From Clostridiales bacterium (GTDB lineage Bacteria > Bacillota > Clostridia > Christensenellales > Aristaeellaceae), in the NCBI GenBank assembly GCA_015056325.1, contig SVGL01000007.1, positions 1-64,000 of the forward strand: DNA of 64,000 nt, written 5' to 3'. The first letter of the stretch is position 1, and each line of letters opens with the position of its first letter. Position numbers and translations under genes: made by a program. The notes under the pieces were generated by a model. The model did not search any database and was not told the origin of the DNA. It saw nothing but the letters and a program-made list of their open reading frames with translations. Shown here piece after piece: positions 1 to 64,000 of this stretch.

Positions 1-214
1 TGCCGACGAACAGCACGGTCTTGCCGGCCATCGCGGTGTCACGGATGAAGTTGTAGGCCTCGTCAACCTTGCGGACGGTCTTCTGCAGGTCGATGATGTA
101 GATGCCGTTGCGCTCGGTGAAGATGTAAGGGGCCATCTTGGGGTTCCAGCGGCGGGTCTGGTGGCCAAAGTGCACGCCAGCTTCCAGCAGCTGCTTCATG
201 GAAATGACTGCCAT
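1..214 (-). CDS. rpsB: 30S ribosomal protein S2, N-terminal part
   Basis: Ribosomal protein S2 sits on the 30S subunit and is needed for S1 and mRNA binding. Only the first 71 residues lie in the window; the gene runs off the left edge. The visible part reads [19 protein letters not shown] and continues through [12 protein letters not shown] and the IIDLQKT segment, which are diagnostic of the family. The start is the ATG at 214, preceded by AAGGAGGAAC. A promoter and a structured leader lie just upstream. The translation factor gene tsf usually follows rpsB but would be outside the window. Confidence 0.97.
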
Positions 215-268
215 TTCGGTGTTCCTCCTTGTTATTTAGCTGCCCTTACGGGTTCAGCTTGGACCTCC

Positions 269-336
269 CTCTGTGCTTTTGCGGTGGCTCCACCCGCCTA
301 TCGTTTCGGCAGGCACAAGGAACCGCAGCACAAAGG
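269..336 (-). promoter_or_regulatory. Structured rpsB leader
   Basis: Between the promoter and rpsB the transcript has a leader of about 130 nt. On the minus strand it folds into a long imperfect hairpin: TTTGTGC-TGCGGT on one side pairs with ACCGCA-AAAGCACAGA on the other. A leader of this kind is consistent with autoregulation by a ribosomal protein, but I do not recognise a named motif. The structure is seen; the regulatory role is inferred. Confidence 0.45.
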
Positions 337-352
337 TGCGTAGTCGCCTGAC

Positions 353-381
353 AGTATAGCACATCAGGTGAAACTTTGCAA
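353..381 (-). promoter_or_regulatory. rpsB promoter
   Basis: On the minus strand there is a -35 box TTGCAA (376-381), a 17-nt spacer and a -10 box TATACT (353-358). This fits a housekeeping sigma promoter for rpsB. Confidence 0.8.
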
Positions 382-478
382 GCCCTTTTTTCCGGGAATT
401 TCAAGGCTTTGCGGACTTTTTTTCGCTGTAAAAGAACGAATCCGCCCGCGGAGCGCGTCCGAAGGCGGAAGGAGGGGA

Positions 479-703
479 TTATTCTTCGTTCTTGGCATCG
501 TCCTGGGCTTCGGCGGCCATCTGCTTGCGCTTGTAGCTTAGGAACAGGAGCACCGCCACGGCGCCGATGAAGGTGAACAGGCTGATGTTGCTCAGCAGTG
601 CAGCGGCCGCACCGGTGAAAAAGCTGACCAGCATCAGCACGATACTGGTAAAGATGAGCACCAGGCCGACGGTGGCCAGGATGCGCTGGGTGGTTGATTT
701 CAT
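479..703 (-). CDS. Small two-helix membrane protein
   Basis: This 74-residue protein is not recognised as a named family. It has two hydrophobic segments, about residues 8-29 and 36-56, with a short loop between them and a charged C-terminal tail (SYKRKQMAAEAQDDAKNEE). The start is the ATG at 703 because AAGGAGGTACACC precedes it; a longer upstream reading frame has no such site. It lies alone between rny and rpsB on the same strand. A small inner-membrane protein is all that can be said. Confidence 0.7.
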   Translation of the reverse strand: MKSTTQRILATVGLVLIFTSIVLMLVSFFTGAAAALLSNISLFTFIGAVAVLLFLSYKRKQMAAEAQDDAKNEE

Positions 704-804
704 GGGGTGTACCTCCTTGGGGTGATGGGGATATTGTAGCATGGATTGGGGAAAAGGGAAAGGGCTTTTTTCTTGGGGATGGGTATGAGTGCTTGTCGCG
801 CGGG

Positions 805-982
805 CTCCCTCAGTCTTCGCTCGGTGCTTTTCAAGCCCCTCGCGAATCCAGCTCCCTCCCGAGGGAGCTCTTTTCGCTTCCTTGCTGCGGTACAGAATAG
901 ATGGCAAAGCAGAAGGGCGAGTTGCGATAAGCCCCTGAGCTCCCTCCGGGAGGGAGCTGTCGCCCACAGGCGACTGAGGGAG
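805..982. repeat. Intergenic element with inverted ends
   Basis: A stretch of about 178 bp begins with CTCCCTCAGTC and ends with the inverse GACTGAGGGAG. Inside are further palindromes such as GAGCTCCCTCCGGGAGGGAGC and GTCGCCCACAGGCGAC. It contains no convincing gene. It resembles the small hairpin-rich intergenic repeats common in gut Clostridia, and the region at 8340-8457 is built on the same plan. Confidence 0.6.
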
Positions 983-1013
983 AACGCGGTAGCTGCATCG
1001 GCGAACTGCCCGC

Positions 1014-1042
1014 AAAAAATCCCCCATCCTTGCGGATGAGGG
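1014..1042 (-). terminator. rny terminator
   Basis: Minus-strand hairpin CCCTCATCC-GCAA-GGATGGGGG with a GNRA-type loop, followed by ATTTTTT, directly after the rny stop codon. Confidence 0.85.
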
Positions 1043-1049
1043 ACTGGAA

Positions 1050-2633
1050 TCACTTCGCGTACTCCATAGACCTGGTCTCGCGGATCACGTTCACGCGGAT
1101 CTGACCGGGGTACTCCATTTCCTTCTCGATGCGCTTGGCGATTTCCTTCGCCAGCACCTTGGTGCCCTCGTCGGTCACGTCGTCGGGCTTGACCATGATG
1201 CGCACCTCGCGGCCGGACTGGATCGCATAGCACTTCTCAACGCCGGCGAAGGACATCGAGATCTCCTCCAGCTTGGTCAGGCGCTTGATGTAGTTTTCGA
1301 GGGACTCGCGGCGGGCGCCGGGACGGGCAGCGCTGATGGCGTCAGCGGCTTGCACCAGAACGGCTTCCACGGTCTGGGGCTCCACGTCGTTGTGGTGGGC
1401 CAGGATGGCGTGGATCACGTCGTTGGACTCATGGTACTTGCGGGCCAGCTCGCCGCCCAGGGTCACGTGAGTGCCCTCGGCCTCGTGGTCAACAGCCTTG
1501 CCGATGTCGTGGAGCAGGCCGGCGCGCTTGGCCAGCTGGACGTCCGCGCCCAGCTCTGCGGCCATCAGACCTGCCAGATGGCTGACCTCGATGGCGTGCT
1601 TGAGCACGTTCTGGCCGTAGGAGGTGCGGTACTTCAGGCGGCCCAGGAGCTTGACCAGCTCGTGGTGGATGCCGTGCTGGTTGGTCTCGAAGACAGCGGA
1701 TTCGCCAGCCTCGCGGATCTGGTTCTCGACTTCCTTCTTGGCCTTCTCGACGGTCTCCTCGATGCGGGCGGGATGGATGCGGCCGTCGTTGATCAGCTTT
1801 TCAACCGTCAGGCGGGCGATCTCGCGGCGCACGGGGTCAAAGGCGGACACGATGACGGCTTCCGGGGTATCGTCGATGATCAGATCGACGCCGGTAGCAG
1901 TTTCCAGGGCGCGGATGTTGCGGCCCTCGCGGCCGATGATGCGGCCCTTCATGTCGTCGTTGGGCAGGGCGATGACGGACACGGTGGACTCAGCCACATG
2001 GTCAGCAGCACACTTCTGGATGGCCAGGGCGATGATGTTGCGGGCCTTCTTCTCGGCTTCTTCCTTGGCGCGGGCCTCGATGTCACGCACCTGGGCGGCG
2101 GCGTCATGGAAAGCTTCCTTCTGCACGCGCTCGATGATGATCTGCTTGGCCTCGTCCTGGGTCATGGCGGCGATGCGCTCCAGCTCGGTGGTCTGCTTCA
2201 GGTGCAGGGCCTCGGCCTCCTCCTGCAGGCGGTCGACTTCCTCTTCCTTGCGGTCCAGGTTGTCGGAGCGCTTCTTCAGATCGCTTTCGCGGTTGTCCAG
2301 GCTGTCGCTGCGCTTGTCCAGGCTGGCTTCGCGCTGCATCAGGCGGTTTTCGCTGCGCTGCACTTCGGCACGGCGGTCGCGCATTTCGCGGTCGTTCTCG
2401 GCCTTCTCAGCGTCCATCGCGGCGCGGGCCTTCAGGATCTCTTCCTTGGCCTCGAACACCTTTTCCTTCTTGTAATCATCCGCTTTGCGGACCGCGTCAT
2501 CGTAGAGGCGGCGGGCAGTCTCTTCACTGCGATTGATCTTCTTCTCCACCATGCTCTTGCGGTAGCCGTAGCCGATGGCAGCGCCAATCACCGCGAACAC
2601 GAGGATCAGTACGATCCAGATGACAGGATGCAT
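1050..2633 (-). CDS. rny: Ribonuclease Y
   Basis: RNase Y is the membrane-anchored endoribonuclease that starts bulk mRNA decay in Bacillota. The 527-residue length matches the family (about 520). An N-terminal membrane helix (residues 3-21) is followed by a long charged coiled coil. Then come a KH RNA-binding domain containing [15 protein letters not shown] and an HD domain with the metal-binding HDIGK motif near residue 375. The C-terminus [16 protein letters not shown] is typical. The ATG at 2633 is chosen because it follows AAGGAGGGGAAAC; upstream extensions of the frame lack a ribosome site. A terminator follows. Confidence 0.97.
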
Positions 2634-2707
2634 GTTTGTTTCCCCTCCTTTTTCGTTTTTCTTTCTAAAACATGTGTCAAGTAAAAGTGTGAATGCCGGC
2701 GTAACAC

Positions 2708-2749
2708 AAAAAGCCGCGTGGGAGGGATTGTACCCCAGTCCCGCACGGC
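2708..2749 (-). terminator. Terminator-like hairpin in the rny leader
   Basis: On the minus strand GCCGTGCGGGA pairs imperfectly with TCCCACGCGGC and is followed by TTTTTG. It lies between the promoter at 3133-3161 and rny, so it is either an attenuator or the end of a small RNA. Confidence 0.5.
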
Positions 2750-3132
2750 TGCGCTGCTGAAATCGATGCATCCGGGGCATAAAGATCCACAGGAAATAAC
2801 ATCCCGTGGGCATAATGCGCCCTTGGACGGTTTGAATACCACAATTTTACCGGCAGACAGGCATGGTACGCCAAGGCATACTGCACCCCTCTGCGCCTCA
2901 CAAAAACCACAGTCTCCCCCCTGAAAAGCAGGCGAAAAACCACAAGCAGCCCCAAAACAGACTGCCCCTATGCTTTTTGATACAGCCGACCGCCCTTTGG
3001 GTGTACAAATAGGGGCAGCCGCCGAAAATTCAACGTGCAGCGGATCCGAAAATCATGCACGGATGATAGGTAAACAGGGACTTTATCGAAAAACAGCCCG
3101 GAAGGATGAACCTTCTCCAGCCGATCGTACCT

Positions 3133-3161
3133 ATTGTACGCTATTATTTCTCCCGTGTCAA
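3133..3161 (-). promoter_or_regulatory. Promoter upstream of rny
   Basis: Minus-strand consensus -35 TTGACA (3156-3161), 17-nt spacer, -10 TACAAT (3133-3138). It reads toward rny through the long leader. Confidence 0.8.
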
Positions 3162-3211
3162 GGGCGGCATGGGCGTTTTTCTACCAATTATAACGCTTTC
3201 TTTGGCGAAAA

Positions 3212-3697
3212 TCATGCACCGAGACGGAGTCTTTCCACCGTTTGGGCGAGGAACTCGGCGTTGGTGGGCCTGTCGCCGACGGAGGAAGCCAATCGTCCCA
3301 GGGCGGCGCGGTAGCCGTTGTCCCGGGCGAAAGTCTGGGCGATGGCATGGCGGATGGCCCGCTCCACGCAGGCGGGGGTGGTTCCGTGCTGCTGTGCTAC
3401 GCGGGGGTAGAGGCTGCGGCTGATGGTGCGGCCCAGACGGGGATCCTCAAGCAGCAGCGTCAGTGCTGTGCGCAGGTACGCGCAGCCCAGCAGATTCCCC
3501 GGCACGCCGATCTCCGCCAGCAGCCGGCTGACCCGCTGGGCGTCATCCTGTACGGGGGAGAACCGCTGCTCCAGGGGGGAGAACGTCCCCACCACCCGGC
3601 AGGGATAGGAGCCGGGCGTGTCCGCCGCGTGGCGGTCCACTGCTACGAGCAGCAGCGTGTCGCCGCCGTTTTGCATCACCCAATCAAGCCCCTGCAT
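3212..3697 (-). CDS. Stand-alone Spo0A C-terminal-domain protein
   Basis: The 161-residue product ends in a domain closely matching the DNA-binding effector domain of Spo0A: EIGVPGNLLGCAYLRTAL, then SRSLYPRVAQQHGTT and CVERAIRHAI, and near the end RPTNAEFLAQTVERLRL. In Spo0A this domain binds 0A boxes after phosphorylation of an N-terminal receiver. Here the receiver is absent, and only about 45 unrelated residues precede the domain. Such a protein could bind DNA constitutively or compete with Spo0A; that is inference. The ATG at 3697 is preferred over a TTG two codons upstream because it is better spaced from AAGGAGGGG. Confidence 0.8.
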   Translation of the reverse strand: MQGLDWVMQNGGDTLLLVAVDRHAADTPGSYPCRVVGTFSPLEQRFSPVQDDAQRVSRLLAEIGVPGNLLGCAYLRTALTLLLEDPRLGRTISRSLYPRVAQQHGTTPACVERAIRHAIAQTFARDNGYRAALGRLASSVGDRPTNAEFLAQTVERLRLGA

Positions 3698-3783
3698 TGT
3701 CAAGCCCCTCCTTCGTTTTCATCCGCATTTTACCACGTTTTTTCCCGCAGAAAAACTGAAAAGAGTGTCGCTTCCGCGCAACC

Positions 3784-3795
3784 TTTGTCGAAAAA
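3784..3795 (+). promoter_or_regulatory. Possible 0A box
   Basis: TTTGTCGAAAAA contains the TGTCGAA core of Spo0A binding sites. It lies about 90 bp upstream of the start of the Spo0A-domain gene. A single short match can arise by chance. Confidence 0.4.
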
Positions 3796-3848
3796 TATCG
3801 GTGCGTATCGCCCTGCGAAACCAGGCGTTGCAAAGCGAAATTCTGCAA

Positions 3849-3889
3849 CAAAAAAAGGCGGAATACCGCCGATTGAAGCGGATTCCGCC
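3849..3889 (-). terminator. Terminator after the cupin gene
   Basis: Minus-strand hairpin GGCGGAAT...ATTCCGCC followed by seven T residues. It ends the 5589-3895 operon. Confidence 0.85.
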
Positions 3890-3894
3890 AGGGG

Positions 3895-4356
3895 TTATTC
3901 GCCGGAGTAGTAATCCACGTTGGCATCCATGGGATAAACGCGGTTGACACCCTTGCCCCACAGCCCGATCTTTCCGGAGTCGGGGTAGAGGGCTGCGTCA
4001 AGGTCGTGAATGACGTCAAAATCGATGTAGACCAAATCCTCGCTGCCGGTGTTGAGCAGCTGATGAGCGCCTTCGCTGCCAGCGGGGAAGAACAGCAGAT
4101 CTCCCGCGCGGACGCTGCGCTCGCCCTGGGGAGTACGCAGTGTGCCTTCGCCCCGCAGGATAAAGAAGGTTTCCTCGTCTTTAAGGTGATAATGATAGGG
4201 ATAGGCGGCTTTTCCTGGCGGGATTTCGTAGATGCCGACCAGGGTGCTCTCGGCCTCGCCCCGGCGCACGAACTGCCGGCGAATGAATTCAAAGCCCTGG
4301 TGCCGGTCCTCGTGCTGGGCAGGAAGGTCTTCGATCCGTGCGATCTTTACAGTCAT
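3895..4356 (-). CDS. Cupin-domain protein
   Basis: A single-domain cupin of 153 residues. The first motif (PYHYHLKDEETFFILRGEG) supplies the usual His, His and Glu metal ligands. The second (LLFFPAGSEGAHQLLNTG) supplies the last His. Cupins of this size bind a metal and act as sugar isomerases, dioxygenases or small-molecule sensors; the substrate cannot be told. The start ATG follows AAAGGAGGCACGCC and lies 12 bp after the preceding gene, so the two are probably co-transcribed. Confidence 0.85.
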   Translation of the reverse strand: MTVKIARIEDLPAQHEDRHQGFEFIRRQFVRRGEAESTLVGIYEIPPGKAAYPYHYHLKDEETFFILRGEGTLRTPQGERSVRAGDLLFFPAGSEGAHQLLNTGSEDLVYIDFDVIHDLDAALYPDSGKIGLWGKGVNRVYPMDANVDYYSGE

Positions 4357-4368
4357 GGCGTGCCTCCT

Positions 4369-5589
4369 TTACTGCAGCTCCACTTCTGCTTTGAGCAGCG
4401 CTTCCTTGGCGCCGGGGGTCATTACGCCGGGGGTCAGGCACCGGGCGATGACCGTGTCCCCCACCGCGCCGGCAGACGTCCCCACCGCGATGTGGTATGC
4501 GCCGTTGTAGCTTTCCCCCGCTGCCGGGCGGAGGACCGTCAGGCCCAGGCGGGTGAGGGCAGTTTCCAGCTGGCGGACGCGGTCGCGCAGCTGCCGCTGA
4601 TGATCGGCGATGCCCATCAATACGGCGCCGTCCGCCCCGGTGGAGGCGGCCAGCAGAGCCAGCGCGTCCAGGCTGTTTTCGCTCAGGGTGTGCAGGGAGG
4701 CGTAGCTCTGGGCCAGCATACGGCATTCGGCGCGGTCCAGGGCGTTGTCCCAGGCGTTGATCTTGCTTTCCAGCAGCGCACTCAGCTGGCGGAGATCCCC
4801 GGCCAGGCTGCTGCGGGCGGCAGCGTAGTCCTTCGCGGCGTCCTCCCGGAGGGACGTCAGGGTGCGTTCGTCCTCCTCGCGGGCGAGGCGGACGTTCTCC
4901 TGCTCCTGCATGAACTGCTCCCGGAAGGCGGCCTTCGCGGCCTCCCGCTGGGCCTCGTAGGTCTGGCGGAGGGCTTCCTCCTCCTGGATGCGCCGCGCCT
5001 CGATAGCGTAGCGCACCTGCTCGGTGATGATGCCCTCCTCCATGAGACGCAGACGCTGCAGGGCTTCGTCGCGCTCCGCCTGCAGGGACTTGCAGCGGTC
5101 GTCCAGCATCTTGTTGAGGGTGTGCACCTGTTCGATCTCCCGCTGGGCGGCGTCGTCCGCCTGGGGGATGACGGTGTCGTCCCGCGCGTCCACCAGCTGC
5201 CGGGAGACGGCCCGCAGCTGCTTGAACTTCTCCACCATGTCGCCCTTCACGGTCATGAGGTAGGTGCCGGGCTGATCCAGGGTGAGCCAGTCCACCTTGC
5301 CGCCCCGCAGGTGCAGATGGGGCACGAACTCCGTCGCATCGCGCATTTCCCGGCCCAGCACGATCATGCTGTGGCACTCCATCAGCGCGGCGTAATCCAC
5401 CACATAGATCTTCTCCAGGTCACCGCTGCGCACGTCCAGCAGGAGCTGCTCCAGCAGATCGCTGTAGCCCTTGTGCATCAGCTCGCGGCAGAGCGCATCC
5501 CGCAGGGCGGTGTAGTATTGCTGCCGGGGCAGGGGATGGCCCGCCTCCCGGTCAAGGATGTCCTGCTGATAAATCGCCAGCGCCTGCAT
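4369..5589 (-). CDS. Coiled-coil protein with GrpE-like C-terminus
   Basis: A 406-residue cytoplasmic protein not recognised as a named family. The first 140 residues look globular. Residues about 150-350 are rich in Glu, Arg and Ala with heptad character, indicating a long coiled coil. The last 55 residues (GLTVLRPAAGESYNGAYHIA, ending in GVMTPGAKEALLKAEVELQ) resemble the beta head of GrpE-type nucleotide exchange factors. A chaperone-linked role is therefore possible but unproven. The ATG at 5589 follows AAAGGAGGCTTCCCC. The cupin gene follows after 12 bp. Confidence 0.7.
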   Translation of the reverse strand: MQALAIYQQDILDREAGHPLPRQQYYTALRDALCRELMHKGYSDLLEQLLLDVRSGDLEKIYVVDYAALMECHSMIVLGREMRDATEFVPHLHLRGGKVDWLTLDQPGTYLMTVKGDMVEKFKQLRAVSRQLVDARDDTVIPQADDAAQREIEQVHTLNKMLDDRCKSLQAERDEALQRLRLMEEGIITEQVRYAIEARRIQEEEALRQTYEAQREAAKAAFREQFMQEQENVRLAREEDERTLTSLREDAAKDYAAARSSLAGDLRQLSALLESKINAWDNALDRAECRMLAQSYASLHTLSENSLDALALLAASTGADGAVLMGIADHQRQLRDRVRQLETALTRLGLTVLRPAAGESYNGAYHIAVGTSAGAVGDTVIARCLTPGVMTPGAKEALLKAEVELQ

Positions 5590-5627
5590 GGGGAAGCCTC
5601 CTTTGGATGTCGCTTCATGTTGGTTTC

Positions 5628-5657
5628 AGTATACCACGGAGGATGGGCGGTTGGCAA
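5628..5657 (-). promoter_or_regulatory. Promoter of the coiled-coil/cupin operon
   Basis: Minus-strand TTGCCA (5652-5657), 18-nt spacer, TATACT (5628-5633). Confidence 0.6.
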
Positions 5658-5703
5658 GGGCGGCGGCTTGTTTGGGTGCGTTCGGGGGAACAGTCCATTT
5701 GTG

Positions 5704-6231
5704 TTATCCCATCTGGCTCACATGTGCGCCGCGGGAATCCTTCAGCGCGAAGATCAGCTGAATAAATGCCCTGTGGTAGGGGATGAACTGTCCGTCTGCC
5801 AGCATGGCGAGGATCTCGTCCTCGCTGGCCCACTTGACGGCCTGGACTTCGCTTTCCTGCAGGGTCAGCGCGGAGAGGTCAACGTCCATCGTCAGGGTGT
5901 AGACGTCGTCAAAGCCCGCGTCGAAGGGAATGGTCAGCTTGGGCTGCTCCCGGGAGAGGTCGATGTGAAGGCCGATTTCCTCCAGGGTCTCGCGCTCTGC
6001 GGCGGTGCGGGAATTATCCCCCGCCACGGCGCTGCCGCCGACAGTAATGTCCCACAGGTTGGGCCAGCCCTCCTTGAAGGGCTGCCGCTGCTGGATGAGC
6101 ATCTGTCCGGCGGAATTGAAAATGACCACATGCACTACCGTGTGGTAGCGGCCCTGGGGCAGGGGCGTGCCCCGTAGGTGGGTTTCGCCGGTAGGGATGC
6201 GATCGCGGTCGTACAGGTCCCAAAGCTCCAT
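5704..6231 (-). CDS. Nudix hydrolase
   Basis: A 175-residue Nudix-fold protein. The Nudix box is GSAVAGDNSRTAAERETLEE followed by IGL. It keeps the RExxEExG metal-binding core but has Asp instead of Glu at the first acidic position. Its opening (ELWDLYDRDRIPTGETHLRG) and its overall plan match the isopentenyl-diphosphate isomerase-like branch, whose members often hydrolyse nucleoside or sugar diphosphates. The start ATG follows CAGGAGGCACCCC. It stands alone, upstream of and on the same strand as the coiled-coil gene. Confidence 0.88.
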   Translation of the reverse strand: MELWDLYDRDRIPTGETHLRGTPLPQGRYHTVVHVVIFNSAGQMLIQQRQPFKEGWPNLWDITVGGSAVAGDNSRTAAERETLEEIGLHIDLSREQPKLTIPFDAGFDDVYTLTMDVDLSALTLQESEVQAVKWASEDEILAMLADGQFIPYHRAFIQLIFALKDSRGAHVSQMG

Positions 6232-6312
6232 GGGGTGCCTCCTGGATGATAAGGTGCTCTATTTTAGCATTCTGTCAGACGGCGTGTCAAGCGCAGGGCG
6301 CGCGCTGCTCCC

Positions 6313-6341
6313 TTGTCAAGCGGAAGATGTTATGCTATACT
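6313..6341 (+). promoter_or_regulatory. Promoter for the DUF4886 / malic enzyme pair
   Basis: TTGTCA (6313-6318), 17-nt spacer, TATACT (6336-6341), about 40 bp ahead of the start codon. Confidence 0.75.
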
Positions 6342-6381
6342 GGAAGCAACCATCCTATTTGTATACAGTAAGGAAAATGCA

Positions 6382-7149
6382 ATGAAGATTCTGGCCATCG
6401 GCAACAGCTTTTCCCGGGATGCGACGGCGTATCTGCACCAGCTGCTCACGGATTGCGGCGTGAACAACACGATTGTGAACCTGTACATCGGCGGATGCCC
6501 GCTGGAGCGGCACTGGCGGAATATCGAGCAGAACCGCGCGGATTATGAATACCAGCGCAACGGGCAGATTGTGGAGCGCCGCATGTCCATCCAGCAGGCG
6601 CTTGCGGAAGAAGAATGGGACGTGATCATCACCCAGCAGGCCAGCCATGACAGCGGCTGGGCGGAAAGCTACGAGCCCTTCCTGACGCTGATCGTGGATT
6701 ATCTGCGGAAGGAAGCGCCCCGGGCGAAGCTATGGCTCCATCAGACCTGGGCCTATGAAAAGGACAGCAATCACGACAACTTTATGCGCTACAGCCGGGA
6801 TCAAGCCCTCATGTACCGCAAGCTGACCGCCTGCTACCGGGATGCGGCAAAGCGCCACGGCATGCAGCTCATCCCCTGCGGCGACGTTATCCAGGCCCTG
6901 CGGCAGGAGGCGCCCTTCCGCTATGGCGAGGGCGGTATGTCCCTGTGCCGGGATGGGTACCACATGCACCTGATCTATGGCCGGTACGCCCTCAGCTGCA
7001 CCTGGGCGCGGGCCCTGTGCGGCGCGGAACTGGAAGAGTCCGGCTACGTCCCCGTTTCCGAATGCGATCCTGCCCTGACGGCGGATGCATCCCTGCTGGC
7101 GCTGATCCGCCGCGTGGCGATGACCGTCTGTGACGAAGAAGTGAAGTAA
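6382..7149 (+). CDS. DUF4886 (SGNH-like) protein
   Basis: The 255-residue protein opens with MKILAIGNSFSRDATAYLHQ, which is the signature of DUF4886, a family with an SGNH-hydrolase-like fold. The GNS block would hold the nucleophilic Ser. A later region, DGYHMHLIYGRYALSC, carries a DxxH-like end. There is no signal peptide. Such proteins are thought to be esterases or carbohydrate deacetylases; the substrate is unknown. The ATG at 6382 has only a weak AAGGAAAA site, but it matches the family start. Malic enzyme follows after 12 bp. Confidence 0.82.
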   Translation: MKILAIGNSFSRDATAYLHQLLTDCGVNNTIVNLYIGGCPLERHWRNIEQNRADYEYQRNGQIVERRMSIQQALAEEEWDVIITQQASHDSGWAESYEPFLTLIVDYLRKEAPRAKLWLHQTWAYEKDSNHDNFMRYSRDQALMYRKLTACYRDAAKRHGMQLIPCGDVIQALRQEAPFRYGEGGMSLCRDGYHMHLIYGRYALSCTWARALCGAELEESGYVPVSECDPALTADASLLALIRRVAMTVCDEEVK

Positions 7150-7161
7150 AGGAGCATCCTT

Positions 7162-8334
7162 ATGGATTATAATCAGCTGGCCCTGGAAATGCATGAACAG
7201 AACCGCGGCAAGATCGCTGTGGCCCCCAAGGTGCGCGTGGAGAACCGCGCTGACCTGTCCACCGCCTACACCCCCGGCGTGGCCGAACCCTGCCGCCGCA
7301 TCGCCGCCAACAAGGAGGATGTGTACCGCTACACCGCCAAGGGCAACCTGGTGGCGGTTGTTTCCGACGGCACCGCTGTGCTGGGCCTGGGTGACATCGG
7401 CCCGGAGGCTGCCATGCCCGTGATGGAGGGCAAAGCGCTCCTGTTCAAGGAGTTCGCCGATGTGGACGCCTTCCCCATCTGCCTGGATACCAAGGACGTG
7501 GATGAAATCGTCCGCACGGTGAAACTCCTGGCCCCCACCTTCGGCGGCATCAACCTGGAGGATATCTCCGCGCCCCGCTGCTTTGAGATCGAGCGCCGGT
7601 TGAAGGAGGAGCTGGACATCCCCGTCTTCCACGACGACCAGCACGGTACCGCCATTGTGGTGAGTGCGGGCCTGCTGAACGCCCTGAAGCTTGTCGGCAA
7701 GAAGATGGAGGATGTGAGCATTGTCATCAACGGCGCGGGCAGCGCGGGCATTTCGATTGCCAAGCTGCTGATGCTCTTCGGCGCGGGCAACATCGTGCTG
7801 GTGGATCGTCAGGGCGCCCTCAGCGTGGACGAGAATTGGCTCAACCCCGCCCAGCGCGCGATGGCGGAGGTCACCAACAGGCATAACGAGCGCGGCCCGC
7901 TGGCGGAGATCATCCGCGGGAAGGACGTGTTCATCGGCGTGAGCGCGCCCAAGGTGGTCACGGCGGAGATGGTCTCCACCATGGCGCAGGATGCGATCGT
8001 CTTTGCGATGGCGAACCCGACCCCGGAGATCATGCCGGAGGAGGCCGCGAAGGGCGGCGCGCGGGTCATCGCCACCGGCCGCAGCGACTATCCCAACCAG
8101 ATCAACAACGTGCTGGTGTTCCCGGGTATCTTCCGCGGTGCGCTGGACGCCCGCGCCACCGACATCACCGAAGAAATGAAGCTCGCCGCCGCCCGCGCCA
8201 TCGCCGCCATCGTCGCCGACGAGGAGCTGACCGAGGAGTACATCATCCCCGGCGCGTTCGACAAGCGGGTGGCCCCTGCTGTGGCGAATGCGGTGATGGA
8301 ATGTGCGAAGGAGCAGGGTGTGGCGAGGGTATGA
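7162..8334 (+). CDS. NAD-dependent malic enzyme (oxaloacetate-decarboxylating)
   Basis: Malic enzyme converts malate to pyruvate and CO2 with reduction of NAD(P). The 390-residue size fits the short bacterial form. Diagnostic stretches include STAYTPGVAEPCRRIA, VVSDGTAVLGLGDIGPEA, FGGINLEDISAPRCFEIE and PVFHDDQHGTAIV. A Rossmann motif GAGSAGISIAKLL and the late ATGRSDYPNQINNVLVFPG also match. The start follows AAAGGAGCATCCTT. It is downstream of the DUF4886 gene in the same transcription unit. No terminator was clear; a palindromic repeat begins right after the stop. Confidence 0.96.
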   Translation: MDYNQLALEMHEQNRGKIAVAPKVRVENRADLSTAYTPGVAEPCRRIAANKEDVYRYTAKGNLVAVVSDGTAVLGLGDIGPEAAMPVMEGKALLFKEFADVDAFPICLDTKDVDEIVRTVKLLAPTFGGINLEDISAPRCFEIERRLKEELDIPVFHDDQHGTAIVVSAGLLNALKLVGKKMEDVSIVINGAGSAGISIAKLLMLFGAGNIVLVDRQGALSVDENWLNPAQRAMAEVTNRHNERGPLAEIIRGKDVFIGVSAPKVVTAEMVSTMAQDAIVFAMANPTPEIMPEEAAKGGARVIATGRSDYPNQINNVLVFPGIFRGALDARATDITEEMKLAAARAIAAIVADEELTEEYIIPGAFDKRVAPAVANAVMECAKEQGVARV

Positions 8335-8339
8335 GTGAA

Positions 8340-8457
8340 CACCTCATCAGTCGCCTAACGGCGACAGCTTCCCCTCAAGGGGAAGCCTCGGCTGCGCAGT
8401 CCCATAGCCTTCCCCTTGAGGGGAAGGTGGCCGACCAACGGGAGGTCGGATGAGGTG
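8340..8457. repeat. Palindromic intergenic repeat
   Basis: The element begins CACCTCATC and ends GATGAGGTG. Inside are GTCGCCTAACGGCGAC, CTTCCCCTCAAGGGGAAG and CCTTCCCCTTGAGGGGAAGG. It has no reading frame of note. It belongs to the same kind of hairpin-rich repeat as 805-982 and may also terminate transcription from the malic enzyme gene. Confidence 0.65.
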
Positions 8458-8478
8458 TCGTTCTCCGCAAATTCGGGC

Positions 8479-8507
8479 TTTACAACTGCGCCCAAACGTG
8501 CTATAAT
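8479..8507 (+). promoter_or_regulatory. leuS promoter
   Basis: TTTACA (8479-8484), 17-nt spacer, TATAAT (8502-8507). Confidence 0.85.
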
Positions 8508-8513
8508 TCCCAT

Positions 8514-8742
8514 ATTCACGTTGAATGGGAACGCTGTCCCAAGCCCTGATTCAGAGAGCTGCACGGTTGGTGTGAGTGCAGACAGGGGGTCACAGCCGCT
8601 CGCCCGGGAGTGAAACCGGTTCATCCGGCGATTGGCGCACGTTACGCGCAAGAGTGGCCCGCTTCGAGCGGGCAAGCAGAGTGGTACCGCGAAGTGATTT
8701 TTCAACTTCGTCTTTGCGTTTTTGCAGGGACGGAGTTTTTTT
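8514..8742 (+). promoter_or_regulatory. T-box leader of leuS
   Basis: T-box riboswitches sense uncharged tRNA and open transcription of the matching synthetase gene. The T-box sequence AGAGTGGTACCGCG lies at 8678-8691. An AGAGAG element and paired arms CTGCAC/GTGCAG, CCCTG/CAGGG and GCTGT/ACAGC form stem I. The loop below these arms holds CTC at 8599-8601, a Leu codon and the likely specifier. The leader ends in the terminator CTTCGTCTTTGC/GCAGGGACGGAG plus seven T residues (8704-8742), with the antiterminator being the alternative fold. Confidence 0.92.
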
Positions 8743-8782
8743 GTTCGGCCATCACTCGCGTAAAGCGAGCGCTGGCTACGCA

Positions 8783-8840
8783 GGGACAATGCAAGCATTG
8801 TCTCCCGCTAGTCGGGCCAAGGCCCGACCTCCATTGTCCC
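8783..8840. repeat. Hairpin insert between T-box and leuS
   Basis: GGGACAATG at the left is mirrored by CATTGTCCC at the right. Two smaller hairpins, CAATGCAAGCATTG and GTCGGGCCAAGGCCCGAC, lie within. It separates the T-box terminator from the leuS ribosome site and looks like a small inserted palindromic repeat. Confidence 0.55.
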
Positions 8841-8872
8841 GATAACGACTACTCTTTAGGAGGTTGACAAAC

Positions 8873-11287
8873 ATGGAATTCAAGCCCTACAACCCGGCGG
8901 AAATCGAGCCGAAATGGCAGAAGCACTGGGATGACAACCAGACCTTTGCCGCCACCAATGACTACTCCAAGCCCAAGTTCTACGGCCTGATCGAGTTCCC
9001 CTATCCCAGCGGAAATGGCCTGCACGTGGGCCATCCCCGCTCCAACACGGCCATGGACATCATTTCCCGCAAGCGCCGCATGGAGGGTCATAACGTGCTC
9101 TTCCCCATCGGCTGGGACGCCTTCGGCCTGCCCACGGAGAACTTCGCCATCAAGCACAACATCCACCCTGCCATCGTCACCAAGCAGAACGTGGATCACT
9201 TCCGCGCCCAGCTCAAGAGATTGGGCTTCTCCTTCGACTACAGCCGCGAGGTGGACACCACCGATCCCGCTTACTACAAGTGGACCCAGTGGATCTTCCT
9301 GAAGCTGTTCGAGAAGGGCATGGTCTTCCGTGACAAGACTCTGGTCAACTACTGCCCCACCTGTAAGGTCGTGCTGTCCAATGAAGACAGCCAGGGCGGC
9401 AAGTGCGACGTCTGCCACGGCGACGTCATCCAGCTGCCCAAGGACGTGTGGTATCTGCGCATCACCAAGTACGCGGATAAGCTGCTGGAGGGCCTGAAGT
9501 CCGTCGAGTACCCCGAGAACATCGCTCAGCAGCAGGTCAACTGGATCGGCAAGTCCACCGGCGCGTTCGTGAACTTCGCCGTGACCAATACCGATGAGAA
9601 GCTGGAGATCTACACCACCCGCCCCGACACCCTCTTCGGCGTGACGTTCATGGTCATGGCGCCCGAGCATCCCATGATCGACAAGTATGCGGACAAGATC
9701 GCCAACATGGACGCGATCGTCGCCTATCGCGAGGAGTGCGCCAAGAAGACTGAGTTCGAGCGTACCCAGCTGGTGAAGGACAAGACCGGCCTGCGTATCG
9801 AGGGCCTGAACGGCGTCAATCCCCTGACCGGTAAGGAAGTGCCGATCTTCATCTCTGACTATGTCATGATGGGCTACGGCACCGGCGCGATCATGGCTGT
9901 TCCCGCCCACGACCAGCGTGACTGGGAATTCGCCAAGAAGTTCGGCGTGGATATCATCGAGGTCATCAAGGGCGGCGACATCTCCAAGGAAGCCTACACC
10001 GGCGACGGCGAGATGGTCAACTCCGACTTCCTCAACGGCTGCACCAACAAGAAGGAATCCATCGAGAAGGTGCTCATCGAAATCGAAAAGCGCGGCTGCG
10101 GCAAGGCCGGCGTGCAGTACAAGATGAAGGACTGGGCCTTCAACCGCCAGCGCTACTGGGGCGAGCCCATCCCGCTGGTGCACTGCCCCCACTGCGGCGT
10201 GGTGGCCGTTCCCTATGAGGAGCTGCCCTTGACGCTGCCCGAGGTGGAGGACTTCCAGCCCGGCACCGATGGCAAGTCCCCCCTGGCCCATATCGAGAGC
10301 TATGTGAAGTGCAAGTGCCCCAAGTGCGGCGCGGACGCTGAGCGCGAGACCGACACCATGCCCCAGTGGGCGGGTTCCAGCTGGTACTTCCTGCGCTACT
10401 GCGATCCCCACAACGCGGACGCCTTTGCCTCCAAGGAAGCCCTGGATTACTGGATGCCCGTTGACTGGTACAACGGCGGCATGGAGCACGTCACCCGTCA
10501 CCTGCTCTACTCCCGCTTCTGGCATCAGTTCCTGTATGACCTGGGCGAGGTCTCCTGCCCCGAACCCTACCTGAAGCGCACCGCGCAGGGCCTGATCCTG
10601 GGTACCGACGGCGAGAAGATGTCCAAGTCCCGCGGCAACGTGGTCAACCCCGACGACATCATCGACGATATCGGCGCGGACGCCTTCCGCGTGTACGAGA
10701 TGTTCATGGGCGCCTTCGACCAGGCGATTCCGTGGTCCACCAACGGCGCGAAGGGCTGCAAGAAGTTCCTGGACCGCGTGTGGCGTCTGCAGGAGATGCT
10801 GGTGGAGGGCGATGCTTACTCCGAGAAGCTGAGCTACTCCATGCACGAGACCATCAAGAAGGTCTCCGAGGACTTCGAGGCCATGAAGTTCAACACCGCC
10901 ATCGCTCAGATGATGACGCTGGTGAACGAGATGTACGCCGTGGGCTCCGTCAACAAGGCTGAACTGAAGACGCTGATCTGCCTGCTGAATCCCGTAGCTC
11001 CCCACATCACCGAGGAGATCTGGCAGAACCTGGGCTGCGAGGGCGAGCTGGCCTTCACTGCCTGGCCCAAGTGGGACGAGAAGGCGCTGGTCAAGTCCGA
11101 GGTGGAGATCGCGGTGCAGGTGGCCGGCAAGATCCGCGGCCGCATCATGATTCCCGCTGACATGACCAAGGAAGTGGCCGAGAAGGAACTCGTCAATCAC
11201 CCCGAGGTGCAGAAGATCCTGGCCGGCAAGACCGTCATGAAGGTTATCTTCGTGCCCGGCCGTCTGGTGAACTTCATCGCGAAGTAA
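8873..11287 (+). CDS. leuS: Leucyl-tRNA synthetase
   Basis: Class I synthetase charging tRNA-Leu, 804 residues, normal length. The HIGH-type motif appears as SGNGLHVGHP near residue 46 and the KMSKS loop as GEKMSKSRGN near 580. Two Cys clusters (CPTC...CDVC and CPHCG...CKCPKCG) are zinc-binding insertions. The CP1 editing domain carries TTRPDTLFGVTFMV and GYGTGAIMAVPAHDQRD. The C-terminal domain ends VPGRLVNFIAK. The ATG at 8873 is chosen since TAGGAGGTTGACAAAC precedes it; a TTG three codons earlier overlaps the ribosome site. Expression is controlled by the T-box upstream. Confidence 0.98.
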   Translation: MEFKPYNPAEIEPKWQKHWDDNQTFAATNDYSKPKFYGLIEFPYPSGNGLHVGHPRSNTAMDIISRKRRMEGHNVLFPIGWDAFGLPTENFAIKHNIHPAIVTKQNVDHFRAQLKRLGFSFDYSREVDTTDPAYYKWTQWIFLKLFEKGMVFRDKTLVNYCPTCKVVLSNEDSQGGKCDVCHGDVIQLPKDVWYLRITKYADKLLEGLKSVEYPENIAQQQVNWIGKSTGAFVNFAVTNTDEKLEIYTTRPDTLFGVTFMVMAPEHPMIDKYADKIANMDAIVAYREECAKKTEFERTQLVKDKTGLRIEGLNGVNPLTGKEVPIFISDYVMMGYGTGAIMAVPAHDQRDWEFAKKFGVDIIEVIKGGDISKEAYTGDGEMVNSDFLNGCTNKKESIEKVLIEIEKRGCGKAGVQYKMKDWAFNRQRYWGEPIPLVHCPHCGVVAVPYEELPLTLPEVEDFQPGTDGKSPLAHIESYVKCKCPKCGADAERETDTMPQWAGSSWYFLRYCDPHNADAFASKEALDYWMPVDWYNGGMEHVTRHLLYSRFWHQFLYDLGEVSCPEPYLKRTAQGLILGTDGEKMSKSRGNVVNPDDIIDDIGADAFRVYEMFMGAFDQAIPWSTNGAKGCKKFLDRVWRLQEMLVEGDAYSEKLSYSMHETIKKVSEDFEAMKFNTAIAQMMTLVNEMYAVGSVNKAELKTLICLLNPVAPHITEEIWQNLGCEGELAFTAWPKWDEKALVKSEVEIAVQVAGKIRGRIMIPADMTKEVAEKELVNHPEVQKILAGKTVMKVIFVPGRLVNFIAK

Positions 11288-11437
11288 GCGGGGCTGCCCC
11301 CGCGGACGGCTCGCGATTGAGTCGGCTTTGCTGGCATAGACCTACCGCGTGTGAATTGGGGCGGGCGTGAAGTTGACTTGCCGCGCCCTCGTGGCGCGGG
11401 CTGCGTGGATGGGCGAACCTGGAGATGAATCGTACTA

Positions 11438-11470
11438 GTCAGGCTTCCATGCAGGAGGCCTGACTTTTTT
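11438..11470 (+). terminator. Terminator downstream of leuS
   Basis: GTCAGGC...GCCTGAC followed by TTTTTT. It lies 150 bp after leuS; the sequence between holds only small GC hairpins such as GCGGGG-CTG-CCCCCGC. Confidence 0.8.
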
Positions 11471-11539
11471 GACGAAAAATGAAATATCCGGGCACCGTCA
11501 GGCGTATAATAAGTGAAGGGATTCATGAGGAGGCCGCTT

Positions 11540-12862
11540 ATGAAAAGATTGATTGCGTTGTTGATGTGCATGCTGATACCGTTCTCTGCTCTGTCGGAGA
11601 CGCTGCCCGTCGTCACTGTGCAGACAGCGTGGCCGAATGGGATGCAAGTCACCCGCACTGCCGACGTGCCTGTAACCACCATATCGCTGGATATTGACCC
11701 CAATATGCTGATCTGCGGAGTGTATCCGGAGGAGCCGACGGCGTGCTACGACCTCAGGCACGAATACGGTCCACATGAGTTGGTGAACTTTGACGTGCAC
11801 ACCGTCACTCATGTGGAAAAACATGAGGGTGAGGGGCTGCTGTGGGGGGTGGATATCACGGATTACCGTGTAGAGAATGCCTGGGAAATGAGCGAGGGTG
11901 TGCTTCTCTGGGGCGCTACGGACTGGAGCCTGGATGCTTACGGTGTGCCGAGAACCCACTGGATCAGCCTGCTTTCCCATGAGGGTGAGGTGCTCTGGAG
12001 CCACCAGATGGAGGAATGGGACAAGCTGGACGATCTGGATGTGGCGCTGGACAACGGTGATGGCACCTGGACGCTCTTTGGCACCGCAGGATACAACAAG
12101 GAAAAGCAGCTCCTGATGCGTCGTCTCAGTGCAGACGGAACCGAGCTGAGTAGTTGCTGCACCCCCATGGCGGATATTGGGCTGGAAGCGATGCAGTCAT
12201 TGGGTTACAATATCGTCTGGGCCACCCGGGATGGTGATGGCTATTTGCTGCATCTGCGCGGCTACATGTATGGTTATGAAAGTCTGTCCCATATACTGCA
12301 GGTCCGGAATGATGGCGCAGTGGCACAGGCCATTTGCCATGATGGCGACAAGAAGCGCTATACCTGGGAGGATGTGTGCCTCATCGGGAATGAGCTGTGG
12401 CTGAGCGGATATGCAGTGTCGCTGAACTCCTATGAAGAAGACCTGCAGTCCGCGCGCACGGAGATCAGCCATATCCTCCGGGATGCCTATCGCCGCTGCT
12501 TCGGCTGGGAGGTCAACCTGGGGCTGTTCAGCTTCAACCTTGGCGGAAAGCCAGTGACCAGCGAATGGCTTACTCCGCAGCTGCGGGCAAATTACACAGC
12601 GCTCCTGCTGCGCTGCGACGCATCCACCGGGGATGTGCTGGCAGCCTACACCGTGCCGGAATGTCTGGGAGGCAACCTTACGAGAGACAGATCGGGAGGG
12701 ATCCTGTGGGATGTGCACCGCTTTGTGGACAGTGCGTATTCTCCCGCGACCAGCAGCTTTACCATCGCGGCGACGATGCAGGTGTACCGCTGCGGCTTTG
12801 ATGATCAGGGCAGCTTCCGGTGGGCGATGGATACAGGCGAATACATGGACTACCGCAGATGA
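11540..12862 (+). CDS. Secreted protein of unknown function
   Basis: A 440-residue protein that I do not recognise. It starts with a clear signal peptide (MKRLIALLMCMLIPFSALSE). The mature part is rich in Trp, Asp and Gly, with repeated stretches such as GEVLWSHQMEEWDKLDDLDV and GDGTWTLFGTAGYNKEKQ. These suggest beta-propeller or beta-sandwich repeats. The ATG at 11540 follows GAGGAGGCCGCTT; an upstream ATG at 11513 has no ribosome site. It is flanked by terminators and so is monocistronic. Confidence 0.75.
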   Translation: MKRLIALLMCMLIPFSALSETLPVVTVQTAWPNGMQVTRTADVPVTTISLDIDPNMLICGVYPEEPTACYDLRHEYGPHELVNFDVHTVTHVEKHEGEGLLWGVDITDYRVENAWEMSEGVLLWGATDWSLDAYGVPRTHWISLLSHEGEVLWSHQMEEWDKLDDLDVALDNGDGTWTLFGTAGYNKEKQLLMRRLSADGTELSSCCTPMADIGLEAMQSLGYNIVWATRDGDGYLLHLRGYMYGYESLSHILQVRNDGAVAQAICHDGDKKRYTWEDVCLIGNELWLSGYAVSLNSYEEDLQSARTEISHILRDAYRRCFGWEVNLGLFSFNLGGKPVTSEWLTPQLRANYTALLLRCDASTGDVLAAYTVPECLGGNLTRDRSGGILWDVHRFVDSAYSPATSSFTIAATMQVYRCGFDDQGSFRWAMDTGEYMDYRR

Positions 12863-12867
12863 CACAT

Positions 12868-12904
12868 GCGGCCCTTCCGTTGTGGAGAGGGCCGCTGAAA
12901 TTTT
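12868..12904 (+). terminator. Terminator
   Basis: GCGGCCCT pairs with AGGGCCGC and is followed by TGAAATTTTG, right after the preceding stop codon. Confidence 0.7.
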
Positions 12905-13022
12905 GTGCTCGATCGGCAGGAAAAACCTGCCTGTGCGCCGAAAATTCCCCCTGAAAACGTGGATGATTTTCCCCATCTGAACCGTTAAGTAGTTGAAGAA
13001 TAATCACTGAGGTGATATGAAC

Positions 13023-13865
13023 ATGCGCCGCATGATACGCATGCTTTCCCTTTTCCTGATTTGCAGCCTGCTTCTGCCCGCCGCCCTCGCCGAGGATGTT
13101 TGCGTGGTCAAGGACGCCTCCGCTGTGTCCCGCGTGACCACCAGCTGCCCCTACCTGCGGGTGCAGTATCCCCTGCCCGGGATGACCAATGTTACCCTCA
13201 CCGTGCGGGACGCCTGGGGAAGCCTGATCTACCAGCGTAACTACGGCGAGTGCTCCGGCACCTTCAGCTCCCGCGACGTCCACCTGCCTGCCCAGGGCGA
13301 AAGCTGCGACTACATTGTCACCCTCACTACCGACCTGGGGGACGTAAGCTTTACCGTAACCCGCGAGCAGCCCATGCTCACCGATACGGCGGTTTACGCC
13401 GGCGGCCTGACTCTGGAGGAGATGGTCGGCGGCAGCTCCTACAAGTATGCCGTGGTGCTTGACCTGTGCGAGCTGGAAAGGCGGACTGCCGTTGCACCGA
13501 TGCTGGCTGGCGGCAACCAGATCGGCGAGGTGTACTTCACGGTGGAGGGTGGCAGCCTGACCGTCTCCGCCAGCCTTTTTGTGGAGGGTGTGATCGACAA
13601 GGCGAATGTGTACATTGCCACCGACGCCATCACCGCGGGCAGCCTGGGCAGCAGCCGCTTCTCCGGCGTGAAGACCAAACTTGACCGGGAGATCCGCATG
13701 GGTGGCGCGCCCTACGCCGCCGTGATGGTGCAGCTGACCGTCACCTACGATCCGGCCAATGCCCAGCCCTTCCGCATGGGTGAACAGGAGCGGGAAACCT
13801 GGCTGCATCTGGTAGAGGACTGGTCCCTCATGCAGATGATGACTGCCAACGAGGCCGTGGGCTGA
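13023..13865 (+). CDS. Secreted protein of unknown function
   Basis: A 280-residue product with a signal peptide (MRRMIRMLSLFLICSLLLPA, cut after ALAE). The mature part looks beta-rich, with alternating hydrophobic strands (NVTLTVRDAWGSLIYQRNYG, DYIVTLTTDLGDVSFTVTRE) suggesting immunoglobulin-like folds. No catalytic motif is visible. The ATG at 13023 is preferred to that at 13017, which is only 2 nt from GAGGTG. A terminator follows. Confidence 0.75.
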   Translation: MRRMIRMLSLFLICSLLLPAALAEDVCVVKDASAVSRVTTSCPYLRVQYPLPGMTNVTLTVRDAWGSLIYQRNYGECSGTFSSRDVHLPAQGESCDYIVTLTTDLGDVSFTVTREQPMLTDTAVYAGGLTLEEMVGGSSYKYAVVLDLCELERRTAVAPMLAGGNQIGEVYFTVEGGSLTVSASLFVEGVIDKANVYIATDAITAGSLGSSRFSGVKTKLDREIRMGGAPYAAVMVQLTVTYDPANAQPFRMGEQERETWLHLVEDWSLMQMMTANEAVG

Positions 13866-13883
13866 CGCGCAATTGAATACAGG

Positions 13884-13910
13884 CCGTCCGGTGCGAACCG
13901 GGCGGTTTTT
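13884..13910 (+). terminator. Terminator
   Basis: CCGTCCGGT-GCGA-ACCGGGCGG followed by TTTTT. Confidence 0.85.
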
Positions 13911-13915
13911 CTCTA

Positions 13916-13944
13916 TGGACAAAGCGGTCCGAAGGGAGTATAAT
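13916..13944 (+). promoter_or_regulatory. Beta-galactosidase promoter
   Basis: TGGACA (13916-13921), 17-nt spacer, TATAAT (13939-13944). It starts right after the upstream terminator. Confidence 0.75.
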
Positions 13945-14011
13945 AAAAATAGCGTGTGTCCCCAAATGGCGCACAAACGATGAAAATGTAAAACGAGAGG
14001 AGCTGCCCATC

Positions 14012-17000
14012 ATGAGCAACGTCCGTTCTGATCGCTTCACCACCGCGTGGCTGTCCGATCCCACGATTTTCAGCGTGAATGAACAGCCTGTCAACTCCGA
14101 TCATGAGTTCTTTGCCACCAAGAAGGAGATGGAGGAGAACTGGTCCTCCCTCGTGCGCAGCCTGGACGGCAAGTGGAAGGCCCATTTCGCCATGAATCCC
14201 GCCGGCGCGCCTGATGCGCTGCTGACCGGCTCCATCATGGACGGCAGCCTTCGGGAGATCACCGTGCCCTGCGAGTTCCAGCTGGAGAATCCCGAGTGGG
14301 ACCCGCCCCACTACGTCAACACCCAGTACCCCTGGGACGGCCATGAGGATCTGAAGGCCCCTGAAGTCTCTGATGAGTACAACCCCACCGTCACCTGCGT
14401 GAAGACCTTCCACCTGAGTCTGAAGGATCTTCAGCATCGCGTCATCCTGCACCTTGGCGGCGTGGAGGCGGCGGTGCTGGTGTACCTCAACGGCCATGAG
14501 GTCGGCTATGCGGAGGATTCCTTCACCTCCCACTCCTTCAATATCAGCAAGTACGCCCGCGCGGGCGAAAACCGCCTGGTGCTGCGGGTGTTCAAACGCT
14601 GCACCGGCTCCTGGATCGAGGATCAGGACTTCTGGCGCTTCTCCGGCATCCACCGCAGCGTGAGCCTCCACTTCTGGCCGGAGACCCACCTGGTGGACCT
14701 GTGCGTCCGCACTCCCCTGACCGACAATTATCAGACCGCTCACCTGGAGACCACCCTGACCGTGATGGGCAAGGGCGGCCAGGCCCGCGTGACCCTGTAT
14801 GACCAGGATGGCGATGTGCTCTATGAGGAGACCAAGCCGGTCTCCGGGCAGAATCAGGTGTACTACGAGGGCGTCATCCCCGGCGTGAAGCTGTGGAGCG
14901 CCGAGGAGCCCAACCTCTACCCCCTGGTGGTGACGCTCACCAACGACATGGGCCGCGTCACCGAGGTCAGCCGGACGATGGTGGGCTTCCGCCAGTTCGA
15001 GATGATCGACAAGATCATGTGCCTGAACGGCAAAAGAGTGGTTTTCCACGGCGTGAACCGCCATGAGTTCGACTGCGATAAGGGCCGTGTGATGACCCGC
15101 GAGCTGATCCTCAAGGACATCCGCGACATGAAGTCCATGAACATCAACGCCGTGCGCACCTGCCACTACCCCAACACGACGGAGTTCTACCGCCTGTGCG
15201 ACGAGTACGGCCTGTACGTGATCGACGAGACGAATATTGAGTCCCACGGTTCCTGGGCGCCCTGGCATGACTGGGTCGTCCCCGGCGATAAGCCCGAGTG
15301 GCACGACATGACCATCAACCGCGGCCGTTCCATGCTGCAGCGGGACAAGAACCATGCCTGCATCCTCCTGTGGAGCTGCGGCAACGAGAGCTGGGGCGGC
15401 TGCAACCTCTTCGACCTTTCCGAGTACTTCCGCAAGACCGATCCCACCCGCCTGGTGCACTACGAGGGCTGCGTGCATGACAAGCGCTACCTGCACACCT
15501 CCGATGTGCGCTCCCACATGTATATGAAGGTTGCGGACATCGAGAAGTACTTGAAGTCCGACCCCGACCGCCCCTTCATCAACTGCGAATACACCCATGC
15601 CATGGGCAACTCCTGCGGCGGCATGAATGAGTACACCGCGCTGGAGGACAAGTACCCCATGTATCAGGGCGGCTTCATCTGGGACTATGTGGACCAGGCC
15701 CTGCGGGTGACCGGCCCCAACGGTCAGGAGCGCCTGGCCTACGGCGGCGATTTCGGCGACAAGCCCACCGACTGGCAGTTCAACACCAACGGCATCATCC
15801 TGGGCGACCGCACCTTCACCGGCAAGTGCCAGGAAGTGCGCTACCAGTTCCGCGATGTGTTCCTGAAGGTTGGAAAGACCGGCGTGACAGTGTGGAACCG
15901 CAAGCTTTTCGCCTCCCTGAAGGGCTACGCCATCCGCTGGACGGTGGAGAACGACATGAAGCCCGTCAAGGCCGGCGAGATCATCCTGCCGGAGATCGCG
16001 GCGGGTGAATCCAAGCACATCAACCTGCCCTACGGCAAGCTGCCCATGGAGGGCCAGGTCGTGCTGACCTGCTTCCTCGTCCTCGCGGAGGACAAGGGCA
16101 TTCTGCCTGCGGGCACCGTGCTCAGCCACGGCCAGATGATCTACGGCGAGCTGACCAGGCCCGAGCCTGCTGAGGCTCCTGCCAAGGTCACCGTGTGCGA
16201 CAACAACATCGGCATCCGCGGCAACGGCCTGGGCGCCCTGCTGGAGAAGCGCGGCGGTATGATCTCCTTCCGCGACAAGGCGGGCAAGGAGTGCGTCCTG
16301 CGTGCACCGCAGCTGAGCCTCTTCCGCGCCCACACCGACAATGACCGCGGCAACCGCACCGCCATCCGCCAGGGCATCTACCACATGATCAGCCGCTACT
16401 CCTGGAGCCATGAGGTCAAGGTGGAGGAAAACGACGGTGTCACCACGCTGACCTACGCCTACTCCAACATGCTGCTCAAGGACTTCGAGATGACCGTCGT
16501 GTACACCATCCGCCGGGATGACGAGATCGAGGTGACGGTCAACTGGCCGGGTGTTGCGGATCTGCCGGACATGCCCGCGCTGGGCCTTTCCTTCCAGCTG
16601 GATCCCCGCCTGGACACCGTCAACTACTACGGCCTGGGCCCGGACGAGAACTACGTTGACCGCTGCGAGGGCGCCTACCTGGGCTGGCACTCCTACAAGG
16701 TGGCGGACGGCATGACCCGCTACTGCAAGCCCCAGGAGAGCGGCAGCCGCGGCAAGGTGCAGGCCTTCTCCGTGACTGACCGCGATCATCACGGCGTGCT
16801 GATCACTGGCGAAAACCTTGAGGTTTCCTGCCTGCCCTGGACGGTGGAAGAGCTGCAGGGCGCGTACCATCCCAGCGACCTGATGGGCTCCGTGCGCACG
16901 GTGCTGGATGTGGCCATGTTCCGCAAGGGCGTGGGCGGCGACGACAGCTGGGGCGCGCCCGTGCTGCCCAAGTACTGCTACCCCGCCGATAAGCCCTATT

Positions 17001-17029
17001 CCTTCACCTTCACCATGAAGGCCCTGTAA
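14012..17029 (+). CDS. lacZ: Beta-galactosidase, glycoside hydrolase family 2
   Basis: LacZ-type enzyme of 1005 residues that releases galactose from beta-galactosides such as lactose. The domain order is normal. The sugar-binding domain has NPEWDPPHYVNTQYPW, then come the Ig-like domain and the TIM barrel. The acid/base Glu lies in SCGNESWGG near residue 457 and the nucleophile Glu in INCEYTHAMGNS near residue 523. The C-terminal domain has YYGLGPDENYVDR. There is no signal peptide, so it acts in the cytoplasm. The start ATG follows GAGAGGAGCTGCCCATC. No permease or regulator is adjacent, and the next gene is a convergent MFS exporter. Confidence 0.96.
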   Translation: MSNVRSDRFTTAWLSDPTIFSVNEQPVNSDHEFFATKKEMEENWSSLVRSLDGKWKAHFAMNPAGAPDALLTGSIMDGSLREITVPCEFQLENPEWDPPHYVNTQYPWDGHEDLKAPEVSDEYNPTVTCVKTFHLSLKDLQHRVILHLGGVEAAVLVYLNGHEVGYAEDSFTSHSFNISKYARAGENRLVLRVFKRCTGSWIEDQDFWRFSGIHRSVSLHFWPETHLVDLCVRTPLTDNYQTAHLETTLTVMGKGGQARVTLYDQDGDVLYEETKPVSGQNQVYYEGVIPGVKLWSAEEPNLYPLVVTLTNDMGRVTEVSRTMVGFRQFEMIDKIMCLNGKRVVFHGVNRHEFDCDKGRVMTRELILKDIRDMKSMNINAVRTCHYPNTTEFYRLCDEYGLYVIDETNIESHGSWAPWHDWVVPGDKPEWHDMTINRGRSMLQRDKNHACILLWSCGNESWGGCNLFDLSEYFRKTDPTRLVHYEGCVHDKRYLHTSDVRSHMYMKVADIEKYLKSDPDRPFINCEYTHAMGNSCGGMNEYTALEDKYPMYQGGFIWDYVDQALRVTGPNGQERLAYGGDFGDKPTDWQFNTNGIILGDRTFTGKCQEVRYQFRDVFLKVGKTGVTVWNRKLFASLKGYAIRWTVENDMKPVKAGEIILPEIAAGESKHINLPYGKLPMEGQVVLTCFLVLAEDKGILPAGTVLSHGQMIYGELTRPEPAEAPAKVTVCDNNIGIRGNGLGALLEKRGGMISFRDKAGKECVLRAPQLSLFRAHTDNDRGNRTAIRQGIYHMISRYSWSHEVKVEENDGVTTLTYAYSNMLLKDFEMTVVYTIRRDDEIEVTVNWPGVADLPDMPALGLSFQLDPRLDTVNYYGLGPDENYVDRCEGAYLGWHSYKVADGMTRYCKPQESGSRGKVQAFSVTDRDHHGVLITGENLEVSCLPWTVEELQGAYHPSDLMGSVRTVLDVAMFRKGVGGDDSWGAPVLPKYCYPADKPYSFTFTMKAL

Positions 17030-17038
17030 GACAAAGCG

Positions 17039-17073
17039 ATCCCCCGGAACCGTGATGGCTCCGGGGGATTTTT
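17039..17073. terminator. Terminator between convergent genes
   Basis: ATCCCCCGGA pairs perfectly with TCCGGGGGAT, followed by T residues on the plus strand. It serves the beta-galactosidase gene and may also stop the convergent MFS gene. Confidence 0.9.
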
Positions 17074-17076
17074 CTG

Positions 17077-18291
17077 TCAGTGCGTGAGGATAAACTCCCT
17101 CGTATCGCGGTGGCGGAACAGATACAGCGCGAAGGGCAGGGATACGAGGCTTCCTGCGGCGAACACCAGGTAGAGGGGGAAGATGTCCCCCAGAATGCCG
17201 TAGATCACAGCCGACAGGGCGCATCCGCCGACGCAGGCAGCATCGATGAAGCCCAGGATGGCACCCCGGTTCTCCTCCGGCAGCGCCAGCATCAGCGCGG
17301 CGGTGAAGATGGAGTTGCCCGCCGCATTCAGCAGCGAGGCAAGGAACAGCAGGACAGCCATGGGCAGGAAATCCTTCGTGAAGAAAGCCAGCACACACAG
17401 CGTCTGCGAGCCGATAAAGCCGATGCACATCAGGGAGAAGCGGGCTTTGGGCTTGAGCTTGAAGATCCCCAGCACCAGCACGCACAGCAGCGAGCCTGCC
17501 ACCTGCACGGACAGCAGGTAGCCGTACATGTCCATCGTGAAACCCTTCTCCATGCAGAAAGGGAGCATCAGGCTGATGGGCCCCGCGCCCAGCAGGTTCA
17601 GCAGCAGCGCAAAGGGCACGAACAGCTTCAGGCAGCGGTTGGAGAAGATGGACTTGATTGCCTTACCAAAGTCGGTCAGCACACCCCTGACCGTCACCCT
17701 TTCGCCCTGCTGCACCGTGCGGGGCACGCGGATGAACATCTCCGTCACGGCGGAGATTAGATAGCTCGCGCCGTTGAGCACCACGATCAACGGCACGCCC
17801 AGAAACGCCACCAGCACGCCGGAAAAGGCCTTGCCCACAAGGTTGATCAGCGCATTGGAAGCCGAAAAGACGGACTGTCCTCGCACCATGTCATCATGGG
17901 GGATGAGGTCGATCATCAGCGTATTCACCGCCGGGTTGAAGAACACCGAGCACAGCGACGCCGCAAAGGCCGCCAGCAATACCATCGGAACGCTCAGCGC
18001 GTCCGTCCAGGCCAGCGCGCCCAGCACCAGCATGATCAGGCCGCGCAATACATCCATCCCCACGATGATCCACCGGCGGCTGATCTTATCCACAATGCTG
18101 CCGGTAAAGGGGGAGAGGAACATCGTCACAAACATCGAAATGGAGGACATCACGCCCATCAGCGCGCTGGAACCGGTCTTTTCGTACACCCAGTAGCCGA
18201 TGGCCACGCTGTAGAGCAGATCGCCGATATCGCTGATGGCGTTGCCCTGCAGGAGAAGGAGGAAGTCTTTGTTCCACAGCTTGCGTTGCAT
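17077..18291 (-). CDS. MFS transporter (MFS_3-type exporter)
   Basis: A 404-residue integral membrane protein with about 12 hydrophobic segments. Features such as GNAISDIGDLLYSVAIGYWV, the loop GSIVDKISRRWIIVGMDVL and FFNPAVNTLMIDLIPHDDMV are typical of the MFS_3 / EntS-like branch. Members expel drugs or siderophores by proton antiport. The substrate is not evident. The ATG at 18291 follows GGAGGGCTCTC; an upstream ATG has no ribosome site. A strong promoter lies 30 bp upstream, so it is monocistronic. Confidence 0.9.
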   Translation of the reverse strand: MQRKLWNKDFLLLLQGNAISDIGDLLYSVAIGYWVYEKTGSSALMGVMSSISMFVTMFLSPFTGSIVDKISRRWIIVGMDVLRGLIMLVLGALAWTDALSVPMVLLAAFAASLCSVFFNPAVNTLMIDLIPHDDMVRGQSVFSASNALINLVGKAFSGVLVAFLGVPLIVVLNGASYLISAVTEMFIRVPRTVQQGERVTVRGVLTDFGKAIKSIFSNRCLKLFVPFALLLNLLGAGPISLMLPFCMEKGFTMDMYGYLLSVQVAGSLLCVLVLGIFKLKPKARFSLMCIGFIGSQTLCVLAFFTKDFLPMAVLLFLASLLNAAGNSIFTAALMLALPEENRGAILGFIDAACVGGCALSAVIYGILGDIFPLYLVFAAGSLVSLPFALYLFRHRDTREFILTH

Positions 18292-18320
18292 GAGAGCCCT
18301 CCGCGGTAGTTGATGGATGC

Positions 18321-18349
18321 AGTATAGCATCCGGAGGAGGCTGCGTCAA
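18321..18349 (-). promoter_or_regulatory. MFS gene promoter
   Basis: Minus-strand TTGACG (18344-18349), 17-nt spacer, TATACT (18321-18326). Confidence 0.8.
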
Positions 18350-18390
18350 TGCGTCTCGGGGATTGTTTATGCAATTCTAATACGGCATTA

Positions 18391-18421
18391 AGAAACGCCC
18401 TGCCCATTGCGGGCAGAGCGC
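18391..18421 (-). terminator. Terminator
   Basis: CGCTCTGCCC-GCAA-TGGGCAGGGCG followed by TTTCTT on the minus strand, just past the stop at 18427. Confidence 0.75.
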
Positions 18422-18426
18422 ATATA

Positions 18427-20037
18427 TCAGGTGTAGCCCCAGTTGGCGACGTACCACTCGCCGCCGGGCTCGCGGTAGAGGATGAACAGGTAGTCCTTCG
18501 CCACGCCGTACCCGGCGATCTCGTAGTCCCACAGCTCCATGCTGTTCAGGTCGGCGAAGAGGAGGATGCCCTCCTTCTGGCCGGTTTCGTCCTGCCACCA
18601 GGCGGTTGGGTCGGCGCTTTCGGCTTCCACATAGCGGAGGGCCAGCAGGGTCGTGCCGGGCCAGTCTTCTTCAATGCAGAGGGCAACTGCCTCAAAGGCT
18701 GCGTGAATATCCCTCGATGAATAGCGGGTGGATTGATCGACATCATAGCGGGTATACCGGACAAAGCCGCGATCAATGCCCAGAGATGTACCGGGTACGA
18801 ACCCCATGCGCAGATCCTTGTCCACGAAGCCCTCCACCAAATACCAATTTCCATGTTGAGCAAGCACGCGGACACTTGTGCCAGGCGAGAGCGGGCATAT
18901 GGCGAAACGGCTGTTGAGCGGATCGTCGCTCAGGAAGGTAAAGCCCGTCACCACGCCGTAGACATTTTCCTCCGGATTCCGGCTGTGGGGCAGCTCCGGC
19001 ACGCCTTCCAGCATAGAAGCGGGCAGCTGCTCGGTGTCGATCCAGCCAATGCGGTGGTGCCCATCGGCGATCTCGTATTCAATCATCATCCGGCCCATCC
19101 AGGTGCCGTAGACCAGGATTTCGCCGTTGGTGGAGACAACTGCCTTGCCTGAGCCGGCACGCCGATGTTCCTGCCGGGGCCCTTCGTAGACCTCATAGCG
19201 CTGGTTCTTGGGGAAGGTGCCGATTTGGGAATTCAATTCGGGAATGACGGGCGCAGCCGGTTCCTCGGTGGGGACGGGCGCGTACTCCCAGGTCAGGTAG
19301 CTCTCCAGGATACCGGGCAGGCGAGCGTAAGCTTCCTCGGTGGTGCGGGCGGCAGGCCAGGGCTGGCCCAGGTCGAAATCACCCCAGAGCCAGCCGGCGT
19401 CGGACGCAGAAACGCGCCATTCGTCCTCTCGCAGGAGGAAGCGCCCAAGGCCCCCCGCATCATCCCATACGCCAAAGACGATCTGCCACACGCCCTGCTC
19501 CTTTTGCAGGAAGACCTCCCCGACCTGCAGGCCGGTAGCCGCCTCGATCTTCCCGGTGATGGTGCCGTCCAGGTAGTCCATCATCAGGCCGTCGAAGGCG
19601 GAATGTTCAGCCTTGCCGGACAGGTACGCGCGGGCCTCCTCGTCCAGCACGGGGTAGTAGCATCCGCCGCTGATGTGGTTGGGGATATGGATGCGGGTGC
19701 CACCCCAGGTTTCGATCTCGTAGGTCACCTGGCGACCGTCGGCGTAGGTTTCGTGCAGATAGGTCTTGTCAGCGGTGCGCTCCACGCGCCAGGTGAAGGT
19801 ATATTCCAACTCCCGGTATTGCAGCGGCACCTGCTCATAGTCGATGATCTCCAGGCACACGCCGGTGCCGTCGGGGTTGAGGCGGAAGCCGTCGCCGTGC
19901 TCCTCCGCGCCGCCGTTGAATCCCCAGGTGCCTGCCATTTCACCCGTGTAGGGCTGGGGCCAGGGGTCATCCTCCGCCAGCGCAGGCAGCGACAGCAGAC
20001 AAAACAGCATCAGCCATCCGATGATTCTTCTGAACAT
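18427..20037 (-). CDS. Secreted protein with SH3-like region
   Basis: A 536-residue exported protein. The signal peptide is MFRRIIGWLMLFCLLSLPAL followed by AEDD. The central part (about residues 285-360, with QIGTFPKNQRYEVYEGPRQE and MIEYEIADGHHRIGWIDTEQ) resembles an SH3-type cell-wall-binding domain. The rest is not recognised. The start is the second ATG, at 20037, because it is 7 nt from GGAGG while the first is 1 nt away. Its neighbour at 20139-21317 also carries SH3 repeats, so both may bind the envelope. Confidence 0.75.
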   Translation of the reverse strand: MFRRIIGWLMLFCLLSLPALAEDDPWPQPYTGEMAGTWGFNGGAEEHGDGFRLNPDGTGVCLEIIDYEQVPLQYRELEYTFTWRVERTADKTYLHETYADGRQVTYEIETWGGTRIHIPNHISGGCYYPVLDEEARAYLSGKAEHSAFDGLMMDYLDGTITGKIEAATGLQVGEVFLQKEQGVWQIVFGVWDDAGGLGRFLLREDEWRVSASDAGWLWGDFDLGQPWPAARTTEEAYARLPGILESYLTWEYAPVPTEEPAAPVIPELNSQIGTFPKNQRYEVYEGPRQEHRRAGSGKAVVSTNGEILVYGTWMGRMMIEYEIADGHHRIGWIDTEQLPASMLEGVPELPHSRNPEENVYGVVTGFTFLSDDPLNSRFAICPLSPGTSVRVLAQHGNWYLVEGFVDKDLRMGFVPGTSLGIDRGFVRYTRYDVDQSTRYSSRDIHAAFEAVALCIEEDWPGTTLLALRYVEAESADPTAWWQDETGQKEGILLFADLNSMELWDYEIAGYGVAKDYLFILYREPGGEWYVANWGYT

Positions 20038-20093
20038 ATGCATTCCTCCTGCTGATACAACGGATGACAATGGTAGATTCTTCCCCAAATATG

Positions 20094-20121
20094 AAAAAAG
20101 CCGGATGCGTATACATCCGGC
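20094..20121 (-). terminator. Terminator
   Basis: GCCGGATG-TATACG-CATCCGGC followed by TTTTTT on the minus strand, just past the SH3-protein gene. Confidence 0.9.
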
Positions 20122-20138
20122 AGGGAAGGCGTGCAGGA

Positions 20139-21317
20139 TCAGCGCAGGCTGACGGCGCTCAGGGGCACAAAGCCGCGTACGGATACATAACCGGGCTGGG
20201 CGGTGGTGGTGGAATAGCCGGTGGACTCGAAGTACACCCAGGTTCGGCCGGCGGAATCCTGGATCTGTGCCAGGGCGTAGGCATAATTGCCGTTGACGTT
20301 GATCTTGGCGTACTCATGGCCATAGTCGGGGGAATCGGAGACATGTGCGCCGTCGGCGATGCGGATAGGCACATAATGGAACACCAGGTTGCGCACATTG
20401 CCCTGGGGCGTCATCTGGTTGACATGGATCATGGAGAAGCGCGGAACCGTCGTGCCGGAAGCGGTGCCGTTGTACTTGATCAGGTAGTAATCACCCTCGC
20501 GCCCGTAGATGGCCACGGTGGAACCGCCGCCGATGGTGGCGTTGCCCTTGGCGGTGCGGTAGTAGCTGCTGGCTGGACCGGTGTATACGGCGAGGCTGCG
20601 GTTGGCGGCCTTGCCCCAGCACTGGTGGCTCAGGCTGGGCAGATTGGACAGGCTGGACTGGTTGACGTTGGTGTTGGGACGGCTGGTGGAGCCGCTGCTG
20701 GAGCTGGAACTGGAGCCGCTGCCGGAGAGCGCGGTCAGGGAATAGTCATGCATGTAGCCAACCTTGCCGTCCTGAGTCTGGACGTAGCAGTAGTTGTACT
20801 TGCCATCCTGGCCACCGTAGTAATTCAGCACGTAGACCAGCTCGCCATTATCATAGCGGCCCAGGTTGCGGCTGAGGTGGTCGCGGTCGCTGGCGGCGGA
20901 GTACAAATAGGCATAGCCACGGGGGGAGGTGCTCTCCACGCGGAACCAGCCCACGCCGTTTCCGCTGCTGCTGGTGCTGTTATTGGTGCTGGTGCTGGCG
21001 TTGGAACTGCTGCGGCGCAGGGAGTAGTCGTGCATGTAGCCGACCTTGCCATCCTGGGTGCGGACGTAGCAATAGTTGTACTTGCCGTCCTGGCCGCCGT
21101 AGTAATCCACAACATAGACCAGTGCACCGTTATCATAGCGGCCCAGGTTGCGGCTGAGGTGGTCGCGGTCGCTGGCGGCGGAGTACAAATAGGCATAGCC
21201 GCGGGGGGAGGTGCTCTCCACCACATACCAGCCGGAGGAGGAAGCACCGGCGGTCTGCGGCAGGAACAGGCTGGTCAGCAAAACCAGGGTCATCATAGCA
21301 GTCAGGATACGCTTCAT
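20139..21317 (-). CDS. Secreted protein with tandem SH3-like repeats
   Basis: A 392-residue secreted protein with signal peptide MKRILTAMMTLVLLTSLFLP. Two nearly identical repeats of about 80 residues (each with ESTSPRGYAYLYSAASDRDH and KYNYCYV.TQDGKVGYMHDY) are SH3-type domains. They are joined by Ser/Asn/Thr-rich linkers. The C-terminal 150 residues form a third, different SH3-like region (RSLAVYTGPASSYYRTAKGN) and an unknown end. Such proteins usually bind peptidoglycan. The near identity of the repeats at DNA level points to recent duplication. The start ATG follows AAAGGAGTTTGACTG. Confidence 0.8.
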   Translation of the reverse strand: MKRILTAMMTLVLLTSLFLPQTAGASSSGWYVVESTSPRGYAYLYSAASDRDHLSRNLGRYDNGALVYVVDYYGGQDGKYNYCYVRTQDGKVGYMHDYSLRRSSSNASTSTNNSTSSSGNGVGWFRVESTSPRGYAYLYSAASDRDHLSRNLGRYDNGELVYVLNYYGGQDGKYNYCYVQTQDGKVGYMHDYSLTALSGSGSSSSSSSGSTSRPNTNVNQSSLSNLPSLSHQCWGKAANRSLAVYTGPASSYYRTAKGNATIGGGSTVAIYGREGDYYLIKYNGTASGTTVPRFSMIHVNQMTPQGNVRNLVFHYVPIRIADGAHVSDSPDYGHEYAKINVNGNYAYALAQIQDSAGRTWVYFESTGYSTTTAQPGYVSVRGFVPLSAVSLR

Positions 21318-21402
21318 CAGTCAAACTCCTTTCGTGACGGGAGATGTATACGTCCTTCTACTATAATATACGAATGACATGGGAAAATGTTTCACGAAAA
21401 AC

Positions 21403-21433
21403 AAAAAAATCCGGATAAAAACTTTATCCGGAT
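21403..21433 (-). terminator. Displaced tRNA-Leu terminator
   Basis: On the minus strand ATCCGGATAAA-GTT-TTTATCCGGAT is followed by seven T residues. It abuts the left attachment site. Without the 40 kb insertion it would follow the tRNA-Leu gene directly, so it is probably that gene's original terminator. Confidence 0.75.
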
Positions 21434-21436
21434 CTC

Positions 21437-21458
21437 AGTGCGGGAAACAGGACTTGAA
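21437..21458. repeat. attL of the outer element
   Basis: 22 bp identical to the 3' end of the tRNA-Leu gene at 61555-61576 (it begins AGTGCGGGAAACAGGACTTG). It is the duplicated core left by site-specific integration. Confidence 0.93.
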
Positions 21459-21563
21459 TTTGTATGAATGCACGAATTGGGAAAAACAGAAGTGAAAAGA
21501 AAGCTGAAAACGCAAGGCTTTGACCAATACAAGACAAGGGAAACAAACTGAAACAAGCAGGAA

Positions 21564-21584
21564 TTGTGGTCAGAATTGTGGTCA
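21564..21584 (+). promoter_or_regulatory. Putative integrase arm sites, left
   Basis: Two direct copies of TTGTGGTCA (21564-21572 and 21576-21584), 12 bp apart start to start. The same pair with the same spacing is found near the right end at 61473-61493. This is the pattern expected of arm-type sites of a tyrosine integrase. Confidence 0.6.
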
Positions 21585-21652
21585 AAAATCCGATTCATTC
21601 CGCATAGACTGCAGCGGTTTCTTACGGCCATCCAGATCAGACATAAGAATTC

Positions 21653-21662
21653 CCCTATAGGG
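21653..21662. promoter_or_regulatory. CCCTATAGGG palindrome, copy 1
   Basis: Perfect 10-bp palindrome within TTCCCCTATAGGG, downstream of the terminase genes. One of three exact copies in the outer element. Confidence 0.5.
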
Positions 21663-21762
21663 TGATGAAGCGGCTCCCATCCCTACAGGGGATCAAGACA
21701 TTTATGACGTTTCAGACGGAAAAGACAATAAAGACATTATGACATTAAGGTCACAAATAGTA

Positions 21763-22443
21763 TCACATATGTTTGTCGTCCCCGATTCTATACAGGTGGT
21801 TCCGGCAGGCAAGCCATGCTCCCATAGCAACAGACATAACAATATCGTCATGAATGCCGCTTCGGCCCCCGTAGGTATCACGTCCGCTTTCGCTGATCCG
21901 GGTTTGAAAGTTGCTCAGCTCCTCGATCAGCGCATTTGCTTCTTTGAGGCCCTTGGCAATCTTGAGACGGTTATTCTGCAGCTGTATCTGCAGGTTGGAG
22001 ACAAGCTCCCGCTTTGGTACGTTATAGTGACCATTATTCTGATTGGCATCTGCACCACCTGTGATATTGATGCTGCTCAAGCTGTATCGGAAGCCTGCCT
22101 GCTGCATCATGTCATATACCGGACGGCCCAGACCTGTGAAGTCAATGACGACGGCCTTTTCCTGTCCCTTCAGCTGAGGGCTTCTATAAAGCTCTATGAG
22201 CCGGTCAACAATAGCCGGGTATTCCTCCTGCCGGGTGCGCTCGATATGACGCAGATACAGCATCCTTTCGCCCCTGCGATCAGGCCCCAAAACGCCGTAG
22301 CCGGTTATCACCCGCTCAATGATCGAAATAGCAGTGTAATCAAAGGCTTGTCCAAGGTCAGCGCTGATGATAAAGAGCCGATCCTGTACGTTGATCCCGA
22401 CGCGCTCCGGCCCGGAGAGCCGGTCAAAATGTAGTAAAGGCAA
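21763..22443 (-). CDS. terL: Terminase large subunit, nuclease half
   Basis: 226 residues matching the C-terminal RNase H-like nuclease domain of phage large terminases. The first metal-binding Asp is in LFIISADLGQAFDYTAISII, the second in KAVVIDFTGLG, and a late one in GIHDDIVMSVAMGAWLA. It is in the same frame as the ATPase half just upstream, separated only by a TGA. Reinitiation is plausible, since a TTG at 22443 sits 8 nt after AGGAGG. It is therefore either a second polypeptide of a two-part terminase or the tail of a gene with a nonsense mutation. It is the last gene before attL. Confidence 0.8.
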   Translation of the reverse strand: MPLLHFDRLSGPERVGINVQDRLFIISADLGQAFDYTAISIIERVITGYGVLGPDRRGERMLYLRHIERTRQEEYPAIVDRLIELYRSPQLKGQEKAVVIDFTGLGRPVYDMMQQAGFRYSLSSINITGGADANQNNGHYNVPKRELVSNLQIQLQNNRLKIAKGLKEANALIEELSNFQTRISESGRDTYGGRSGIHDDIVMSVAMGAWLACRNHLYRIGDDKHM

Positions 22444-23199
22444 TCACTTCACCTCCTGAAACAGGGGCTTGATGTCGTCCGTAAAAGCCCTCTGTATGGA
22501 TTCATAGCTGAACGTCTGCTCGACGGTATCGACGAATTGACATTCAAATTCCTGCCGGTAGAACATATCCCCCATAGAGCGCCGCTGCTGCTCCAGCTGC
22601 TCAGGAGTCATGCGGGGGCATTCATGTGCAGTAACCTGAATGCGCTTCCAATCATCGCTGCCATTTGTCCACTCATCAAAGAAAAAACCGCGCTTGCCGA
22701 ACGGGGTGGACATGCTGATGAGCTGCCCCTTATTGATGATGAGCATAGGCATTATGGCTGCATGGAATTCATCGCTGATCTGGGCGGCTTCATCCTCCAG
22801 AATCATTGTAACGCCTGAATAGCCGCGCACGGTTGCCTGATCTCCCGGCAGGGAGACAATACGGCTATAATTGGCAAGCGTCATGGACAATTTGTTGTCC
22901 TCCAGCAGCTTGGGAGGCTCGTTCATCGCGTTTACGCCGTCCCTGATCTTTCGGAAAAGCTCCTGCGACTGGCGCTGTGTTGGGGAGGCAACAAGAATCA
23001 GCGACTTCGGTCTGTATACGGCAGTGTGCAGCGCTTTTGTTGCAGTTGTGGTGCTTTTGCCAGCCTGACGGCAGCAATTCAGCAGCAGCCGATCCCCGTC
23101 ATACTTCAGGACTTCTGCCTGCCACGGATCAGGATCAATACCGATATGACGGCTGAATGCGACGGGATCAAGAGCAAGCAGCATATCGTCTTTAAGCAT
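22444..23199 (-). CDS. terL: Terminase large subunit, ATPase half
   Basis: 251 residues matching the packaging ATPase of large terminases, which drives DNA into the capsid. The Walker A-type motif is NCCRQAGKSTTTATKAL. The Walker B region is GVTMILEDEAAQISDEFHAA, and the coupling motif lies in LISMSTPFGKRGFFFDEW. It ends with TGA after IKPLFQEVK, exactly where the nuclease domain continues in frame. The two halves add up to 477 residues plus the stop, a normal full-length TerL. It overlaps the small subunit gene by 8 bp. Confidence 0.88.
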   Translation of the reverse strand: MLKDDMLLALDPVAFSRHIGIDPDPWQAEVLKYDGDRLLLNCCRQAGKSTTTATKALHTAVYRPKSLILVASPTQRQSQELFRKIRDGVNAMNEPPKLLEDNKLSMTLANYSRIVSLPGDQATVRGYSGVTMILEDEAAQISDEFHAAIMPMLIINKGQLISMSTPFGKRGFFFDEWTNGSDDWKRIQVTAHECPRMTPEQLEQQRRSMGDMFYRQEFECQFVDTVEQTFSYESIQRAFTDDIKPLFQEVK

Positions 23200-23698
23200 T
23201 GCTATCCCCCTCCGTCAATGCTTGGGCGCGGCCCAGAGCGGCAATCAGAGCTGTGCGTGCTTCCGGGTAGGGTTGCAGAGCGTTCAGGATCACAGAGCGC
23301 AGCGCGGCCCATTCTGGCGAAATATGAAGATGCTGATGCAGCACTTGCGGCTGATTGTTCAGTTCGCCGGTCAGGCGTGCAGACAGCGCGACAATCTCCC
23401 GCATTTCCTTCAGGGCACGGGCTGTATTGAGCCGATCTCCAGCTTTTACAGATTCCCTGTACAGTTTTTCTGCGCACTGGTCCAGCTCCATGATACGCTG
23501 CGCAACGCTCGCCGGGGTTTCGCTGCCCTCGCTCTGGGCGAAGATCAGCTGTGTCTTTGTGTGGCTCTTATGCCGGTGCAGTGCACCTACACTCGCACCG
23601 TATTTCTCATGCAGTTGCTCAAAGGGTACGCCTGCAAACAGATCACGGTTGATGATCTCCACATCATCACGGGCGCAAATGCTGCATGTTCTTGCCAT
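23192..23698 (-). CDS. Putative terminase small subunit
   Basis: A 168-residue protein beginning MARTCSICARDDVEIINRDL, with a CxxC pair and a helix-turn-helix-like segment (PFEQLHEKYGASVGALHRHK). This is followed by helical sequence suited to oligomerisation. Its position directly before, and overlapping, the large terminase gene supports the DNA-recognition subunit that binds pac or cos. Sequence alone is not decisive. The start follows GGAGGTTTTCAC. Confidence 0.7.
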   Translation of the reverse strand: MARTCSICARDDVEIINRDLFAGVPFEQLHEKYGASVGALHRHKSHTKTQLIFAQSEGSETPASVAQRIMELDQCAEKLYRESVKAGDRLNTARALKEMREIVALSARLTGELNNQPQVLHQHLHISPEWAALRSVILNALQPYPEARTALIAALGRAQALTEGDSNA

Positions 23699-23717
23699 GT
23701 GAAAACCTCCATTTCTC

Positions 23718-23727
23718 CCCTATAGGG
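23718..23727. promoter_or_regulatory. CCCTATAGGG palindrome, copy 2
   Basis: Exact copy within CTCCCCTATAGGGAAA, between the capsid gene and the start of the small terminase gene. Confidence 0.5.
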
Positions 23728-23768
23728 AAAGGGCGTACAACCTGCGCTGCACGCCCTTGAGGGAATTA

Positions 23769-24605
23769 TTACGCCGTGGGAATGCTGTGATAGTAGATTG
23801 CACCGGCCTTGTTTTCAAGCACGAATGCATCATACACAATGCGGCCCTCAGTCAGGGTGCCGCTGATCCCAGGCGGGTTGTGGTGCATCTTGTAGGCGGC
23901 CAGCTTTTCAACGCCCACAGTTGCGATGGGATGGGCGATCATGAAACCAAAGCCAGCCGGAACACGTGCGGCAGGTACACGGATCACCGGCATACCATCG
24001 ACCATAGCAATGATACCCTTTAGGCGCATTTCATTGCCGATATCGGTTTCCATTGCGATATCTTTGCACCGCTTCAGCAGCAGATAGGTATCAGGGGTTA
24101 CAACCAGAGAACGATCTTTTTCGGGCGCTTCGGACTTATCCAGCGCATTGCTGCCCTTGATGATCTCATCATAGATGTTATCGGCAGTCAGCGCAGCTGC
24201 ATCGGGCTTGTGGCCAGCATTGGCAGCCATTTCAGAAATCGTGTACAGATCCACTTCAGGAATGACAACCTGACGCAGCTGACGGGAGAGAGCCTTTGCA
24301 GCCTCCAGTCCGCTTTCGTCCTCGTCCAGGCGGTCAATGACGTAGGTGAAGGAACGATCCTTGCGCAGCGTCATCGTTTCGGTAGTGGCATCCAGATCAA
24401 GCACCTTGCCGTAGCGGCTCCAGTTGCCTTCTTCCGCACCGGTGCGGCCGTAGTCGTTCATCTCGGCCGTGCCGATCTTCCAGATCTTGACCGTGTGGGC
24501 GCCGTCGAAATCGAAATTCTTATTCGTCAGCAGCGCGGTCTTACTTTCGCTCGCAAACACTTCGTCTACCAGCGGGAGAAACTTCGTTACCAGTTCAATT
24601 GCCAT
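23769..24605 (-). CDS. Phage major capsid protein
   Basis: A 278-residue coat protein. It starts MAIELVTKFLPLVDEVFASE, and has KTALLTNKNFDFDGAHTVKI, RKDRSFTYVIDRLDEDE, a segment DRSLVVTPDTYLLLKRCKDI and VPAGFGFMIAHPIATVGVEK. This layout is that of HK97-fold capsid proteins of the siphophage type that lack a fused scaffold. A DUF4355-type scaffold lies immediately upstream, which is the usual gene order. The ATG at 24605 follows AAGGATAAAAAA. Confidence 0.82.
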   Translation of the reverse strand: MAIELVTKFLPLVDEVFASESKTALLTNKNFDFDGAHTVKIWKIGTAEMNDYGRTGAEEGNWSRYGKVLDLDATTETMTLRKDRSFTYVIDRLDEDESGLEAAKALSRQLRQVVIPEVDLYTISEMAANAGHKPDAAALTADNIYDEIIKGSNALDKSEAPEKDRSLVVTPDTYLLLKRCKDIAMETDIGNEMRLKGIIAMVDGMPVIRVPAARVPAGFGFMIAHPIATVGVEKLAAYKMHHNPPGISGTLTEGRIVYDAFVLENKAGAIYYHSIPTA

Positions 24606-24609
24606 TTTT

Positions 24610-24984
24610 TTATCCTTTCTCAAGGCCCATGGCGGCACGGAGGGCATCGTCAGAATCGTCGGTTTCGATATCTATATCCGGAGTTCCGGCAAAGCCTCCT
24701 TTCGCGCTCATGGTGCGTCCTGCAGGATTGCGAATGCCTTCGATAATGGCTGCGGCAGTATCCAGCACGCCCTCTTTGCTCATGTCCAGACTGTCAAGCA
24801 GATCAGCGGGCAAGCCGCGCTTTGTCCAGTCTTCTTTTGCAGTCAGGAGGGCTTCACGCCGGGTCAGAGCTGCTTCGCGCTCATTGACCTCCCGCAGAAA
24901 CTTCGTGCGCTCCTGCTTCAGGCGCTCAGACAGAATCGAATTCACTTCATCCTGCGTAAATGTGCGATCAGGGTTATTACTCAT
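24610..24984 (-). CDS. Scaffold protein, DUF4355-like
   Basis: 124 residues, highly charged and helical, with TFTQDEVNSILSERLKQERT near the start and a flexible acidic end. This is the pattern of capsid-assembly scaffolds (DUF4355), which guide coat-protein assembly and are absent from the finished head. It lies 4 bp before the coat gene. Its ATG overlaps the previous stop (ATGAGTAA), suggesting translational coupling. Confidence 0.8.
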   Translation of the reverse strand: MSNNPDRTFTQDEVNSILSERLKQERTKFLREVNEREAALTRREALLTAKEDWTKRGLPADLLDSLDMSKEGVLDTAAAIIEGIRNPAGRTMSAKGGFAGTPDIDIETDDSDDALRAAMGLEKG

Positions 24985-25345
24985 TGTTCACGTCCTCCTG
25001 TTCATCGCCGGGAGTAGGCTTGTTGTCGGTGGGATCAGGGGCAGCAGTCAACTCGGGTATCTCCCGATCCGGGGTAGGGTTGCTGACAAGATCATGAATC
25101 TGCTTGTGCCAGCTCTCGCTGCTTTCGAGCACAGCGATGCGCTCACGGGCAGCAGCCAGCTCTTTGTAAACCTTCTTCAGGTTTGCCTTTTCGCCCCTCT
25201 TGCCAGTAGTGAGGCCGTGCTTGTAGGCCAAGGCGGCAATCATTACCGGGGAATAGCCGGCAGCTTGTGCCTCGTTATAGAGTGCAACAGCCTCTCTGTG
25301 CTCGATGAAAAGCAGACTTTTTTTGATGCTCAGCAGGTCAAACAT
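24977..25345 (-). CDS. Phage protein of unknown function
   Basis: 122 residues, mainly helical, with LFIEHREAVALYNEAQAAGY, a basic stretch KRGEKANLKKVYKELAAARE and a Pro/Asp-rich tail. I do not recognise the family. Its place upstream of and overlapping the scaffold gene implies a role in head formation or packaging. The ribosome site is CGGAGGTATCCT. Confidence 0.65.
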   Translation of the reverse strand: MFDLLSIKKSLLFIEHREAVALYNEAQAAGYSPVMIAALAYKHGLTTGKRGEKANLKKVYKELAAARERIAVLESSESWHKQIHDLVSNPTPDREIPELTAAPDPTDNKPTPGDEQEDVNNE

Positions 25346-25364
25346 AGGATACCTCCGTGTGTTA

Positions 25365-25553
25365 TTACCTCCTGTTTAGCGCCCAGAAGGGACGGCGAAT
25401 TATGAAAACAGACGGCGCAGCTATGAGTTTTTTCAACACATCTCCGCGCCGTCCGGCTTCCATCGTTGTTATACGCTGGGGAATCAGGTATTCTGTTTTA
25501 CAGGGTTTACAGGCCGTCTGACGGGCTTCTGCTTCAGATACGCCCGTTTCCAT
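25365..25553 (-). CDS. Possible small phage protein
   Basis: A 62-residue frame with a CKPCKTEYLIP pair of Cys and a basic tail (RRPFWALNRR). It overlaps the better supported gene at 25484-25663 and has a poor ribosome site. A hairpin with arms GACGGCGC/GCGCCGTC lies inside it. It may be real, since overlaps are the rule here, but support is weak. Confidence 0.3.
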   Translation of the reverse strand: METGVSEAEARQTACKPCKTEYLIPQRITTMEAGRRGDVLKKLIAAPSVFIIRRPFWALNRR

Positions 25554-25663
25554 TGGCCAGTCTGAGGAGCTGTCTCCAGCGTCAAATCCAGGTCTTGCAG
25601 ACGGTCTGTAATTGCCTGCAGCTCCTCCTCGCGTTCATATGACACCTTGATATTGATGCTCAT
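25484..25663 (-). CDS. Small phage protein, 59 residues
   Basis: A short gene coding MSINIKVSYEREEELQAITD, then RLQDLDLTLE and a basic end RAYLKQKPVRRPVNPVKQNT. Its ATG overlaps the stop of the upstream gene as ATGA, and GTGGAGGATGACAA precedes it. This is the arrangement of translationally coupled phage genes. Function unknown. Confidence 0.65.
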   Translation of the reverse strand: MSINIKVSYEREEELQAITDRLQDLDLTLETAPQTGQWKRAYLKQKPVRRPVNPVKQNT

Positions 25664-25875
25664 TTGTCATCCTCCACGGGGATCAGCGGCAACTGTTCAA
25701 GAAGTCGGGCATAGTGTTCAGCTTCGACGGCCATCATGGTGAGCGCAGAACGGATCAGGGCAACGTGCCCTGCCTTTTCACGTTCGTGTGCGCACACATC
25801 AGAGATGATATCTTCCAGGGCATTGAGCTTGGATGCCATAATAGAGAATTCGGCAGAAATGTCAATCTTGCTCAC
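25660..25875 (-). CDS. Small helical phage protein, 71 residues
   Basis: All-helical sequence (MSKIDISAEFSIMASKLNAL ... LIRSALTMMAVEAEHYARLL) of unknown role. The start is GTG at 25875, overlapping the previous stop as GTGA, with AAGGAGGTTAAACT upstream. It overlaps the next gene by 4 bp. Such short helical proteins are common in satellite and prophage replication operons. Confidence 0.7.
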   Translation of the reverse strand: MSKIDISAEFSIMASKLNALEDIISDVCAHEREKAGHVALIRSALTMMAVEAEHYARLLEQLPLIPVEDDK

Positions 25876-26048
25876 AGTTTAACCTCCTTCGAGTGGGTAT
25901 GAATTGTAGCATTTGCATCAGAGTAACGGTTGAGCTGCTGTGTGGTCTCTACAGGGGACGCACCGGCGATGCAATCACAGCATTCGCCGGGATCAAGGTG
26001 CGCACCACATTCGGGACAGGTTTTGTAATAGGGATGTTTGTTCTTCAC
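25872..26048 (-). CDS. Zinc-ribbon phage protein, 58 residues
   Basis: Short protein with a zinc ribbon: KTCPECGAHLDPGECCDC contains CPxC and CCxC pairs. The GTG start at 26048 overlaps the stop of the helicase-like gene (GTGA), and its stop overlaps the next GTG start in the same way. It is likely a small DNA- or protein-binding accessory factor of the replication operon. Confidence 0.75.
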   Translation of the reverse strand: MKNKHPYYKTCPECGAHLDPGECCDCIAGASPVETTQQLNRYSDANATIHTHSKEVKL

Positions 26049-27103
26049 TCTATCAACCTCCTGAATACCAGCCAGCGTGAAAACTGTGTCTTTTCATTGC
26101 TGTACTCAATGCCGATTTCACGGAACCAGCGCTGAGTGTCGGCAGAGGCAAGGAAGCGACCTACCTTCTTTGAAGAATCAAAGCCGCCATGATTCCCGGG
26201 TTGCTTCATCAGCGCATCCAGCAGTCCAGTTGCCGTGATCCTCAGCTCAGGTTCGTCTGCTTGCGCAACCATGTGCTGGATCAGCTGCACAAGCGGGTTC
26301 GCTTTGAATTCCAGCATTGTCTGCTGTGCATGTACTTCATCGGTGGAGCCAATGCGCTGCCAGTGACAGTTATAGTCCATTTCGACAATGCATTCTTGTG
26401 CTTCTACATCACGTCCGATGATATGTAGCGTACCTCTGGTGTCTGCACGCTTATCTTTGCAAAGGACAAATGCTGTGTCAGCCGCGCCGGTGATACCGGT
26501 GCTGCCGGATACATCGTTGAACACATCGGAATCATCTCGCATCTTGCGGGTATGATGCACAACCATTATGCAGATATGGTGCTTATCGGCCAGCTGCTTT
26601 AATACAGTCATGTCGCTGTAATCCAGCCGGTAAGCATCTGTCCTGCTTGTGGTGGTTTGCGATCTGACACGGGCCAGCACGTCAATGACGATCAGGGCTG
26701 TACCGGGATAGGCTTGCATGAAGGTGTCGATCTGCCCTGCAAGAGAGCCGTCAAGCGTACCGGCAGCGATTGCAAAGGAACAATTTGCCGGTGCTGTAGC
26801 GCCCTGTAACAAGCGCTCCTGACGATTCTGCAAACGCCTGAAGGAATCTTCAAGGGCCAGATACAGACAGTCTCCTGAATGCGTGGGGTATCCCAGAAAT
26901 GGCTTGCCGGCTGCGACGGATAAGCACAGATCAAGGCTCATCCAGCTCTTGCCGAATTTGGGCGGTGCAACGAGGATGGATAATCCTTCAGGGAGAATAC
27001 CCTCCACGATATAGCGCAGCGGTTGGATATCCGCCTTTTGCAGATCAGCTGCAGTGATGGTTTCCAGTTGTGCGTGCTGGACGTTCGGTTGTGTTACGTC
27101 CAT
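26045..27103 (-). CDS. RepA-like RecA-fold replicative ATPase
   Basis: 352 residues. A RecA-fold ATPase of the AAA_25 / RepA type that acts as replicative helicase in many satellites and plasmids. Walker A is APPKFGKSWMSL, Walker B is TALIVIDVLARVRS, and VVHHTRKMRD is the sensor region. The C-terminal 90 residues look like a winged helix. The start is ATG 27103, with AAGGAGCGTTGAAATA upstream. It follows the primase-like gene, forming a replication module. Confidence 0.85.
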   Translation of the reverse strand: MDVTQPNVQHAQLETITAADLQKADIQPLRYIVEGILPEGLSILVAPPKFGKSWMSLDLCLSVAAGKPFLGYPTHSGDCLYLALEDSFRRLQNRQERLLQGATAPANCSFAIAAGTLDGSLAGQIDTFMQAYPGTALIVIDVLARVRSQTTTSRTDAYRLDYSDMTVLKQLADKHHICIMVVHHTRKMRDDSDVFNDVSGSTGITGAADTAFVLCKDKRADTRGTLHIIGRDVEAQECIVEMDYNCHWQRIGSTDEVHAQQTMLEFKANPLVQLIQHMVAQADEPELRITATGLLDALMKQPGNHGGFDSSKKVGRFLASADTQRWFREIGIEYSNEKTQFSRWLVFRRLIE

Positions 27104-27107
27104 TATT

Positions 27108-27629
27108 TCAACGCTCCTTTCCTTGTGACATGTTTTCAAGTTCCACCTGTATGTCTGCAAGCTCTTGCAGACAGCGGGTAAACTCTGGAGAGGCTTCTGC
27201 ACTCTCGGGGGTATACTGAGCAAGCTGCTGCCTCAGCTGGTGCAGCTTTGCGCAGCATTCGCTGTAACGCTTCGCGTCTTCTTCCTGTTCCCTCCTTTGC
27301 AGATCAGGGGACTGCACCCCTTTAGGTCGAATAGGTCTATGCTTGTCCTGCACGTCATCGCAGCCCAGCTGAAAATCTGCATTGATCTGCTTTGCCGCTT
27401 CCAGAGCTGTCATGTTCAAGAGAATGGCAGCCAGGTCAATGGCGCTGCCTCCACAGTTACAGGCGAAGCATTTGCAGCGCCCAGTCCGCTTGTCAAAGCT
27501 CAGAGACGGGTTCCGGTCACTATGCCAGGGACAAAGGGCTTTCCCGTACCGGTTGACGCTCAAGCCGTACTGATCCGCAACCTGGCGTGCAGTCACCTGC
27601 TGCCGGATCAGGTCGAACAGGAGTCCCAT
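27108..27629 (-). CDS. CHC2 zinc-finger primase-like protein
   Basis: 173 residues. The N-terminal 90 match the DnaG-type zinc-binding domain: ALCPWHSDRNPSLSFDKRTG and KCFACNCGGSAIDL hold the Cys and His ligands. The catalytic TOPRIM part of DnaG is absent. The C-terminal half is charged and helical. It probably helps load the helicase or recognise the origin. The start at 27629 follows GGGAGCCTGAT and lies next to the excisionase stop. Confidence 0.8.
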   Translation of the reverse strand: MGLLFDLIRQQVTARQVADQYGLSVNRYGKALCPWHSDRNPSLSFDKRTGRCKCFACNCGGSAIDLAAILLNMTALEAAKQINADFQLGCDDVQDKHRPIRPKGVQSPDLQRREQEEDAKRYSECCAKLHQLRQQLAQYTPESAEASPEFTRCLQELADIQVELENMSQGKER

Positions 27630-27630
27630 A

Positions 27631-27822
27631 TCAGGCTCCCGCCTGCCTGGCAGCTTCATCCAGCAACCACTGGCGCAGTCCCTCGACGGGGATGATCCAC
27701 TTGCGCCCGGCTCGAATGCTGGGCAAAGGGTTGTCCCTACGGCGCAGGTAACTGTCAAGAGTAGGAAGACTCACGCTACAAAATTCGGCAGCTTCCTTGC
27801 GAGTCAGGGTAAACTTACTCAT
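27631..27822 (-). CDS. xis: Excisionase-type helix-turn-helix protein
   Basis: 63 residues with a winged helix-turn-helix like MerR/Xis: LTRKEAAEFCSVSLPTLDSY, then RRRDNPLPSIRAGRKWIIPV and LRQWLLDEAARQ. It is the first gene of the leftward operon, divergent from the repressor. This is where satellites and prophages keep their excisionase or early regulator. The start follows AGGAGTGGTGCC. Its promoter overlaps a perfect operator palindrome. Confidence 0.8.
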   Translation of the reverse strand: MSKFTLTRKEAAEFCSVSLPTLDSYLRRRDNPLPSIRAGRKWIIPVEGLRQWLLDEAARQAGA

Positions 27823-27837
27823 GGCACCACTCCTTTC

Positions 27838-27917
27838 TGTCCTCATTGAGGACATTATAACATCTGCATTTGTCCTTGTCAACAACAAATTTCGTTGACT
27901 TGTCCCCATTGACAACA
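27838..27917. promoter_or_regulatory. Operator region with three related 17-bp sites
   Basis: Site 1 (27838-27854) is the perfect palindrome TGTCCTCATTGAGGACA. Site 3 (27901-27917), TGTCCCCATTGACAACA, matches it at 14 of 17 positions. Site 2 (27871-27887), TGTCCTTGTCAACAACA, matches at 11. They start 33 and 30 bp apart, about three helical turns. Site 1 lies at the start point of the excisionase promoter and site 3 on the -35 of the repressor promoter, as in a classical lysogeny switch. Confidence 0.8.
27854..27882 (-). promoter_or_regulatory. Leftward early promoter (excisionase operon)
   Basis: Minus-strand TTGACA (27877-27882), 17-nt spacer, TATAAT (27854-27859); consensus strength, overlapped by operator sites 1 and 2. 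Confidence 0.85.
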
Positions 27918-27938
27918 CATGTGAGACCGTGCTATAAT
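27909..27938 (+). promoter_or_regulatory. Repressor promoter
   Basis: TTGACA (27909-27914), 18-nt spacer, TATAAT (27933-27938); the -35 lies inside operator site 3. Confidence 0.8.
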
Positions 27939-27956
27939 TCTCCCGAGGTGATATGA

Positions 27957-28370
27957 ATGCAATTTGGTGATAACCTGAAAAGAATCCGTGAAGAACGTAA
28001 CCTGTCACAATCTGAATTGGCACGAAAAATCGGAGTGTCCAGAAGTGTAATAAGCAATTACGAAGGGGGGAAGCGTTCTCAGATATCAAAGCCTTACATC
28101 ACAGCACTCGCAACTGTTCTTCAGGTTTCAGAGGCTGAGCTTATGGGGGCTGGGCAACTGATCCCTGTAGATTTGGGAGATGGGATTCCGACGAGTTTCT
28201 ACAATCCGCCTGCCAATGATCCTGCCCATGTTTATGTGGATGATGATGTGCCGGCTATGCGAGAAGAGCTGCTGGACTATTTCGATAATCAACTAAATAT
28301 TGGTGGAAAGCGCAAGGTTCTTGAAGCCGCACGCGATTACGCAGGGAACCAGAAGTATTGCAAGGGCTAA
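27957..28370 (+). CDS. XRE-family repressor
   Basis: 137 residues. The helix-turn-helix at residues 8-60 has ERNLSQSELARKIGVSRSVI and SNYEGGKR. The C-terminal part has no peptidase motif, so it is not a LexA-type self-cleaving repressor. It is divergent from the excisionase across the operator region and is followed by the integrase, the layout of a lysogeny repressor. A start at 27957 gives the right spacing from GAGGTGAT. Confidence 0.88.
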   Translation: MQFGDNLKRIREERNLSQSELARKIGVSRSVISNYEGGKRSQISKPYITALATVLQVSEAELMGAGQLIPVDLGDGIPTSFYNPPANDPAHVYVDDDVPAMREELLDYFDNQLNIGGKRKVLEAARDYAGNQKYCKG

Positions 28371-28434
28371 TGTCTAAACGTCTGTAACGTCATAATCGTC
28401 ATAAATGTCTGAAACGTCTTGACGATATCTCATT
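28371..28434 (+). repeat. Short direct repeats upstream of int
   Basis: Repeated AACGTC units occur at 28377-28382, 28386-28391 and 28413-28418, with a variant ATCGTC at 28395-28400. Modules CATAAATGTCT and GTCTGAAACGTC found here occur in inverted orientation near the left end (about 21693-21720). They may be binding sites for a replication or packaging protein. Confidence 0.5.
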
Positions 28435-28444
28435 CCCTATAGGG
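28435..28444. promoter_or_regulatory. CCCTATAGGG palindrome, copy 3
   Basis: Exact copy within ATTCCCTATAGGGGGAAT, about 20 bp ahead of the integrase start. Confidence 0.5.
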
Positions 28445-28463
28445 GGAATCTGGAGGGTTATCA

Positions 28464-29468
28464 ATGGCAAGAGGAAGGGCTGCCAACGGCAGCGGAACAC
28501 AGCCCCGGCTCCGTGCAGATGGTCGCTGGGAATGCAAATACTGTGCTGGACGTGATCCAGGCACAGGGAAGCTGATCCGCAAGTCTGTATATGGCAAAAC
28601 CTCAGCTGAAGCAGCAAAAAAGCTCCGTGAAGTCACTGCAGCGCTGGACGCTGGGACATACACGGAGCCGAAAAGAATGATGCTGGGAGAATGGCTGGAT
28701 ATTTGGCTGAAGGAATACACAGGAGCAATCAAGCCGGGAACGCTGAAGAATTACAGCGATAATGTGCGCCTGCACATCAAGCCTGCGCTGGGCGCTGTCC
28801 GGTTGTGTGAGCTGCAGCCGCATGATTGCCAGACCTTCATAAACCGGCTTGCAAGGCGTAATGCAAAGGGCAAGAGCTTATCCCCCAAGACGATCAAGAA
28901 TATTCACGGGATACTGTGCAAGGCCCTTGCAGAGGCTTTCAGAATCAAGTACATTGCAAGCAATCCGGCAAGCGGTACAATCCTGCCGCAGGTCAAGCGG
29001 GAAGAGATTCACCCTCTGGAGGGCGACCAGATCACCGACTTCCTGCAGCGCATTAAGGATACACCGTCTGAGGCTCTGCTGTACATCGCCATCAATACGG
29101 GCATGCGCTTGTCTGAGCTACTGGGCCTGAGATGGTCTCGCGTTGACCTGAAGAAGGGAACGATCAAGGTAGACGCGCAGCTGCTCCTGAAGCGTGGGAA
29201 GGATACAGAACGCCGTCTGGGGCCGACAAAGAATGATAAGGCCCGGACATTCAAAGCGCCTCAGAGTGTCATTGATCTGCTGAAGATGGTACAGTACGAA
29301 CAGAAAAAGAATCGCCTCCGTGCCGGTGCGCTGTGGAGCAATACGCTTGATCTGGTATTCACTGATGAATCCGGCAGCTGCATCCCCCATGCGACAATAG
29401 AGCACCGATACAAGAGAATCGTCACGGATATGGGGCTGCCAGAGCGCCGCTTCCATGATCTACGGCAC
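28464..29468 (+). pseudogene. int: Tyrosine integrase, N-terminal part, interrupted
   Basis: The first 335 residues of a phage-type tyrosine integrase. An AP2-like N-terminal domain (ADGRWECKYCAGRDPGTGKL), a SAM-like core-binding domain and the first half of the catalytic domain are present. They include the Arg in NTGMRLSELLGLRW and the HxxR of RRFHDLRH. The reading frame then enters foreign sequence and stops at 29612. The remaining 59 residues lie at 61253-61432. The enzyme cannot be active in this form because its nucleophilic Tyr is on the other half. The start ATG follows CTGGAGGGTTATCA. Confidence 0.92.
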
Positions 29469-29626
29469 CCTTATGTCAAGCTAAAGACAAAACACAATCA
29501 AAGAAATTGTCAGCATTTGCTTTCATTCTACGGTATCAAATCACCTAATTCAGAGCTTAACCACATTCCATCCATGTTCTTGAAGCAACACTATTTCTTC
29601 ATCCTTTACTGATGATATGGGTAATG

Positions 29627-29935
29627 CTATGACAATAGCTTCTTGCCCAATTCTGTTTGTCCCAGACGATATTCTATCTCTTCTCGAGCAACATTTGTGT
29701 GGGATAACACACATATTCCCTTGTGTGTGAAAGGCCATTTCTTGGCCAATATCGCAAGTTTCGCAATTAGCACTGTGGTCTTTCCGCTTCCCGGAAAAGC
29801 TTGAACATCAAAACTACTCAGATCTTTAATGATATCCCTACGAGGCCGATCAAACTCTACATTGCCCAGTAGTTTCTCAATATCGTCAATATCCTGGTCG
29901 TTTATCTCAATGCTCTGAAGAGTCGGAATAGCCAT
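29627..29935 (-). pseudogene. UvrD-type helicase, truncated (GajB-like)
   Basis: 102 residues covering only the start of a superfamily I helicase: Walker A in FDVQAFPGSGKTTVLIAKLA, then ICVLSHTNVAREEIEYRLG. Full partners of OLD nucleases have about 500 residues. The frame stops at 29627. A different frame carries on for about 30 residues (AIVIALPISSVKDEEIVLLQ), consistent with a deletion joining two remnants next to the element's left end. It follows the OLD nuclease gene after 10 bp, as in Gabija gene pairs. Confidence 0.8.
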
Positions 29936-29945
29936 TTTTCATCCC

Positions 29946-31820
29946 TCATTGTGTTACATAGTTGATTGCACCAAGAATGTATGCTGGCAGTTTAGCAAGC
30001 AAATCATCCTTTGCCTCTGCATATTTTCGTTCCAAGATATCTGCAAGTTGCTGAGCAACCTCAGCTTTTGAGACAATATCTTTTGAAAAGTACGAATACA
30101 AATAGGACGCTTTCTGTTCGAGCGAACTGAACTCTGATAGTTTAGCCGCAATAGCGCTCATCTTACTCTTTCTAGTGCTTTCGATGTAGTTCACTCGCAC
30201 TATCGCTTCGATTATCTCATCCCATAGTCCCGCATATGCTAAATCGTATTCAAAAGTCCAGTGATCAGCAACGAATGTCTTCACATACTGACCATCCGCA
30301 CGATTACATATCTCGAAGAGATGCTTTTCTTTATCCTTTAATTGGGGGTAATCAGATTCCGTCTTCCACTTACGGTTGGCTGGCCATGCAACTGGATCAG
30401 AATACTCCGCATTAATGCAAATAGCTGGAGCGCAGTCTGGCATAACATCCCGATCTGTGATGCATGCAACCTTGATCATCAATTGCTCGTCAGAATTGGC
30501 ACGCTGAAAAATCTTCGCATACCGTTGTAAGCCAGTACCTCTCACATTAACAATTGACACACCGCATTCTGTCAAATCCTTATCCAGGATTCTAGCTATT
30601 GTCGGTAGAAGCAGCTCTTCGGAAGGTCCCTCAACCATAATTACCGCCTTAGCAAAGAACATATTGGCTTTTGTTGCATCAAGGAATCTCTCAAGAAACC
30701 TATAATCAGATGCATTCAGCAGTGTATCCTTGCTCTGCAAGGAATAAGCTTTTGCATCTTTTACAATCGTTATGTTTTCGAGATTGATAACAGAAGCAAG
30801 AATTGGCGAATGAGTGGTAACAATTATTTGTTGACTTCGCTCTTTTGAATTAGCTTCTGCCTGCAAAGACTGCATTAGGCGTAATTGCCGCTGAGCATGC
30901 ACATGAGCTTCCGGCTCTTCAATCAGCAAGAACGAGCTTCCAGCTTGCCGGTTTAGTAACAGCTCGCATGCCATGCTCAGCACATTGCTTGTTCCCAACC
31001 CAACTTTACCAGAGCCATTATTCGCTTTTGCCGAGAGATCAAGCTTCTCCAAGAGAGCGATAAGTTTCTTATTCTCGGCTGCGTTCGTTCCTGCTACTGC
31101 AAATTGTGTATCAACATGATCGCCCTTCAAAAGCATCTTGGATGTAACTATATCACTTATATCTTGATTTGCTTTTTGCAGCTTCGGATGCTCTGCAAGA
31201 AGCTTGTTTGATAAGTCTGCAATTCCTGTCAATGAAAGTTGTTTCAGATCCATACCTTCTACATAAACGCTCTCACCCGCATTTAGTTCAGGAATGCTTT
31301 GAACAATTTGAGACAGCCGAGAATTACGCCCTGCTTGCATGTTGCTGTATGCATCCCGAAGCGGACGTAAATATGTGACGCGGAGGAATTCTTTTGCAGC
31401 TGCTGGCAGAACGGGGCCATCACCCATAACGCCGGTTGTTAGATTAGTCATGGCTCTTGGCGGAACAAAATTGAGTAGATACCTGCATACCCAATGCAGA
31501 TAAAGACACGGAACATTCTTGTTATCCACATTTTCGTAAGAAAGGCACTCCAAAAACGCTGCTTGTTCTTCCAATGTCAAATCAACAAATTTCAGATTTA
31601 TCTTTATTTCGCACTGTCGATCCTCATTATGAAAATCGGACAAATCAATATGATACCAGCTTTGATCTGTAGTACCCATAACAATTCGAATTGCATCAAT
31701 AATGGCCGATTTCCCAGAATCATTCTCGCCAACAAGCACGTTCAGGCCTTTTCTAAAGTATACTCGGCTCATTTCACCAAAGCTACGAAAATTCTGAAGT
31801 TCGATGTAATGCAAATACAT
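29946..31820 (-). CDS. OLD-family ATPase with TOPRIM nuclease (GajA-like)
   Basis: 624 residues. The N-terminal ABC-type ATPase has Walker A GENDSGKSAIID, a signature-like GLGTSNVLSMACELLL and Walker B SSFLLIEEPEAHVHA. The C-terminal TOPRIM nuclease has AVIMVEGPSEELLLPTIA and the acidic CITDRDVMPD. Proteins of this class next to UvrD helicases are the nuclease of Gabija-type anti-phage systems. Here the helicase is truncated, so the pair may be inactive or the nuclease may act alone. The start at 31820 follows AAAGGAGTAACAAT. Confidence 0.85.
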   Translation of the reverse strand: MYLHYIELQNFRSFGEMSRVYFRKGLNVLVGENDSGKSAIIDAIRIVMGTTDQSWYHIDLSDFHNEDRQCEIKINLKFVDLTLEEQAAFLECLSYENVDNKNVPCLYLHWVCRYLLNFVPPRAMTNLTTGVMGDGPVLPAAAKEFLRVTYLRPLRDAYSNMQAGRNSRLSQIVQSIPELNAGESVYVEGMDLKQLSLTGIADLSNKLLAEHPKLQKANQDISDIVTSKMLLKGDHVDTQFAVAGTNAAENKKLIALLEKLDLSAKANNGSGKVGLGTSNVLSMACELLLNRQAGSSFLLIEEPEAHVHAQRQLRLMQSLQAEANSKERSQQIIVTTHSPILASVINLENITIVKDAKAYSLQSKDTLLNASDYRFLERFLDATKANMFFAKAVIMVEGPSEELLLPTIARILDKDLTECGVSIVNVRGTGLQRYAKIFQRANSDEQLMIKVACITDRDVMPDCAPAICINAEYSDPVAWPANRKWKTESDYPQLKDKEKHLFEICNRADGQYVKTFVADHWTFEYDLAYAGLWDEIIEAIVRVNYIESTRKSKMSAIAAKLSEFSSLEQKASYLYSYFSKDIVSKAEVAQQLADILERKYAEAKDDLLAKLPAYILGAINYVTQ

Positions 31821-31939
31821 ATTGTTACTCCTTTGATTCACTGTAGATGTGTTCTTCACGTATTTAGGATACCATATAAAGATAAAGAAAGGAAGCGCTA
31901 CTTTTAGTTTATGGGCATAAATTGTGTTCGTCTACAATA

Positions 31940-31970
31940 GAAAAGAACTGCCACTCATGTAGCAGTTCCT
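31940..31970 (-). terminator. Terminator of the SecB-like operon
   Basis: Minus-strand GAACTGC...GCAGTTC followed by TTTTC. Confidence 0.75.
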
Positions 31971-31974
31971 GTAA

Positions 31975-32388
31975 TCAGACTTCGACAAAATCAAGCGTTT
32001 CGTCATCTTTGGTAAAATCAACAAACGGGATGTTGTATGTATCGTAAGGCGAAGCTGCTGTGAGCGTAGCTACTATCGGACGAATGTATCCCAAGAGAAG
32101 GGCTGGTGCATTATGCTTAAGCAGTTGCGGAGCTTTATCATCAGCAGCCTCGCACCACATAAACTTTGAACCTTCAGAAATAGAAATATGGAAAGGCATT
32201 GTGTTGTCATCAGCACCCAATTCAACCGTTAGCTCAACAATAGCTTCCCTTTCCTCTTTTTTCTTCCTGATCTTGATTCTGAATTCGGCAGGGATTTCGA
32301 TATCGCCAGATCCCCTAAATCTACGATTCAATGACATACTGACGTCAGTCAAAATGGGGTTAGAAAACTGAAATGCACTTTGATTCAT
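31975..32388 (-). CDS. SecB-like chaperone
   Basis: 137 residues fitting the SecB fold: FQFSNPILTDVSMSLNRRF, beta strands EAIVELTVELG, and the helix/loop ALLLGYIRPIVATLTAAS followed by YNIPFVDF, the counterpart of the SecB NLAPVNF. Solitary SecB-like proteins in Gram-positive genomes are often the chaperone of toxin-antitoxin-chaperone modules, where they protect the antitoxin. It is the third gene after a GNAT protein and a 132-residue protein on the same strand, which suits such a role. Confidence 0.75.
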   Translation of the reverse strand: MNQSAFQFSNPILTDVSMSLNRRFRGSGDIEIPAEFRIKIRKKKEEREAIVELTVELGADDNTMPFHISISEGSKFMWCEAADDKAPQLLKHNAPALLLGYIRPIVATLTAASPYDTYNIPFVDFTKDDETLDFVEV

Positions 32389-32403
32389 TCTCGCTCCTCC
32401 TCA

Positions 32404-32802
32404 TCATGCTGCATCAGACATACAAGAATCATCTGAATTGAATGTATGCATCTTCGGTTGAGAAAAAACTGCTTTTACAGCAGCATTACTCATAGCAAAC
32501 AGCTCATCAATGACTGCTTGCGGAATTTCCTGATCATGAAAAATATGAACCGATTCCGATTCCGTGATCGGTGTAATTGACTGATCGACATCATAAATTT
32601 CCATATCAAGCATCGGCAAGCACAAGTCAGGGCAGTCAACCTCAATTTCTCCGTCAGTGAACAAGATATCAAAGTTGTCCAGTTCTGCCAGAAAAGCATC
32701 CCGACGATTCAACACGTCTTGATTCGGATGCATCATTTGGTGACGTAACCGTCTGGTTTCCTCAATATCCAAATGAAGTTCACCTGCAATTTCCAAAGCC
32801 AT
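32404..32802 (-). CDS. Acidic protein of unknown function, possible antitoxin
   Basis: 132 residues, rich in Asp and Glu (DNFDILFTDGEIEVDCPDLC, DVDQSITPITESESVHIFHD), with a helical start MALEIAGELHLDIEETRRLR. No known domain is recognised. It lies between a GNAT gene (45 bp upstream) and a SecB-like gene (15 bp downstream), with ribosome site AGGAGGTGCTAGA. Its acidity and context suggest an antitoxin or a client of the SecB-like protein. This is inference. Confidence 0.6.
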   Translation of the reverse strand: MALEIAGELHLDIEETRRLRHQMMHPNQDVLNRRDAFLAELDNFDILFTDGEIEVDCPDLCLPMLDMEIYDVDQSITPITESESVHIFHDQEIPQAVIDELFAMSNAAVKAVFSQPKMHTFNSDDSCMSDAA

Positions 32803-32847
32803 TCTAGCACCTCCTTAATCTCTTCAGCAGATATTATGCTCTCGCTT

Positions 32848-33378
32848 TCAGGAGCAATACTCCATAACTGCTTCTTTATTCAAGAGAAGATCCATATACA
32901 TCTCAACATCTGGCTGTTCATTATTGAGGTCTTCTTCGCAAAATACCGAAAAGCCAATGCTCTGATACCATTGAATCTTTTCCTTCAACGCATGTAATGT
33001 AATCAAGCGAATAGGCCAATCGTTGCACATGATCACAACCTTGCGCAGGAGCAGCTGGAGAGTTCTTCGACCGATTCCACAATGCTGAAAGTTCTTATCA
33101 ACTGCAATATACTTCAAATGCAAGGAATAGCACAAATCACTCATATTGGATGTATAGTCTGAAACTTCATCCGGGCAGTGGGCAAGAGACAACCGACGAA
33201 AGCCTATCATATAATAGCCAACAGTTACGTCATCTACCAACACCTCAAAAGCATAGAGGTGTTGAAGTAATGTGGGATAGAACGACTCCTTAACCAATGC
33301 GTTGATACTCGGATTACCACAATCAAATGAACAGCCCTGCAAATCGCGTTGCAGTTTTACAATCTTCATTTTCGCCAT
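32848..33378 (-). CDS. GNAT-family acetyltransferase
   Basis: 176 residues with the acetyl-CoA-binding site KYIAVDKNFQHCGIGRRTLQ (QxxGxG type) and the late hydrophobic strand HALKEKIQWYQSIGFSVF. GNAT enzymes of this size include toxins that acetylate aminoacyl-tRNA, but also ordinary N-acetyltransferases. The sequence does not show the substrate. It begins a three-gene operon with a SecB-like chaperone, which favours a toxin-like function. The start follows AGGAGGTGGGATAGAAC. Confidence 0.82.
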   Translation of the reverse strand: MAKMKIVKLQRDLQGCSFDCGNPSINALVKESFYPTLLQHLYAFEVLVDDVTVGYYMIGFRRLSLAHCPDEVSDYTSNMSDLCYSLHLKYIAVDKNFQHCGIGRRTLQLLLRKVVIMCNDWPIRLITLHALKEKIQWYQSIGFSVFCEEDLNNEQPDVEMYMDLLLNKEAVMEYCS

Positions 33379-33477
33379 GTTCTATCCCACCTCCTTTACC
33401 TGACAATTAGCGTTGTTCCACTTGATGCACCAGTACCAAGGCATCATATCGTTAGTTACTATAGCAACAACAATCAT

Positions 33478-33506
33478 AGTATACCCCGAAATGACCGAAA
33501 ACGCAA
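33478..33506 (-). promoter_or_regulatory. Promoter of the GNAT/SecB-like operon
   Basis: Minus-strand TTGCGT (33501-33506), 17-nt spacer, TATACT (33478-33483). Just downstream is the imperfect palindrome GTTGCTATAGTAAC, which could be an operator. Confidence 0.6.
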
Positions 33507-33516
33507 GTGATGCGTT

Positions 33517-33554
33517 GAAAAAACACAAGCGTTGACATGCTTATCAACGCTTGT
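33517..33554 (-). terminator. Terminator of the recombinase operon
   Basis: Minus-strand ACAAGCGTTGA pairs perfectly with TCAACGCTTGT and is followed by GTTTTTTC. Confidence 0.88.
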
Positions 33555-33623
33555 AGAAGTTCTTTTTCGTTCATGTACTGAAAGTCGTTCTAAAATGCAT
33601 CTAGCTATAGGCAGACTCATTAT

Positions 33624-35147
33624 TTAAAGCAAGTCGGATATCTTATACACAATCACGATTTGCTTATCTGGATAGACCGTGATGTAATCAATGATCTGCT
33701 CTGCCAGTTCATTGGACAATGTACCTTCAGTCTGAAGATCATCGAGCAGCCGTTGCCTCTGTTGATGCCTGTCTTGAATTGTCTGCTTCTCTTCAACCTT
33801 TGCCTTCATTGCTGCAAAGGTACTCTTTATTTTTCCAAGAGTCTCATCAAGTGAAGCCTTGTTCTTCTGAAAGGCCCCAGCATCAATAACTCCGGCAACG
33901 TACTCTTCATACAGCTGTCTCTTTAAATCCATAACAGCCGCAACCTGGTCTTCATACTGTGGCTGGCGAATATCATCAAGCGATAAACATGGTGTCCCAT
34001 CAGATGAAGGCGGTCCCGCCACCAACAGCTGCTGTTGCACAGAAGTGAATACCGCGTTGAGGACGTCAGCTACCGGTATTTGAAAGCCGTTGCAGAGTAA
34101 GGTATCATCCATGCGGGAAACACGGCAAACATACACAGGATTCTTTTTAGGATAAAATGAAAGTGCATGCTTGCAGCATCCGCAGATCACCTTCCCACAC
34201 AAAGGCGTATTGCGGGCTTTTTTATTCGCTTGCTTGAATCGCCTTTGTCCCTCATGAGCTTTATCGAACAGCTCCTGATCCACAATCGGCTCATGGTGAT
34301 CAGGCACAAAGAACCATTTGTTTTTTGCCTTTTTCCTATGTCTATGCCCACCAATCTCCGTCACAGTATGAACGCCTTGAACATAGTGTCCTAGGAATCG
34401 CTCATCATCAAGAATCCTGATGACAGTACTTGTGTTCCAGCGGCCATTGCAACGCGACACATCGTATGTACCGTTTCCTTTGGCTGCTTTAACCTCGCCG
34501 GGTGTTGGTATCTTCCGCCTGGTCAGCTCGGCTGCAATCTCAGTGAAACCCATGCCCGATGCCGCAAGCTGGAAAATCAGTCGTACCACAGGAGCCTGAT
34601 CCGGATCGGGTTCCAATTTGCCGTCTGCACCTTTGCGATAACCAAAGATGCACTCCTTGGACTGATACTCTCCCCGACGCATTTTTGCGTACTTCGCACT
34701 CTTACACTTGATAGACATATCGCGGCTGTACTGCTCGTTGATCAGATACTTGAAAGCTACCTCAAGTCCGCCCGTATCGCCTCTGTGTTCGTCCGTATCG
34801 AAGCCATCACCTATGGCAATGAAGCGAGTATGGAACAAAGGGAAAACTCTCTCAATGAAGTAGCCGGTTTCGATGCTGTTACGACCGAATCGGGAGAAGT
34901 CCTTCACAATGATGCAGTCAACACGATTGCTTCGTACCAACTCAATCAGGCGCTGCACTTCCGGGCGCTCAAAATTAGTGCCGGAGTAGCCATTATCGAC
35001 AAACTCAAGAATCTCCGCGCAGTCTGATTCCGGCATTCCAGCGATATGCGTATCGATCGCCAACCGCTGATTCTCAATGCTCAGGCTATCATACTTGGTA
35101 TCCTCAAGGGATAGCCGGATGTACTTGGCAATCACATATCGTTTCAT
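33624..35147 (-). CDS. Large serine recombinase 2
   Basis: 507 residues. The resolvase domain has YIRLSLEDTKYDSLSIENQR with the catalytic Ser in the SLS of SLSIENQR, then DCIIVKDFSRFGRNSIETGY. A recombinase domain and a zinc ribbon (CGKVICGCCKHAL...YVCRVSRM) follow, with a coiled coil before the C-terminus. Enzymes of this class integrate and excise elements with short core sites. Its ATG overlaps the stop of the other recombinase by 4 bp, so the two are made together and may work as a pair. Confidence 0.93.
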   Translation of the reverse strand: MKRYVIAKYIRLSLEDTKYDSLSIENQRLAIDTHIAGMPESDCAEILEFVDNGYSGTNFERPEVQRLIELVRSNRVDCIIVKDFSRFGRNSIETGYFIERVFPLFHTRFIAIGDGFDTDEHRGDTGGLEVAFKYLINEQYSRDMSIKCKSAKYAKMRRGEYQSKECIFGYRKGADGKLEPDPDQAPVVRLIFQLAASGMGFTEIAAELTRRKIPTPGEVKAAKGNGTYDVSRCNGRWNTSTVIRILDDERFLGHYVQGVHTVTEIGGHRHRKKAKNKWFFVPDHHEPIVDQELFDKAHEGQRRFKQANKKARNTPLCGKVICGCCKHALSFYPKKNPVYVCRVSRMDDTLLCNGFQIPVADVLNAVFTSVQQQLLVAGPPSSDGTPCLSLDDIRQPQYEDQVAAVMDLKRQLYEEYVAGVIDAGAFQKNKASLDETLGKIKSTFAAMKAKVEEKQTIQDRHQQRQRLLDDLQTEGTLSNELAEQIIDYITVYPDKQIVIVYKISDLL

Positions 35148-36808
35148 TCACTATGCGCCCCCATCCACGCCCTCACTTCATCCGTGAAGTTGTAGTACAC
35201 CGTGATGTGGCGATCATGGGTGATCTCGATTCGCTTGATCAGGCGATTGATGATCTCAACAGCCAGTTCCGGACGGTTCCGAAGGAACTGCGCATCATCC
35301 TTCAGCCTGGAACGGAGCCGGTCATGCTGATGCAGCAGCTTCAGCGACGCTTCAAGAGTATTCATAGCACTGTTCTGCTGCTCGACCTGTCCGTCGTACC
35401 TGGTTCGCATGAACTGGTACTCTTCATGCGTCAACACCCCGGACAGAAGATTCTCATACAGCCCTCGTTTGAGATCGTGCAGCCGCTGAATCTCATTCCG
35501 GCAGGCACTGATCTCATGTCGGATAGCTTCGACCTTTCTCTGCTCCTCATCAGTTTGATCCGAAGCCAGCTCGAGGCTCCCCAGCACGGTATCCAGCTCA
35601 TTCTGGAGCAGTTCGGTCAAAGCTGCGATAAGCTTATGTTCATAGATATGAACTCCTGGACAGCCGTTGCGGTCATATCGATAGCGTGTCAGGCATGCCC
35701 ATACATATACATTATCACTCTTCTTACGCTCATTGTCGCCACGGTGTAGGCTTCTGCCGCAGTGTCCGCAGAACATCAGTCCCTTCAGAGGATTAGGAGA
35801 AAAGGACTTCTTCCTTGCAGCAACGGCTTTTTGCCCCGCTTGTGTAATCAGGCGCTGTACCTGCTCAAACAGCTCCCGGCTGATGATTGCCTCATGCGTG
35901 TTCTGTACAATGGTGTACTCATCTTCATCAGCCCTAACCTGCTGATGGTCGATGATTTTACTCTTGCCCTGAACCAGATCACCTACATAAACCTGATTGA
36001 ACAGGATTCTGCGTACCGACCAGCTTGACCAATGACCGGCGCTCAGGCGATAATGCTGCACCTTGTCTGGGAACTCATTGATGGATTCTTTATATAGGCT
36101 TGGCGGCAAGTAACCGGCGTCATTCAGCTTCATAACAATAGTGTTAATACCAGCGCCTTCTGCTGCCCACTGAAACATCTGTTGAACCACCTTGGAGGCC
36201 ACCGGATCAACGATCAGCTGATGACAATCATCAAGTGACTTCCGATAGCCATACGGCGCACGGGCTCCGACAAACTTGCCCTCCTTCATGGCTTGCCGCT
36301 GCTGCGCTTTGATCTTCTTACCAATATCAACGGAATAGGCTTCGTTGATCATATTGCGCAGCGGGATCATCAGAGCGTCCTGCTCACTATGTTCCTGCTC
36401 AGTGTCATAGTCCTCATTGACAGCAATGAAGCGAACCTTCTTGCCGGGAAAGTAGCGTTCAATGTAGTACCCGGTATCAATGGAGTTCCTGCCGAGCCGC
36501 GACAAATCTTTCACGATCACACAGTTCAGTTTGCCGCTTTCAATATCATCCAGCATCTTCTGAAATGCAGGACGCTGAAAGTTCGTCCCGGTCGTACCAT
36601 TGTCAATGTAGGTGTCGATCACCTGAATATCCCGATGATCCTCAAGGAACTCATGAATAATCATCTGCTGCGTTTCAATGGAATCAGTACGGGTTCGGGT
36701 ATCCTCAACAGATAAACGGACATAAACAGCAGCGCGCCAGCCAGCAAATGAGTATTCCTCATTGACCACAGGTGACAAGTTCTTTCTGCTCTTTCTCGCC
36801 ATGTTCAT
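35144..36808 (-). CDS. Large serine recombinase 1
   Basis: 554 residues. It has the resolvase domain (AVYVRLSVEDTRTRTDSIET, NCVIVKDLSRLGRNSIDTGY), a recombinase domain (GARAPYGYRKSLDDCHQLIV), the zinc ribbon (LMFCGHCGRSLHRG...WACLTRYR) and a coiled coil. It is related to, but clearly different from, the second recombinase. The ATG at 36808 overlaps the stop of the small upstream gene as ATGA; a second ATG at 36802 is also possible. With its partner it is the likely integration and excision machinery of the inner element. Confidence 0.93.
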   Translation of the reverse strand: MNMARKSRKNLSPVVNEEYSFAGWRAAVYVRLSVEDTRTRTDSIETQQMIIHEFLEDHRDIQVIDTYIDNGTTGTNFQRPAFQKMLDDIESGKLNCVIVKDLSRLGRNSIDTGYYIERYFPGKKVRFIAVNEDYDTEQEHSEQDALMIPLRNMINEAYSVDIGKKIKAQQRQAMKEGKFVGARAPYGYRKSLDDCHQLIVDPVASKVVQQMFQWAAEGAGINTIVMKLNDAGYLPPSLYKESINEFPDKVQHYRLSAGHWSSWSVRRILFNQVYVGDLVQGKSKIIDHQQVRADEDEYTIVQNTHEAIISRELFEQVQRLITQAGQKAVAARKKSFSPNPLKGLMFCGHCGRSLHRGDNERKKSDNVYVWACLTRYRYDRNGCPGVHIYEHKLIAALTELLQNELDTVLGSLELASDQTDEEQRKVEAIRHEISACRNEIQRLHDLKRGLYENLLSGVLTHEEYQFMRTRYDGQVEQQNSAMNTLEASLKLLHQHDRLRSRLKDDAQFLRNRPELAVEIINRLIKRIEITHDRHITVYYNFTDEVRAWMGAHSE

Positions 36809-36939
36809 CCTACCTTTCTGCTATCCGAAGCCCCTGCAAGGTGACTCCTGGATTCTGTTGCCATGCGGGAAGCCTCTGCAAGCAGTTGAATCGCTTTCTT
36901 GTACTCATCCTGGAAAGCAAAGGATATAGCAAATGCCAT
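36805..36939 (-). CDS. 44-residue protein coupled to the recombinases
   Basis: Encodes MAFAISFAFQDEYKKAIQLL followed by AEASRMATESRSHLAG and a basic end, all likely helical. It has a strong ribosome site (GAAGGAGTGTTCCAC), and its stop overlaps the first recombinase start as ATGA. Position and coupling suggest an accessory or directionality factor. That is inference. Confidence 0.6.
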   Translation of the reverse strand: MAFAISFAFQDEYKKAIQLLAEASRMATESRSHLAGASDSRKVG

Positions 36940-37293
36940 GTGGAACACTCCTTCCATTCATTGATGAAAACAATGCGTGTATCAGGCTGCGGTTGGCACC
37001 GCATCATAGCCCCATATGCACCGCTGTCCACCCCGGACTGGCGTATGCCACAGGAACTCCCCGTCAGTCTTTGCGGGGTCGTGAGAAAGTATCATTATAC
37101 CCATGTATCCTCATCGCGCCCTGATTGCCACATCAGGGTCTATGGATCACGTTGATCGCTCCAGCTATGCCATCATCGCGCCGCTCCATAAGCCGCTTCT
37201 CCACATGGGAACGTCCTGAACACGCTATTCACTTGTCAAGGTGCATATAGAATTACTCAGCAACTACCACACACAGAACAGAAATCCCGTGTA
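36940..37293. other. Non-coding region upstream of the recombinase operon
   Basis: No gene seen. It holds several short hairpins (GCGGTTGGCACCGC, CCCCGTCAGTCTTTGCGGGG, CCCTGAT-GTGGCA-ATCAGGG), which may be regulatory or recombination sites. A TTGACA lies at about 37230 on the minus strand without a clear -10. Confidence 0.35.
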
Positions 37294-37623
37294 TCATAGC
37301 TGCCCTACTTTGGGTGAAAATTGCGTAATAATGCTATTCACCGCAATCAGATCATCTCCACCGCAAGTCAATTTGAGTTTCTGAAGAACTGACAGCTGAC
37401 GTGGACAAAGATAACTCGTTGCAGGGTGAAACCACTCTGCGATTCTCACGCCTCCGTAGCGCCCAGGAGAAGCCTCTACCGGGAAGGAAAGTGTGAGCCA
37501 TACGATATCTCTGCGGATTGTCTTTTCATTGACATTGAACTCCGCAGCAAGTTTTGCAATCGTGTCATAACGCCTGATGCACAGTGCGTTATAGATCTGT
37601 TGCCGCCGTTCGTATTGGTTCAT
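37294..37623 (-). CDS. DeoR-type helix-turn-helix regulator, short
   Basis: 109 residues with a winged helix-turn-helix near the start: MNQYERRQQIYNALCIRRYD, then IAKLAAEFNVNEKTIRRDIV. This matches the DNA-binding domain of DeoR-like regulators; the sugar-sensing domain is absent. It probably controls the adjacent recombinase operon or itself. The ATG at 37623 is preferred to one two codons upstream because of its distance from AAGGAGGG. Confidence 0.8.
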   Translation of the reverse strand: MNQYERRQQIYNALCIRRYDTIAKLAAEFNVNEKTIRRDIVWLTLSFPVEASPGRYGGVRIAEWFHPATSYLCPRQLSVLQKLKLTCGGDDLIAVNSIITQFSPKVGQL

Positions 37624-37722
37624 CAACATCCCTCCTTTCCAAGTCTCCTTACGGGCTGTATCTATCATAGCAGCTAAACCGGACATCCTGTGTCCGAATT
37701 AGAAAATTTTGAAAAAGATAAT

Positions 37723-37764
37723 TCGCCGGAATGACACTCTGAGTGAGAGCAGTCATTCCGGCGA
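37723..37764. terminator. Perfect 13-bp inverted repeat, likely terminator
   Basis: TCGCCGGAATGAC and GTCATTCCGGCGA flank a 16-nt loop. On the minus strand ATTATCTTTTTC follows, so it may end transcription of the 38627-37862 operon. Confidence 0.6.
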
Positions 37765-37861
37765 TTTGGCATGCCTCTGCATCGGCATCCGTTGCTCGGT
37801 AGTGGTTGCAGAATGCGTTTTGATCAAGGAAGGAGACTTTACCGGGATGCATCCCGTAAAC

Positions 37862-38080
37862 TTATTCATGTGAATCAGTTTCCTGAGCAGTCCTGGCAAG
37901 AGAGTCGCGCCTCTCGCTCGTGCCCATGCCTACTTCCACGCAACGCTTATACCGTTGTCCTGATAGTGTTACCCTTGCTTCGGTGGATTTCTTGCAGCGC
38001 CTACAACGCACTGCCAGCTTATCAGTGCTGACAATCGTTATGTAGAATTCCTTCCCTTTGCATTGGGAACATTGATACAT
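37862..38080 (-). CDS. Small zinc-ribbon protein
   Basis: About 72 residues with two Cys pairs (MYQCSQCKGKEFY and RCRRCKKSTEARV), a classic zinc ribbon, and a polar tail. An alternative ATG at 38089 overlaps the previous stop and would add three residues. It follows a helix-turn-helix protein gene with no gap, so the two are co-transcribed. A DNA- or RNA-binding accessory role is likely; no further function can be given. Confidence 0.65.
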   Translation of the reverse strand: MYQCSQCKGKEFYITIVSTDKLAVRCRRCKKSTEARVTLSGQRYKRCVEVGMGTSERRDSLARTAQETDSHE

Positions 38081-38081
38081 T

Positions 38082-38627
38082 TTATACATTCTCCAGCCGC
38101 CCACCTTCCGTGTGATTCTCATTCAGAGATTCAATCATCGTACAAGCCATTTGATAGATCGGACATTCGCTTGAGAAAAAGATACTATCATACTCCGGTG
38201 ATCGCCAATGGCTGCACTGCGAACAGAGGAAACTGGATGCCTTTTGAAGAAATTCGCCTATGTAACGATACATACGCTCGCCATCTGTTGTGAGTCCTGC
38301 TGGCTTATGCAAGCATATTTTGATATAGATCGGATGATCTGTATCCTCATTCACGACATTATCCACCGGCGGAGGTTCATGCAGGCTGTTAAACTCTTGA
38401 AACAGATTATCCATAGATACGCTCCTTTCTGCACAGAACAGCAGTACTCGGTTAAGGATAATCGCACTGCCTTTTGCAGTCCCTGCATTCAGCCGTTCAA
38501 ATGTTCTCTGAACCGTACGGCTTTCCATAGACAACTGGCGAGCCATATCCGATTTATTCTCAAACTGATGCTCCAGCATATATTGCAGGATAAACTGCAC
38601 CAGCTCATTTTCGCGATCCTTGGGCAT
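38082..38627 (-). CDS. Putative helix-turn-helix protein with Cys-rich C-terminus
   Basis: 181 residues. The first 70 (MPKDRENELVQFILQYMLEH, KSDMARQLSMESRTVQRTFE) read as a helix-turn-helix. The later half has LCSQCSHWRSPEYDSIFFSS and CPIYQMACTMIESL, with several Cys that may bind metal. Not recognised as a named family. The ATG at 38627 follows GAAGGGAGGATGTGAT. It overlaps or abuts the zinc-ribbon gene downstream. Confidence 0.65.
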   Translation of the reverse strand: MPKDRENELVQFILQYMLEHQFENKSDMARQLSMESRTVQRTFERLNAGTAKGSAIILNRVLLFCAERSVSMDNLFQEFNSLHEPPPVDNVVNEDTDHPIYIKICLHKPAGLTTDGERMYRYIGEFLQKASSFLCSQCSHWRSPEYDSIFFSSECPIYQMACTMIESLNENHTEGGRLENV

Positions 38628-38928
38628 ATCACATCCTCCCTTCGTACATTTATATTCTAAATGATACAGAAGGAAATGTGAATACGACAAGTTTTTCGTT
38701 TTGCAATTATAACAAAGGCAGCAGGCCGCATTAGCCCGCTGCCTATGTGCACTGTGATTCATACCTCGAATTGCGTCAATAGTTCCGGCAATACATAGCC
38801 TTTCTTGACACAATAGTCCAATACCTTTTCCATCTTTTCCGTCTCTGACATGTGCTCGTCAATGCCCACATCATTCACTTCATTAGGGTACTCCAAAGCA
38901 CAAATCTACACAGAAAGGAGGAAATCCC
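38628..38928. other. Divergent intergenic region
   Basis: Holds a hairpin with arms GGCAGC...GCTGCC at about 38716-38743 and a possible small gene at 38759-38878. The promoters of the divergent genes are not obvious, and the region is AT-rich. Confidence 0.3.
38759..38878 (-). CDS. Possible small gene or gene remnant
   Basis: A frame coding VNDVGIDEHMSETEKMEKVL followed by DYCVKKGYVLPELLTQFEV. It has a natural-looking amphipathic composition but a poor start (GTG at 38878 with a distant GGAG). The open frame continues a few codons upstream without a start, so it may be the tail of a lost gene. Confidence 0.3.
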   Translation of the reverse strand: MNDVGIDEHMSETEKMEKVLDYCVKKGYVLPELLTQFEV

Positions 38929-39327
38929 ATGAACGAAGTCTATCTTCGCGGCAAGCTGGTATCCGTGTATGAACCCACCGCCCCTGCCAGCCAGCCCAAG
39001 CATCTGGCATATCAGCTGCGTGTATCCCACAAGACTGCCCAGCAGCAGGTGAAGTTTGAAAACTACACCGTGAATGCATGGCGCAATCTGGCGGTATGGG
39101 CATCCAGCCATCTGCAGGTCGGCATGGATGTGTTTGTGCGCGGTCATCTCAGTCAGCGCCAGTCCAGCACGGGCCCCATGACCGAGGTCACCGCACTGAC
39201 GATCACGCCGGTTGCAGGTCGGACTCAGGCAGAGAAAACGGTCAACAGTGAGACTCCACAGCAGGATGCAGCTCTGCCTGCAAGCGAAAATGTGCCACAG
39301 AATGACGAATGTCCCGATTCCCAGTAA
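38929..39327 (+). CDS. Single-stranded DNA-binding-like protein 1
   Basis: 132 residues. An OB-fold of the SSB type: MNEVYLRGKLVSVYEPTAPA, YTVNAWRNLAVWASSHLQVG and VFVRGHLSQRQS. The tail is polar and acidic (ENVPQNDECPDSQ) but lacks the usual DDDIPF tip. It is paralogous to the protein at 60447-60782 (same MNEVYL start). SSB-like genes on mobilizable elements aid transfer of single strands. The start follows AGAAAGGAGGAAATCCC. The RHS gene follows after 32 bp. Confidence 0.8.
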   Translation: MNEVYLRGKLVSVYEPTAPASQPKHLAYQLRVSHKTAQQQVKFENYTVNAWRNLAVWASSHLQVGMDVFVRGHLSQRQSSTGPMTEVTALTITPVAGRTQAEKTVNSETPQQDAALPASENVPQNDECPDSQ

Positions 39328-39359
39328 CTTACGCCCCCAACAATAGAAAGGAAATCAAG

Positions 39360-42300
39360 ATGAGCAAAAAGCACAATCGTTTCCGTTCCAATATGTCCCG
39401 TGAGCAGTTTGATCAGCTCCAGGGCACGGAAATCAAGTCCAAGCGTACCCGGTTTGGCAAGGTGTTCGCCCTGGGTGCGAACCGCTTTCAGGCGGTAACC
39501 TACACCGATCCGGTGCACCGTTTCAACGAAAAGACCCGCGAGTGGGATGAAATGGACAACCGTTTCTCCGCCACTCCCCGCATGAAGGCGGCTAAGGCTG
39601 CCTGGCAGCAGGGCATCATGCCTGCCGTAGCCCGCGGTGACGTTCTGCTGGAATGCAAGACCGGTTCTATGGACGTGGCCTGTGCCATGTCCGGCGAAGT
39701 CCCCTTCATTAACCTGACCGACGCAGAAGGTCGTCATCTGGCCTGGGGCATCAAGGACGCCCTGTCCATCCTGCCCGAAGCAGATGACATCAATGACACT
39801 CCTGTCCAGAATGTTCGCGGCATGCGCGAAAAGGTACTGGATCACCTGCATGGTGAAGTCACTTATAATGGCATCTTTGCCGGCGTTGACCTCCGCTGCA
39901 AGCTGGATCGCGGCTTCAAGGATGAACTGGTCTTTGCTGAAAAGGAAAGAGTCCGTCCCATTACCTTTCTGCTGGAGAGCGAAGGTCGTCAGATGGAACT
40001 GAATGAACAGAACATGCTGATCGTTAAGGATGAGCAGGGCGAAGTTGTATTCCGTCTGCAGGCACCTTTCATGCTGGACGCTGACGAACAGCGCGGCGAG
40101 GTCGCTGTGCAGCTGGAAACTTACGAGGGTGGCATCTATGCCATGACCTACATTCCGGATGCAACCTTCATCGAAAGTGCCGCTTTCCCTGTGGTGCTTG
40201 ACCCAGCCATCGAATCTGTGCGCGGCGAAACTGGTATTGTGGACACCTATGTCAAAGAAGGTTCTTCCACGCTCTACAACACCGCCGATCAGGTGTGGAT
40301 CTGCAACAACTCCACCTATGGCAAGCGTTACGGCTACATGCGCGTTGCAGATCTTCCCAAGATTGAAGCTAACCACTTCATCACCGGCGCATTCCTGAAC
40401 CTCAAGAATTACAGTGCCCCCACTGCTGAAACTCCCCTGATGTGCAGCGAGGTTCTGGGCGACTGGGATGCCGCCACGCTGACTTTTGCCACTCAGCCCG
40501 AAGTGAATCCCCTCTATCAGGATTACTGTAAGTTCCCGAAGAGCAAGTATACCTGGCAGCAGCTGGATGTGACGACGCTGGCTCGTAAGTGGTATCTGGG
40601 CGATAACAAGGGTGTCATCCTGACTCCTCGATCTGACAGTCCCAACACCGTCCGCATTCAGTCCAGCGATGGTAGTGCGAAACCCTACTTCACTGTCAAT
40701 TATGCCAGTCTTGCCGGTCTGGAAAGCTATCTGACCTATGACAGTCAGTCTGCCGGTCTTGCCGGTTTCGGCTCCGTCAGCCTTGTCAACGGCAATCTGA
40801 TCTTCGCTCATGGCGACACCGCAATGGACGGTAACCGTATGCCTGTGTCCATCACCCATTACTACAATTCCTGCAATTCCGATGCGGATGAGTTTGGCCT
40901 CGGCTACGGCTGGCGTACCTCTGTACATCAGACCCTGCATAAGGAGTACATCAACGAGGAAGTCGTTTATGTGTACACTGATGGCGACGGCACCGAGCAT
41001 TGGTTTGAGGTGGACGAGGATGACAGCACCCAGTATGTCGATATGTCCGGCCTGAATCTGACCCTGACCGTTGGCGATGATGACAAGATCACCATTACCA
41101 GCAAGGGCGATGGCCGCATGGTCTTCCCTGCGATCACCGATACGCCCACTGCCGATGCCCCGGCCACTGACAAGGTGCTGATCGAGACCATTCATGACGC
41201 CATCAACAGCAAGATCGTCGTGACTGCGCGTACTGATAATAAGCTGTTCGTGGACTCTGTCATGGACGGCGCGGAGCGCACCACCACCTTCGTGTATACC
41301 ACCCAGACGGATGGCTCTCTGAAGTGTACCGCTATCAAGACTCCCTGGCAGACCGACACTGCCTGTACTCGGTTTACGTATACCGATGGTTGCCTGACCA
41401 CGATTACTCATGAGGACAATCGCATCAGCACCTACCACTACACCACTCGCAACGGCTATGAGCTGCTTGACCAGGCGCAGGGTGCGGATGGTCTGGCCGT
41501 GCGCTACGAGTACAGCAATACCGGCGCGACCTATGGTCTGCCCCATTGCATCACCTATGCAGAAGCTGGCGAAACTGCCATTCTCTCCTCTGATGCAGAT
41601 GTCAAGAATGCTGCCCTGTATGCCGCCAAGGTGACCTACTCATACGGCAATCACCTGACGCTGGTAACCGACAACATCTCCGGCAAGACCCTCCGCTACC
41701 ATTTCAATGATAATGGTAATCAGATCAGCATTGATGATGGCCTGGGCTACGCCGTCTACACCGAGTACGATCAGAGCGACGACAACGCCAACACTCCCAT
41801 CAACCACGCTACGACCCGTTCCCGTATGCAGCGTGCCGTCAAAAATATGCTGCTGGATCATATGATGGATGCCAACAGCTCCGTTTGGGAGAAGAGCAGC
41901 ACCGGTACCTTTACCCGTGATCAGGCAAACACCCAGTGGGGTCCTGTCTCCTACAAGATTCTGGTTCCCACTGGCAGTGAAGCATACATTCGTCAGGCCG
42001 CGACGCTGATTCCCGGTAAGCCCTATACTCTGTCTGGCTATATGCGTTCTGGCGCTCCCAAGGCATTCGTGCGAGTTGCTTACACGATCAATGGCGCTAC
42101 CAAATACTTCAACTCTGATGTGGTACCGGTGTCCGAGAATGCAAGCGATGCTCCGTTCCAGCGTGTATCCGTTTCCTTCACCCTGCCCGAAGCCGCTTCC
42201 GAAAACGTATACTGTGAAGCCATCGGCATGACATCTTACGGCTACTTCTGGATTGACTGCATGCAGCTCGAAGAAGGTCTGACCTGCAACCATTTCAACA

Positions 42301-45300
42301 TGCTGCAGAACAGCGATTTCATTCATGAAACCTCCGGCAGTACCGTTCCTACGGGCTGGGCGATTGGCGATGGTGACAGCAGCTATATCTCCATCCAGGA
42401 TCTGTCCGTTGCAGATGATATTGACGGCAAAATGGCACCTGAGTTCCTGCGCACCTCCAAGGCTGCGCGTGTCGAAGGCCGCTACAACCGTAACATCACC
42501 CTGAATCAGGATTTCCGCTGTTACGGCAATGCTGGTGACCGTTTCACCGCTGGTGGCTGGTGCAAGTCTTTTGCTAAAAAGATGGATGAGGCTGGCGTTG
42601 TATACTGTTCTCTGTCAGTCTACTTTACCGCTAATACGACCAACTGGTATTTGGGTGGTCGCGTCAACTTCAATTACGGCGAGGATGGCTGGCAGTTCGC
42701 AAGCGGCAGTATCGTTGCTCCCTACAACTACACCAAGGTTCGCTTCTCCCTGTACATGAACCGCCAGATGAACCATGCTGACTTCACTGGCCTGTACCTG
42801 TATCCTGAAGCCTTCGGCACGGACTATGTGTACGACGCCAAGGGCAACCGCAAGAAGGCTATCCAGCTGTACGGCGGCGTGAAGAAGACGGAGTATGACG
42901 ACCATGACAACATGATCCAGTACACCGCACCTGGCCACACCAAGAGCAGCACCTTCTCCTATGGTGATACCGAGGAAGCTCAGAAGCAGCATCTGCTGCT
43001 GGAGTCTCACTCTCCGCTGGGTACGGACGGCTACTTTACCTACGATGCCTGCGGCAACGCCACTCGTTCGGACACCTCCGGCGCAGTCGGCAATGTGACC
43101 GCCATCACTCGCAGCACCACTGAGTTCCAGCACGATGGCAACTATATTCACAAGCAGACGGACGCACGCGGCAAGACGGTGACTACCGAGGTCGATGCCG
43201 ACAAGGGCATCACTACTCGCGTCAGCGATCCCAAGGGGCAGGCCGTCGACTACGAGCATGACGCTCTCCGTCGCATTGTGAAGGTCAAGACGACGGATGG
43301 TACCCGCGAGTTCCGCAATGAGTATACCTACGACCAGACTCGTGGCCTACTGACTGGCGTGAAGCACAATACCGATGCAGCCACTGGCAATGATGTCTCC
43401 TATACCTTCGAGTATGATGCTCTGGGGCGCAAGACGAAAGTTAAGCTTGGCGGTACTACACTGTCTACCAATGTGTATCAGAACGATACAGAGCAAGAGC
43501 ACTACGGCACGCTGTCTGAAATGCAGTTTGGCAACGGCACAGTGGTCAAGAACGAGTACGATGACTTCAACCGTGTCATCGGCGTGAAGTGTGATACCGA
43601 AGAAGATCCACGCTATGAATACGCCTACAACGCCAACGGTCAGGTTGCACATGTCCGCAACAATATGATCAGTCAGATCGCCGAAAGCGCGTATGACCGT
43701 TCCAATCGTCCTTATCGCATCAAGACCCACAAGTTCACTGAGGACAACGCTGGTAACGTGACCAACCAGGAGCATGTCTACACTGGCGAGGCCGCCTATG
43801 ACGATGTCTTTGGTCGCCTATCTAAATTGACCGAGCTGGTTGGCAATGATCACGAAGAATTTGTGACCGAGTTCGGTTACGACGATGAGAACCGTCCTAC
43901 CTCCCTGAGCTACGGCGATAATGGCGAAAGCACTCTGGAGTACGATGGCCTTGGTCGTGTAGCAAAGGCGACGGTCAAGGCTGGCAGCGGTACTGTCAAC
44001 GAAACCACCTACACTTATGTGGATGGTGTTCAACTGGATGATGCGACTGACAAGACCAGCACCACTGGCCTTGTGCAGAAGATCGCTCAGACAGGTGGCA
44101 CCTTCGAGTACGAGTACGATGACAATGGCAACATTATCAGCGTGAAGCAGGATAACGTGGAAACCACCTATGCCTATGACGCGTTGGGTCAGCTGACTCG
44201 TGTGGTGGATGGTCATGAAGGCGCTACCTGGGAGTATGAGTATGACCAAGGTGGTAATATCCTGAGCAAGAAGAAGTTCGTGAACGGCGTTGAAACTGAG
44301 AGCATGGCCTTTGAGTATACCAATGCGAATTGGCGTGATCAGCTCACCAAGGCGAACAGCACAACCATCACCTATGATCAGATTGGCAACCCGCTGAATG
44401 ATGGCACTTGGCAGCACGAATGGGTCAATGGCCGGCAATTGGCTCGCATTTATAGTGTTGACACCGATGCCAGCTTTGTGTATAATGAAAATGGACTACG
44501 GGTTCAGAAAACCGTCAATGGTGTGGTGACCAAATACACTTTGCATGGCAAAAACATTGTGCACATGAGCCTAGGCATCAACGAACTGCACTTCTTCTAT
44601 GATGCACAGAACAAGCCTGCTGTGGTAGTGCTTAATGGCACGCCCTACAGTTATGTTAAGAACCTTCAGGGTGATATTGTTGCCCTGCTTGACGGCAACA
44701 AGAACGTTGTGGTACGCTATGTGTATGATGCGTGGGGCAGGCCCATTAAGAAGGAGGGCAGTTTGGCAGCCACGCTTGGCACCGTGCAGCCTTTCCGCTA
44801 TCGTGGATACGTCTTTGACGAAGAGACGGGGCTGTATTATCTTCGGAAACGATACTATTCGCCAACCCGTTCTAGGTTCATTAATGAAGATGAATATAGC
44901 TCTACTGCTCAAGGTATGTTTTCAAGCAATATGTATGCATATTGCGAGAATAAGCCTATTAGCAGGGTCGATGGTGATGGCAAGTTTTTCTTCACTGTAC
45001 TTGGCGCAGCAATTGGAGCGGTTACAGGAGCTGTTGATGCTTGGCTAACAGGCGGGGACATTGCAGAAGGTGCGATCGCCGGTGCAGTATCTGGTGCCAT
45101 ATCCGGTGCCGGCGTGGATATTGGCGTTGCGATGATTGCTGCGAGCGGTGGTACAGCTACGGGTGCTGCCTTTGCTGTTGCTGCTGGAGCAGGTGCACTT
45201 GGCAATGTAGCAGCAACGGCTATTACTGCTGATGAAAACACAGACGCCATGGACTATGTGGCGTCCGGATTAGTTGGCGGTCTCTGTAACATGGTTTCCT

Positions 45301-45497
45301 TCGGTTTGGCTCCAATAAATGGCGAACTGGTTAAAGTGGGTACTTGGGGCCGCTACTTGCTCGACTCGTTCAAGGTTAACATTGAAGGATGGGTCGAGAA
45401 CGTAGGATATGGTTTTTTGGTGTCCGTTGGGAACACATTGTGGACTAAAACAGTTCTACAGGAACCCGAAGGAGAAACAGAAGAGGTAGCTAACTAA
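39360..45497 (+). CDS. RHS-repeat polymorphic toxin (WapA-like)
   Basis: 2045 residues. There is no signal peptide. Residues about 290-450 form a DNRLRE-type domain (VDTYVKEGSSTLYNTADQVW). Then come long YD/RHS repeats (YDALGRKTKVKLGG, YEYDDNGNIISVKQDN). The hyperconserved RHS core ends near residue 1840 with YRYRGYVFDEETGLYYLRKR and YYSPTRSRFINEDEY. The last 200 residues, after the core, are the variable toxin module. They are Gly/Ala-rich and hydrophobic (AAIGAVTGAVDAW, GAISGAGVDIGVAM), so a membrane-active toxin is possible. The next gene is a likely immunity protein. Codon use changes toward AT near the C-terminus, as expected for swapped tips. Confidence 0.9.
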   Translation: MSKKHNRFRSNMSREQFDQLQGTEIKSKRTRFGKVFALGANRFQAVTYTDPVHRFNEKTREWDEMDNRFSATPRMKAAKAAWQQGIMPAVARGDVLLECKTGSMDVACAMSGEVPFINLTDAEGRHLAWGIKDALSILPEADDINDTPVQNVRGMREKVLDHLHGEVTYNGIFAGVDLRCKLDRGFKDELVFAEKERVRPITFLLESEGRQMELNEQNMLIVKDEQGEVVFRLQAPFMLDADEQRGEVAVQLETYEGGIYAMTYIPDATFIESAAFPVVLDPAIESVRGETGIVDTYVKEGSSTLYNTADQVWICNNSTYGKRYGYMRVADLPKIEANHFITGAFLNLKNYSAPTAETPLMCSEVLGDWDAATLTFATQPEVNPLYQDYCKFPKSKYTWQQLDVTTLARKWYLGDNKGVILTPRSDSPNTVRIQSSDGSAKPYFTVNYASLAGLESYLTYDSQSAGLAGFGSVSLVNGNLIFAHGDTAMDGNRMPVSITHYYNSCNSDADEFGLGYGWRTSVHQTLHKEYINEEVVYVYTDGDGTEHWFEVDEDDSTQYVDMSGLNLTLTVGDDDKITITSKGDGRMVFPAITDTPTADAPATDKVLIETIHDAINSKIVVTARTDNKLFVDSVMDGAERTTTFVYTTQTDGSLKCTAIKTPWQTDTACTRFTYTDGCLTTITHEDNRISTYHYTTRNGYELLDQAQGADGLAVRYEYSNTGATYGLPHCITYAEAGETAILSSDADVKNAALYAAKVTYSYGNHLTLVTDNISGKTLRYHFNDNGNQISIDDGLGYAVYTEYDQSDDNANTPINHATTRSRMQRAVKNMLLDHMMDANSSVWEKSSTGTFTRDQANTQWGPVSYKILVPTGSEAYIRQAATLIPGKPYTLSGYMRSGAPKAFVRVAYTINGATKYFNSDVVPVSENASDAPFQRVSVSFTLPEAASENVYCEAIGMTSYGYFWIDCMQLEEGLTCNHFNMLQNSDFIHETSGSTVPTGWAIGDGDSSYISIQDLSVADDIDGKMAPEFLRTSKAARVEGRYNRNITLNQDFRCYGNAGDRFTAGGWCKSFAKKMDEAGVVYCSLSVYFTANTTNWYLGGRVNFNYGEDGWQFASGSIVAPYNYTKVRFSLYMNRQMNHADFTGLYLYPEAFGTDYVYDAKGNRKKAIQLYGGVKKTEYDDHDNMIQYTAPGHTKSSTFSYGDTEEAQKQHLLLESHSPLGTDGYFTYDACGNATRSDTSGAVGNVTAITRSTTEFQHDGNYIHKQTDARGKTVTTEVDADKGITTRVSDPKGQAVDYEHDALRRIVKVKTTDGTREFRNEYTYDQTRGLLTGVKHNTDAATGNDVSYTFEYDALGRKTKVKLGGTTLSTNVYQNDTEQEHYGTLSEMQFGNGTVVKNEYDDFNRVIGVKCDTEEDPRYEYAYNANGQVAHVRNNMISQIAESAYDRSNRPYRIKTHKFTEDNAGNVTNQEHVYTGEAAYDDVFGRLSKLTELVGNDHEEFVTEFGYDDENRPTSLSYGDNGESTLEYDGLGRVAKATVKAGSGTVNETTYTYVDGVQLDDATDKTSTTGLVQKIAQTGGTFEYEYDDNGNIISVKQDNVETTYAYDALGQLTRVVDGHEGATWEYEYDQGGNILSKKKFVNGVETESMAFEYTNANWRDQLTKANSTTITYDQIGNPLNDGTWQHEWVNGRQLARIYSVDTDASFVYNENGLRVQKTVNGVVTKYTLHGKNIVHMSLGINELHFFYDAQNKPAVVVLNGTPYSYVKNLQGDIVALLDGNKNVVVRYVYDAWGRPIKKEGSLAATLGTVQPFRYRGYVFDEETGLYYLRKRYYSPTRSRFINEDEYSSTAQGMFSSNMYAYCENKPISRVDGDGKFFFTVLGAAIGAVTGAVDAWLTGGDIAEGAIAGAVSGAISGAGVDIGVAMIAASGGTATGAAFAVAAGAGALGNVAATAITADENTDAMDYVASGLVGGLCNMVSFGLAPINGELVKVGTWGRYLLDSFKVNIEGWVENVGYGFLVSVGNTLWTKTVLQEPEGETEEVAN

Positions 45498-45515
45498 GTT
45501 TTGGGGGGGAAATCT

Positions 45516-46043
45516 ATGCGAGTGAGTAAAGATATCTCGCCATTATTTATTGTCTGTTTTTTAGTTTTGACACACAGTCTGGTAGTATTTCTGTGCGTCA
45601 AATGGTATCGGGATTTTGTCGTGAAGTCGTTTGACCCCGGAGTGGTTGTTTTATGGTGTATGGCGCTATGTATTATTATCGCTATTGATTATGGTATATT
45701 CAGGTCTCAAATACTACTACGGCAGTTACTGAAATTTCAAGGTAGTATAGAAGGCCTCCACATATATGGAGTATTTCATCACGAAACGTTCCTACAGTGG
45801 GATGACATTACATTTTATGGGACAATTTGTGAGAACCCAGAGTGTAAGGTTTTGTTTTTCTCAATTAACACAAGCGAACTTGCTAGCAATAAAGATTTCG
45901 CGCAAATTTCCCCAAATAACATCGTCATTCAATTTCGCCCCGAGACTTGGGCCGAGTTACAAAAGTGGATGCCACATAATATGCAAAAAGACCTTGAGAG
46001 GGCTATTCACAGCGGTCATAGTAGTATATTTCGGTGCAAATAA
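45516..46043 (+). CDS. Putative RHS immunity protein, two-helix membrane protein
   Basis: 175 residues. Two membrane helices (about residues 9-28 and 40-58: SPLFIVCFLVLTHSLVVFLC and VVLWCMALCIIIAIDYGIF) precede a cytoplasmic domain with no named family. It starts 18 bp after the RHS toxin gene, the normal place for the cognate immunity gene. A membrane location would suit a membrane-acting toxin. The ATG at 45516 is used; the ribosome site is an unusual run of G. Confidence 0.65.
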   Translation: MRVSKDISPLFIVCFLVLTHSLVVFLCVKWYRDFVVKSFDPGVVVLWCMALCIIIAIDYGIFRSQILLRQLLKFQGSIEGLHIYGVFHHETFLQWDDITFYGTICENPECKVLFFSINTSELASNKDFAQISPNNIVIQFRPETWAELQKWMPHNMQKDLERAIHSGHSSIFRCK

Positions 46044-46174
46044 CGCCAAGTGCCAGCAGAGAATCATCATTGCAACGCCAATGTAGTTGAGGACATCGCC
46101 GATATCATAACTAAACTCGATGGCATGGCGCTCAGGCTGGACAACCAGTCCACCTTATATCCAAACGATTACTG

Positions 46175-46202
46175 GCCATCCGGCATAGCCGGGTGGCTTT
46201 TT
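46175..46202 (+). terminator. Terminator after the RHS immunity gene
   Basis: GCCATCCGGC-ATA-GCCGGGTGGC followed by TTTTT. Confidence 0.88.
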
Positions 46203-46210
46203 CTGTACCA

Positions 46211-46320
46211 TTGGCAACCCGCTAAATACTGGCCCCCTGCAGCACGAGAAGGTCACCGGCCAAGAGTTGACTCGTGTTTATAGCATTGACACTGACGTCA
46301 GCTATGTGTATAATAAGAAT
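46211..46320 (+). pseudogene. Orphan RHS fragment
   Basis: About 110 bp related to 44384-44495 inside the RHS gene. Both begin GGCAACCCGCT, share CAGCACGA, and have TTTATAG then TTGACAC followed by ATGTGTATAAT or TTGTGTATAAT. The reading frame is broken soon after. It is probably the relic of a displaced RHS tip, the usual footprint of C-terminal toxin exchange. Confidence 0.75.
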
Positions 46321-46474
46321 CCCATGACTCCCTAATGACAAAACCAATATGGATGATAATGAAGTCATTATTTCTGCCATAATGGCGCATGACAAGCTGC
46401 TCAGCAGTACTGTTCATCCTTGGTTTCAATTCCCCGAATACAAACAAAACGACTAACAAAAGGAGATCACTATA

Positions 46475-46837
46475 ATGAAAAAGATTTCTGTAATCATGAT
46501 TACTTGCCTCATTCTACTTTCAATCACTACGTCAGCCTATGCCGCTTACGGATGTCAGCACCAATTTAAACCGACAGGGCAGTTGCTCAAGAACTATGCT
46601 GCATATACACGAGAAGAGCACTATGAAATCATGGTACTCGAAACACAATGTGAGGTGTGTGGTGAATATAGTGGTGTTGAATGGGAGAGATACACCGACC
46701 TGCATACCTGGTATGTACACGATGATGAGCACATAAGCGACGTTAAGCATATCTATTACCAGACCTGTTCGTATTGCCTTGCTATCTCCTCATACATCAA
46801 AGCATGCGGTGGTATTCATCCAGTCACTGGTGAGTAA
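46475..46837 (+). CDS. Small secreted Cys/His-rich protein
   Basis: 120 residues with signal peptide MKKISVIMITCLILLSITTS (cut after AYA). The mature part has Cys pairs (TQCEVCGEYSG and QTCSYCLAISS) and several His (HTWYVHDDEHISDVKHIYY), so it may bind zinc or form disulfides. The family is not recognised. The ribosome site AAAGGAGATCACTATA is strong. It lies 203 bp upstream of the ABC transporter genes on the same strand and could be linked to them. Confidence 0.7.
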   Translation: MKKISVIMITCLILLSITTSAYAAYGCQHQFKPTGQLLKNYAAYTREEHYEIMVLETQCEVCGEYSGVEWERYTDLHTWYVHDDEHISDVKHIYYQTCSYCLAISSYIKACGGIHPVTGE

Positions 46838-47040
46838 ATAAACAAGTCTCTTGGTTTGAGTGTCAGCTTCATCCCGCAAAACTACAAAACAAACGTTCAG
46901 GACGCCTTCTTGCTTTGCTCGCTCATGTAGCACTCCCACATATCGTTGCAATCGAACAAACGCTCGGCAAGAGGAAGTAGCCACTTTCGTGGTACTTCCA
47001 GGCTTCAATACGTAGTTATCCAGACGAAAGGTGATATTCC

Positions 47041-48954
47041 ATGAATTACAAATTCGGACTTTTTCGCATTCTTCGCAACATACGTCCATATCTTCTACTC
47101 ACCATCCTACTTGCTTGCTCATTCTTTGTCGGTTTCTGTGGCTTTTTTTCACATTACATCACAACTGAACAGGTTGAGGCCATAGAATCATGCTATTCCG
47201 TCTTGGCTTCACCGAATCAAGAATATCACCTTTCCCATAGACAATATGATGATTCATGGGTTCTTTCCTATGTACATAATGGTACAACGCAACGTCACGT
47301 TATTGATTACTCGGCATATAGTCAACTTGGTCAAAACTCCATCATTGTCCAAAGCAAAAATGAAGGTCGTGCAATGGGAGCGATTACCGATAGTATCATT
47401 CTCCCCAGTAAATACGATCGTTATGGAAATGTGACTCATGCGTCTACAGTGCAAGAATCATATTGTGTATTACTGGTCACATGTACGAACTCCCCACAGC
47501 TGATTGCAGGCTGCAATTTGTCTTTCACTGCTTCTGTCGATGATATTCTTTCATTGCACCCCGATTATCCAGCGCCCAAAGAAGTTAATGTTGTTCTCTG
47601 TAACACAGGGTTGGATCAGACAGGACTTCCATTAGTTGCTCAAGGTGAACAGTACGTTGTATGGGGAACCTATGGTTCCGAAGTACACCAATATGGAGCC
47701 GGAAATAAACTATTATACGACGAAAGCACTAGCTATCATACTTTGTATAGCCGCACACTCAGGCCCTACCCACTCATAACTGCGCCAACCTATAAGAATG
47801 GGGCCCATAGTTGGCAGTTGCTTGACGAAGAATTCCCGGAATTGCTGTCACCAGAGAGTCCTTCAATTGATACTGTTGTACACACAGTCACACAACTACG
47901 CGCAGCAGTTCCACTATATGGGGTGGGTGTGAACGGCATTAATGGACTTTTACCATTTCACTCTGGGTTGTACTACCTAACAGAAGGACGTGACTTTTCA
48001 ACTTTCGAAACTCAGCAAGGTAAGCAAGTATGTATTATTAGCGAGCAGATTGCTGAACGTAATGCACTAGAAATTGGTGACCATATCTCTCTTTCGCTTG
48101 TCTATAACGACACAATGTATTCGACAAATGCAACAACCGGCGGCGTCTCGTTTTCCATGAGCATCGCCCCAGATACTTGTACAATCGCTGAAGTTGAATG
48201 TGAAATAGTTGGTATATATAGTGGCCCAGTTGATGATGGTACCAGCCCATTATTCTTTCCTGCATTTACCATGTTCATTCCAGAAACAGCTATGCCCGTT
48301 GGGACAACACCCAAAACAACAATAGCATTAGCGAATAACCAAACACTTACTGTTGGCGGTGAATCATATGGAAAAGCGCTTTCCGTATTACAGACATATA
48401 CTCTTTACAAAGGCCAAGAGAGCGCCTTTATGGAACACCTCAATAATCTTGGGATAGCAACTTTGTTCACTGTAAGTGATAATGGGTATAGCCTCATCAG
48501 TCCAGTCTTGATAGAAATGACCAGTGATGGCAAGCAACTCCGAAATATGTGCTTAGTAGTAGAATTGGTGTTACTAGTATGTGTTTCACTTATGTATGCA
48601 TTTCAGTGTCGAATTGAGCAACGACAATTACTGCTGCTTGGTTCCACTCGTCGTTGGGTGCATGAATATCATATTACAGGAATCCTTTTTACTGGTCTCT
48701 TTGCATGTATTATTGCACTGCTTCTTTCCTTCGCATGCTGTGACGAGTTGCGTAGTATATTAAGCAGATTTAGTGTTCTTTCGCTAAGCACGTTGAATTC
48801 ATCAGCAAGTCGTGCTACAGCTTTAGTTGATTGTCCCATCACAGAATTCATTAGTGCATTTTGTTTCCATTTCATTACTCTCTCGATAATCTCCAACGCG
48901 TCAATGCTGCTTTGTTTAGCTTTTGTTAATAGTAAGGTAAATAGAGGAGGGTGA
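47041..48954 (+). CDS. FtsX-like ABC permease, large
   Basis: 637 residues. One N-terminal membrane helix (YLLLTILLACSFFVGFCGFF) is followed by a large extracytoplasmic region. Three membrane helices near the end (LVVELVLLVCVSLMYAF, GILFTGLFACIIALLLSFAC and the last 20 residues) complete the FtsX/MacB-type plan of one plus three helices. Such permeases work with an ATPase to move peptides or lipoproteins or to resist antimicrobial peptides. It starts a three-gene operon with spacings of 4 and 2 bp. Confidence 0.8.
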   Translation: MNYKFGLFRILRNIRPYLLLTILLACSFFVGFCGFFSHYITTEQVEAIESCYSVLASPNQEYHLSHRQYDDSWVLSYVHNGTTQRHVIDYSAYSQLGQNSIIVQSKNEGRAMGAITDSIILPSKYDRYGNVTHASTVQESYCVLLVTCTNSPQLIAGCNLSFTASVDDILSLHPDYPAPKEVNVVLCNTGLDQTGLPLVAQGEQYVVWGTYGSEVHQYGAGNKLLYDESTSYHTLYSRTLRPYPLITAPTYKNGAHSWQLLDEEFPELLSPESPSIDTVVHTVTQLRAAVPLYGVGVNGINGLLPFHSGLYYLTEGRDFSTFETQQGKQVCIISEQIAERNALEIGDHISLSLVYNDTMYSTNATTGGVSFSMSIAPDTCTIAEVECEIVGIYSGPVDDGTSPLFFPAFTMFIPETAMPVGTTPKTTIALANNQTLTVGGESYGKALSVLQTYTLYKGQESAFMEHLNNLGIATLFTVSDNGYSLISPVLIEMTSDGKQLRNMCLVVELVLLVCVSLMYAFQCRIEQRQLLLLGSTRRWVHEYHITGILFTGLFACIIALLLSFACCDELRSILSRFSVLSLSTLNSSASRATALVDCPITEFISAFCFHFITLSIISNASMLLCLAFVNSKVNRGG

Positions 48955-48958
48955 AAAT

Positions 48959-50077
48959 ATGCCTGAGTATCTCAAACGAATATTGCGCAAGCCATTTGCT
49001 ACGCTTATAGTCATCGTTGTCTTTAGTGCTCTTGCCGTATTGATGAACCACCTACAAAGCTCTTTACAGTCACGTCAGGAAAGCCTACTGCGTTTATCTG
49101 AAGAAACCGAAATATGGTGTGTTCTTGCTAATCGCATAACAGGACAGACAAATCATCTTAATGCAAGCTACCAATATGCGCAGGGTTCCTACTACGATCA
49201 AGCAAACGGAATGAGCACATATATGTCAGAAGTGCGCATTGTAACTCAAATGGATGGTGTGCATCTATCCGACAATGGGAATTCCGTTGTCTTTGCCGCA
49301 GTAAACAGTATGGATGCATGGCTACCGCTCCGTGATGCCAGTGTTAGCATTGTCAATGGGAGGGACGTTTCCTTTCTTAATGAATCAACTACGGCTTGTC
49401 TCATTAGTGAGGATTTACTCGGGGTTGTCAGTAATGACCATTTGTCAGTGCTGATGCCGAGTGGGGCGACTCTTCTCATTGAAGTAGCTGGTACCATTGC
49501 TGGACTTGAGCATACAATAGTTGTTCCATGGCAAGCATATAGGGACGTATATGCTTACTACGGTTTTCACGGGCAATCTTTAGACGAGTTTTCATTCTTA
49601 CTGGCTGATAACTCTCAATTAACAGCAATGCAAGAGGCCTTTCATGAAATGTTTGCAATTGGCAGCGCCTCCTCCGCAAATTCTTCAGAAATCTTACTTA
49701 TCAATGATTTTCAGTATCAAAAATGCATGCTGCACTCTAAGCGCAACCTGTTTCTACTCGAACTCCTCCGACCTGTATTAGTAGGATCTATCATAATAGT
49801 AGGTGCGGCTACAACATCATTATTGTTACGCACAAGACAGTGGGAACACGCACTCATGATTAGTCTAGGGCGTAGCATCATTTCCATCATGCTGCAAACC
49901 TTATTGGAAATTACTACAGGATGCTGCATTGGAGTCGCAATGATTCTCACTCTCAGCAGCACTTCGGTGGCTTCTCTTACTCTGTTACTTCTTGCATTTC
50001 TATTTGGCGCATTGATATCTCTACTACTAGACTTAACCAAGCCAGTATTAAGACACATCAGCCACAGGGAGGTGTGA
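48959..50077 (+). CDS. FtsX-like ABC permease, small
   Basis: 372 residues with the same plan: an N-terminal helix (PFATLIVIVVFSALAVLM), an outer domain, and three helices at the end (PVLVGSIIIVGAATTSLLLR, LEITTGCCIGVAMILTL, LLLAFLFGALISLLLDL). It probably forms the heterodimeric channel with the large permease. The start follows GGAGGGTGAAAAT, 4 bp after the previous gene. Confidence 0.8.
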   Translation: MPEYLKRILRKPFATLIVIVVFSALAVLMNHLQSSLQSRQESLLRLSEETEIWCVLANRITGQTNHLNASYQYAQGSYYDQANGMSTYMSEVRIVTQMDGVHLSDNGNSVVFAAVNSMDAWLPLRDASVSIVNGRDVSFLNESTTACLISEDLLGVVSNDHLSVLMPSGATLLIEVAGTIAGLEHTIVVPWQAYRDVYAYYGFHGQSLDEFSFLLADNSQLTAMQEAFHEMFAIGSASSANSSEILLINDFQYQKCMLHSKRNLFLLELLRPVLVGSIIIVGAATTSLLLRTRQWEHALMISLGRSIISIMLQTLLEITTGCCIGVAMILTLSSTSVASLTLLLLAFLFGALISLLLDLTKPVLRHISHREV

Positions 50078-50079
50078 AA

Positions 50080-50766
50080 ATGATACGATTGAAGAATGTC
50101 TCCTATGCATACACTAATAAGAAAGAGCGAGTTGAAGCACTTAAAGATATTAGCTACATATTTGAGTCCGGCAAGCTATATTCAATAATGGGACCAAGTG
50201 GAAGTGGAAAAAGTACATTACTTTCCTTGATCATGGGTTTTGATAAGCCCACAACAGGTGAAATTTTCCTGGACAAGAAGAACATAGTAGATTACTCTGC
50301 TCAAGAATACAGAGCAACGCAAGTTGCAATGATATTTCAACAATACAATCTGTTACCATATCTTACAGTTCAGGAGAATGCCGCATATCCTCTTCTTCTA
50401 CAACACATCCCAATGAAACAAGCCTACCAGAGCGCTAGTCTGCATCTCAAAACGCTTGGCTTAGAAGAAAAATTGTTCAAACGTTTACCTTCAATGCTCT
50501 CTGGCGGGGAGCAACAACGAGTGGCAATTGCCCGCGCTGTTTGCTCTGGCGTAAAGGTCTTGCTCGCTGATGAACCTACTGGTAATCTTGATTACACGAA
50601 CGCGCAAAATATCGCCAGAATATTTCTGAAACTCGCACACGAACAGCAATGCACAGTCATTATGGCTACACATGATTCAGAAATAGCATGTATCGCCGAT
50701 GTTCAACTGCGAATCAGAGATGGTATTCTGTCCGACATAACCCAATCAAGTAACCCTGCCATTTAA
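50080..50766 (+). CDS. ABC transporter ATPase, MacB/LolD-type
   Basis: 228 residues. Walker A is [14 protein letters not shown], the Q-loop is [13 protein letters not shown], the signature is [14 protein letters not shown] and Walker B is [12 protein letters not shown]. It energises the two FtsX-like permeases upstream. The ATG at 50080 follows AGGGAGGTGTGAAA. The substrate is unknown; the cassette type is linked to peptide efflux, bacteriocin immunity or envelope work. Confidence 0.93.
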
Positions 50767-50840
50767 AGTTGGAGATATGTGCTATGGTCTCCCTTTGTTA
50801 TTTTGTGCTCAAGCGCAGAATAACAGAAGGGAGACACCCT

Positions 50841-50912
50841 ATGAAGTGCCAAGGCAAATGTTTCCTGCGCGACTACCTTTTCCACGTAACCTTCAAATCC
50901 CAGCCTACATAG
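50841..50912 (+). CDS. Possible 23-residue peptide
   Basis: Encodes MKCQGKCFLRDYLFHVTFKS followed by QPT, with a good ribosome site (AGAAGGGAGACACCCT). It follows the ABC transporter genes by 75 bp. A short peptide near an exporter could be a signal or bacteriocin precursor, but no family match is known to me. Confidence 0.3.
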   Translation: MKCQGKCFLRDYLFHVTFKSQPT

Positions 50913-51093
50913 ACGCGTTCCCCAGCCCTGAATGAGAATTAGAGATAGCATCAATACAGCAGCGGATAGTAACGGAGACTCTCTGCGTAGTCGCAGCGAG
51001 TCTCCTTCACTGTACTGAGAGTCTCAGCGTGATCAATCAGCAGCAGATGCTTAAAGAGTAGGCGATACGTAAGTGTCAAAAAAACCACGAATA

Positions 51094-51133
51094 AACACGG
51101 CCAACAAGGCGAGATTACCCTGCTGGCCGTGTT
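51094..51133. terminator. Terminator-like hairpin between convergent units
   Basis: AACACGGCC(A) pairs with (T)GGCCGTGTT around a 20-nt loop. It lies between the rightward ABC operon and the leftward caspase operon. Confidence 0.6.
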
Positions 51134-51283
51134 AATTCATGGAATGGTTGACGGTAACTTACCAAGTCCGTCTCTTTCATTTTTGCGCGTTCTTCACTTC
51201 AAAGGCAGTGCGTGCTTCCATATTGAAAACACTGCCCCTATTGACGGGTTGAAGCTGCATGTTGCAACCTTATAGATTGAAAA

Positions 51284-53116
51284 TTATCCCAATGCATAAG
51301 CATGTTTCAGGCTTGCATATTCATCCGGCGTAAAGCTATCCCACCATTGCTGCGTCGCATGTTGGAATACACTTAAAGGAAGTGCTAAGAACAAATCCAT
51401 AATCCCGGGGTAAAAATTATCGAAATCATCATTTTGAACGAGCGGCTCCAGTTTTTTAGGGCTCATTCGCAGACTATGTAACTTCACTGCCTCTCGTCTC
51501 ACCCATAGATTCGGATCATTAAGAGCCCATTGCAAATGGAATACATACTTTTTATTCTTCGAATATGTGTCCGTGAAGTAAGTTAGTAGTCCCATTTTGC
51601 TTTCACAACAAGGTATCTTACTTGCATCCTCCAACTGCGATTCGATAGTCCTGTTTTTTGCGTTCTCTAAAAATGGTGACAAGTCTATGTGCTTTTGATC
51701 ACGCCATGACCCATAAAGCAATGACAAAATGAATTTATGCTTAGCCTTTTCGGGTAGTCGTCCTCGAGATCTTGCGTTAACAAGCTCCTTTCTTAGACCT
51801 TTTTGATCGCTTTGAGTATATGAAATATACCCTTGCACATGTGCCAATTGCTTGTCATCCAATAATGAGAAAAATTGATCGAGATTTACTATTCTATCGT
51901 CCTTATCGGAGTATTTGCTTTTGGTATAAGCCTTAAGCAATTCACACAGTCCCCATTGGGTTTTTGACAGGTTGGTTATCAGATAGATCTTTACATCATA
52001 GTCCGGATTTTCACATGAATACAGATTGGCCAGCCATACAGCGTCAATGCGATTGATTAACCCTTTCTTGACTTTTTCTTGGACTGTCAAAAACAATTCT
52101 TGCTCATTTGCCAGCAAATATCTAGCACCAATAAGTCCTACGCACTGGTCTTGCCAGTATGGAGAAGAAAGTAGCGCTAATAGCAATGCTTTTTTTCTCC
52201 TTGAGTCGGACAAACATGAAACTAAGCTACCAGCAGCTCGTCTTACAAGCCAACTCGCCTCTGAAATCTCCCGGTGGTTCGTCTGCTCGAGGCCAAAGAC
52301 TTTCTCACATATTGTTAGTGCAGTTCCCTCTGGCACATCTTGTAGGGAGTACCACATTGCCTCTCGAACCCTTGCATTAGATACCCTTAGTTGTGTAATA
52401 AACCGCTCCGGAAAGTCTGAATAGAAGGAAAGACTCTTTTGATTAGATGCAAGCATGAACGCTGTATCGCCTACTTCAGCACTGCCTAAATGGACACAGG
52501 CATCTCTATAACCAAGTTCAAAAATTAATTTGGCAATCGAACTAACAGAGAGTTCAGCATTCTCGCTTTGTATTTCTTGAATTGCTGCACATAAAACCTT
52601 TGTGAAGACGCTTCCTTCTTCCGCATTGAAGACAGCTCTATCGTAGCATCCACAAGACGCCAGTATTGCTGCTCTAAGCCCATTGATATCTGTTTCCACA
52701 CTCTTTAGAGCCATACCAGCATAACAACAGTCTAGAATAAGTAGGAGTTTAGTATTTCTCCTAAAGATCTGCACGATCTCACGGATACTAAGCGATCCAG
52801 TCAATGAAGAATCGCATTGTGTAAAACACAAAGAAATTTCGTCTTTGTCCAGCGCAGCATGCCCACTAAAATATATCACCAGCACATCATCATAATTGTG
52901 TTCATCTTGACGCGATTGGCTCATCTGTTCCAGTAGCGTTCTCGCTGTTTGACTCGTGATATTCTCCAAACATATACTTGAATGATATTGAAAGCTTCTA
53001 CCCAATGCTGCACGAAAGGCATCATATACCCTTTGGGCATCCTGCTTTGCGCACGGAATATCAGAATAAGTATCGTGGACATAGTGGGAAATACCGATCG
53101 ACACGATTGATAACAA
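51284..53116 (-). CDS. Caspase-like peptidase with C-terminal helical repeats
   Basis: 610 residues. The first 230 form a caspase (peptidase C14) domain. The catalytic His86 lies in DVLVIYFSGHAALDKDE and the Cys131 in LLLILDCCYAG, each after a hydrophobic strand as required. The remaining 380 residues are helical, with HEAT-like units (TQLRVSNARVREAMWYSLQD, WALNDPNLWVRREAVKLHSL) that probably sense or bind a partner. Bacterial caspases of this design act in anti-phage systems, cleaving proteins on activation and killing the cell. It is the last gene of a five-gene operon. The start is TTG, set by AGAGGTGATAGC. Confidence 0.88.
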   Translation of the reverse strand: MLSIVSIGISHYVHDTYSDIPCAKQDAQRVYDAFRAALGRSFQYHSSICLENITSQTARTLLEQMSQSRQDEHNYDDVLVIYFSGHAALDKDEISLCFTQCDSSLTGSLSIREIVQIFRRNTKLLLILDCCYAGMALKSVETDINGLRAAILASCGCYDRAVFNAEEGSVFTKVLCAAIQEIQSENAELSVSSIAKLIFELGYRDACVHLGSAEVGDTAFMLASNQKSLSFYSDFPERFITQLRVSNARVREAMWYSLQDVPEGTALTICEKVFGLEQTNHREISEASWLVRRAAGSLVSCLSDSRRKKALLLALLSSPYWQDQCVGLIGARYLLANEQELFLTVQEKVKKGLINRIDAVWLANLYSCENPDYDVKIYLITNLSKTQWGLCELLKAYTKSKYSDKDDRIVNLDQFFSLLDDKQLAHVQGYISYTQSDQKGLRKELVNARSRGRLPEKAKHKFILSLLYGSWRDQKHIDLSPFLENAKNRTIESQLEDASKIPCCESKMGLLTYFTDTYSKNKKYVFHLQWALNDPNLWVRREAVKLHSLRMSPKKLEPLVQNDDFDNFYPGIMDLFLALPLSVFQHATQQWWDSFTPDEYASLKHAYALG

Positions 53117-53170
53117 GCTATCACCTCTATCTTCTGTTATTCCCTTCTTAACTTATTCTTCCAGAGAATA

Positions 53171-53530
53171 TCACTTGATATCCTCAATCTGAATTTCTAT
53201 ATCTCCCTTGTGGTTACTAGCAACTGTTACACGTTCTATATTCTCCGCAACGATCTCAATCGTCCACGTCTGATGTCGCTTATCCGGATGCCTTGCTAAT
53301 AGAATTTTCATATAATCGTATATCGCGTTGGCAATAAGGCCAGTAGAAATCCCAGTAACCAACGATATTACGACGGAGAGCTCGCATTTGGCAGTTTCAT
53401 CATTGACATGCTCGACACATATTTCAGCATCTGTTAATCTAAAACGATTGCGAATACATGAAGCAAGTTCGTTTAGCAAAATGCTATTGTAAGAATCCGG
53501 AGAAAAATTCTTAACTGCAATATTATTCAT
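53171..53530 (-). CDS. Small protein, EACC1-like
   Basis: 119 residues. A beta/alpha start is followed by a hydrophobic helix (SVVISLVTGISTGLIANAIY) and then beta strands TWTIEIVAENIERVTV and DIEIQIEDI. This order resembles the effector-associated component EACC1, found beside caspase and trypsin effectors in conflict systems. The similarity is in pattern only and is uncertain. The gene overlaps the radical SAM gene by 8 bp and precedes the caspase gene by 54 bp. Confidence 0.5.
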   Translation of the reverse strand: MNNIAVKNFSPDSYNSILLNELASCIRNRFRLTDAEICVEHVNDETAKCELSVVISLVTGISTGLIANAIYDYMKILLARHPDKRHQTWTIEIVAENIERVTVASNHKGDIEIQIEDIK

Positions 53531-54425
53531 GATTTATCCTCCTCTTAATCTTTATACAGTGTTGTGGATACGATTTCGCATAGTTGCGAAGTCTCTCAAT
53601 GTTTGCTGGTGTGAACTCCATGCGAATTAAACTATCCTCAGTATCTGAAAGATGACAAATGTGTTGGTCAGGATATAGTGCCCAATAAGAAGAATAGTCA
53701 GAATTTGTTCTTGTCAACAGCAATGTCTGGCTCGAGTCCACAATCTTGGTTATTGTATTAACACTGTCGCAGTACTCACTATGAGATACTTTTACCAAGT
53801 CAAACGTAGACAACTTGTTTGCGGGATGAGGTTCAATTACGCACCATTCTTTAGGATTGAGTAATGAAATAAAATTTGCAAACTCAAGCCAATGCGGCAA
53901 CATATTCTTGGTAACAACTGTGTTGATCCGCACTCGATCACAACCAGCAGCTAACATGGACTGTAAAAATGCAGTAGTCTTCCCAAAAGCATTCTGATCG
54001 CCACACACTTCGTTGTGAACATCTTCAATGCCATGCAGAGAAACAATAACTCTTGAGAAACATTGCCAGTTATTCATAACCCACTTGGTATTGTTTATAG
54101 AACCTATTCCACTAGTTGTTATTGTAACTGCTACCCCTCCTGAAATACAGGCCTCGACGAGGTAAGGCAAGTTCGCTAGTAGCAAGGGTTCTCCTCCCGA
54201 TATATCAACTTTCTGAACACCAAGACTCTTAAATAGCTGTACAGTTGAGTCGATCAATGCACCATCATAAACCACATGATTTGTTCGCTGAACAGGTTTT
54301 GAAAAACAGAATTTACAGTTTAGCTGGCAGTCATGTGTAGTATGCCACATTATTTGTGCAATATCAGGTGAATACTGTGAATCGCCTAAAAAAGTGTTTC
54401 TAACTCCGTCATATTGGAAACTCAT
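53523..54425 (-). CDS. Radical SAM protein, viperin-like
   Basis: 300 residues. The 4Fe-4S cluster site is Cys33-Cys37-Cys40 in WHTTHDCQLNCKFCFSK, and the SAM-binding GGEP is in VQKVDISGGEPLLLANL. Further features recall viperins: HxTxxCxxxCxFCF, RINTVVTKN, LLNPKEWCVIEPHP (compare the LNPxxW of viperins) and NSDYSSYWAL. Viperins make chain-terminating ddh-nucleotides. A nucleotide kinase-like gene lies just upstream, as in known viperin loci. Other radical SAM enzymes cannot be excluded without a profile search. The start follows GAGAGGAGTACAG. Confidence 0.78.
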   Translation of the reverse strand: MSFQYDGVRNTFLGDSQYSPDIAQIMWHTTHDCQLNCKFCFSKPVQRTNHVVYDGALIDSTVQLFKSLGVQKVDISGGEPLLLANLPYLVEACISGGVAVTITTSGIGSINNTKWVMNNWQCFSRVIVSLHGIEDVHNEVCGDQNAFGKTTAFLQSMLAAGCDRVRINTVVTKNMLPHWLEFANFISLLNPKEWCVIEPHPANKLSTFDLVKVSHSEYCDSVNTITKIVDSSQTLLLTRTNSDYSSYWALYPDQHICHLSDTEDSLIRMEFTPANIERLRNYAKSYPQHCIKIKRRINHE

Positions 54426-54473
54426 CTGTACTCCTCTCCATACACGTGCTATTGTGCCTATTGAGGTATCTCT

Positions 54474-55049
54474 CTACCATGCATCGATTTCTGTTAGCAT
54501 TCTTTGCAAAAAGGTAATACAAGCATCTGGGAGTTCTTGCAAACTGCAGTTGTTTTCAAAGCAAAAGTCATATACATATTCCTCTGCATTGTCATCTGCT
54601 ACGTTTCCGTAAACATGATCTGCAAGCCCCTCTCTTGATGATCGAATAAGAAGTGTGACGCATTGAATTCTCACAGATGACATGTAATCAACAAAACCTG
54701 CTATTTGATCAGCCTCTCGGATATGAACGAATAGTATGTCTACATTTTCCTTAATGAAGCTATTCACTTCTTGTATGAGATACCTATTTGGTAAGTCATT
54801 ATACCAAACCAGAAGTTGCTTTAGGTCTGCAAGAAACTTCCTCGATTTGTTATCCTTTTCCCCCTTCCATCCGCACATAGAAGCCAATTGCTTAATCGGT
54901 GTAATTGCGGAAATTGATTTGCAACGAAATACCCTCCCCGCACAAGAGCAGAAAGTATCTTTGCCAACACCACCTTTTCCGTTGATTACACAGACCACCT
55001 TCTTCTGCAAGCGTAAGCATGCAGGGGAAGCCTTCATGCTCGCGTTCAT
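54474..55049 (-). CDS. P-loop nucleotide kinase-like protein
   Basis: 191 residues. The P-loop is INGKGGVGKDTF at residues 22-33, of the type seen in phage deoxynucleotide monophosphate kinases. Later blocks are KSRKFLADLKQLLVWYNDLP, ILFVHIREADQI and the end YGNVADDNAEEYVYDFCFEN. It would phosphorylate a nucleotide and so might feed the viperin-like enzyme. The ATG at 55049 is spaced 8 nt from GGAGG; a GTG three codons upstream overlaps the ribosome site. Confidence 0.75.
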   Translation of the reverse strand: MNASMKASPACLRLQKKVVCVINGKGGVGKDTFCSCAGRVFRCKSISAITPIKQLASMCGWKGEKDNKSRKFLADLKQLLVWYNDLPNRYLIQEVNSFIKENVDILFVHIREADQIAGFVDYMSSVRIQCVTLLIRSSREGLADHVYGNVADDNAEEYVYDFCFENNCSLQELPDACITFLQRMLTEIDAW

Positions 55050-55070
55050 TCTAGCCACCTCCTCCGCACA

Positions 55071-55301
55071 TTAGTACAACTTGATGCCATACTCTTTCTG
55101 AATATGATGGATGGCTTGAATGTATTTACAATTACCAGTATAGCGCACACTACAATATTCAGGTTCGCATTCCTCCAAGTATCCTTTAGCGCATAAGTTT
55201 GTAAACAGCAACAGCCTGAGTTCATCAATCAATTGTTTCCTGCTATCAGCTTTTATTTCTTGGATAAGGGTCATCACTGTAGCGCTAGTCAAAATATTCA
55301 T
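55071..55301 (-). CDS. Small Cys-containing protein, first gene of caspase operon
   Basis: 76 residues: helical start MNILTSATVMTLIQEIKADS, then ELRLLLFTNLCAKGYLEECE and CSVRYTGNCKYIQAIHHIQK. Four Cys may bind metal. No family is recognised. It is 21 bp upstream of the kinase gene. The ATG at 55301 follows AGAGAGGTGTATT. Being first in the operon, it may be a regulator or antitoxin-like partner; that is inference. Confidence 0.6.
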   Translation of the reverse strand: MNILTSATVMTLIQEIKADSRKQLIDELRLLLFTNLCAKGYLEECEPEYCSVRYTGNCKYIQAIHHIQKEYGIKLY

Positions 55302-55391
55302 AATACACCTCTCTATCCTTTCACTCATACTTGTCCTATGCCTTAATATCTAACAAAAGATTCAGTATGGATTGAGATAAGATCCCATTCG

Positions 55392-55420
55392 ATTATATCA
55401 CATGATTGTAGAAATGTCAC
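55392..55420 (-). promoter_or_regulatory. Promoter of the caspase/radical SAM operon
   Basis: Minus-strand GTGACA (55415-55420), 17-nt spacer, TATAAT (55392-55397). Confidence 0.75.
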
Positions 55421-55766
55421 GTTTTTCACATGTGAATATAGTGAATAATTTCGCAAATAAACCAAATAAACAAAACGCACACGCAACTCAGACATTGAAT
55501 TGTTCAAGAATTCGCATTTTGAAATGTGTTAGCACTTTGCTAGTGCATCACCTCCGCTTCAAGATTTCCCCCCGATATCATGTATGTTCGGCAAGTGGTG
55601 CATGTGAGCGCTCATAGCACTTTTCATGCAAAACTTGTTGGGAAGCATCCCAAACCCTTTGGACATTTCCGTTGGAAATGGCTGTGCCGCTGGGCGGCGA
55701 TTCGTAACTGAACCATGTGCGTTACCTCTGTATCTCAGAAGAGTCTGATAGAAACCGATTGTGAAC

Positions 55767-55795
55767 TTTACTTTCGTGCTAATTCTGCATATAAT
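55767..55795 (+). promoter_or_regulatory. abiEi promoter
   Basis: TTTACT (55767-55772), 17-nt spacer, TATAAT (55790-55795), about 25 bp ahead of the start. Confidence 0.7.
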
Positions 55796-55819
55796 GTTAG
55801 CATGGAAAGAGGTGAGCCG

Positions 55820-56413
55820 ATGGAAGATCGTTTGTTGGCAATCGCTGCATCACAAGGTGGTGTTATCAGGACAGCAGACGCAGTATCCGCTGGGATTACC
55901 AAGTTTAGATTTGCAGCGTTCCTTCAGAAACATGGATATGTTAGGGTATCCCACGGTATTTACCTATCTCCAGCTGCATGGCCGGATGAGATGTTCCTGT
56001 TGCAGCTCCGCTGTCCCAGTATTGTGTTTTCCCATGATACTGCTTTGTATCTACTTGATTTGAGCGATCAGGAGCCTATGCAGCTGACCGTAACTGCCAA
56101 GACAGGATATAATCCATCCCATTTGTCTGATGAAGGAGTCAGAACCTTTACGATCAAAAAAGAGCTGTTTCACATTGGCGTAACAAAATGCACGACTCCA
56201 TTTGGACATGAGGTTAAAGCCTACAATGCTGAGCGGACGATCTGTGATCTTGTGCGGAGCAGAAGCAACCTTGACCCTCGTTTTCTGCAAGAGGCATTAA
56301 AGCGCTATATGTCGCGCAGCACCCGGAATGTGCCGCTCCTCTTGGATTATGCAAGTGCTTTTCATTGCAAAAAATACCTGAAACCATATCTGGAAGTTTT
56401 GTTCTCCTTGTGA
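55820..56413 (+). CDS. AbiEi-type antitoxin/regulator
   Basis: 197 residues. The N-terminal winged helix (AIAASQGGVIRTADAVSAGI) and RVSHGIYLSPAAWPDEMFLL match the AbiEi family, as do FSHDTALYLLDLSD, FHIGVTKCTTPFGHEVKAYN and AERTICDLVRSRSN. AbiEi is normally the antitoxin and repressor of the nucleotidyltransferase toxin AbiEii. No AbiEii gene follows; the next gene is the convergent relaxase. It may act as a stand-alone regulator. The start at 55820 follows AGAGGTGAGCCG. Confidence 0.88.
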   Translation: MEDRLLAIAASQGGVIRTADAVSAGITKFRFAAFLQKHGYVRVSHGIYLSPAAWPDEMFLLQLRCPSIVFSHDTALYLLDLSDQEPMQLTVTAKTGYNPSHLSDEGVRTFTIKKELFHIGVTKCTTPFGHEVKAYNAERTICDLVRSRSNLDPRFLQEALKRYMSRSTRNVPLLLDYASAFHCKKYLKPYLEVLFSL

Positions 56414-56439
56414 ATCTGGTTATCCTTACGATTCAGGAA

Positions 56440-57861
56440 TTATAGGTTCTTTGCATTTCGGTTATTAGAAACAGTTTGCTCCTGCGGGGTAATCATCATC
56501 TGATGATTGAGGATGCGTTCCACATTAACCTGAGCCTCCTGCAGCTGCTTGCACTCCACTTTTGCTCGGCGATATGCTGCATAGCGTTTCTGCTTTTCAA
56601 CGATCAGTTGGTGTTCCCGCTCCTGCAACTCTGAAATCTTCGGAAGCTGGTTCTGTCCAAGACGGTCAAATGCCTTTTTCGCTTCCCGATAGCAACGTAG
56701 TTCTTCTTTGTGTTCTGCGGCAAATTGTTTGGAGTACCCTGAAACACGATAGGCTTCTGCCACCCTTCGGGTGCGACTATAATCAAAGATGTGTTGGCGG
56801 AGCACACGTAGCTGCTGAATCTGTTCATCAATTTCATGGCAATGTTCAAGTGACATGGACTCATTCTGCTGAGCGCTGGAGATTACGGTAGCTATGTCTA
56901 TGCTATTCAGTGCCCCCCTTGCTTCCAGCATCCGAACCGACTTAGCCGCTCTTTTAAGATTCTCCTTTTTCGCCCAGTATGCAAAACCAGGCCCCTTCCC
57001 CGAATCCATTGCAGCCCTGATGTCTATCAGAAGACCGATTCGCTTGTCTCTGATGACACAGGGCTTGCTTTTTGATTTGGGCGGTTTTCTCTTACCGTCA
57101 ATGATCGCCCGTAGGCTGTTTTCGTCATACCCATCTCCCAGCGTATCCAGACGAGCAAAGCGAGTGAACCCCTCTCGGTGCAGACTGATTCGCTTTCCGC
57201 GCTTCACTTCCCAGCCATCCTGTTCAAGGATAGTCAACAGATCATCAAGGCTCTGAGGCTTCTCCTGCAAAGCTGATTCTATCGCTTCCCGCAGCTGTTC
57301 CTTCTGTGACTTCGGCTTCAGGATACCAAGCCATGAGCCATAGTTCAATCCACGGTGCTTCGGGTTCGTTATTACGGATAGTTGGTGTTCAAGACAAATC
57401 TGGTTACTGAGCCGTCCGACTGCCTGCCCTGACAGGTAGAAATCTCTGAATTTACGGTCGCCATCCAGGGATACAGCATTCCAGAGAATATGATTATGGA
57501 TGTGATCGCAGTCAACATGGGTGGCGACAATGAAGGAATACTTGTCCTTCAGGAAGCGGTGTGCGAACTCTACTCCTATTTGGTTCGCCTCCTCCGGCGT
57601 CACCTCACCGGGCGCAAATGATTGACGGACCTGATAGGCAATCACACCCTGATCAGAGTTTCGATGCGTTCGATCTCTGTACTGCCGATGCGACAGAGCC
57701 CACTCTGCATCAGCAGTTTCAGAAGCACATCGATAAGTAGTTACAAGAGATCCGCCATTGGTCTTGGTTGGATTGATTATGTAGCTGATCCTTGCGTTTA
57801 GACTATGGGGTAGACTTTTCCCCATGCTCAGGTGCATGGGGATGATTCGTGTCGCTGCGAT
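56440..57861 (-). CDS. MobA/VirD2-type relaxase
   Basis: About 473 residues. The relaxase metal site is HVDCDHIHNHI, preceded by FAHRFLKDKYSFIVAT. The N-terminus (AATRIIPMHLSMGKSLPHSL) and ISYIINPTKTNGGSLVTTY are typical of MOBP relaxases of Clostridia elements. The C-terminal half is a charged coiled coil. It nicks oriT and leads the strand into a recipient, using a conjugation system supplied by another element. The codon where the family starts with ATG reads ATC here (57859-57861), spaced 7 nt from GGAGGG. A TTG at 57876 or the ATG at about 57825 are other options. Confidence 0.88.
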   Translation of the reverse strand: MAATRIIPMHLSMGKSLPHSLNARISYIINPTKTNGGSLVTTYRCASETADAEWALSHRQYRDRTHRNSDQGVIAYQVRQSFAPGEVTPEEANQIGVEFAHRFLKDKYSFIVATHVDCDHIHNHILWNAVSLDGDRKFRDFYLSGQAVGRLSNQICLEHQLSVITNPKHRGLNYGSWLGILKPKSQKEQLREAIESALQEKPQSLDDLLTILEQDGWEVKRGKRISLHREGFTRFARLDTLGDGYDENSLRAIIDGKRKPPKSKSKPCVIRDKRIGLLIDIRAAMDSGKGPGFAYWAKKENLKRAAKSVRMLEARGALNSIDIATVISSAQQNESMSLEHCHEIDEQIQQLRVLRQHIFDYSRTRRVAEAYRVSGYSKQFAAEHKEELRCYREAKKAFDRLGQNQLPKISELQEREHQLIVEKQKRYAAYRRAKVECKQLQEAQVNVERILNHQMMITPQEQTVSNNRNAKNL

Positions 57862-58049
57862 GATACATCCCTCCAATGAAAACTATGAATTGAACCACTG
57901 CCGCGCCGGTGTAATGAGGAAGCTCTGTTTTCAGCGAGCTTACTGTTGTTCTTATTATAATATGTTTATTCTAGTGGTAAGTCTTAACTATGTACTATAC
58001 TGTTCATTCGCGCATGAAGGGCATCCGGACTTCTCTTAACAAAGCTGCT

Positions 58050-60014
58050 CTATTCCAGACTAGTGAGCCTCAGCTTCTCGCACCCGGCTTCCACAAGGAA
58101 TCGCTGTACATCCTCTACGGTGTCCATGAACATGCAGTCCAGCACCAGTTGATAAGCCTGGTGCTGTTTTATTGGCCGAAGCAGGTAACCGGCCTTGGCG
58201 ATCATCTCTCTTGACAGCCAGGGCGGCAGCTGGAGTGCAATGCAGATAGCAATCACCTGATCCAAAGAATAGTCCCGCCGCTCTTGAGTGCGCATACGCG
58301 ATATCGTGCGGGCGGAGATTCCCGCCCTTTCCTCCATACCCTCAATAGTCAGATGTGCCCGCTTCATCAGATAGCTCAGTGCGTCTGGAAAGGATAGCGG
58401 CAGCTCTGAGATCAGCTTTGTCATTGCTGTCAGCTTCTCTTTGTTGCTCAGCAATCCTTTCTCCTGCGCGAAGGCCATGTAATGCTGGTTGTAAGCCTCA
58501 TCGCTGTTCATCGCGCCGAAGCAATAATCCGCCACGCCGCAAGGCTCGTAGACGCTGCTGAACCGTAGGCAGCACTGATCCACATGAGCATTCGCCCATG
58601 CAGTCAGACGCAGCCCCTTCTCGGTGTGTCGGACAAATCTGCTGTCATTGATACAGATGTGTCCGTCCACATAGATATACTGCCCGCTTTGAATCTGCTG
58701 CCGGAAGCCCTCATTCTCCCGATAGATGGCGAGCATATCCTTCCTGGCGATTACAAAGGTGTTATTCCCTTCACCATTGCCTGTAGAAAAGGCGAATGGC
58801 TCAATGTAGCGGCCTTCCACATAATTCAGCGCACCCTTGGCAGCGATGTGCCCCATCTGCAGCAACCTTGCCCTGACACGAAACTTGGGCAGGTCGTATT
58901 CCGCTGCAATCGTTCGGGCAACACCATCAAATTTCTGCCCTGCATGATGATTATTTTGTGCCCTGCGCGCCCACTCTCTGGCTACCAGCGGCTCCATCAT
59001 TCTCAGCGGCATCATCAGGCCGAAGCTGCCGCGTCGCGCCTGCCACTCCATCCATTTCAGCGGGTTCGCGGGAACCCGATCATTTTGCACCACAATGCGT
59101 TTGGTTTTCAGCAGATTGACGTCGCTGTTGTGCATGTCCTGCAACCGAAAGAACATATAGTGCCAGTCATAATGAATGCACTCATGATAGATCTCCAGCT
59201 GGCAGCAGTCCTTATGCACTGCATCGGTGTTGATCACGATGGTGCCAGCCGGAATGCTGACTGAACAAGGTATGTCCAGTCCACACCCTTCCTCATCCTG
59301 CTTTTCTGCCATTATCTCACCGTCGCAGAAAAAGAGCATACTGAGCGTACCCTTCTTCTTGTACAACGGATACCGTGCGACCTGCAAGCCCATGCGAGCA
59401 GCCAGCAGGTAGGCATCATGCTCCTTCATATCCTCCAGGGCCTTGGGGCAATGGCGCAACAGCAGTTCCTCTGCACCCTGCTCCACTTCATCCTTGCGGA
59501 GGATTGGTACAAGGTAGCTGCTCAGCATCCACATATCCCGTTCGGGTTTGTCCTGCAGGTATCCGCATTCTCCGCAGGTGAAGCCCATGCCCGTGTGCAT
59601 ATCCACCCACAGTTCGCAGTACAGATCGTATACTTGCACAACGTTGTTTACTGATACATATGCGCTGATAACCACATCCACCAGCAGTGTGTGGGTATCA
59701 CGCCGCCAGAAGCTCATTTCTCCGAAATGGCAGTCTCCGGCACGAAGTGTTACTGTGCCTCCACATTTCTCTGCGATTTCTTTGAGTGTTCCACCTGCGA
59801 TCTGCCGGTTGATTTCACCCAGGATCAAGCGTTTGTGGTGCTTGAGAATATATTCCTGCATTGATTGTACCCGTGGAACGGTCACCGTTTTGGTTCTCCG
59901 AGGGGGCGATATGACATCACATTCGTCCATAGTATCTACATGCTGCGTGTCCATCTCCTTGCTATTCATATTGTCGTCTGAGATCAGCATAAGGCGCTGC
60001 ATATTGTCCAGCAT
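58050..60014 (-). CDS. ImmA/IrrE-type metallopeptidase fused to a helix-turn-helix
   Basis: 654 residues, much longer than ordinary ImmA (about 130-270). The peptidase motif HExxH is in QLEIYHECIHYDWHYMF. Earlier there is a possible zinc pair in GFTCGECGYLQ. The last 110 residues carry an XRE-like helix-turn-helix (LTIEGMEERAGISARTISRM). ImmA peptidases cut repressors of mobile elements when DNA damage or a signal arrives. The fusion suggests a single-protein sensor and regulator. The start follows GGAGGGTACAAGCA. Confidence 0.82.
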   Translation of the reverse strand: MLDNMQRLMLISDDNMNSKEMDTQHVDTMDECDVISPPRRTKTVTVPRVQSMQEYILKHHKRLILGEINRQIAGGTLKEIAEKCGGTVTLRAGDCHFGEMSFWRRDTHTLLVDVVISAYVSVNNVVQVYDLYCELWVDMHTGMGFTCGECGYLQDKPERDMWMLSSYLVPILRKDEVEQGAEELLLRHCPKALEDMKEHDAYLLAARMGLQVARYPLYKKKGTLSMLFFCDGEIMAEKQDEEGCGLDIPCSVSIPAGTIVINTDAVHKDCCQLEIYHECIHYDWHYMFFRLQDMHNSDVNLLKTKRIVVQNDRVPANPLKWMEWQARRGSFGLMMPLRMMEPLVAREWARRAQNNHHAGQKFDGVARTIAAEYDLPKFRVRARLLQMGHIAAKGALNYVEGRYIEPFAFSTGNGEGNNTFVIARKDMLAIYRENEGFRQQIQSGQYIYVDGHICINDSRFVRHTEKGLRLTAWANAHVDQCCLRFSSVYEPCGVADYCFGAMNSDEAYNQHYMAFAQEKGLLSNKEKLTAMTKLISELPLSFPDALSYLMKRAHLTIEGMEERAGISARTISRMRTQERRDYSLDQVIAICIALQLPPWLSREMIAKAGYLLRPIKQHQAYQLVLDCMFMDTVEDVQRFLVEAGCEKLRLTSLE

Positions 60015-60446
60015 TGCTTGTACCCTCCATGCGTTAGGTTCTGCACAATCAGGGCTGATTGTGTTTGCATCGTCTTCGTTCTTTTACAAATGATATTATA
60101 CCAAACGTACGTTCTGTTGTAAACGCGAACAAGATAACTTTCAGCCACCCTACACATTAGAAAATTTTCTTTTTCAAAACACGCCACGGCGTGGCGTGCT
60201 CGAAACCCTTGAAATTCCTACATTTCTTTGAATTCCCCCCCTAAAAACAGGCCAAAATCGGCCAAAAACACGCCACGCCGTGGCGTGGTCTTCTGTCGTG
60301 GATTCATCTATCATATGGGCATCAGGTGCGGCGCTCCCGGCCAGAGCATTCGCAAGCAGCTCCTGATAAGCCACCGCATGGATCCCGCGAAGATCGATGC
60401 AATTAGTACAAGAAGTCCTGGACAAGCGATCCACGGAGGTATGAAT
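60015..60446. other. Intergenic region with inverted repeat
   Basis: Contains the 19-bp inverted repeat listed separately. No gene is supported; a long open frame through 60228-60446 is only an upstream extension of the SSB-like gene. Confidence 0.5.
60180..60287. repeat. 19-bp perfect inverted repeat, possible oriT or regulatory site
   Basis: CACGCCACGGCGTGGCGTG (60180-60198) and its exact reverse complement (60269-60287) are 70 bp apart. Each arm is also nearly palindromic by itself. GGCCAAAATCGGCC lies between them. Paired palindromes near a relaxase and an SSB-like gene can mark oriT or a binding region of the ImmA-HTH protein. Confidence 0.6.
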
Positions 60447-60782
60447 ATGAACGAAGTTTATTTGGAGGGCATCATCGTCTCTGTTGACAAGCCCGAAGCC
60501 AAGGCAGATCAGAATCATCATCTGGTATGTCAGCTGCGCATGACCCACCGAACCCGTCAGGGCCAGCTCAAGCATGAGCTGTACACCGTCAATGTATGGA
60601 ACCGTCTGGCTGATTGGGCTGAGAGGCACATCGCGGCCGGTACGCCGGTATTCATCAAGGGTTATCTGACGCAGCGCAACCACAGCGGCGCAGCCGCAGT
60701 AGAGATCACCGCCAGCCGTTTTGTCATCAAGCAGGCCCTGCTTCACTCTGAAGAATCGCAGTCCAGCCCTTCCGAAGAGTAA
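60447..60782 (+). CDS. Single-stranded DNA-binding-like protein 2
   Basis: 111 residues, an OB-fold paralogue of the protein at 38929-39327: MNEVYLEGIIVSVDKPEAKA, YTVNVWNRLADWAERHIAAG, VFIKGYLTQRNHSG. The C-terminus is short and Ser/Glu-rich. The ATG at 60447 is chosen over one at 60441 because of its distance from GGAGG. It probably supports DNA transfer or repair of the inner element. Confidence 0.8.
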   Translation: MNEVYLEGIIVSVDKPEAKADQNHHLVCQLRMTHRTRQGQLKHELYTVNVWNRLADWAERHIAAGTPVFIKGYLTQRNHSGAAAVEITASRFVIKQALLHSEESQSSPSEE

Positions 60783-60796
60783 GGAGGTGAACCATC

Positions 60797-60895
60797 ATGG
60801 ATGCAACGCTGCAGACCATCATCGAAGCTGCGCTGCAGCAGGGTACTCTCCATATAACACAACTCAAGTTATCTATTCATGAATTGATATTATAG
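60797..60895 (+). pseudogene. Truncated gene after SSB-like protein
   Basis: A strong ribosome site (AAGGAGGTGAACCATC) leads into MDATLQTIIEAALQQGTLHI, but the frame ends after 32 residues in AT-rich sequence. The first 16 residues look like the start of a normal gene, so it was probably cut off by a deletion near the right end. Confidence 0.55.
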
Positions 60896-61252
60896 CTCAT
60901 ATTTCATCAGATTCAAACCACCCTATAGCTTTGAAGCCACTGCGATAATAACGAGTACATCTGCATCCAGTTTACTCCATGTGCATTTTCAAAGCATCAG
61001 ATAATGCTCTGAAATCAATGTGCATAATGACGCAAAAAGGACATCTCACTCTTCTCAGAGTGGATGCCCCTCAGGAATATGAGAGTTGCTTTACTCCTCT
61101 ATTTTCTTTTGTCGTCCATTTTACACCCCCAGTATTTCAGTGTATATCTCGGGCTTGTTCTCACGGTTTGGAAAAGGATGAAAGCCCGCCTGACAACCGC
61201 AATTCCTTGATTTTCAAGGCATTCCCGGCTTGTCCTTAATATACCATAAGGG
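60896..61252. other. Right end of the inner element
   Basis: No credible gene. It includes a hairpin near 61050 (TCACTCT/AGAGTGGA). It ends with ATACCATAAG, whose reverse complement matches the left end (CCTTATG). Confidence 0.5.
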
Positions 61253-61432
61253 CACACATTCGCCACTGAATCCATCCGCTGCGGGGTAGACCTGAAAACG
61301 CTCTCTGAGATGCTGGGGCATTACAGCGTAGCCTTTACGATGGACACATACGGACACGTCACAAACGCCATGCAGGACGATGCAGCACGCCGTCTGGAGC
61401 TGGCCATACTGGAAAGGAAGCTGGGTTCATAA
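61253..61432 (+). pseudogene. int: Tyrosine integrase, C-terminal part
   Basis: 59 residues in one frame to a TAA: HTFATESIRCGVDLKTLSEM, then LGHYSVAFTMDTYGHVTNAM. They hold the second catalytic His (LGHYS) and the nucleophilic Tyr (MDTYGHV) missing from the part at 28464-29468. There is no start codon. It joins the N-terminal part in frame if the 31.8 kb insert is removed. Confidence 0.93.
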
Positions 61433-61472
61433 CCCGGCCTTTCCTTTATTCCGATATGCTTTCCAGAATGAA

Positions 61473-61493
61473 TTGTGGTCAAAACTGTGGTCA
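61473..61493 (+). promoter_or_regulatory. Putative integrase arm sites, right
   Basis: TTGTGGTCA (61473-61481) and CTGTGGTCA (61485-61493), with the same 12-bp period as the left pair at 21564-21584. Confidence 0.6.
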
Positions 61494-61512
61494 AATGTCA
61501 TTCTGAAACAAG

Positions 61513-61545
61513 AAAAAAGCCCTGAAAACGCAGTGTTTTCAAGGC
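61513..61545 (-). terminator. Element-borne terminator for tRNA-Leu
   Basis: Minus-strand GCCTTGAAAAC...GTTTTCAGGGC followed by TTTTTT. It follows the tRNA and replaces the original terminator now at 21403-21433. Confidence 0.8.
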
Positions 61546-61554
61546 TTTTACGTT

Positions 61555-61576
61555 AGTGCGGGAAACAGGACTTGAA
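61555..61576. repeat. attR of the outer element
   Basis: The tRNA 3'-end copy of the 22-bp core; identical to 21437-21458. Confidence 0.93.
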
Positions 61577-61642
61577 CCTGCAAGCTCGTACGAGCACATG
61601 AACCTGAATCATGCGCGTCTGCCAATTCCGCCATTCCCGCAC
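61556..61642 (-). tRNA. tRNA-Leu (anticodon CAG)
   Basis: 87 nt on the minus strand. The acceptor arms are GTGCGGG and CCCGCAC. The anticodon arm is CATGA-TTCAGGT-TCATG with anticodon CAG, followed by the long variable arm of Leu tRNAs (TGCTCGTACGAGC) and the T-arm loop GGTTCAAGTCC. The CCA end is not encoded. Its 3' end is the integration site of the outer element. Confidence 0.95.
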
Positions 61643-61654
61643 GGAACAGAAAAT

Positions 61655-61683
61655 ATTATACAACGGAATGGGCGGGTTGTCAA
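61655..61683 (-). promoter_or_regulatory. tRNA-Leu promoter
   Basis: Minus-strand TTGACA (61678-61683), 17-nt spacer, TATAAT (61655-61660). Confidence 0.9.
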
Positions 61684-61874
61684 GGGGAAAAAGGAAGTTT
61701 TTTCAGAAAAGGGGTATGATGCACGCCCCCAGCCCGGAAGCCTCGAATTTATCTTCCGCAACGCCACCAAGAACGAGAGCTACACCGTCCCCCTGCCCCT
61801 GACCGGGCGGCAGAAGGGCGGATCATGTGCGGCGGACTGCTCCATGATATCCGCGAGTTGAATAAGCAAATGAA

Positions 61875-61903
61875 CAGCGCCTCTCCTGATCGGGGAGGCG
61901 CTG
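61875..61903 (-). terminator. Terminator after secreted metallopeptidase gene
   Basis: CAGCGCCTC pairs with GAGGCGCTG around an 11-nt loop, followed on the minus strand by TTCATTTGCTT. The 190 bp between this and the tRNA promoter hold no convincing gene. Confidence 0.65.
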
Positions 61904-61938
61904 CTTGTTGTATAAGAGGGGAGTTGTCCGCAGTGGAT

Positions 61939-62625
61939 TTACTGGCCCGCCAAGGCATATTCCGCCCACAACTCATCAAGGGTTCGCCCGGTGTAATCCC
62001 GCCAGAGATCAGCCGTGTAACGTCCTTCATGCAGGGTGCGGTTGAGGCGGATGATCAGCTGCTCCCCATAGGTCTGGGATATCCAGTTCAGGAATCCGCC
62101 TGTTACCGTATAGGAATCCATGTAGCTCTGACCTTCCTGCCAGGAGCTTAGCGCCCAGTTTGCATCCTGACGGTAGCTGTATTTGGCGCGGGCATAATCC
62201 GCAAGTCCCTCGGTCAGGACAGGAATGAAGGGATCGTCTCCATAATAGCCGTTCTGCACAACGTGGAACAGCTCATGTGTCAGCAGGTTGTAGTCCTCCG
62301 GATGAGCGTCCATATACTCAATGGAGACGAAAATACTCTGGCCGTCGGTATAAGCCACGCTATCAGGCGCATGGTGGAAAAATATAGTCACTTCCGTGGC
62401 GTCGGTGGTACCATACACTTCTCGCATCACAGGATAGCGGGAAAAGTACAATTCCTCGAACACCGTGTGATGGACAGGGGCTTCCTCACCCTCTGGCCAG
62501 AACACCACCAGCGTGTAGTGGCTGTTGCTGACGCTGATTTTATGGCCCACAAAGGAAGTAGACTCTGCCTTTGCGCAGGAGACGCATATTACGACCATCA
62601 TCACAAGAAAAAGGAATTTACGCAT
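61939..62625 (-). CDS. Secreted putative metallopeptidase
   Basis: 228 residues with signal peptide MRKFLFLVMMVVICVSCAKA. The motif LLTHELFHVVQNGYYG supplies HExxH, and FIPVLTEGLADYARAKY could give the third ligand region, as in MA-clan peptidases similar to the basic secretory protein family. It probably acts outside the cell on peptides or cell-wall material. The ATG at 62625 is preferred over a GTG three codons upstream that overlaps GAGGTG. A promoter with TTGACA and TATCAT lies just upstream. Confidence 0.78.
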   Translation of the reverse strand: MRKFLFLVMMVVICVSCAKAESTSFVGHKISVSNSHYTLVVFWPEGEEAPVHHTVFEELYFSRYPVMREVYGTTDATEVTIFFHHAPDSVAYTDGQSIFVSIEYMDAHPEDYNLLTHELFHVVQNGYYGDDPFIPVLTEGLADYARAKYSYRQDANWALSSWQEGQSYMDSYTVTGGFLNWISQTYGEQLIIRLNRTLHEGRYTADLWRDYTGRTLDELWAEYALAGQ

Positions 62626-62656
62626 GCGATGCACCTCGATTCACTTGGTTTTTTTC

Positions 62657-62686
62657 ATGATACCACTACTTGCATATTTCTGTCAA
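62657..62686 (-). promoter_or_regulatory. Promoter of secreted metallopeptidase gene
   Basis: Minus-strand TTGACA (62681-62686), 18-nt spacer, TATCAT (62657-62662). Confidence 0.7.
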
Positions 62687-62697
62687 CGCATCCCTAA

Positions 62698-62726
62698 TTG
62701 ACAAAACCCCTGCCATCCACTACAAT
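62698..62726 (+). promoter_or_regulatory. Promoter of MBL-fold hydrolase gene
   Basis: TTGACA (62698-62703), 17-nt spacer, TACAAT (62721-62726). Confidence 0.85.
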
Positions 62727-62758
62727 GAATTGATGCCAAACCATAAAGGAGGCTGCCC

Positions 62759-63697
62759 ATGAAGCGCCTTTTATCCTTATTGTTGCTGCTGTGCCTGCTG
62801 CCTGTTTTTGCGGTGGCTGAGGAAAGCGCCAGCGGGGGGCCCGCCATCATTGACCGCACCGGCAACCTGACGGAGGAGTACCAATTCCCTGAGGGCACGC
62901 CGGTGCTGGAAATCGTCTTCCCCCGCGTGTATTCCTCGGACTGCGCCATCGTCCGCTACGGCTATGATGTGATGATGATCGACGCATCCACTGGTACGGA
63001 GGAGATGCATGACCGCATCAAGTCCGCGCTCTCGTCCATGGGCGTGGATTATATCGATATCGCCTTCAACTCCCATCCCCATGACGACCACATCAACGGC
63101 TTTGTCCCCCTGGCGGAGAGTTTTCCCGTGGGGCGGCTCATCCTTACCTTTGAGGAGGACTGCAACGACAGCATGAAGAATACGGTGGCCGCCTTCAATG
63201 AGAAAGACATCCCCATCGAGCATGTGGAAGACGGCGATGTGTTCTATATGGGCCCGGAGGAGGACGTGGTGATCCGCGTGCTGCAGCGCAATGACTCCGG
63301 CACCTGGGAGCCCAACAACCGCTCCGCCATGCTGCACATCCAGTTCGGCGAGCGCTCGATTATCTTTACCGGCGACGTGGAGAACCACGCCCAGCGCTCC
63401 TTCGGGGAGAATCCGCCGGAGGGCGGCCTGAAGGCGGATATCCTCAAGTACCCCCATCACGGGCAGGTCAAGCTGCATGATCCCTTCTTTGACGCCATCG
63501 ACCCGGAATTGGTGTTCATGAACGGCGCCAATCAGGTCATGGAGGGTGCGAAGAGCTACCTGGACAAGAGAAGGGTACCCTACCTGATCGGTTATGAGGG
63601 TCTCACCCGCCTGCGCACCGACGGAGTGGTCTGGGTGGTGGACTACATGCACGAAAACTACACCGACCGCAACACCAAAAACCCCGACTACAAGTGA
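62759..63697 (+). CDS. Secreted metallo-beta-lactamase-fold hydrolase
   Basis: 312 residues with signal peptide MKRLLSLLLLLCLLPVFAVA. The metal-binding motif is NSHPHDDHINGF (HxHxDH type), followed by IIFTGDVENHAQ and KYPHHGQVKLHDPF. This layout matches the ComEC C-terminal domain and related extracellular phosphodiesterases or nucleases. It probably hydrolyses phosphoesters outside the cell. The ATG follows AAAGGAGGCTGCCC. A HAD gene follows after 12 bp. Confidence 0.88.
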   Translation: MKRLLSLLLLLCLLPVFAVAEESASGGPAIIDRTGNLTEEYQFPEGTPVLEIVFPRVYSSDCAIVRYGYDVMMIDASTGTEEMHDRIKSALSSMGVDYIDIAFNSHPHDDHINGFVPLAESFPVGRLILTFEEDCNDSMKNTVAAFNEKDIPIEHVEDGDVFYMGPEEDVVIRVLQRNDSGTWEPNNRSAMLHIQFGERSIIFTGDVENHAQRSFGENPPEGGLKADILKYPHHGQVKLHDPFFDAIDPELVFMNGANQVMEGAKSYLDKRRVPYLIGYEGLTRLRTDGVVWVVDYMHENYTDRNTKNPDYK

Positions 63698-63709
63698 CAG
63701 GAGGCCGCT

Positions 63710-64000
63710 ATGCGCTACCAGTACCTGCTGATCGACAACGACAATACCATCATGGACTTCAACGCCGCCGAGGCCAAGGCTCTGGTGGACGTGCTGAAGA
63801 ATCGCGGCCTGCCCACCGACGACGCTACCGTCCACCGTTACCACGAGATCAACGACGCGCTGTGGAAGGCCCTGGAGCGAGGTGAAACCACCCAGCCCAA
63901 GCTCAAGGTGGAGCGCTTTCGCCAGCTGCTGACGGTGCTGGGACGTGAGGACATCGACCCGGCTGCCCTGGGCGCGGAGTACGCGGCGGGCCTGGGCAAT
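63710..64000 (+). CDS. HAD-family hydrolase (YjjG-like), N-terminal part
   Basis: The first 97 residues of a HAD phosphatase cut by the window edge. The nucleophile motif is LLIDNDNTIMDFNAAE, in which Asp-Asn-Asp replaces the usual DxDxT start. A helical cap (AKALVDVLKNRGLPTDD, RYHEINDALWKALERGE) follows. The LxxDNDNTxxDF pattern is that of the YjjG / noncanonical pyrimidine nucleotidase branch. The start follows CAGGAGGCCGCT, 12 bp after the MBL gene. Confidence 0.88.
   Translation, partial: MRYQYLLIDNDNTIMDFNAAEAKALVDVLKNRGLPTDDATVHRYHEINDALWKALERGETTQPKLKVERFRQLLTVLGREDIDPAALGAEYAAGLGN

Follow-up and report, generated by a model that had tools for sequence, protein, structure and literature searches.

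A caspase-type protease joined to a viperin-like radical SAM enzyme and a nucleotide kinase in a putative defence operon of a Clostridiales bacterium

Within a 64,000-nucleotide stretch of Clostridiales bacterium DNA (hereafter the window), we identified a five-gene operon that looks like a real but functionally putative defence unit, in which a caspase-type protease is encoded beside a viperin-like enzyme and a nucleotide kinase. Bacterial immunity is known to use both viperin-type nucleotide chemistry and caspase-type proteolysis. Judging from gene content and sequence comparison, the operon is best explained as a rare, horizontally moving conflict cassette, probably anti-phage and with the caspase as its effector, to which we assign a probability of roughly 0.5; the support extends to only two known loci. 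If the enzyme and the caspase are kept together in distant hosts, it becomes testable whether viperin-type products are immune signals besides chain terminators.

All five open reading frames were found on the minus strand, where a sequence-only reading of this DNA had placed them, and their coordinates agree with the gaps of 21, 48, -8 and 54 bp that it had given. Gene 1 (55071-55328) encodes a protein of 76 residues from the ATG at 55301 or 85 residues from the ATG at 55328, for which no homologue was found, with zero matches in Pfam, PADLOC, NCBIfam and PHROGs. It is followed by gene 2 (54474-55058), for a phage-type dNMP kinase with a P-loop, of 191 (start at 55049) or 194 residues (start at 55058); gene 3 (53523-54425), for a viperin-like radical SAM enzyme of 300 residues; gene 4 (53171-53530), for an alpha/beta protein of 119 residues with a central hydrophobic helix; and gene 5 (51284-53116), which has a TTG start and encodes a 610-residue caspase-like peptidase with C-terminal HEAT-like helical repeats. 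The single promoter that had been claimed at 55392-55420 (minus strand; GTGACA-17-TATAAT) was the best of 16 sigma-70-like matches between 50000 and 57000, with 11 of 12 bases matched and a TG ahead of the -10 hexamer; shuffled sequence gave a mean of 15.6 matches, and the promoter is thus plausible, not significant. A possible intrinsic terminator lies 3' of the operon at 51083-51102 on the same strand, such sites numbering 6 versus 5.9 in shuffles.

Conservation of the gene set elsewhere, on which the sequence-only reading had staked its case, was found at one further locus in a distantly related host, plasmid p1 of Azospirillum argentinense, indicating that the gene set is more than chance. 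Here the kinase, radical SAM, small protein and caspase-HEAT genes follow in the same order and strand as in the window, with 4-bp overlaps at two junctions. The radical SAM proteins of the two loci share 34% identity over 288 residues (E 1e-45) and the caspase-HEAT proteins 27% over about 550 residues (586-column alignment, E 2e-35), and the 119-residue window protein is homologous to a 99-residue Azospirillum protein (shuffle z = 7.0, score reached by 0 of 1000 shuffles). The position of gene 1 is occupied in Azospirillum by a 166-residue gene unlike it (score reached by 633 of 1000 shuffles), and the kinase slot by a member of the thymidylate kinase family (Thymidylate_kin E 7e-22), whose similarity to the window kinase was undetectable (score reached by 89 of 1000 shuffles). 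The occupation of this slot by dissimilar families points to a needed nucleotide-phosphorylation step. By these comparisons, the radical SAM enzyme, small protein and caspase-HEAT protein were shown to be a conserved three-gene core of the two loci, kept while the predicted kinase family and first gene vary, and it is this co-conservation that leads us to accept, as far as two loci can show, the proposed link of the caspase to the other genes. The reading frame of the Azospirillum caspase is broken near the N-terminus, and its remaining open reading frame scores 14.9 bits against Peptidase_C14 (cut-off 21.4), suggesting that this copy may be decaying or that the record holds an error.

The gene 3 product carries CxxxCxxC at 33-40 (C33, C37, C40), the sequence EWCVIEPHPANK and a C-terminal SSYWALYP, and matches Pfam Radical_SAM (E 5e-11) and PADLOC pVip (E 1.2e-22). 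Its score with the NCBIfam viperin model NF038283 (cut-off 180) was 73.5 bits, and was ruled out as proof of a viperin by a true MoaA control at 71.3; the Azospirillum enzyme reached 91.7, and four viperins scanned 243-343 bits. When the PDB was searched, SkfB and MoaA ranked above the chains named viperin. A viperin score no better than that of MoaA, taken together with this ranking, indicates that the chemistry is not fixed by sequence. In a tree of 27 of 36 rows, cropped around the cluster motif (L015 and eight loci left out) and with several long end branches that leave placements unsure, eight viperins and L013 exclude the window enzyme at 99/96. A clade of the window enzyme with the eight viperins alone was disfavoured (p-AU 0.028), and its grouping with the viperins and L013 was not rejected (p-AU 0.258).

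Likeness to viperins is nonetheless seen at the C-terminus, where [ST]-Y-W-x-[LI]-x-P (SYWALYP in the window, TYWSIQP in Azospirillum) aligns with S-Y-[LV]-x-[IV]-x-P (SYLMIGP and others) in seven of the eight viperins, and where the [ST]-Y motif is absent from the three MoaA rows of the alignment. In viperins, the tyrosine of this motif, located after the barrel, acts as an active-site tyrosine. One tryptophan of the enzyme is also aligned with viperins; [KR]-I-N-T-V-V was dropped as a viperin mark, since it occurs in a MoaA row too and is not diagnostic. A SPASM-type cluster is absent, the only cysteines common to the window and Azospirillum enzymes being C33, C37, C40 and C195. The viperin assignment of the sequence-only reading thus survives as viperin-like, from the pVip match and C-terminal motif, and fails for a viperin proper, from the curated score and the tree: as far as can be judged from these comparisons, the enzyme is a distant cousin, outside the viperins tested. 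Prokaryotic viperins (pVip / SAND, NF038283, PADLOC PDLC02903-02904) share with it the CxxxCxxC motif, a W-x-[VI] strand, a C-terminal [ST]-Y then P and, in some loci, an adjoining kinase gene (an annotated deoxynucleoside kinase lies upstream in two of the eight viperin loci fetched). They differ in that the window enzyme has DISGGEPL and EWC[VI]I[EQ]PHPANK in place of the viperin letters, and is encoded together with a small protein and a caspase. The lineage with EWC[VI]I[EQ]PHPANK may make a nucleotide not yet described.

The proposal that gene 2 encodes a nucleotide kinase was borne out. Its product, a P-loop protein for which Pfam gave no match above cut-off, contains the Walker A motif GKGGVGKDT and matches 30 phage records over at least 80% of the query, with 29-35% identity among the 20 matches listed, two of them annotated as dNMP kinase; a Ruminococcus albus plasmid protein matched at 40%. 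Near-full-length similarity and the Walker A motif identify it as a phage-type dNMP kinase, and a match to PHROG 139 (E 0.0015) covers 48 residues only. Its phage relatives are deoxynucleoside monophosphate kinases of the phrog_139 type, from Enterocloster, Rhizobium and Tenacibaculum phages, from which the window copy differs in sitting in a bacterial operon, one whose Azospirillum counterpart uses a different kinase family. A structure model of the kinase was poor (pLDDT 46.6).

Gene 5 encodes, as had been proposed, a caspase with helical repeats. It matches Peptidase_C14 (E 4.7e-12, 46.5 bits versus a cut-off of 21.4) with an intact dyad, His86 in FSGH (83-86) and Cys131 in DCCYAG (129-134). 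The HEAT_2 match of 16.6 bits lies below the cut-off of 27.7, and the repeats are therefore HEAT-like by a weak match. The AF2 model of the 119-residue protein (pLDDT 72.8) places the hydrophobic helix inside an alpha/beta fold, and a PDB search with this model returned nothing at E 0.001 or below.

The operon has a G+C content of 37-42%, versus 52.6% for the window, and low values continue into the adjacent genes for an ABC transporter and AbiEi (0.42 and 0.45). Its neighbours include a relaxase, serine recombinases and an AbiEi-like gene. A Bacillota host is suggested by an RNase Y gene (758 bits) and by kinase relatives in Ruminococcus and Enterocloster phages; no 16S gene was detected in the host genome. 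A related known system is type IV Thoeris, in which, according to the available text of PMC12847820, a TIR protein makes N7-cADPR, which activates a caspase-like protease. Both systems join a nucleotide-modifying enzyme (here presumed) to a caspase-like protease in one operon; in contrast to Thoeris, the window is without a TIR gene (none of the eight window proteins scanned has a TIR domain), the nucleotide enzyme would be a radical SAM protein, and activation by its product is hypothetical.

We propose that the kinase and the radical SAM enzyme would together make a modified nucleotide. On infection, the small protein, the HEAT-like repeats or both would sense this nucleotide, the act of making it or the condition of the nucleotide pool. 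The caspase, thereby released, would cleave cell proteins and halt the phage through growth arrest or cell death. Direct poisoning of phage polymerases by the nucleotide, as supposed for viperin products, may come in addition. We favour a nucleotide acting upstream of the caspase slightly over two independent arms, since the kinase family differs between distant hosts whereas the small protein and the caspase remain with the enzyme. More specifically, the viperin-class radical SAM product could conceivably act as a second messenger that the HEAT-like repeats or the small alpha/beta protein detect and that switches on the caspase, which we regard as tentative; equally tentative is the corollary of a nucleotide-to-caspase death pathway with radical chemistry in place of TIR or cyclase chemistry. 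Were the two arms independent, as the sequence-only reading had it, the kinase and radical SAM enzyme would yield a chain terminator of the ddh-nucleotide type, and the caspase pair would form a separate back-up suicide arm sensing something else. This is a rather doubtful possibility, consistent with the antiviral activity of the ddh-nucleotides made by viperin-type enzymes (in the available text of PMC9642334), with kinase-viperin pairs that are without an annotated caspase, and with actinobacterial small gene-caspase pairs that are without a radical SAM gene. Yet an annotated caspase was seen in none of the eight viperin loci fetched (flanks 2.5-4 kb), and instead of mixing freely, the small protein and caspase accompany this enzyme in two hosts that are far apart.

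We consider it improbable that the operon is a peptide-modifying unit, in which a maturase-like radical SAM enzyme modifies the 76- or the 119-residue protein and the resulting product is processed by the caspase or controls it. The overlap of the radical SAM and small genes (8 bp in the window, 4 bp in Azospirillum) would suit such a unit, as would the peptide maturase SkfB as second-best PDB match and the radical SAM gene of FtsH-ternary conflict systems, proposed in the available text of PMC7159879 to modify a peptide effector. However, the enzyme lacks conserved auxiliary-cluster cysteines, the gene 1 product has no conserved counterpart, both loci retain a nucleotide kinase, and the enzyme C-terminus aligns with viperins. 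Membership of the EACC1-caspase two-gene systems (system 4 of Kaur et al. 2020), with the radical SAM enzyme and kinase as chance variable neighbours, appears equally unlikely. As in the systems outlined in the available text of PMC7159879, the window has a small gene with a hydrophobic helix immediately 5' of a caspase whose C-terminal part varies; a small gene also directly precedes the caspase in Azospirillum, and among ten caspase loci fetched from plasmids, nine carry an EACC1 gene at this position. The protein is also of similar size, with its hydropathy peak at residue 52 (47-71 in nine EACC1 proteins). For a single conserved transmembrane helix with small residues, as in EACC1, the signs are divided: the peak has a height of 1.77 (1.3-2.0 in the nine EACC1 proteins), but the AF2 model sets the helix within an alpha/beta fold. 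Likely from this layout, EACC1 identity failed in profile, profile-profile and shuffle tests: a search of the operon's own genome with the EACC1 domain PF19953 found nothing up to E 10, and neither did hmmscan up to E 1; the hhalign profile comparison gave E 0.09; z was at most 2.2 against each of the nine EACC1 proteins; and 13 shuffled copies outscored the real protein on the EACC1 profile. NF047832, the EACC1-type caspase model and the sole NCBIfam match of the window caspase, gave 69.5 bits against a cut-off of 140. It was removed as evidence by controls, since five caspases without an annotated EACC1-like neighbour scored 30-97 bits, and three with an EACC1 gene 207-239; the window caspase is thus no closer than caspases lacking such a neighbour. 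Compared with the systems of PMC7159879, as far as that text describes them, the operon also adds a radical SAM enzyme and a kinase, and the 119-residue protein appears EACC1-like only in size and layout. Finally, a metabolic or regulatory role for the operon as cargo of a mobile element is unlikely, for example in nucleotide salvage or in making a modified-nucleotide natural product with self-protection. A viperin-model match of 166 bits in an apparent biosynthetic cluster of another genome of the same class would fit such a role, but the setting is one of mobile and conflict genes, and no metabolic function is obvious for a caspase that has an intact dyad and a conserved repeat region.

We found no third locus in plasmids, phages, genome contigs, viral contigs or genome profile searches. 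Among plasmids, the window radical SAM protein matched 12 records, three of them over more than 80%, namely the Azospirillum record and two viperins by annotation, 23-24% identical. The Azospirillum radical SAM protein gave two over 80% among the best 20 of 131 records, the whole caspase two records, and the peptidase part of the caspase 54, of which the best 40 were considered. The radical SAM protein had no match in phages, and none of 43 pattern stretches in genome contigs was confirmed, nor by tblastn any of eight stretches with the PHPANK motif. Radical SAM profile searches, run on overlapping genome draws, matched 34 of 291 genomes of the class at 1e-12 (the runner-up at 74.7 bits versus 593 for the window locus), 2 of 398 of the phylum at 1e-18 (the second at 68 bits) and 1 of 267 of the order at 1e-16, the operon's own genome; draws from Alphaproteobacteria (0 of 385 at 1e-20) and Pseudomonadota (0 of 388 at 1e-16) were without a positive control inside. 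The kinase search in the order matched 6 of 248 genomes, namely the operon's own genome and five short P-loop matches. In viral contigs, L033 was a chance match, partial caspase matches were found in L074 and L075, and one IMG/VR contig was identical to the window.

We identified the five leftward genes proposed in the sequence-only reading at positions 51284-55328 of the window, with the gaps between them as described there. The promoter assigned to them was the best promoter-like site of the region, although such sites are as frequent there as in shuffled sequences. The G+C content of the operon genes is 37-42%, compared to 52.6% for the whole window, and low G+C extends beyond the operon into the adjoining ABC transporter and AbiEi genes. 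One flank is formed by an operon for a MacB-type ABC transporter (47041-50766), the other by a divergent AbiEi-type antitoxin-like gene (55715-56413; PADLOC E 6e-63), beside which no AbiEii match was found among the scanned proteins. This side also holds a helix-turn-helix protein (58050-60014) and a MobA/VirD2-type relaxase (56440-57876), the latter pointing to a mobilisable element that includes the operon. Serine recombinases (33624-36808) and a tRNA-Leu gene (61556-61640) are found elsewhere in the window, and the surroundings of the operon look like acquired, mobile DNA. An IMG/VR contig carrying the operon matched the window at 100% identity in the parts compared, and was not counted as an independent copy. 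An RNase Y gene, together with the kinase relatives, suggests a host in Bacillota. We additionally noted an OLD-family nuclease-like protein (AAA and TOPRIM; 29946-31859), another possible defence gene of the same region, and an RHS-repeat protein of 2062 residues that carries a CBM96 domain (39309-45497).

Much of the gene set recurs at one other locus. A tblastn search of 72,556 plasmids with the radical SAM protein matched 12 records, the best being Azospirillum argentinense plasmid p1 (Pseudomonadota; 94% coverage, 33.7% identity), where kinase, radical SAM, small protein and caspase genes follow in the same order on one strand. The full Azospirillum run comprises a 166-aa protein, a 222-aa protein of the thymidylate-kinase family (E 7e-22), the radical SAM enzyme, a 99-aa protein and a caspase-HEAT protein; neighbouring genes overlap by 4 bp at two of the junctions. 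The window caspase as query retrieved the same record (91% of its length, E 3e-26), and only one other plasmid, from Hymenobacter (E 7e-6). Conservation between the two caspases extends through the helical-repeat region, with HEAT_2 scores of 16.6 bits in the window and 20.9 bits in Azospirillum, both under the cut-off of 27.7. The 119-aa and 99-aa small proteins are homologous (z = 7.0, a score reached by 0 of 1000 shuffles), whereas no homology was detectable between the two kinases (89 of 1000 shuffles), which belong to different families, or between the first-gene proteins (633 of 1000). Thus, at these two loci the conserved unit is the radical SAM enzyme, small protein and caspase, and the kinase is exchangeable. 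In Azospirillum, the reading frame of the caspase is interrupted close to the N-terminus (L010, about 7183-7400): the domain begins in one frame and continues in a second. The ORF that is left falls under the Peptidase_C14 cut-off, so that this copy may have lost its activity, or there may be an error in the record. We found no third locus in plasmids, phages or viral contigs, in sampled genomes of the host order, class and phylum, or in samples of Alphaproteobacteria and Pseudomonadota, the latter two run without a positive control; 84,980 species genomes, scanned twice with patterns that required particular motifs, yielded no confirmed locus either, and the searches as a whole are non-exhaustive.

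The radical SAM enzyme is viperin-like rather than a proven viperin. PADLOC models of pVip, for which the original paper is reportedly Bernheim et al. 2021, matched the window enzyme (E 1.2e-22), and its best NCBIfam match was the viperin model, but at 73.5 bits, far under the cut-off of 180. The Azospirillum enzyme scored 91.7 bits on this model, aligned over 4-255, and a true MoaA scored 71.3 bits, confined to positions 8-188 of 281, compared to a span of 3-240 for the window enzyme. The highest-ranking PDB match was an unnamed radical SAM protein (E 9e-11), followed by SkfB and MoaA, and then by viperin-like and viperin chains (E 2e-8 and weaker). In a 27-row tree, whose long branches make their placement unsure, the window and Azospirillum enzymes paired together (100/100), outside the viperins and the associated sequence L013 (99/96). 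Forcing them with the eight viperins alone cost 15 log units (p-AU 0.028), and with the viperins and L013 only 2.6 (p-AU 0.258), so that a sister position to viperins is permitted but unproved. MoaA serves as the outgroup to viperin in PMC10732462.

In our alignment, a tryptophan (W-x-[VI]) is in register with viperins, as is a C-terminal [ST]-Y-W-x-[LI]-x-P with the S-Y-[LV]-x-[IV]-x-P of seven of the eight viperins, and both are absent from the three MoaA rows. The motif R-I-N-T-V-V was discarded as a viperin mark, being common to viperins and MoaA. Of the cysteines, only C33, C37, C40 and C195 are common to the window and Azospirillum enzymes, indicating that a conserved SPASM or MoaA-type second cluster is absent, which argues for small-molecule, nucleotide-type chemistry. 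Separately, an Escherichia coli plasmid (NZ_CP027324.1; L066, 1480-3490) contains a tight run of radical SAM, deoxynucleoside kinase and Nudix-type nucleoside triphosphatase genes, possibly another radical-SAM nucleotide unit; its radical SAM protein reaches 86 bits against the viperin cut-off of 180. In a further locus (L067, G352:C17, 5311-10443), a radical SAM protein with 166 bits on this model neighbours proteins labelled by eye as U32-peptidase-like, methyltransferase-like and ATP-grasp-like, and the cluster looks biosynthetic rather than defensive.

For the window kinase, no Pfam family scored above its cut-off. Thirty phage records covered 80% or more of the query, with 29-35% identity among the 20 listed, two of which are annotated as deoxynucleoside monophosphate kinase. 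A Ruminococcus albus plasmid protein is 40% identical, with no annotated radical SAM or caspase gene within its 5-kb flanks. An annotated deoxynucleoside kinase is the next gene upstream in two of the eight viperin loci examined, and the order of kinase before enzyme is therefore already known; none of the eight has an annotated caspase in flanks of 2.5-4 kb.

The small protein and caspase pair resembles EACC1-caspase systems, as described by Kaur et al. 2020 (PMC7159879), who also report a radical SAM gene, in an FtsH system distinct from these. EACC1 is mentioned in the available text of PMC8195603, which contains neither "viperin" nor "radical SAM". In nine of ten caspase loci, hand-chosen from 54 plasmid records, a small gene directly 5' of the caspase passes as EACC1 (PF19953, 9/9), although all nine come from actinobacteria and cannot count as independent (three 95-96% alike, a fourth 72%); the tenth, from Rhizobium, has a TIR-annotated gene in this position. 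The 119-aa and 99-aa proteins are like EACC1 in size, gene position and hydrophobic helix, but unlike it in sequence. Their identity as EACC1 was rejected, with an hhalign E of 0.09, z of at most 2.2, and shuffled copies outscoring them (13 above the 119-aa protein). On the EACC1-type caspase model NF047832 (cut-off 140 bits), the window caspase scores 69.5 bits, compared to 207-239 for three caspases that have an EACC1 gene, and 30-97 for five with an upstream TIR, large or other caspase gene, or none (neighbours by annotation only). The window pair thus appears akin to EACC1-caspase systems, with membership unproved. A single-sequence AF2 model of the 119-aa protein gave a mixed alpha/beta fold (pLDDT 72.8, pTM 0.70) and matched no PDB entry at E 0.001 or better.

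The genes co-occur at two distant loci, the catalytic motifs of the window genes are intact, a kinase is adjacent and the setting is mobile. We put at roughly one half the probability that the operon is a conflict cassette that works through nucleotides and has a caspase as its effector. In such a cassette, nucleotide modification would be followed by sensing and caspase activation, leading to defence. That the modified nucleotide itself acts as the messenger activating the caspase is a more doubtful proposition. Type IV Thoeris, in which a nucleotide signal activates a caspase-like protease of the same operon (PMC12847820, available text), is a precedent for this arrangement. No combination of a viperin or radical SAM enzyme with a caspase was described in the available text of the literature searched, outside which most subscription papers lie. 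Finally, in plasmids of Rhizobium binae (L053) and Agrobacterium (L071), a caspase gene is immediately preceded by a TIR-annotated gene, and these pairs resemble type IV Thoeris.
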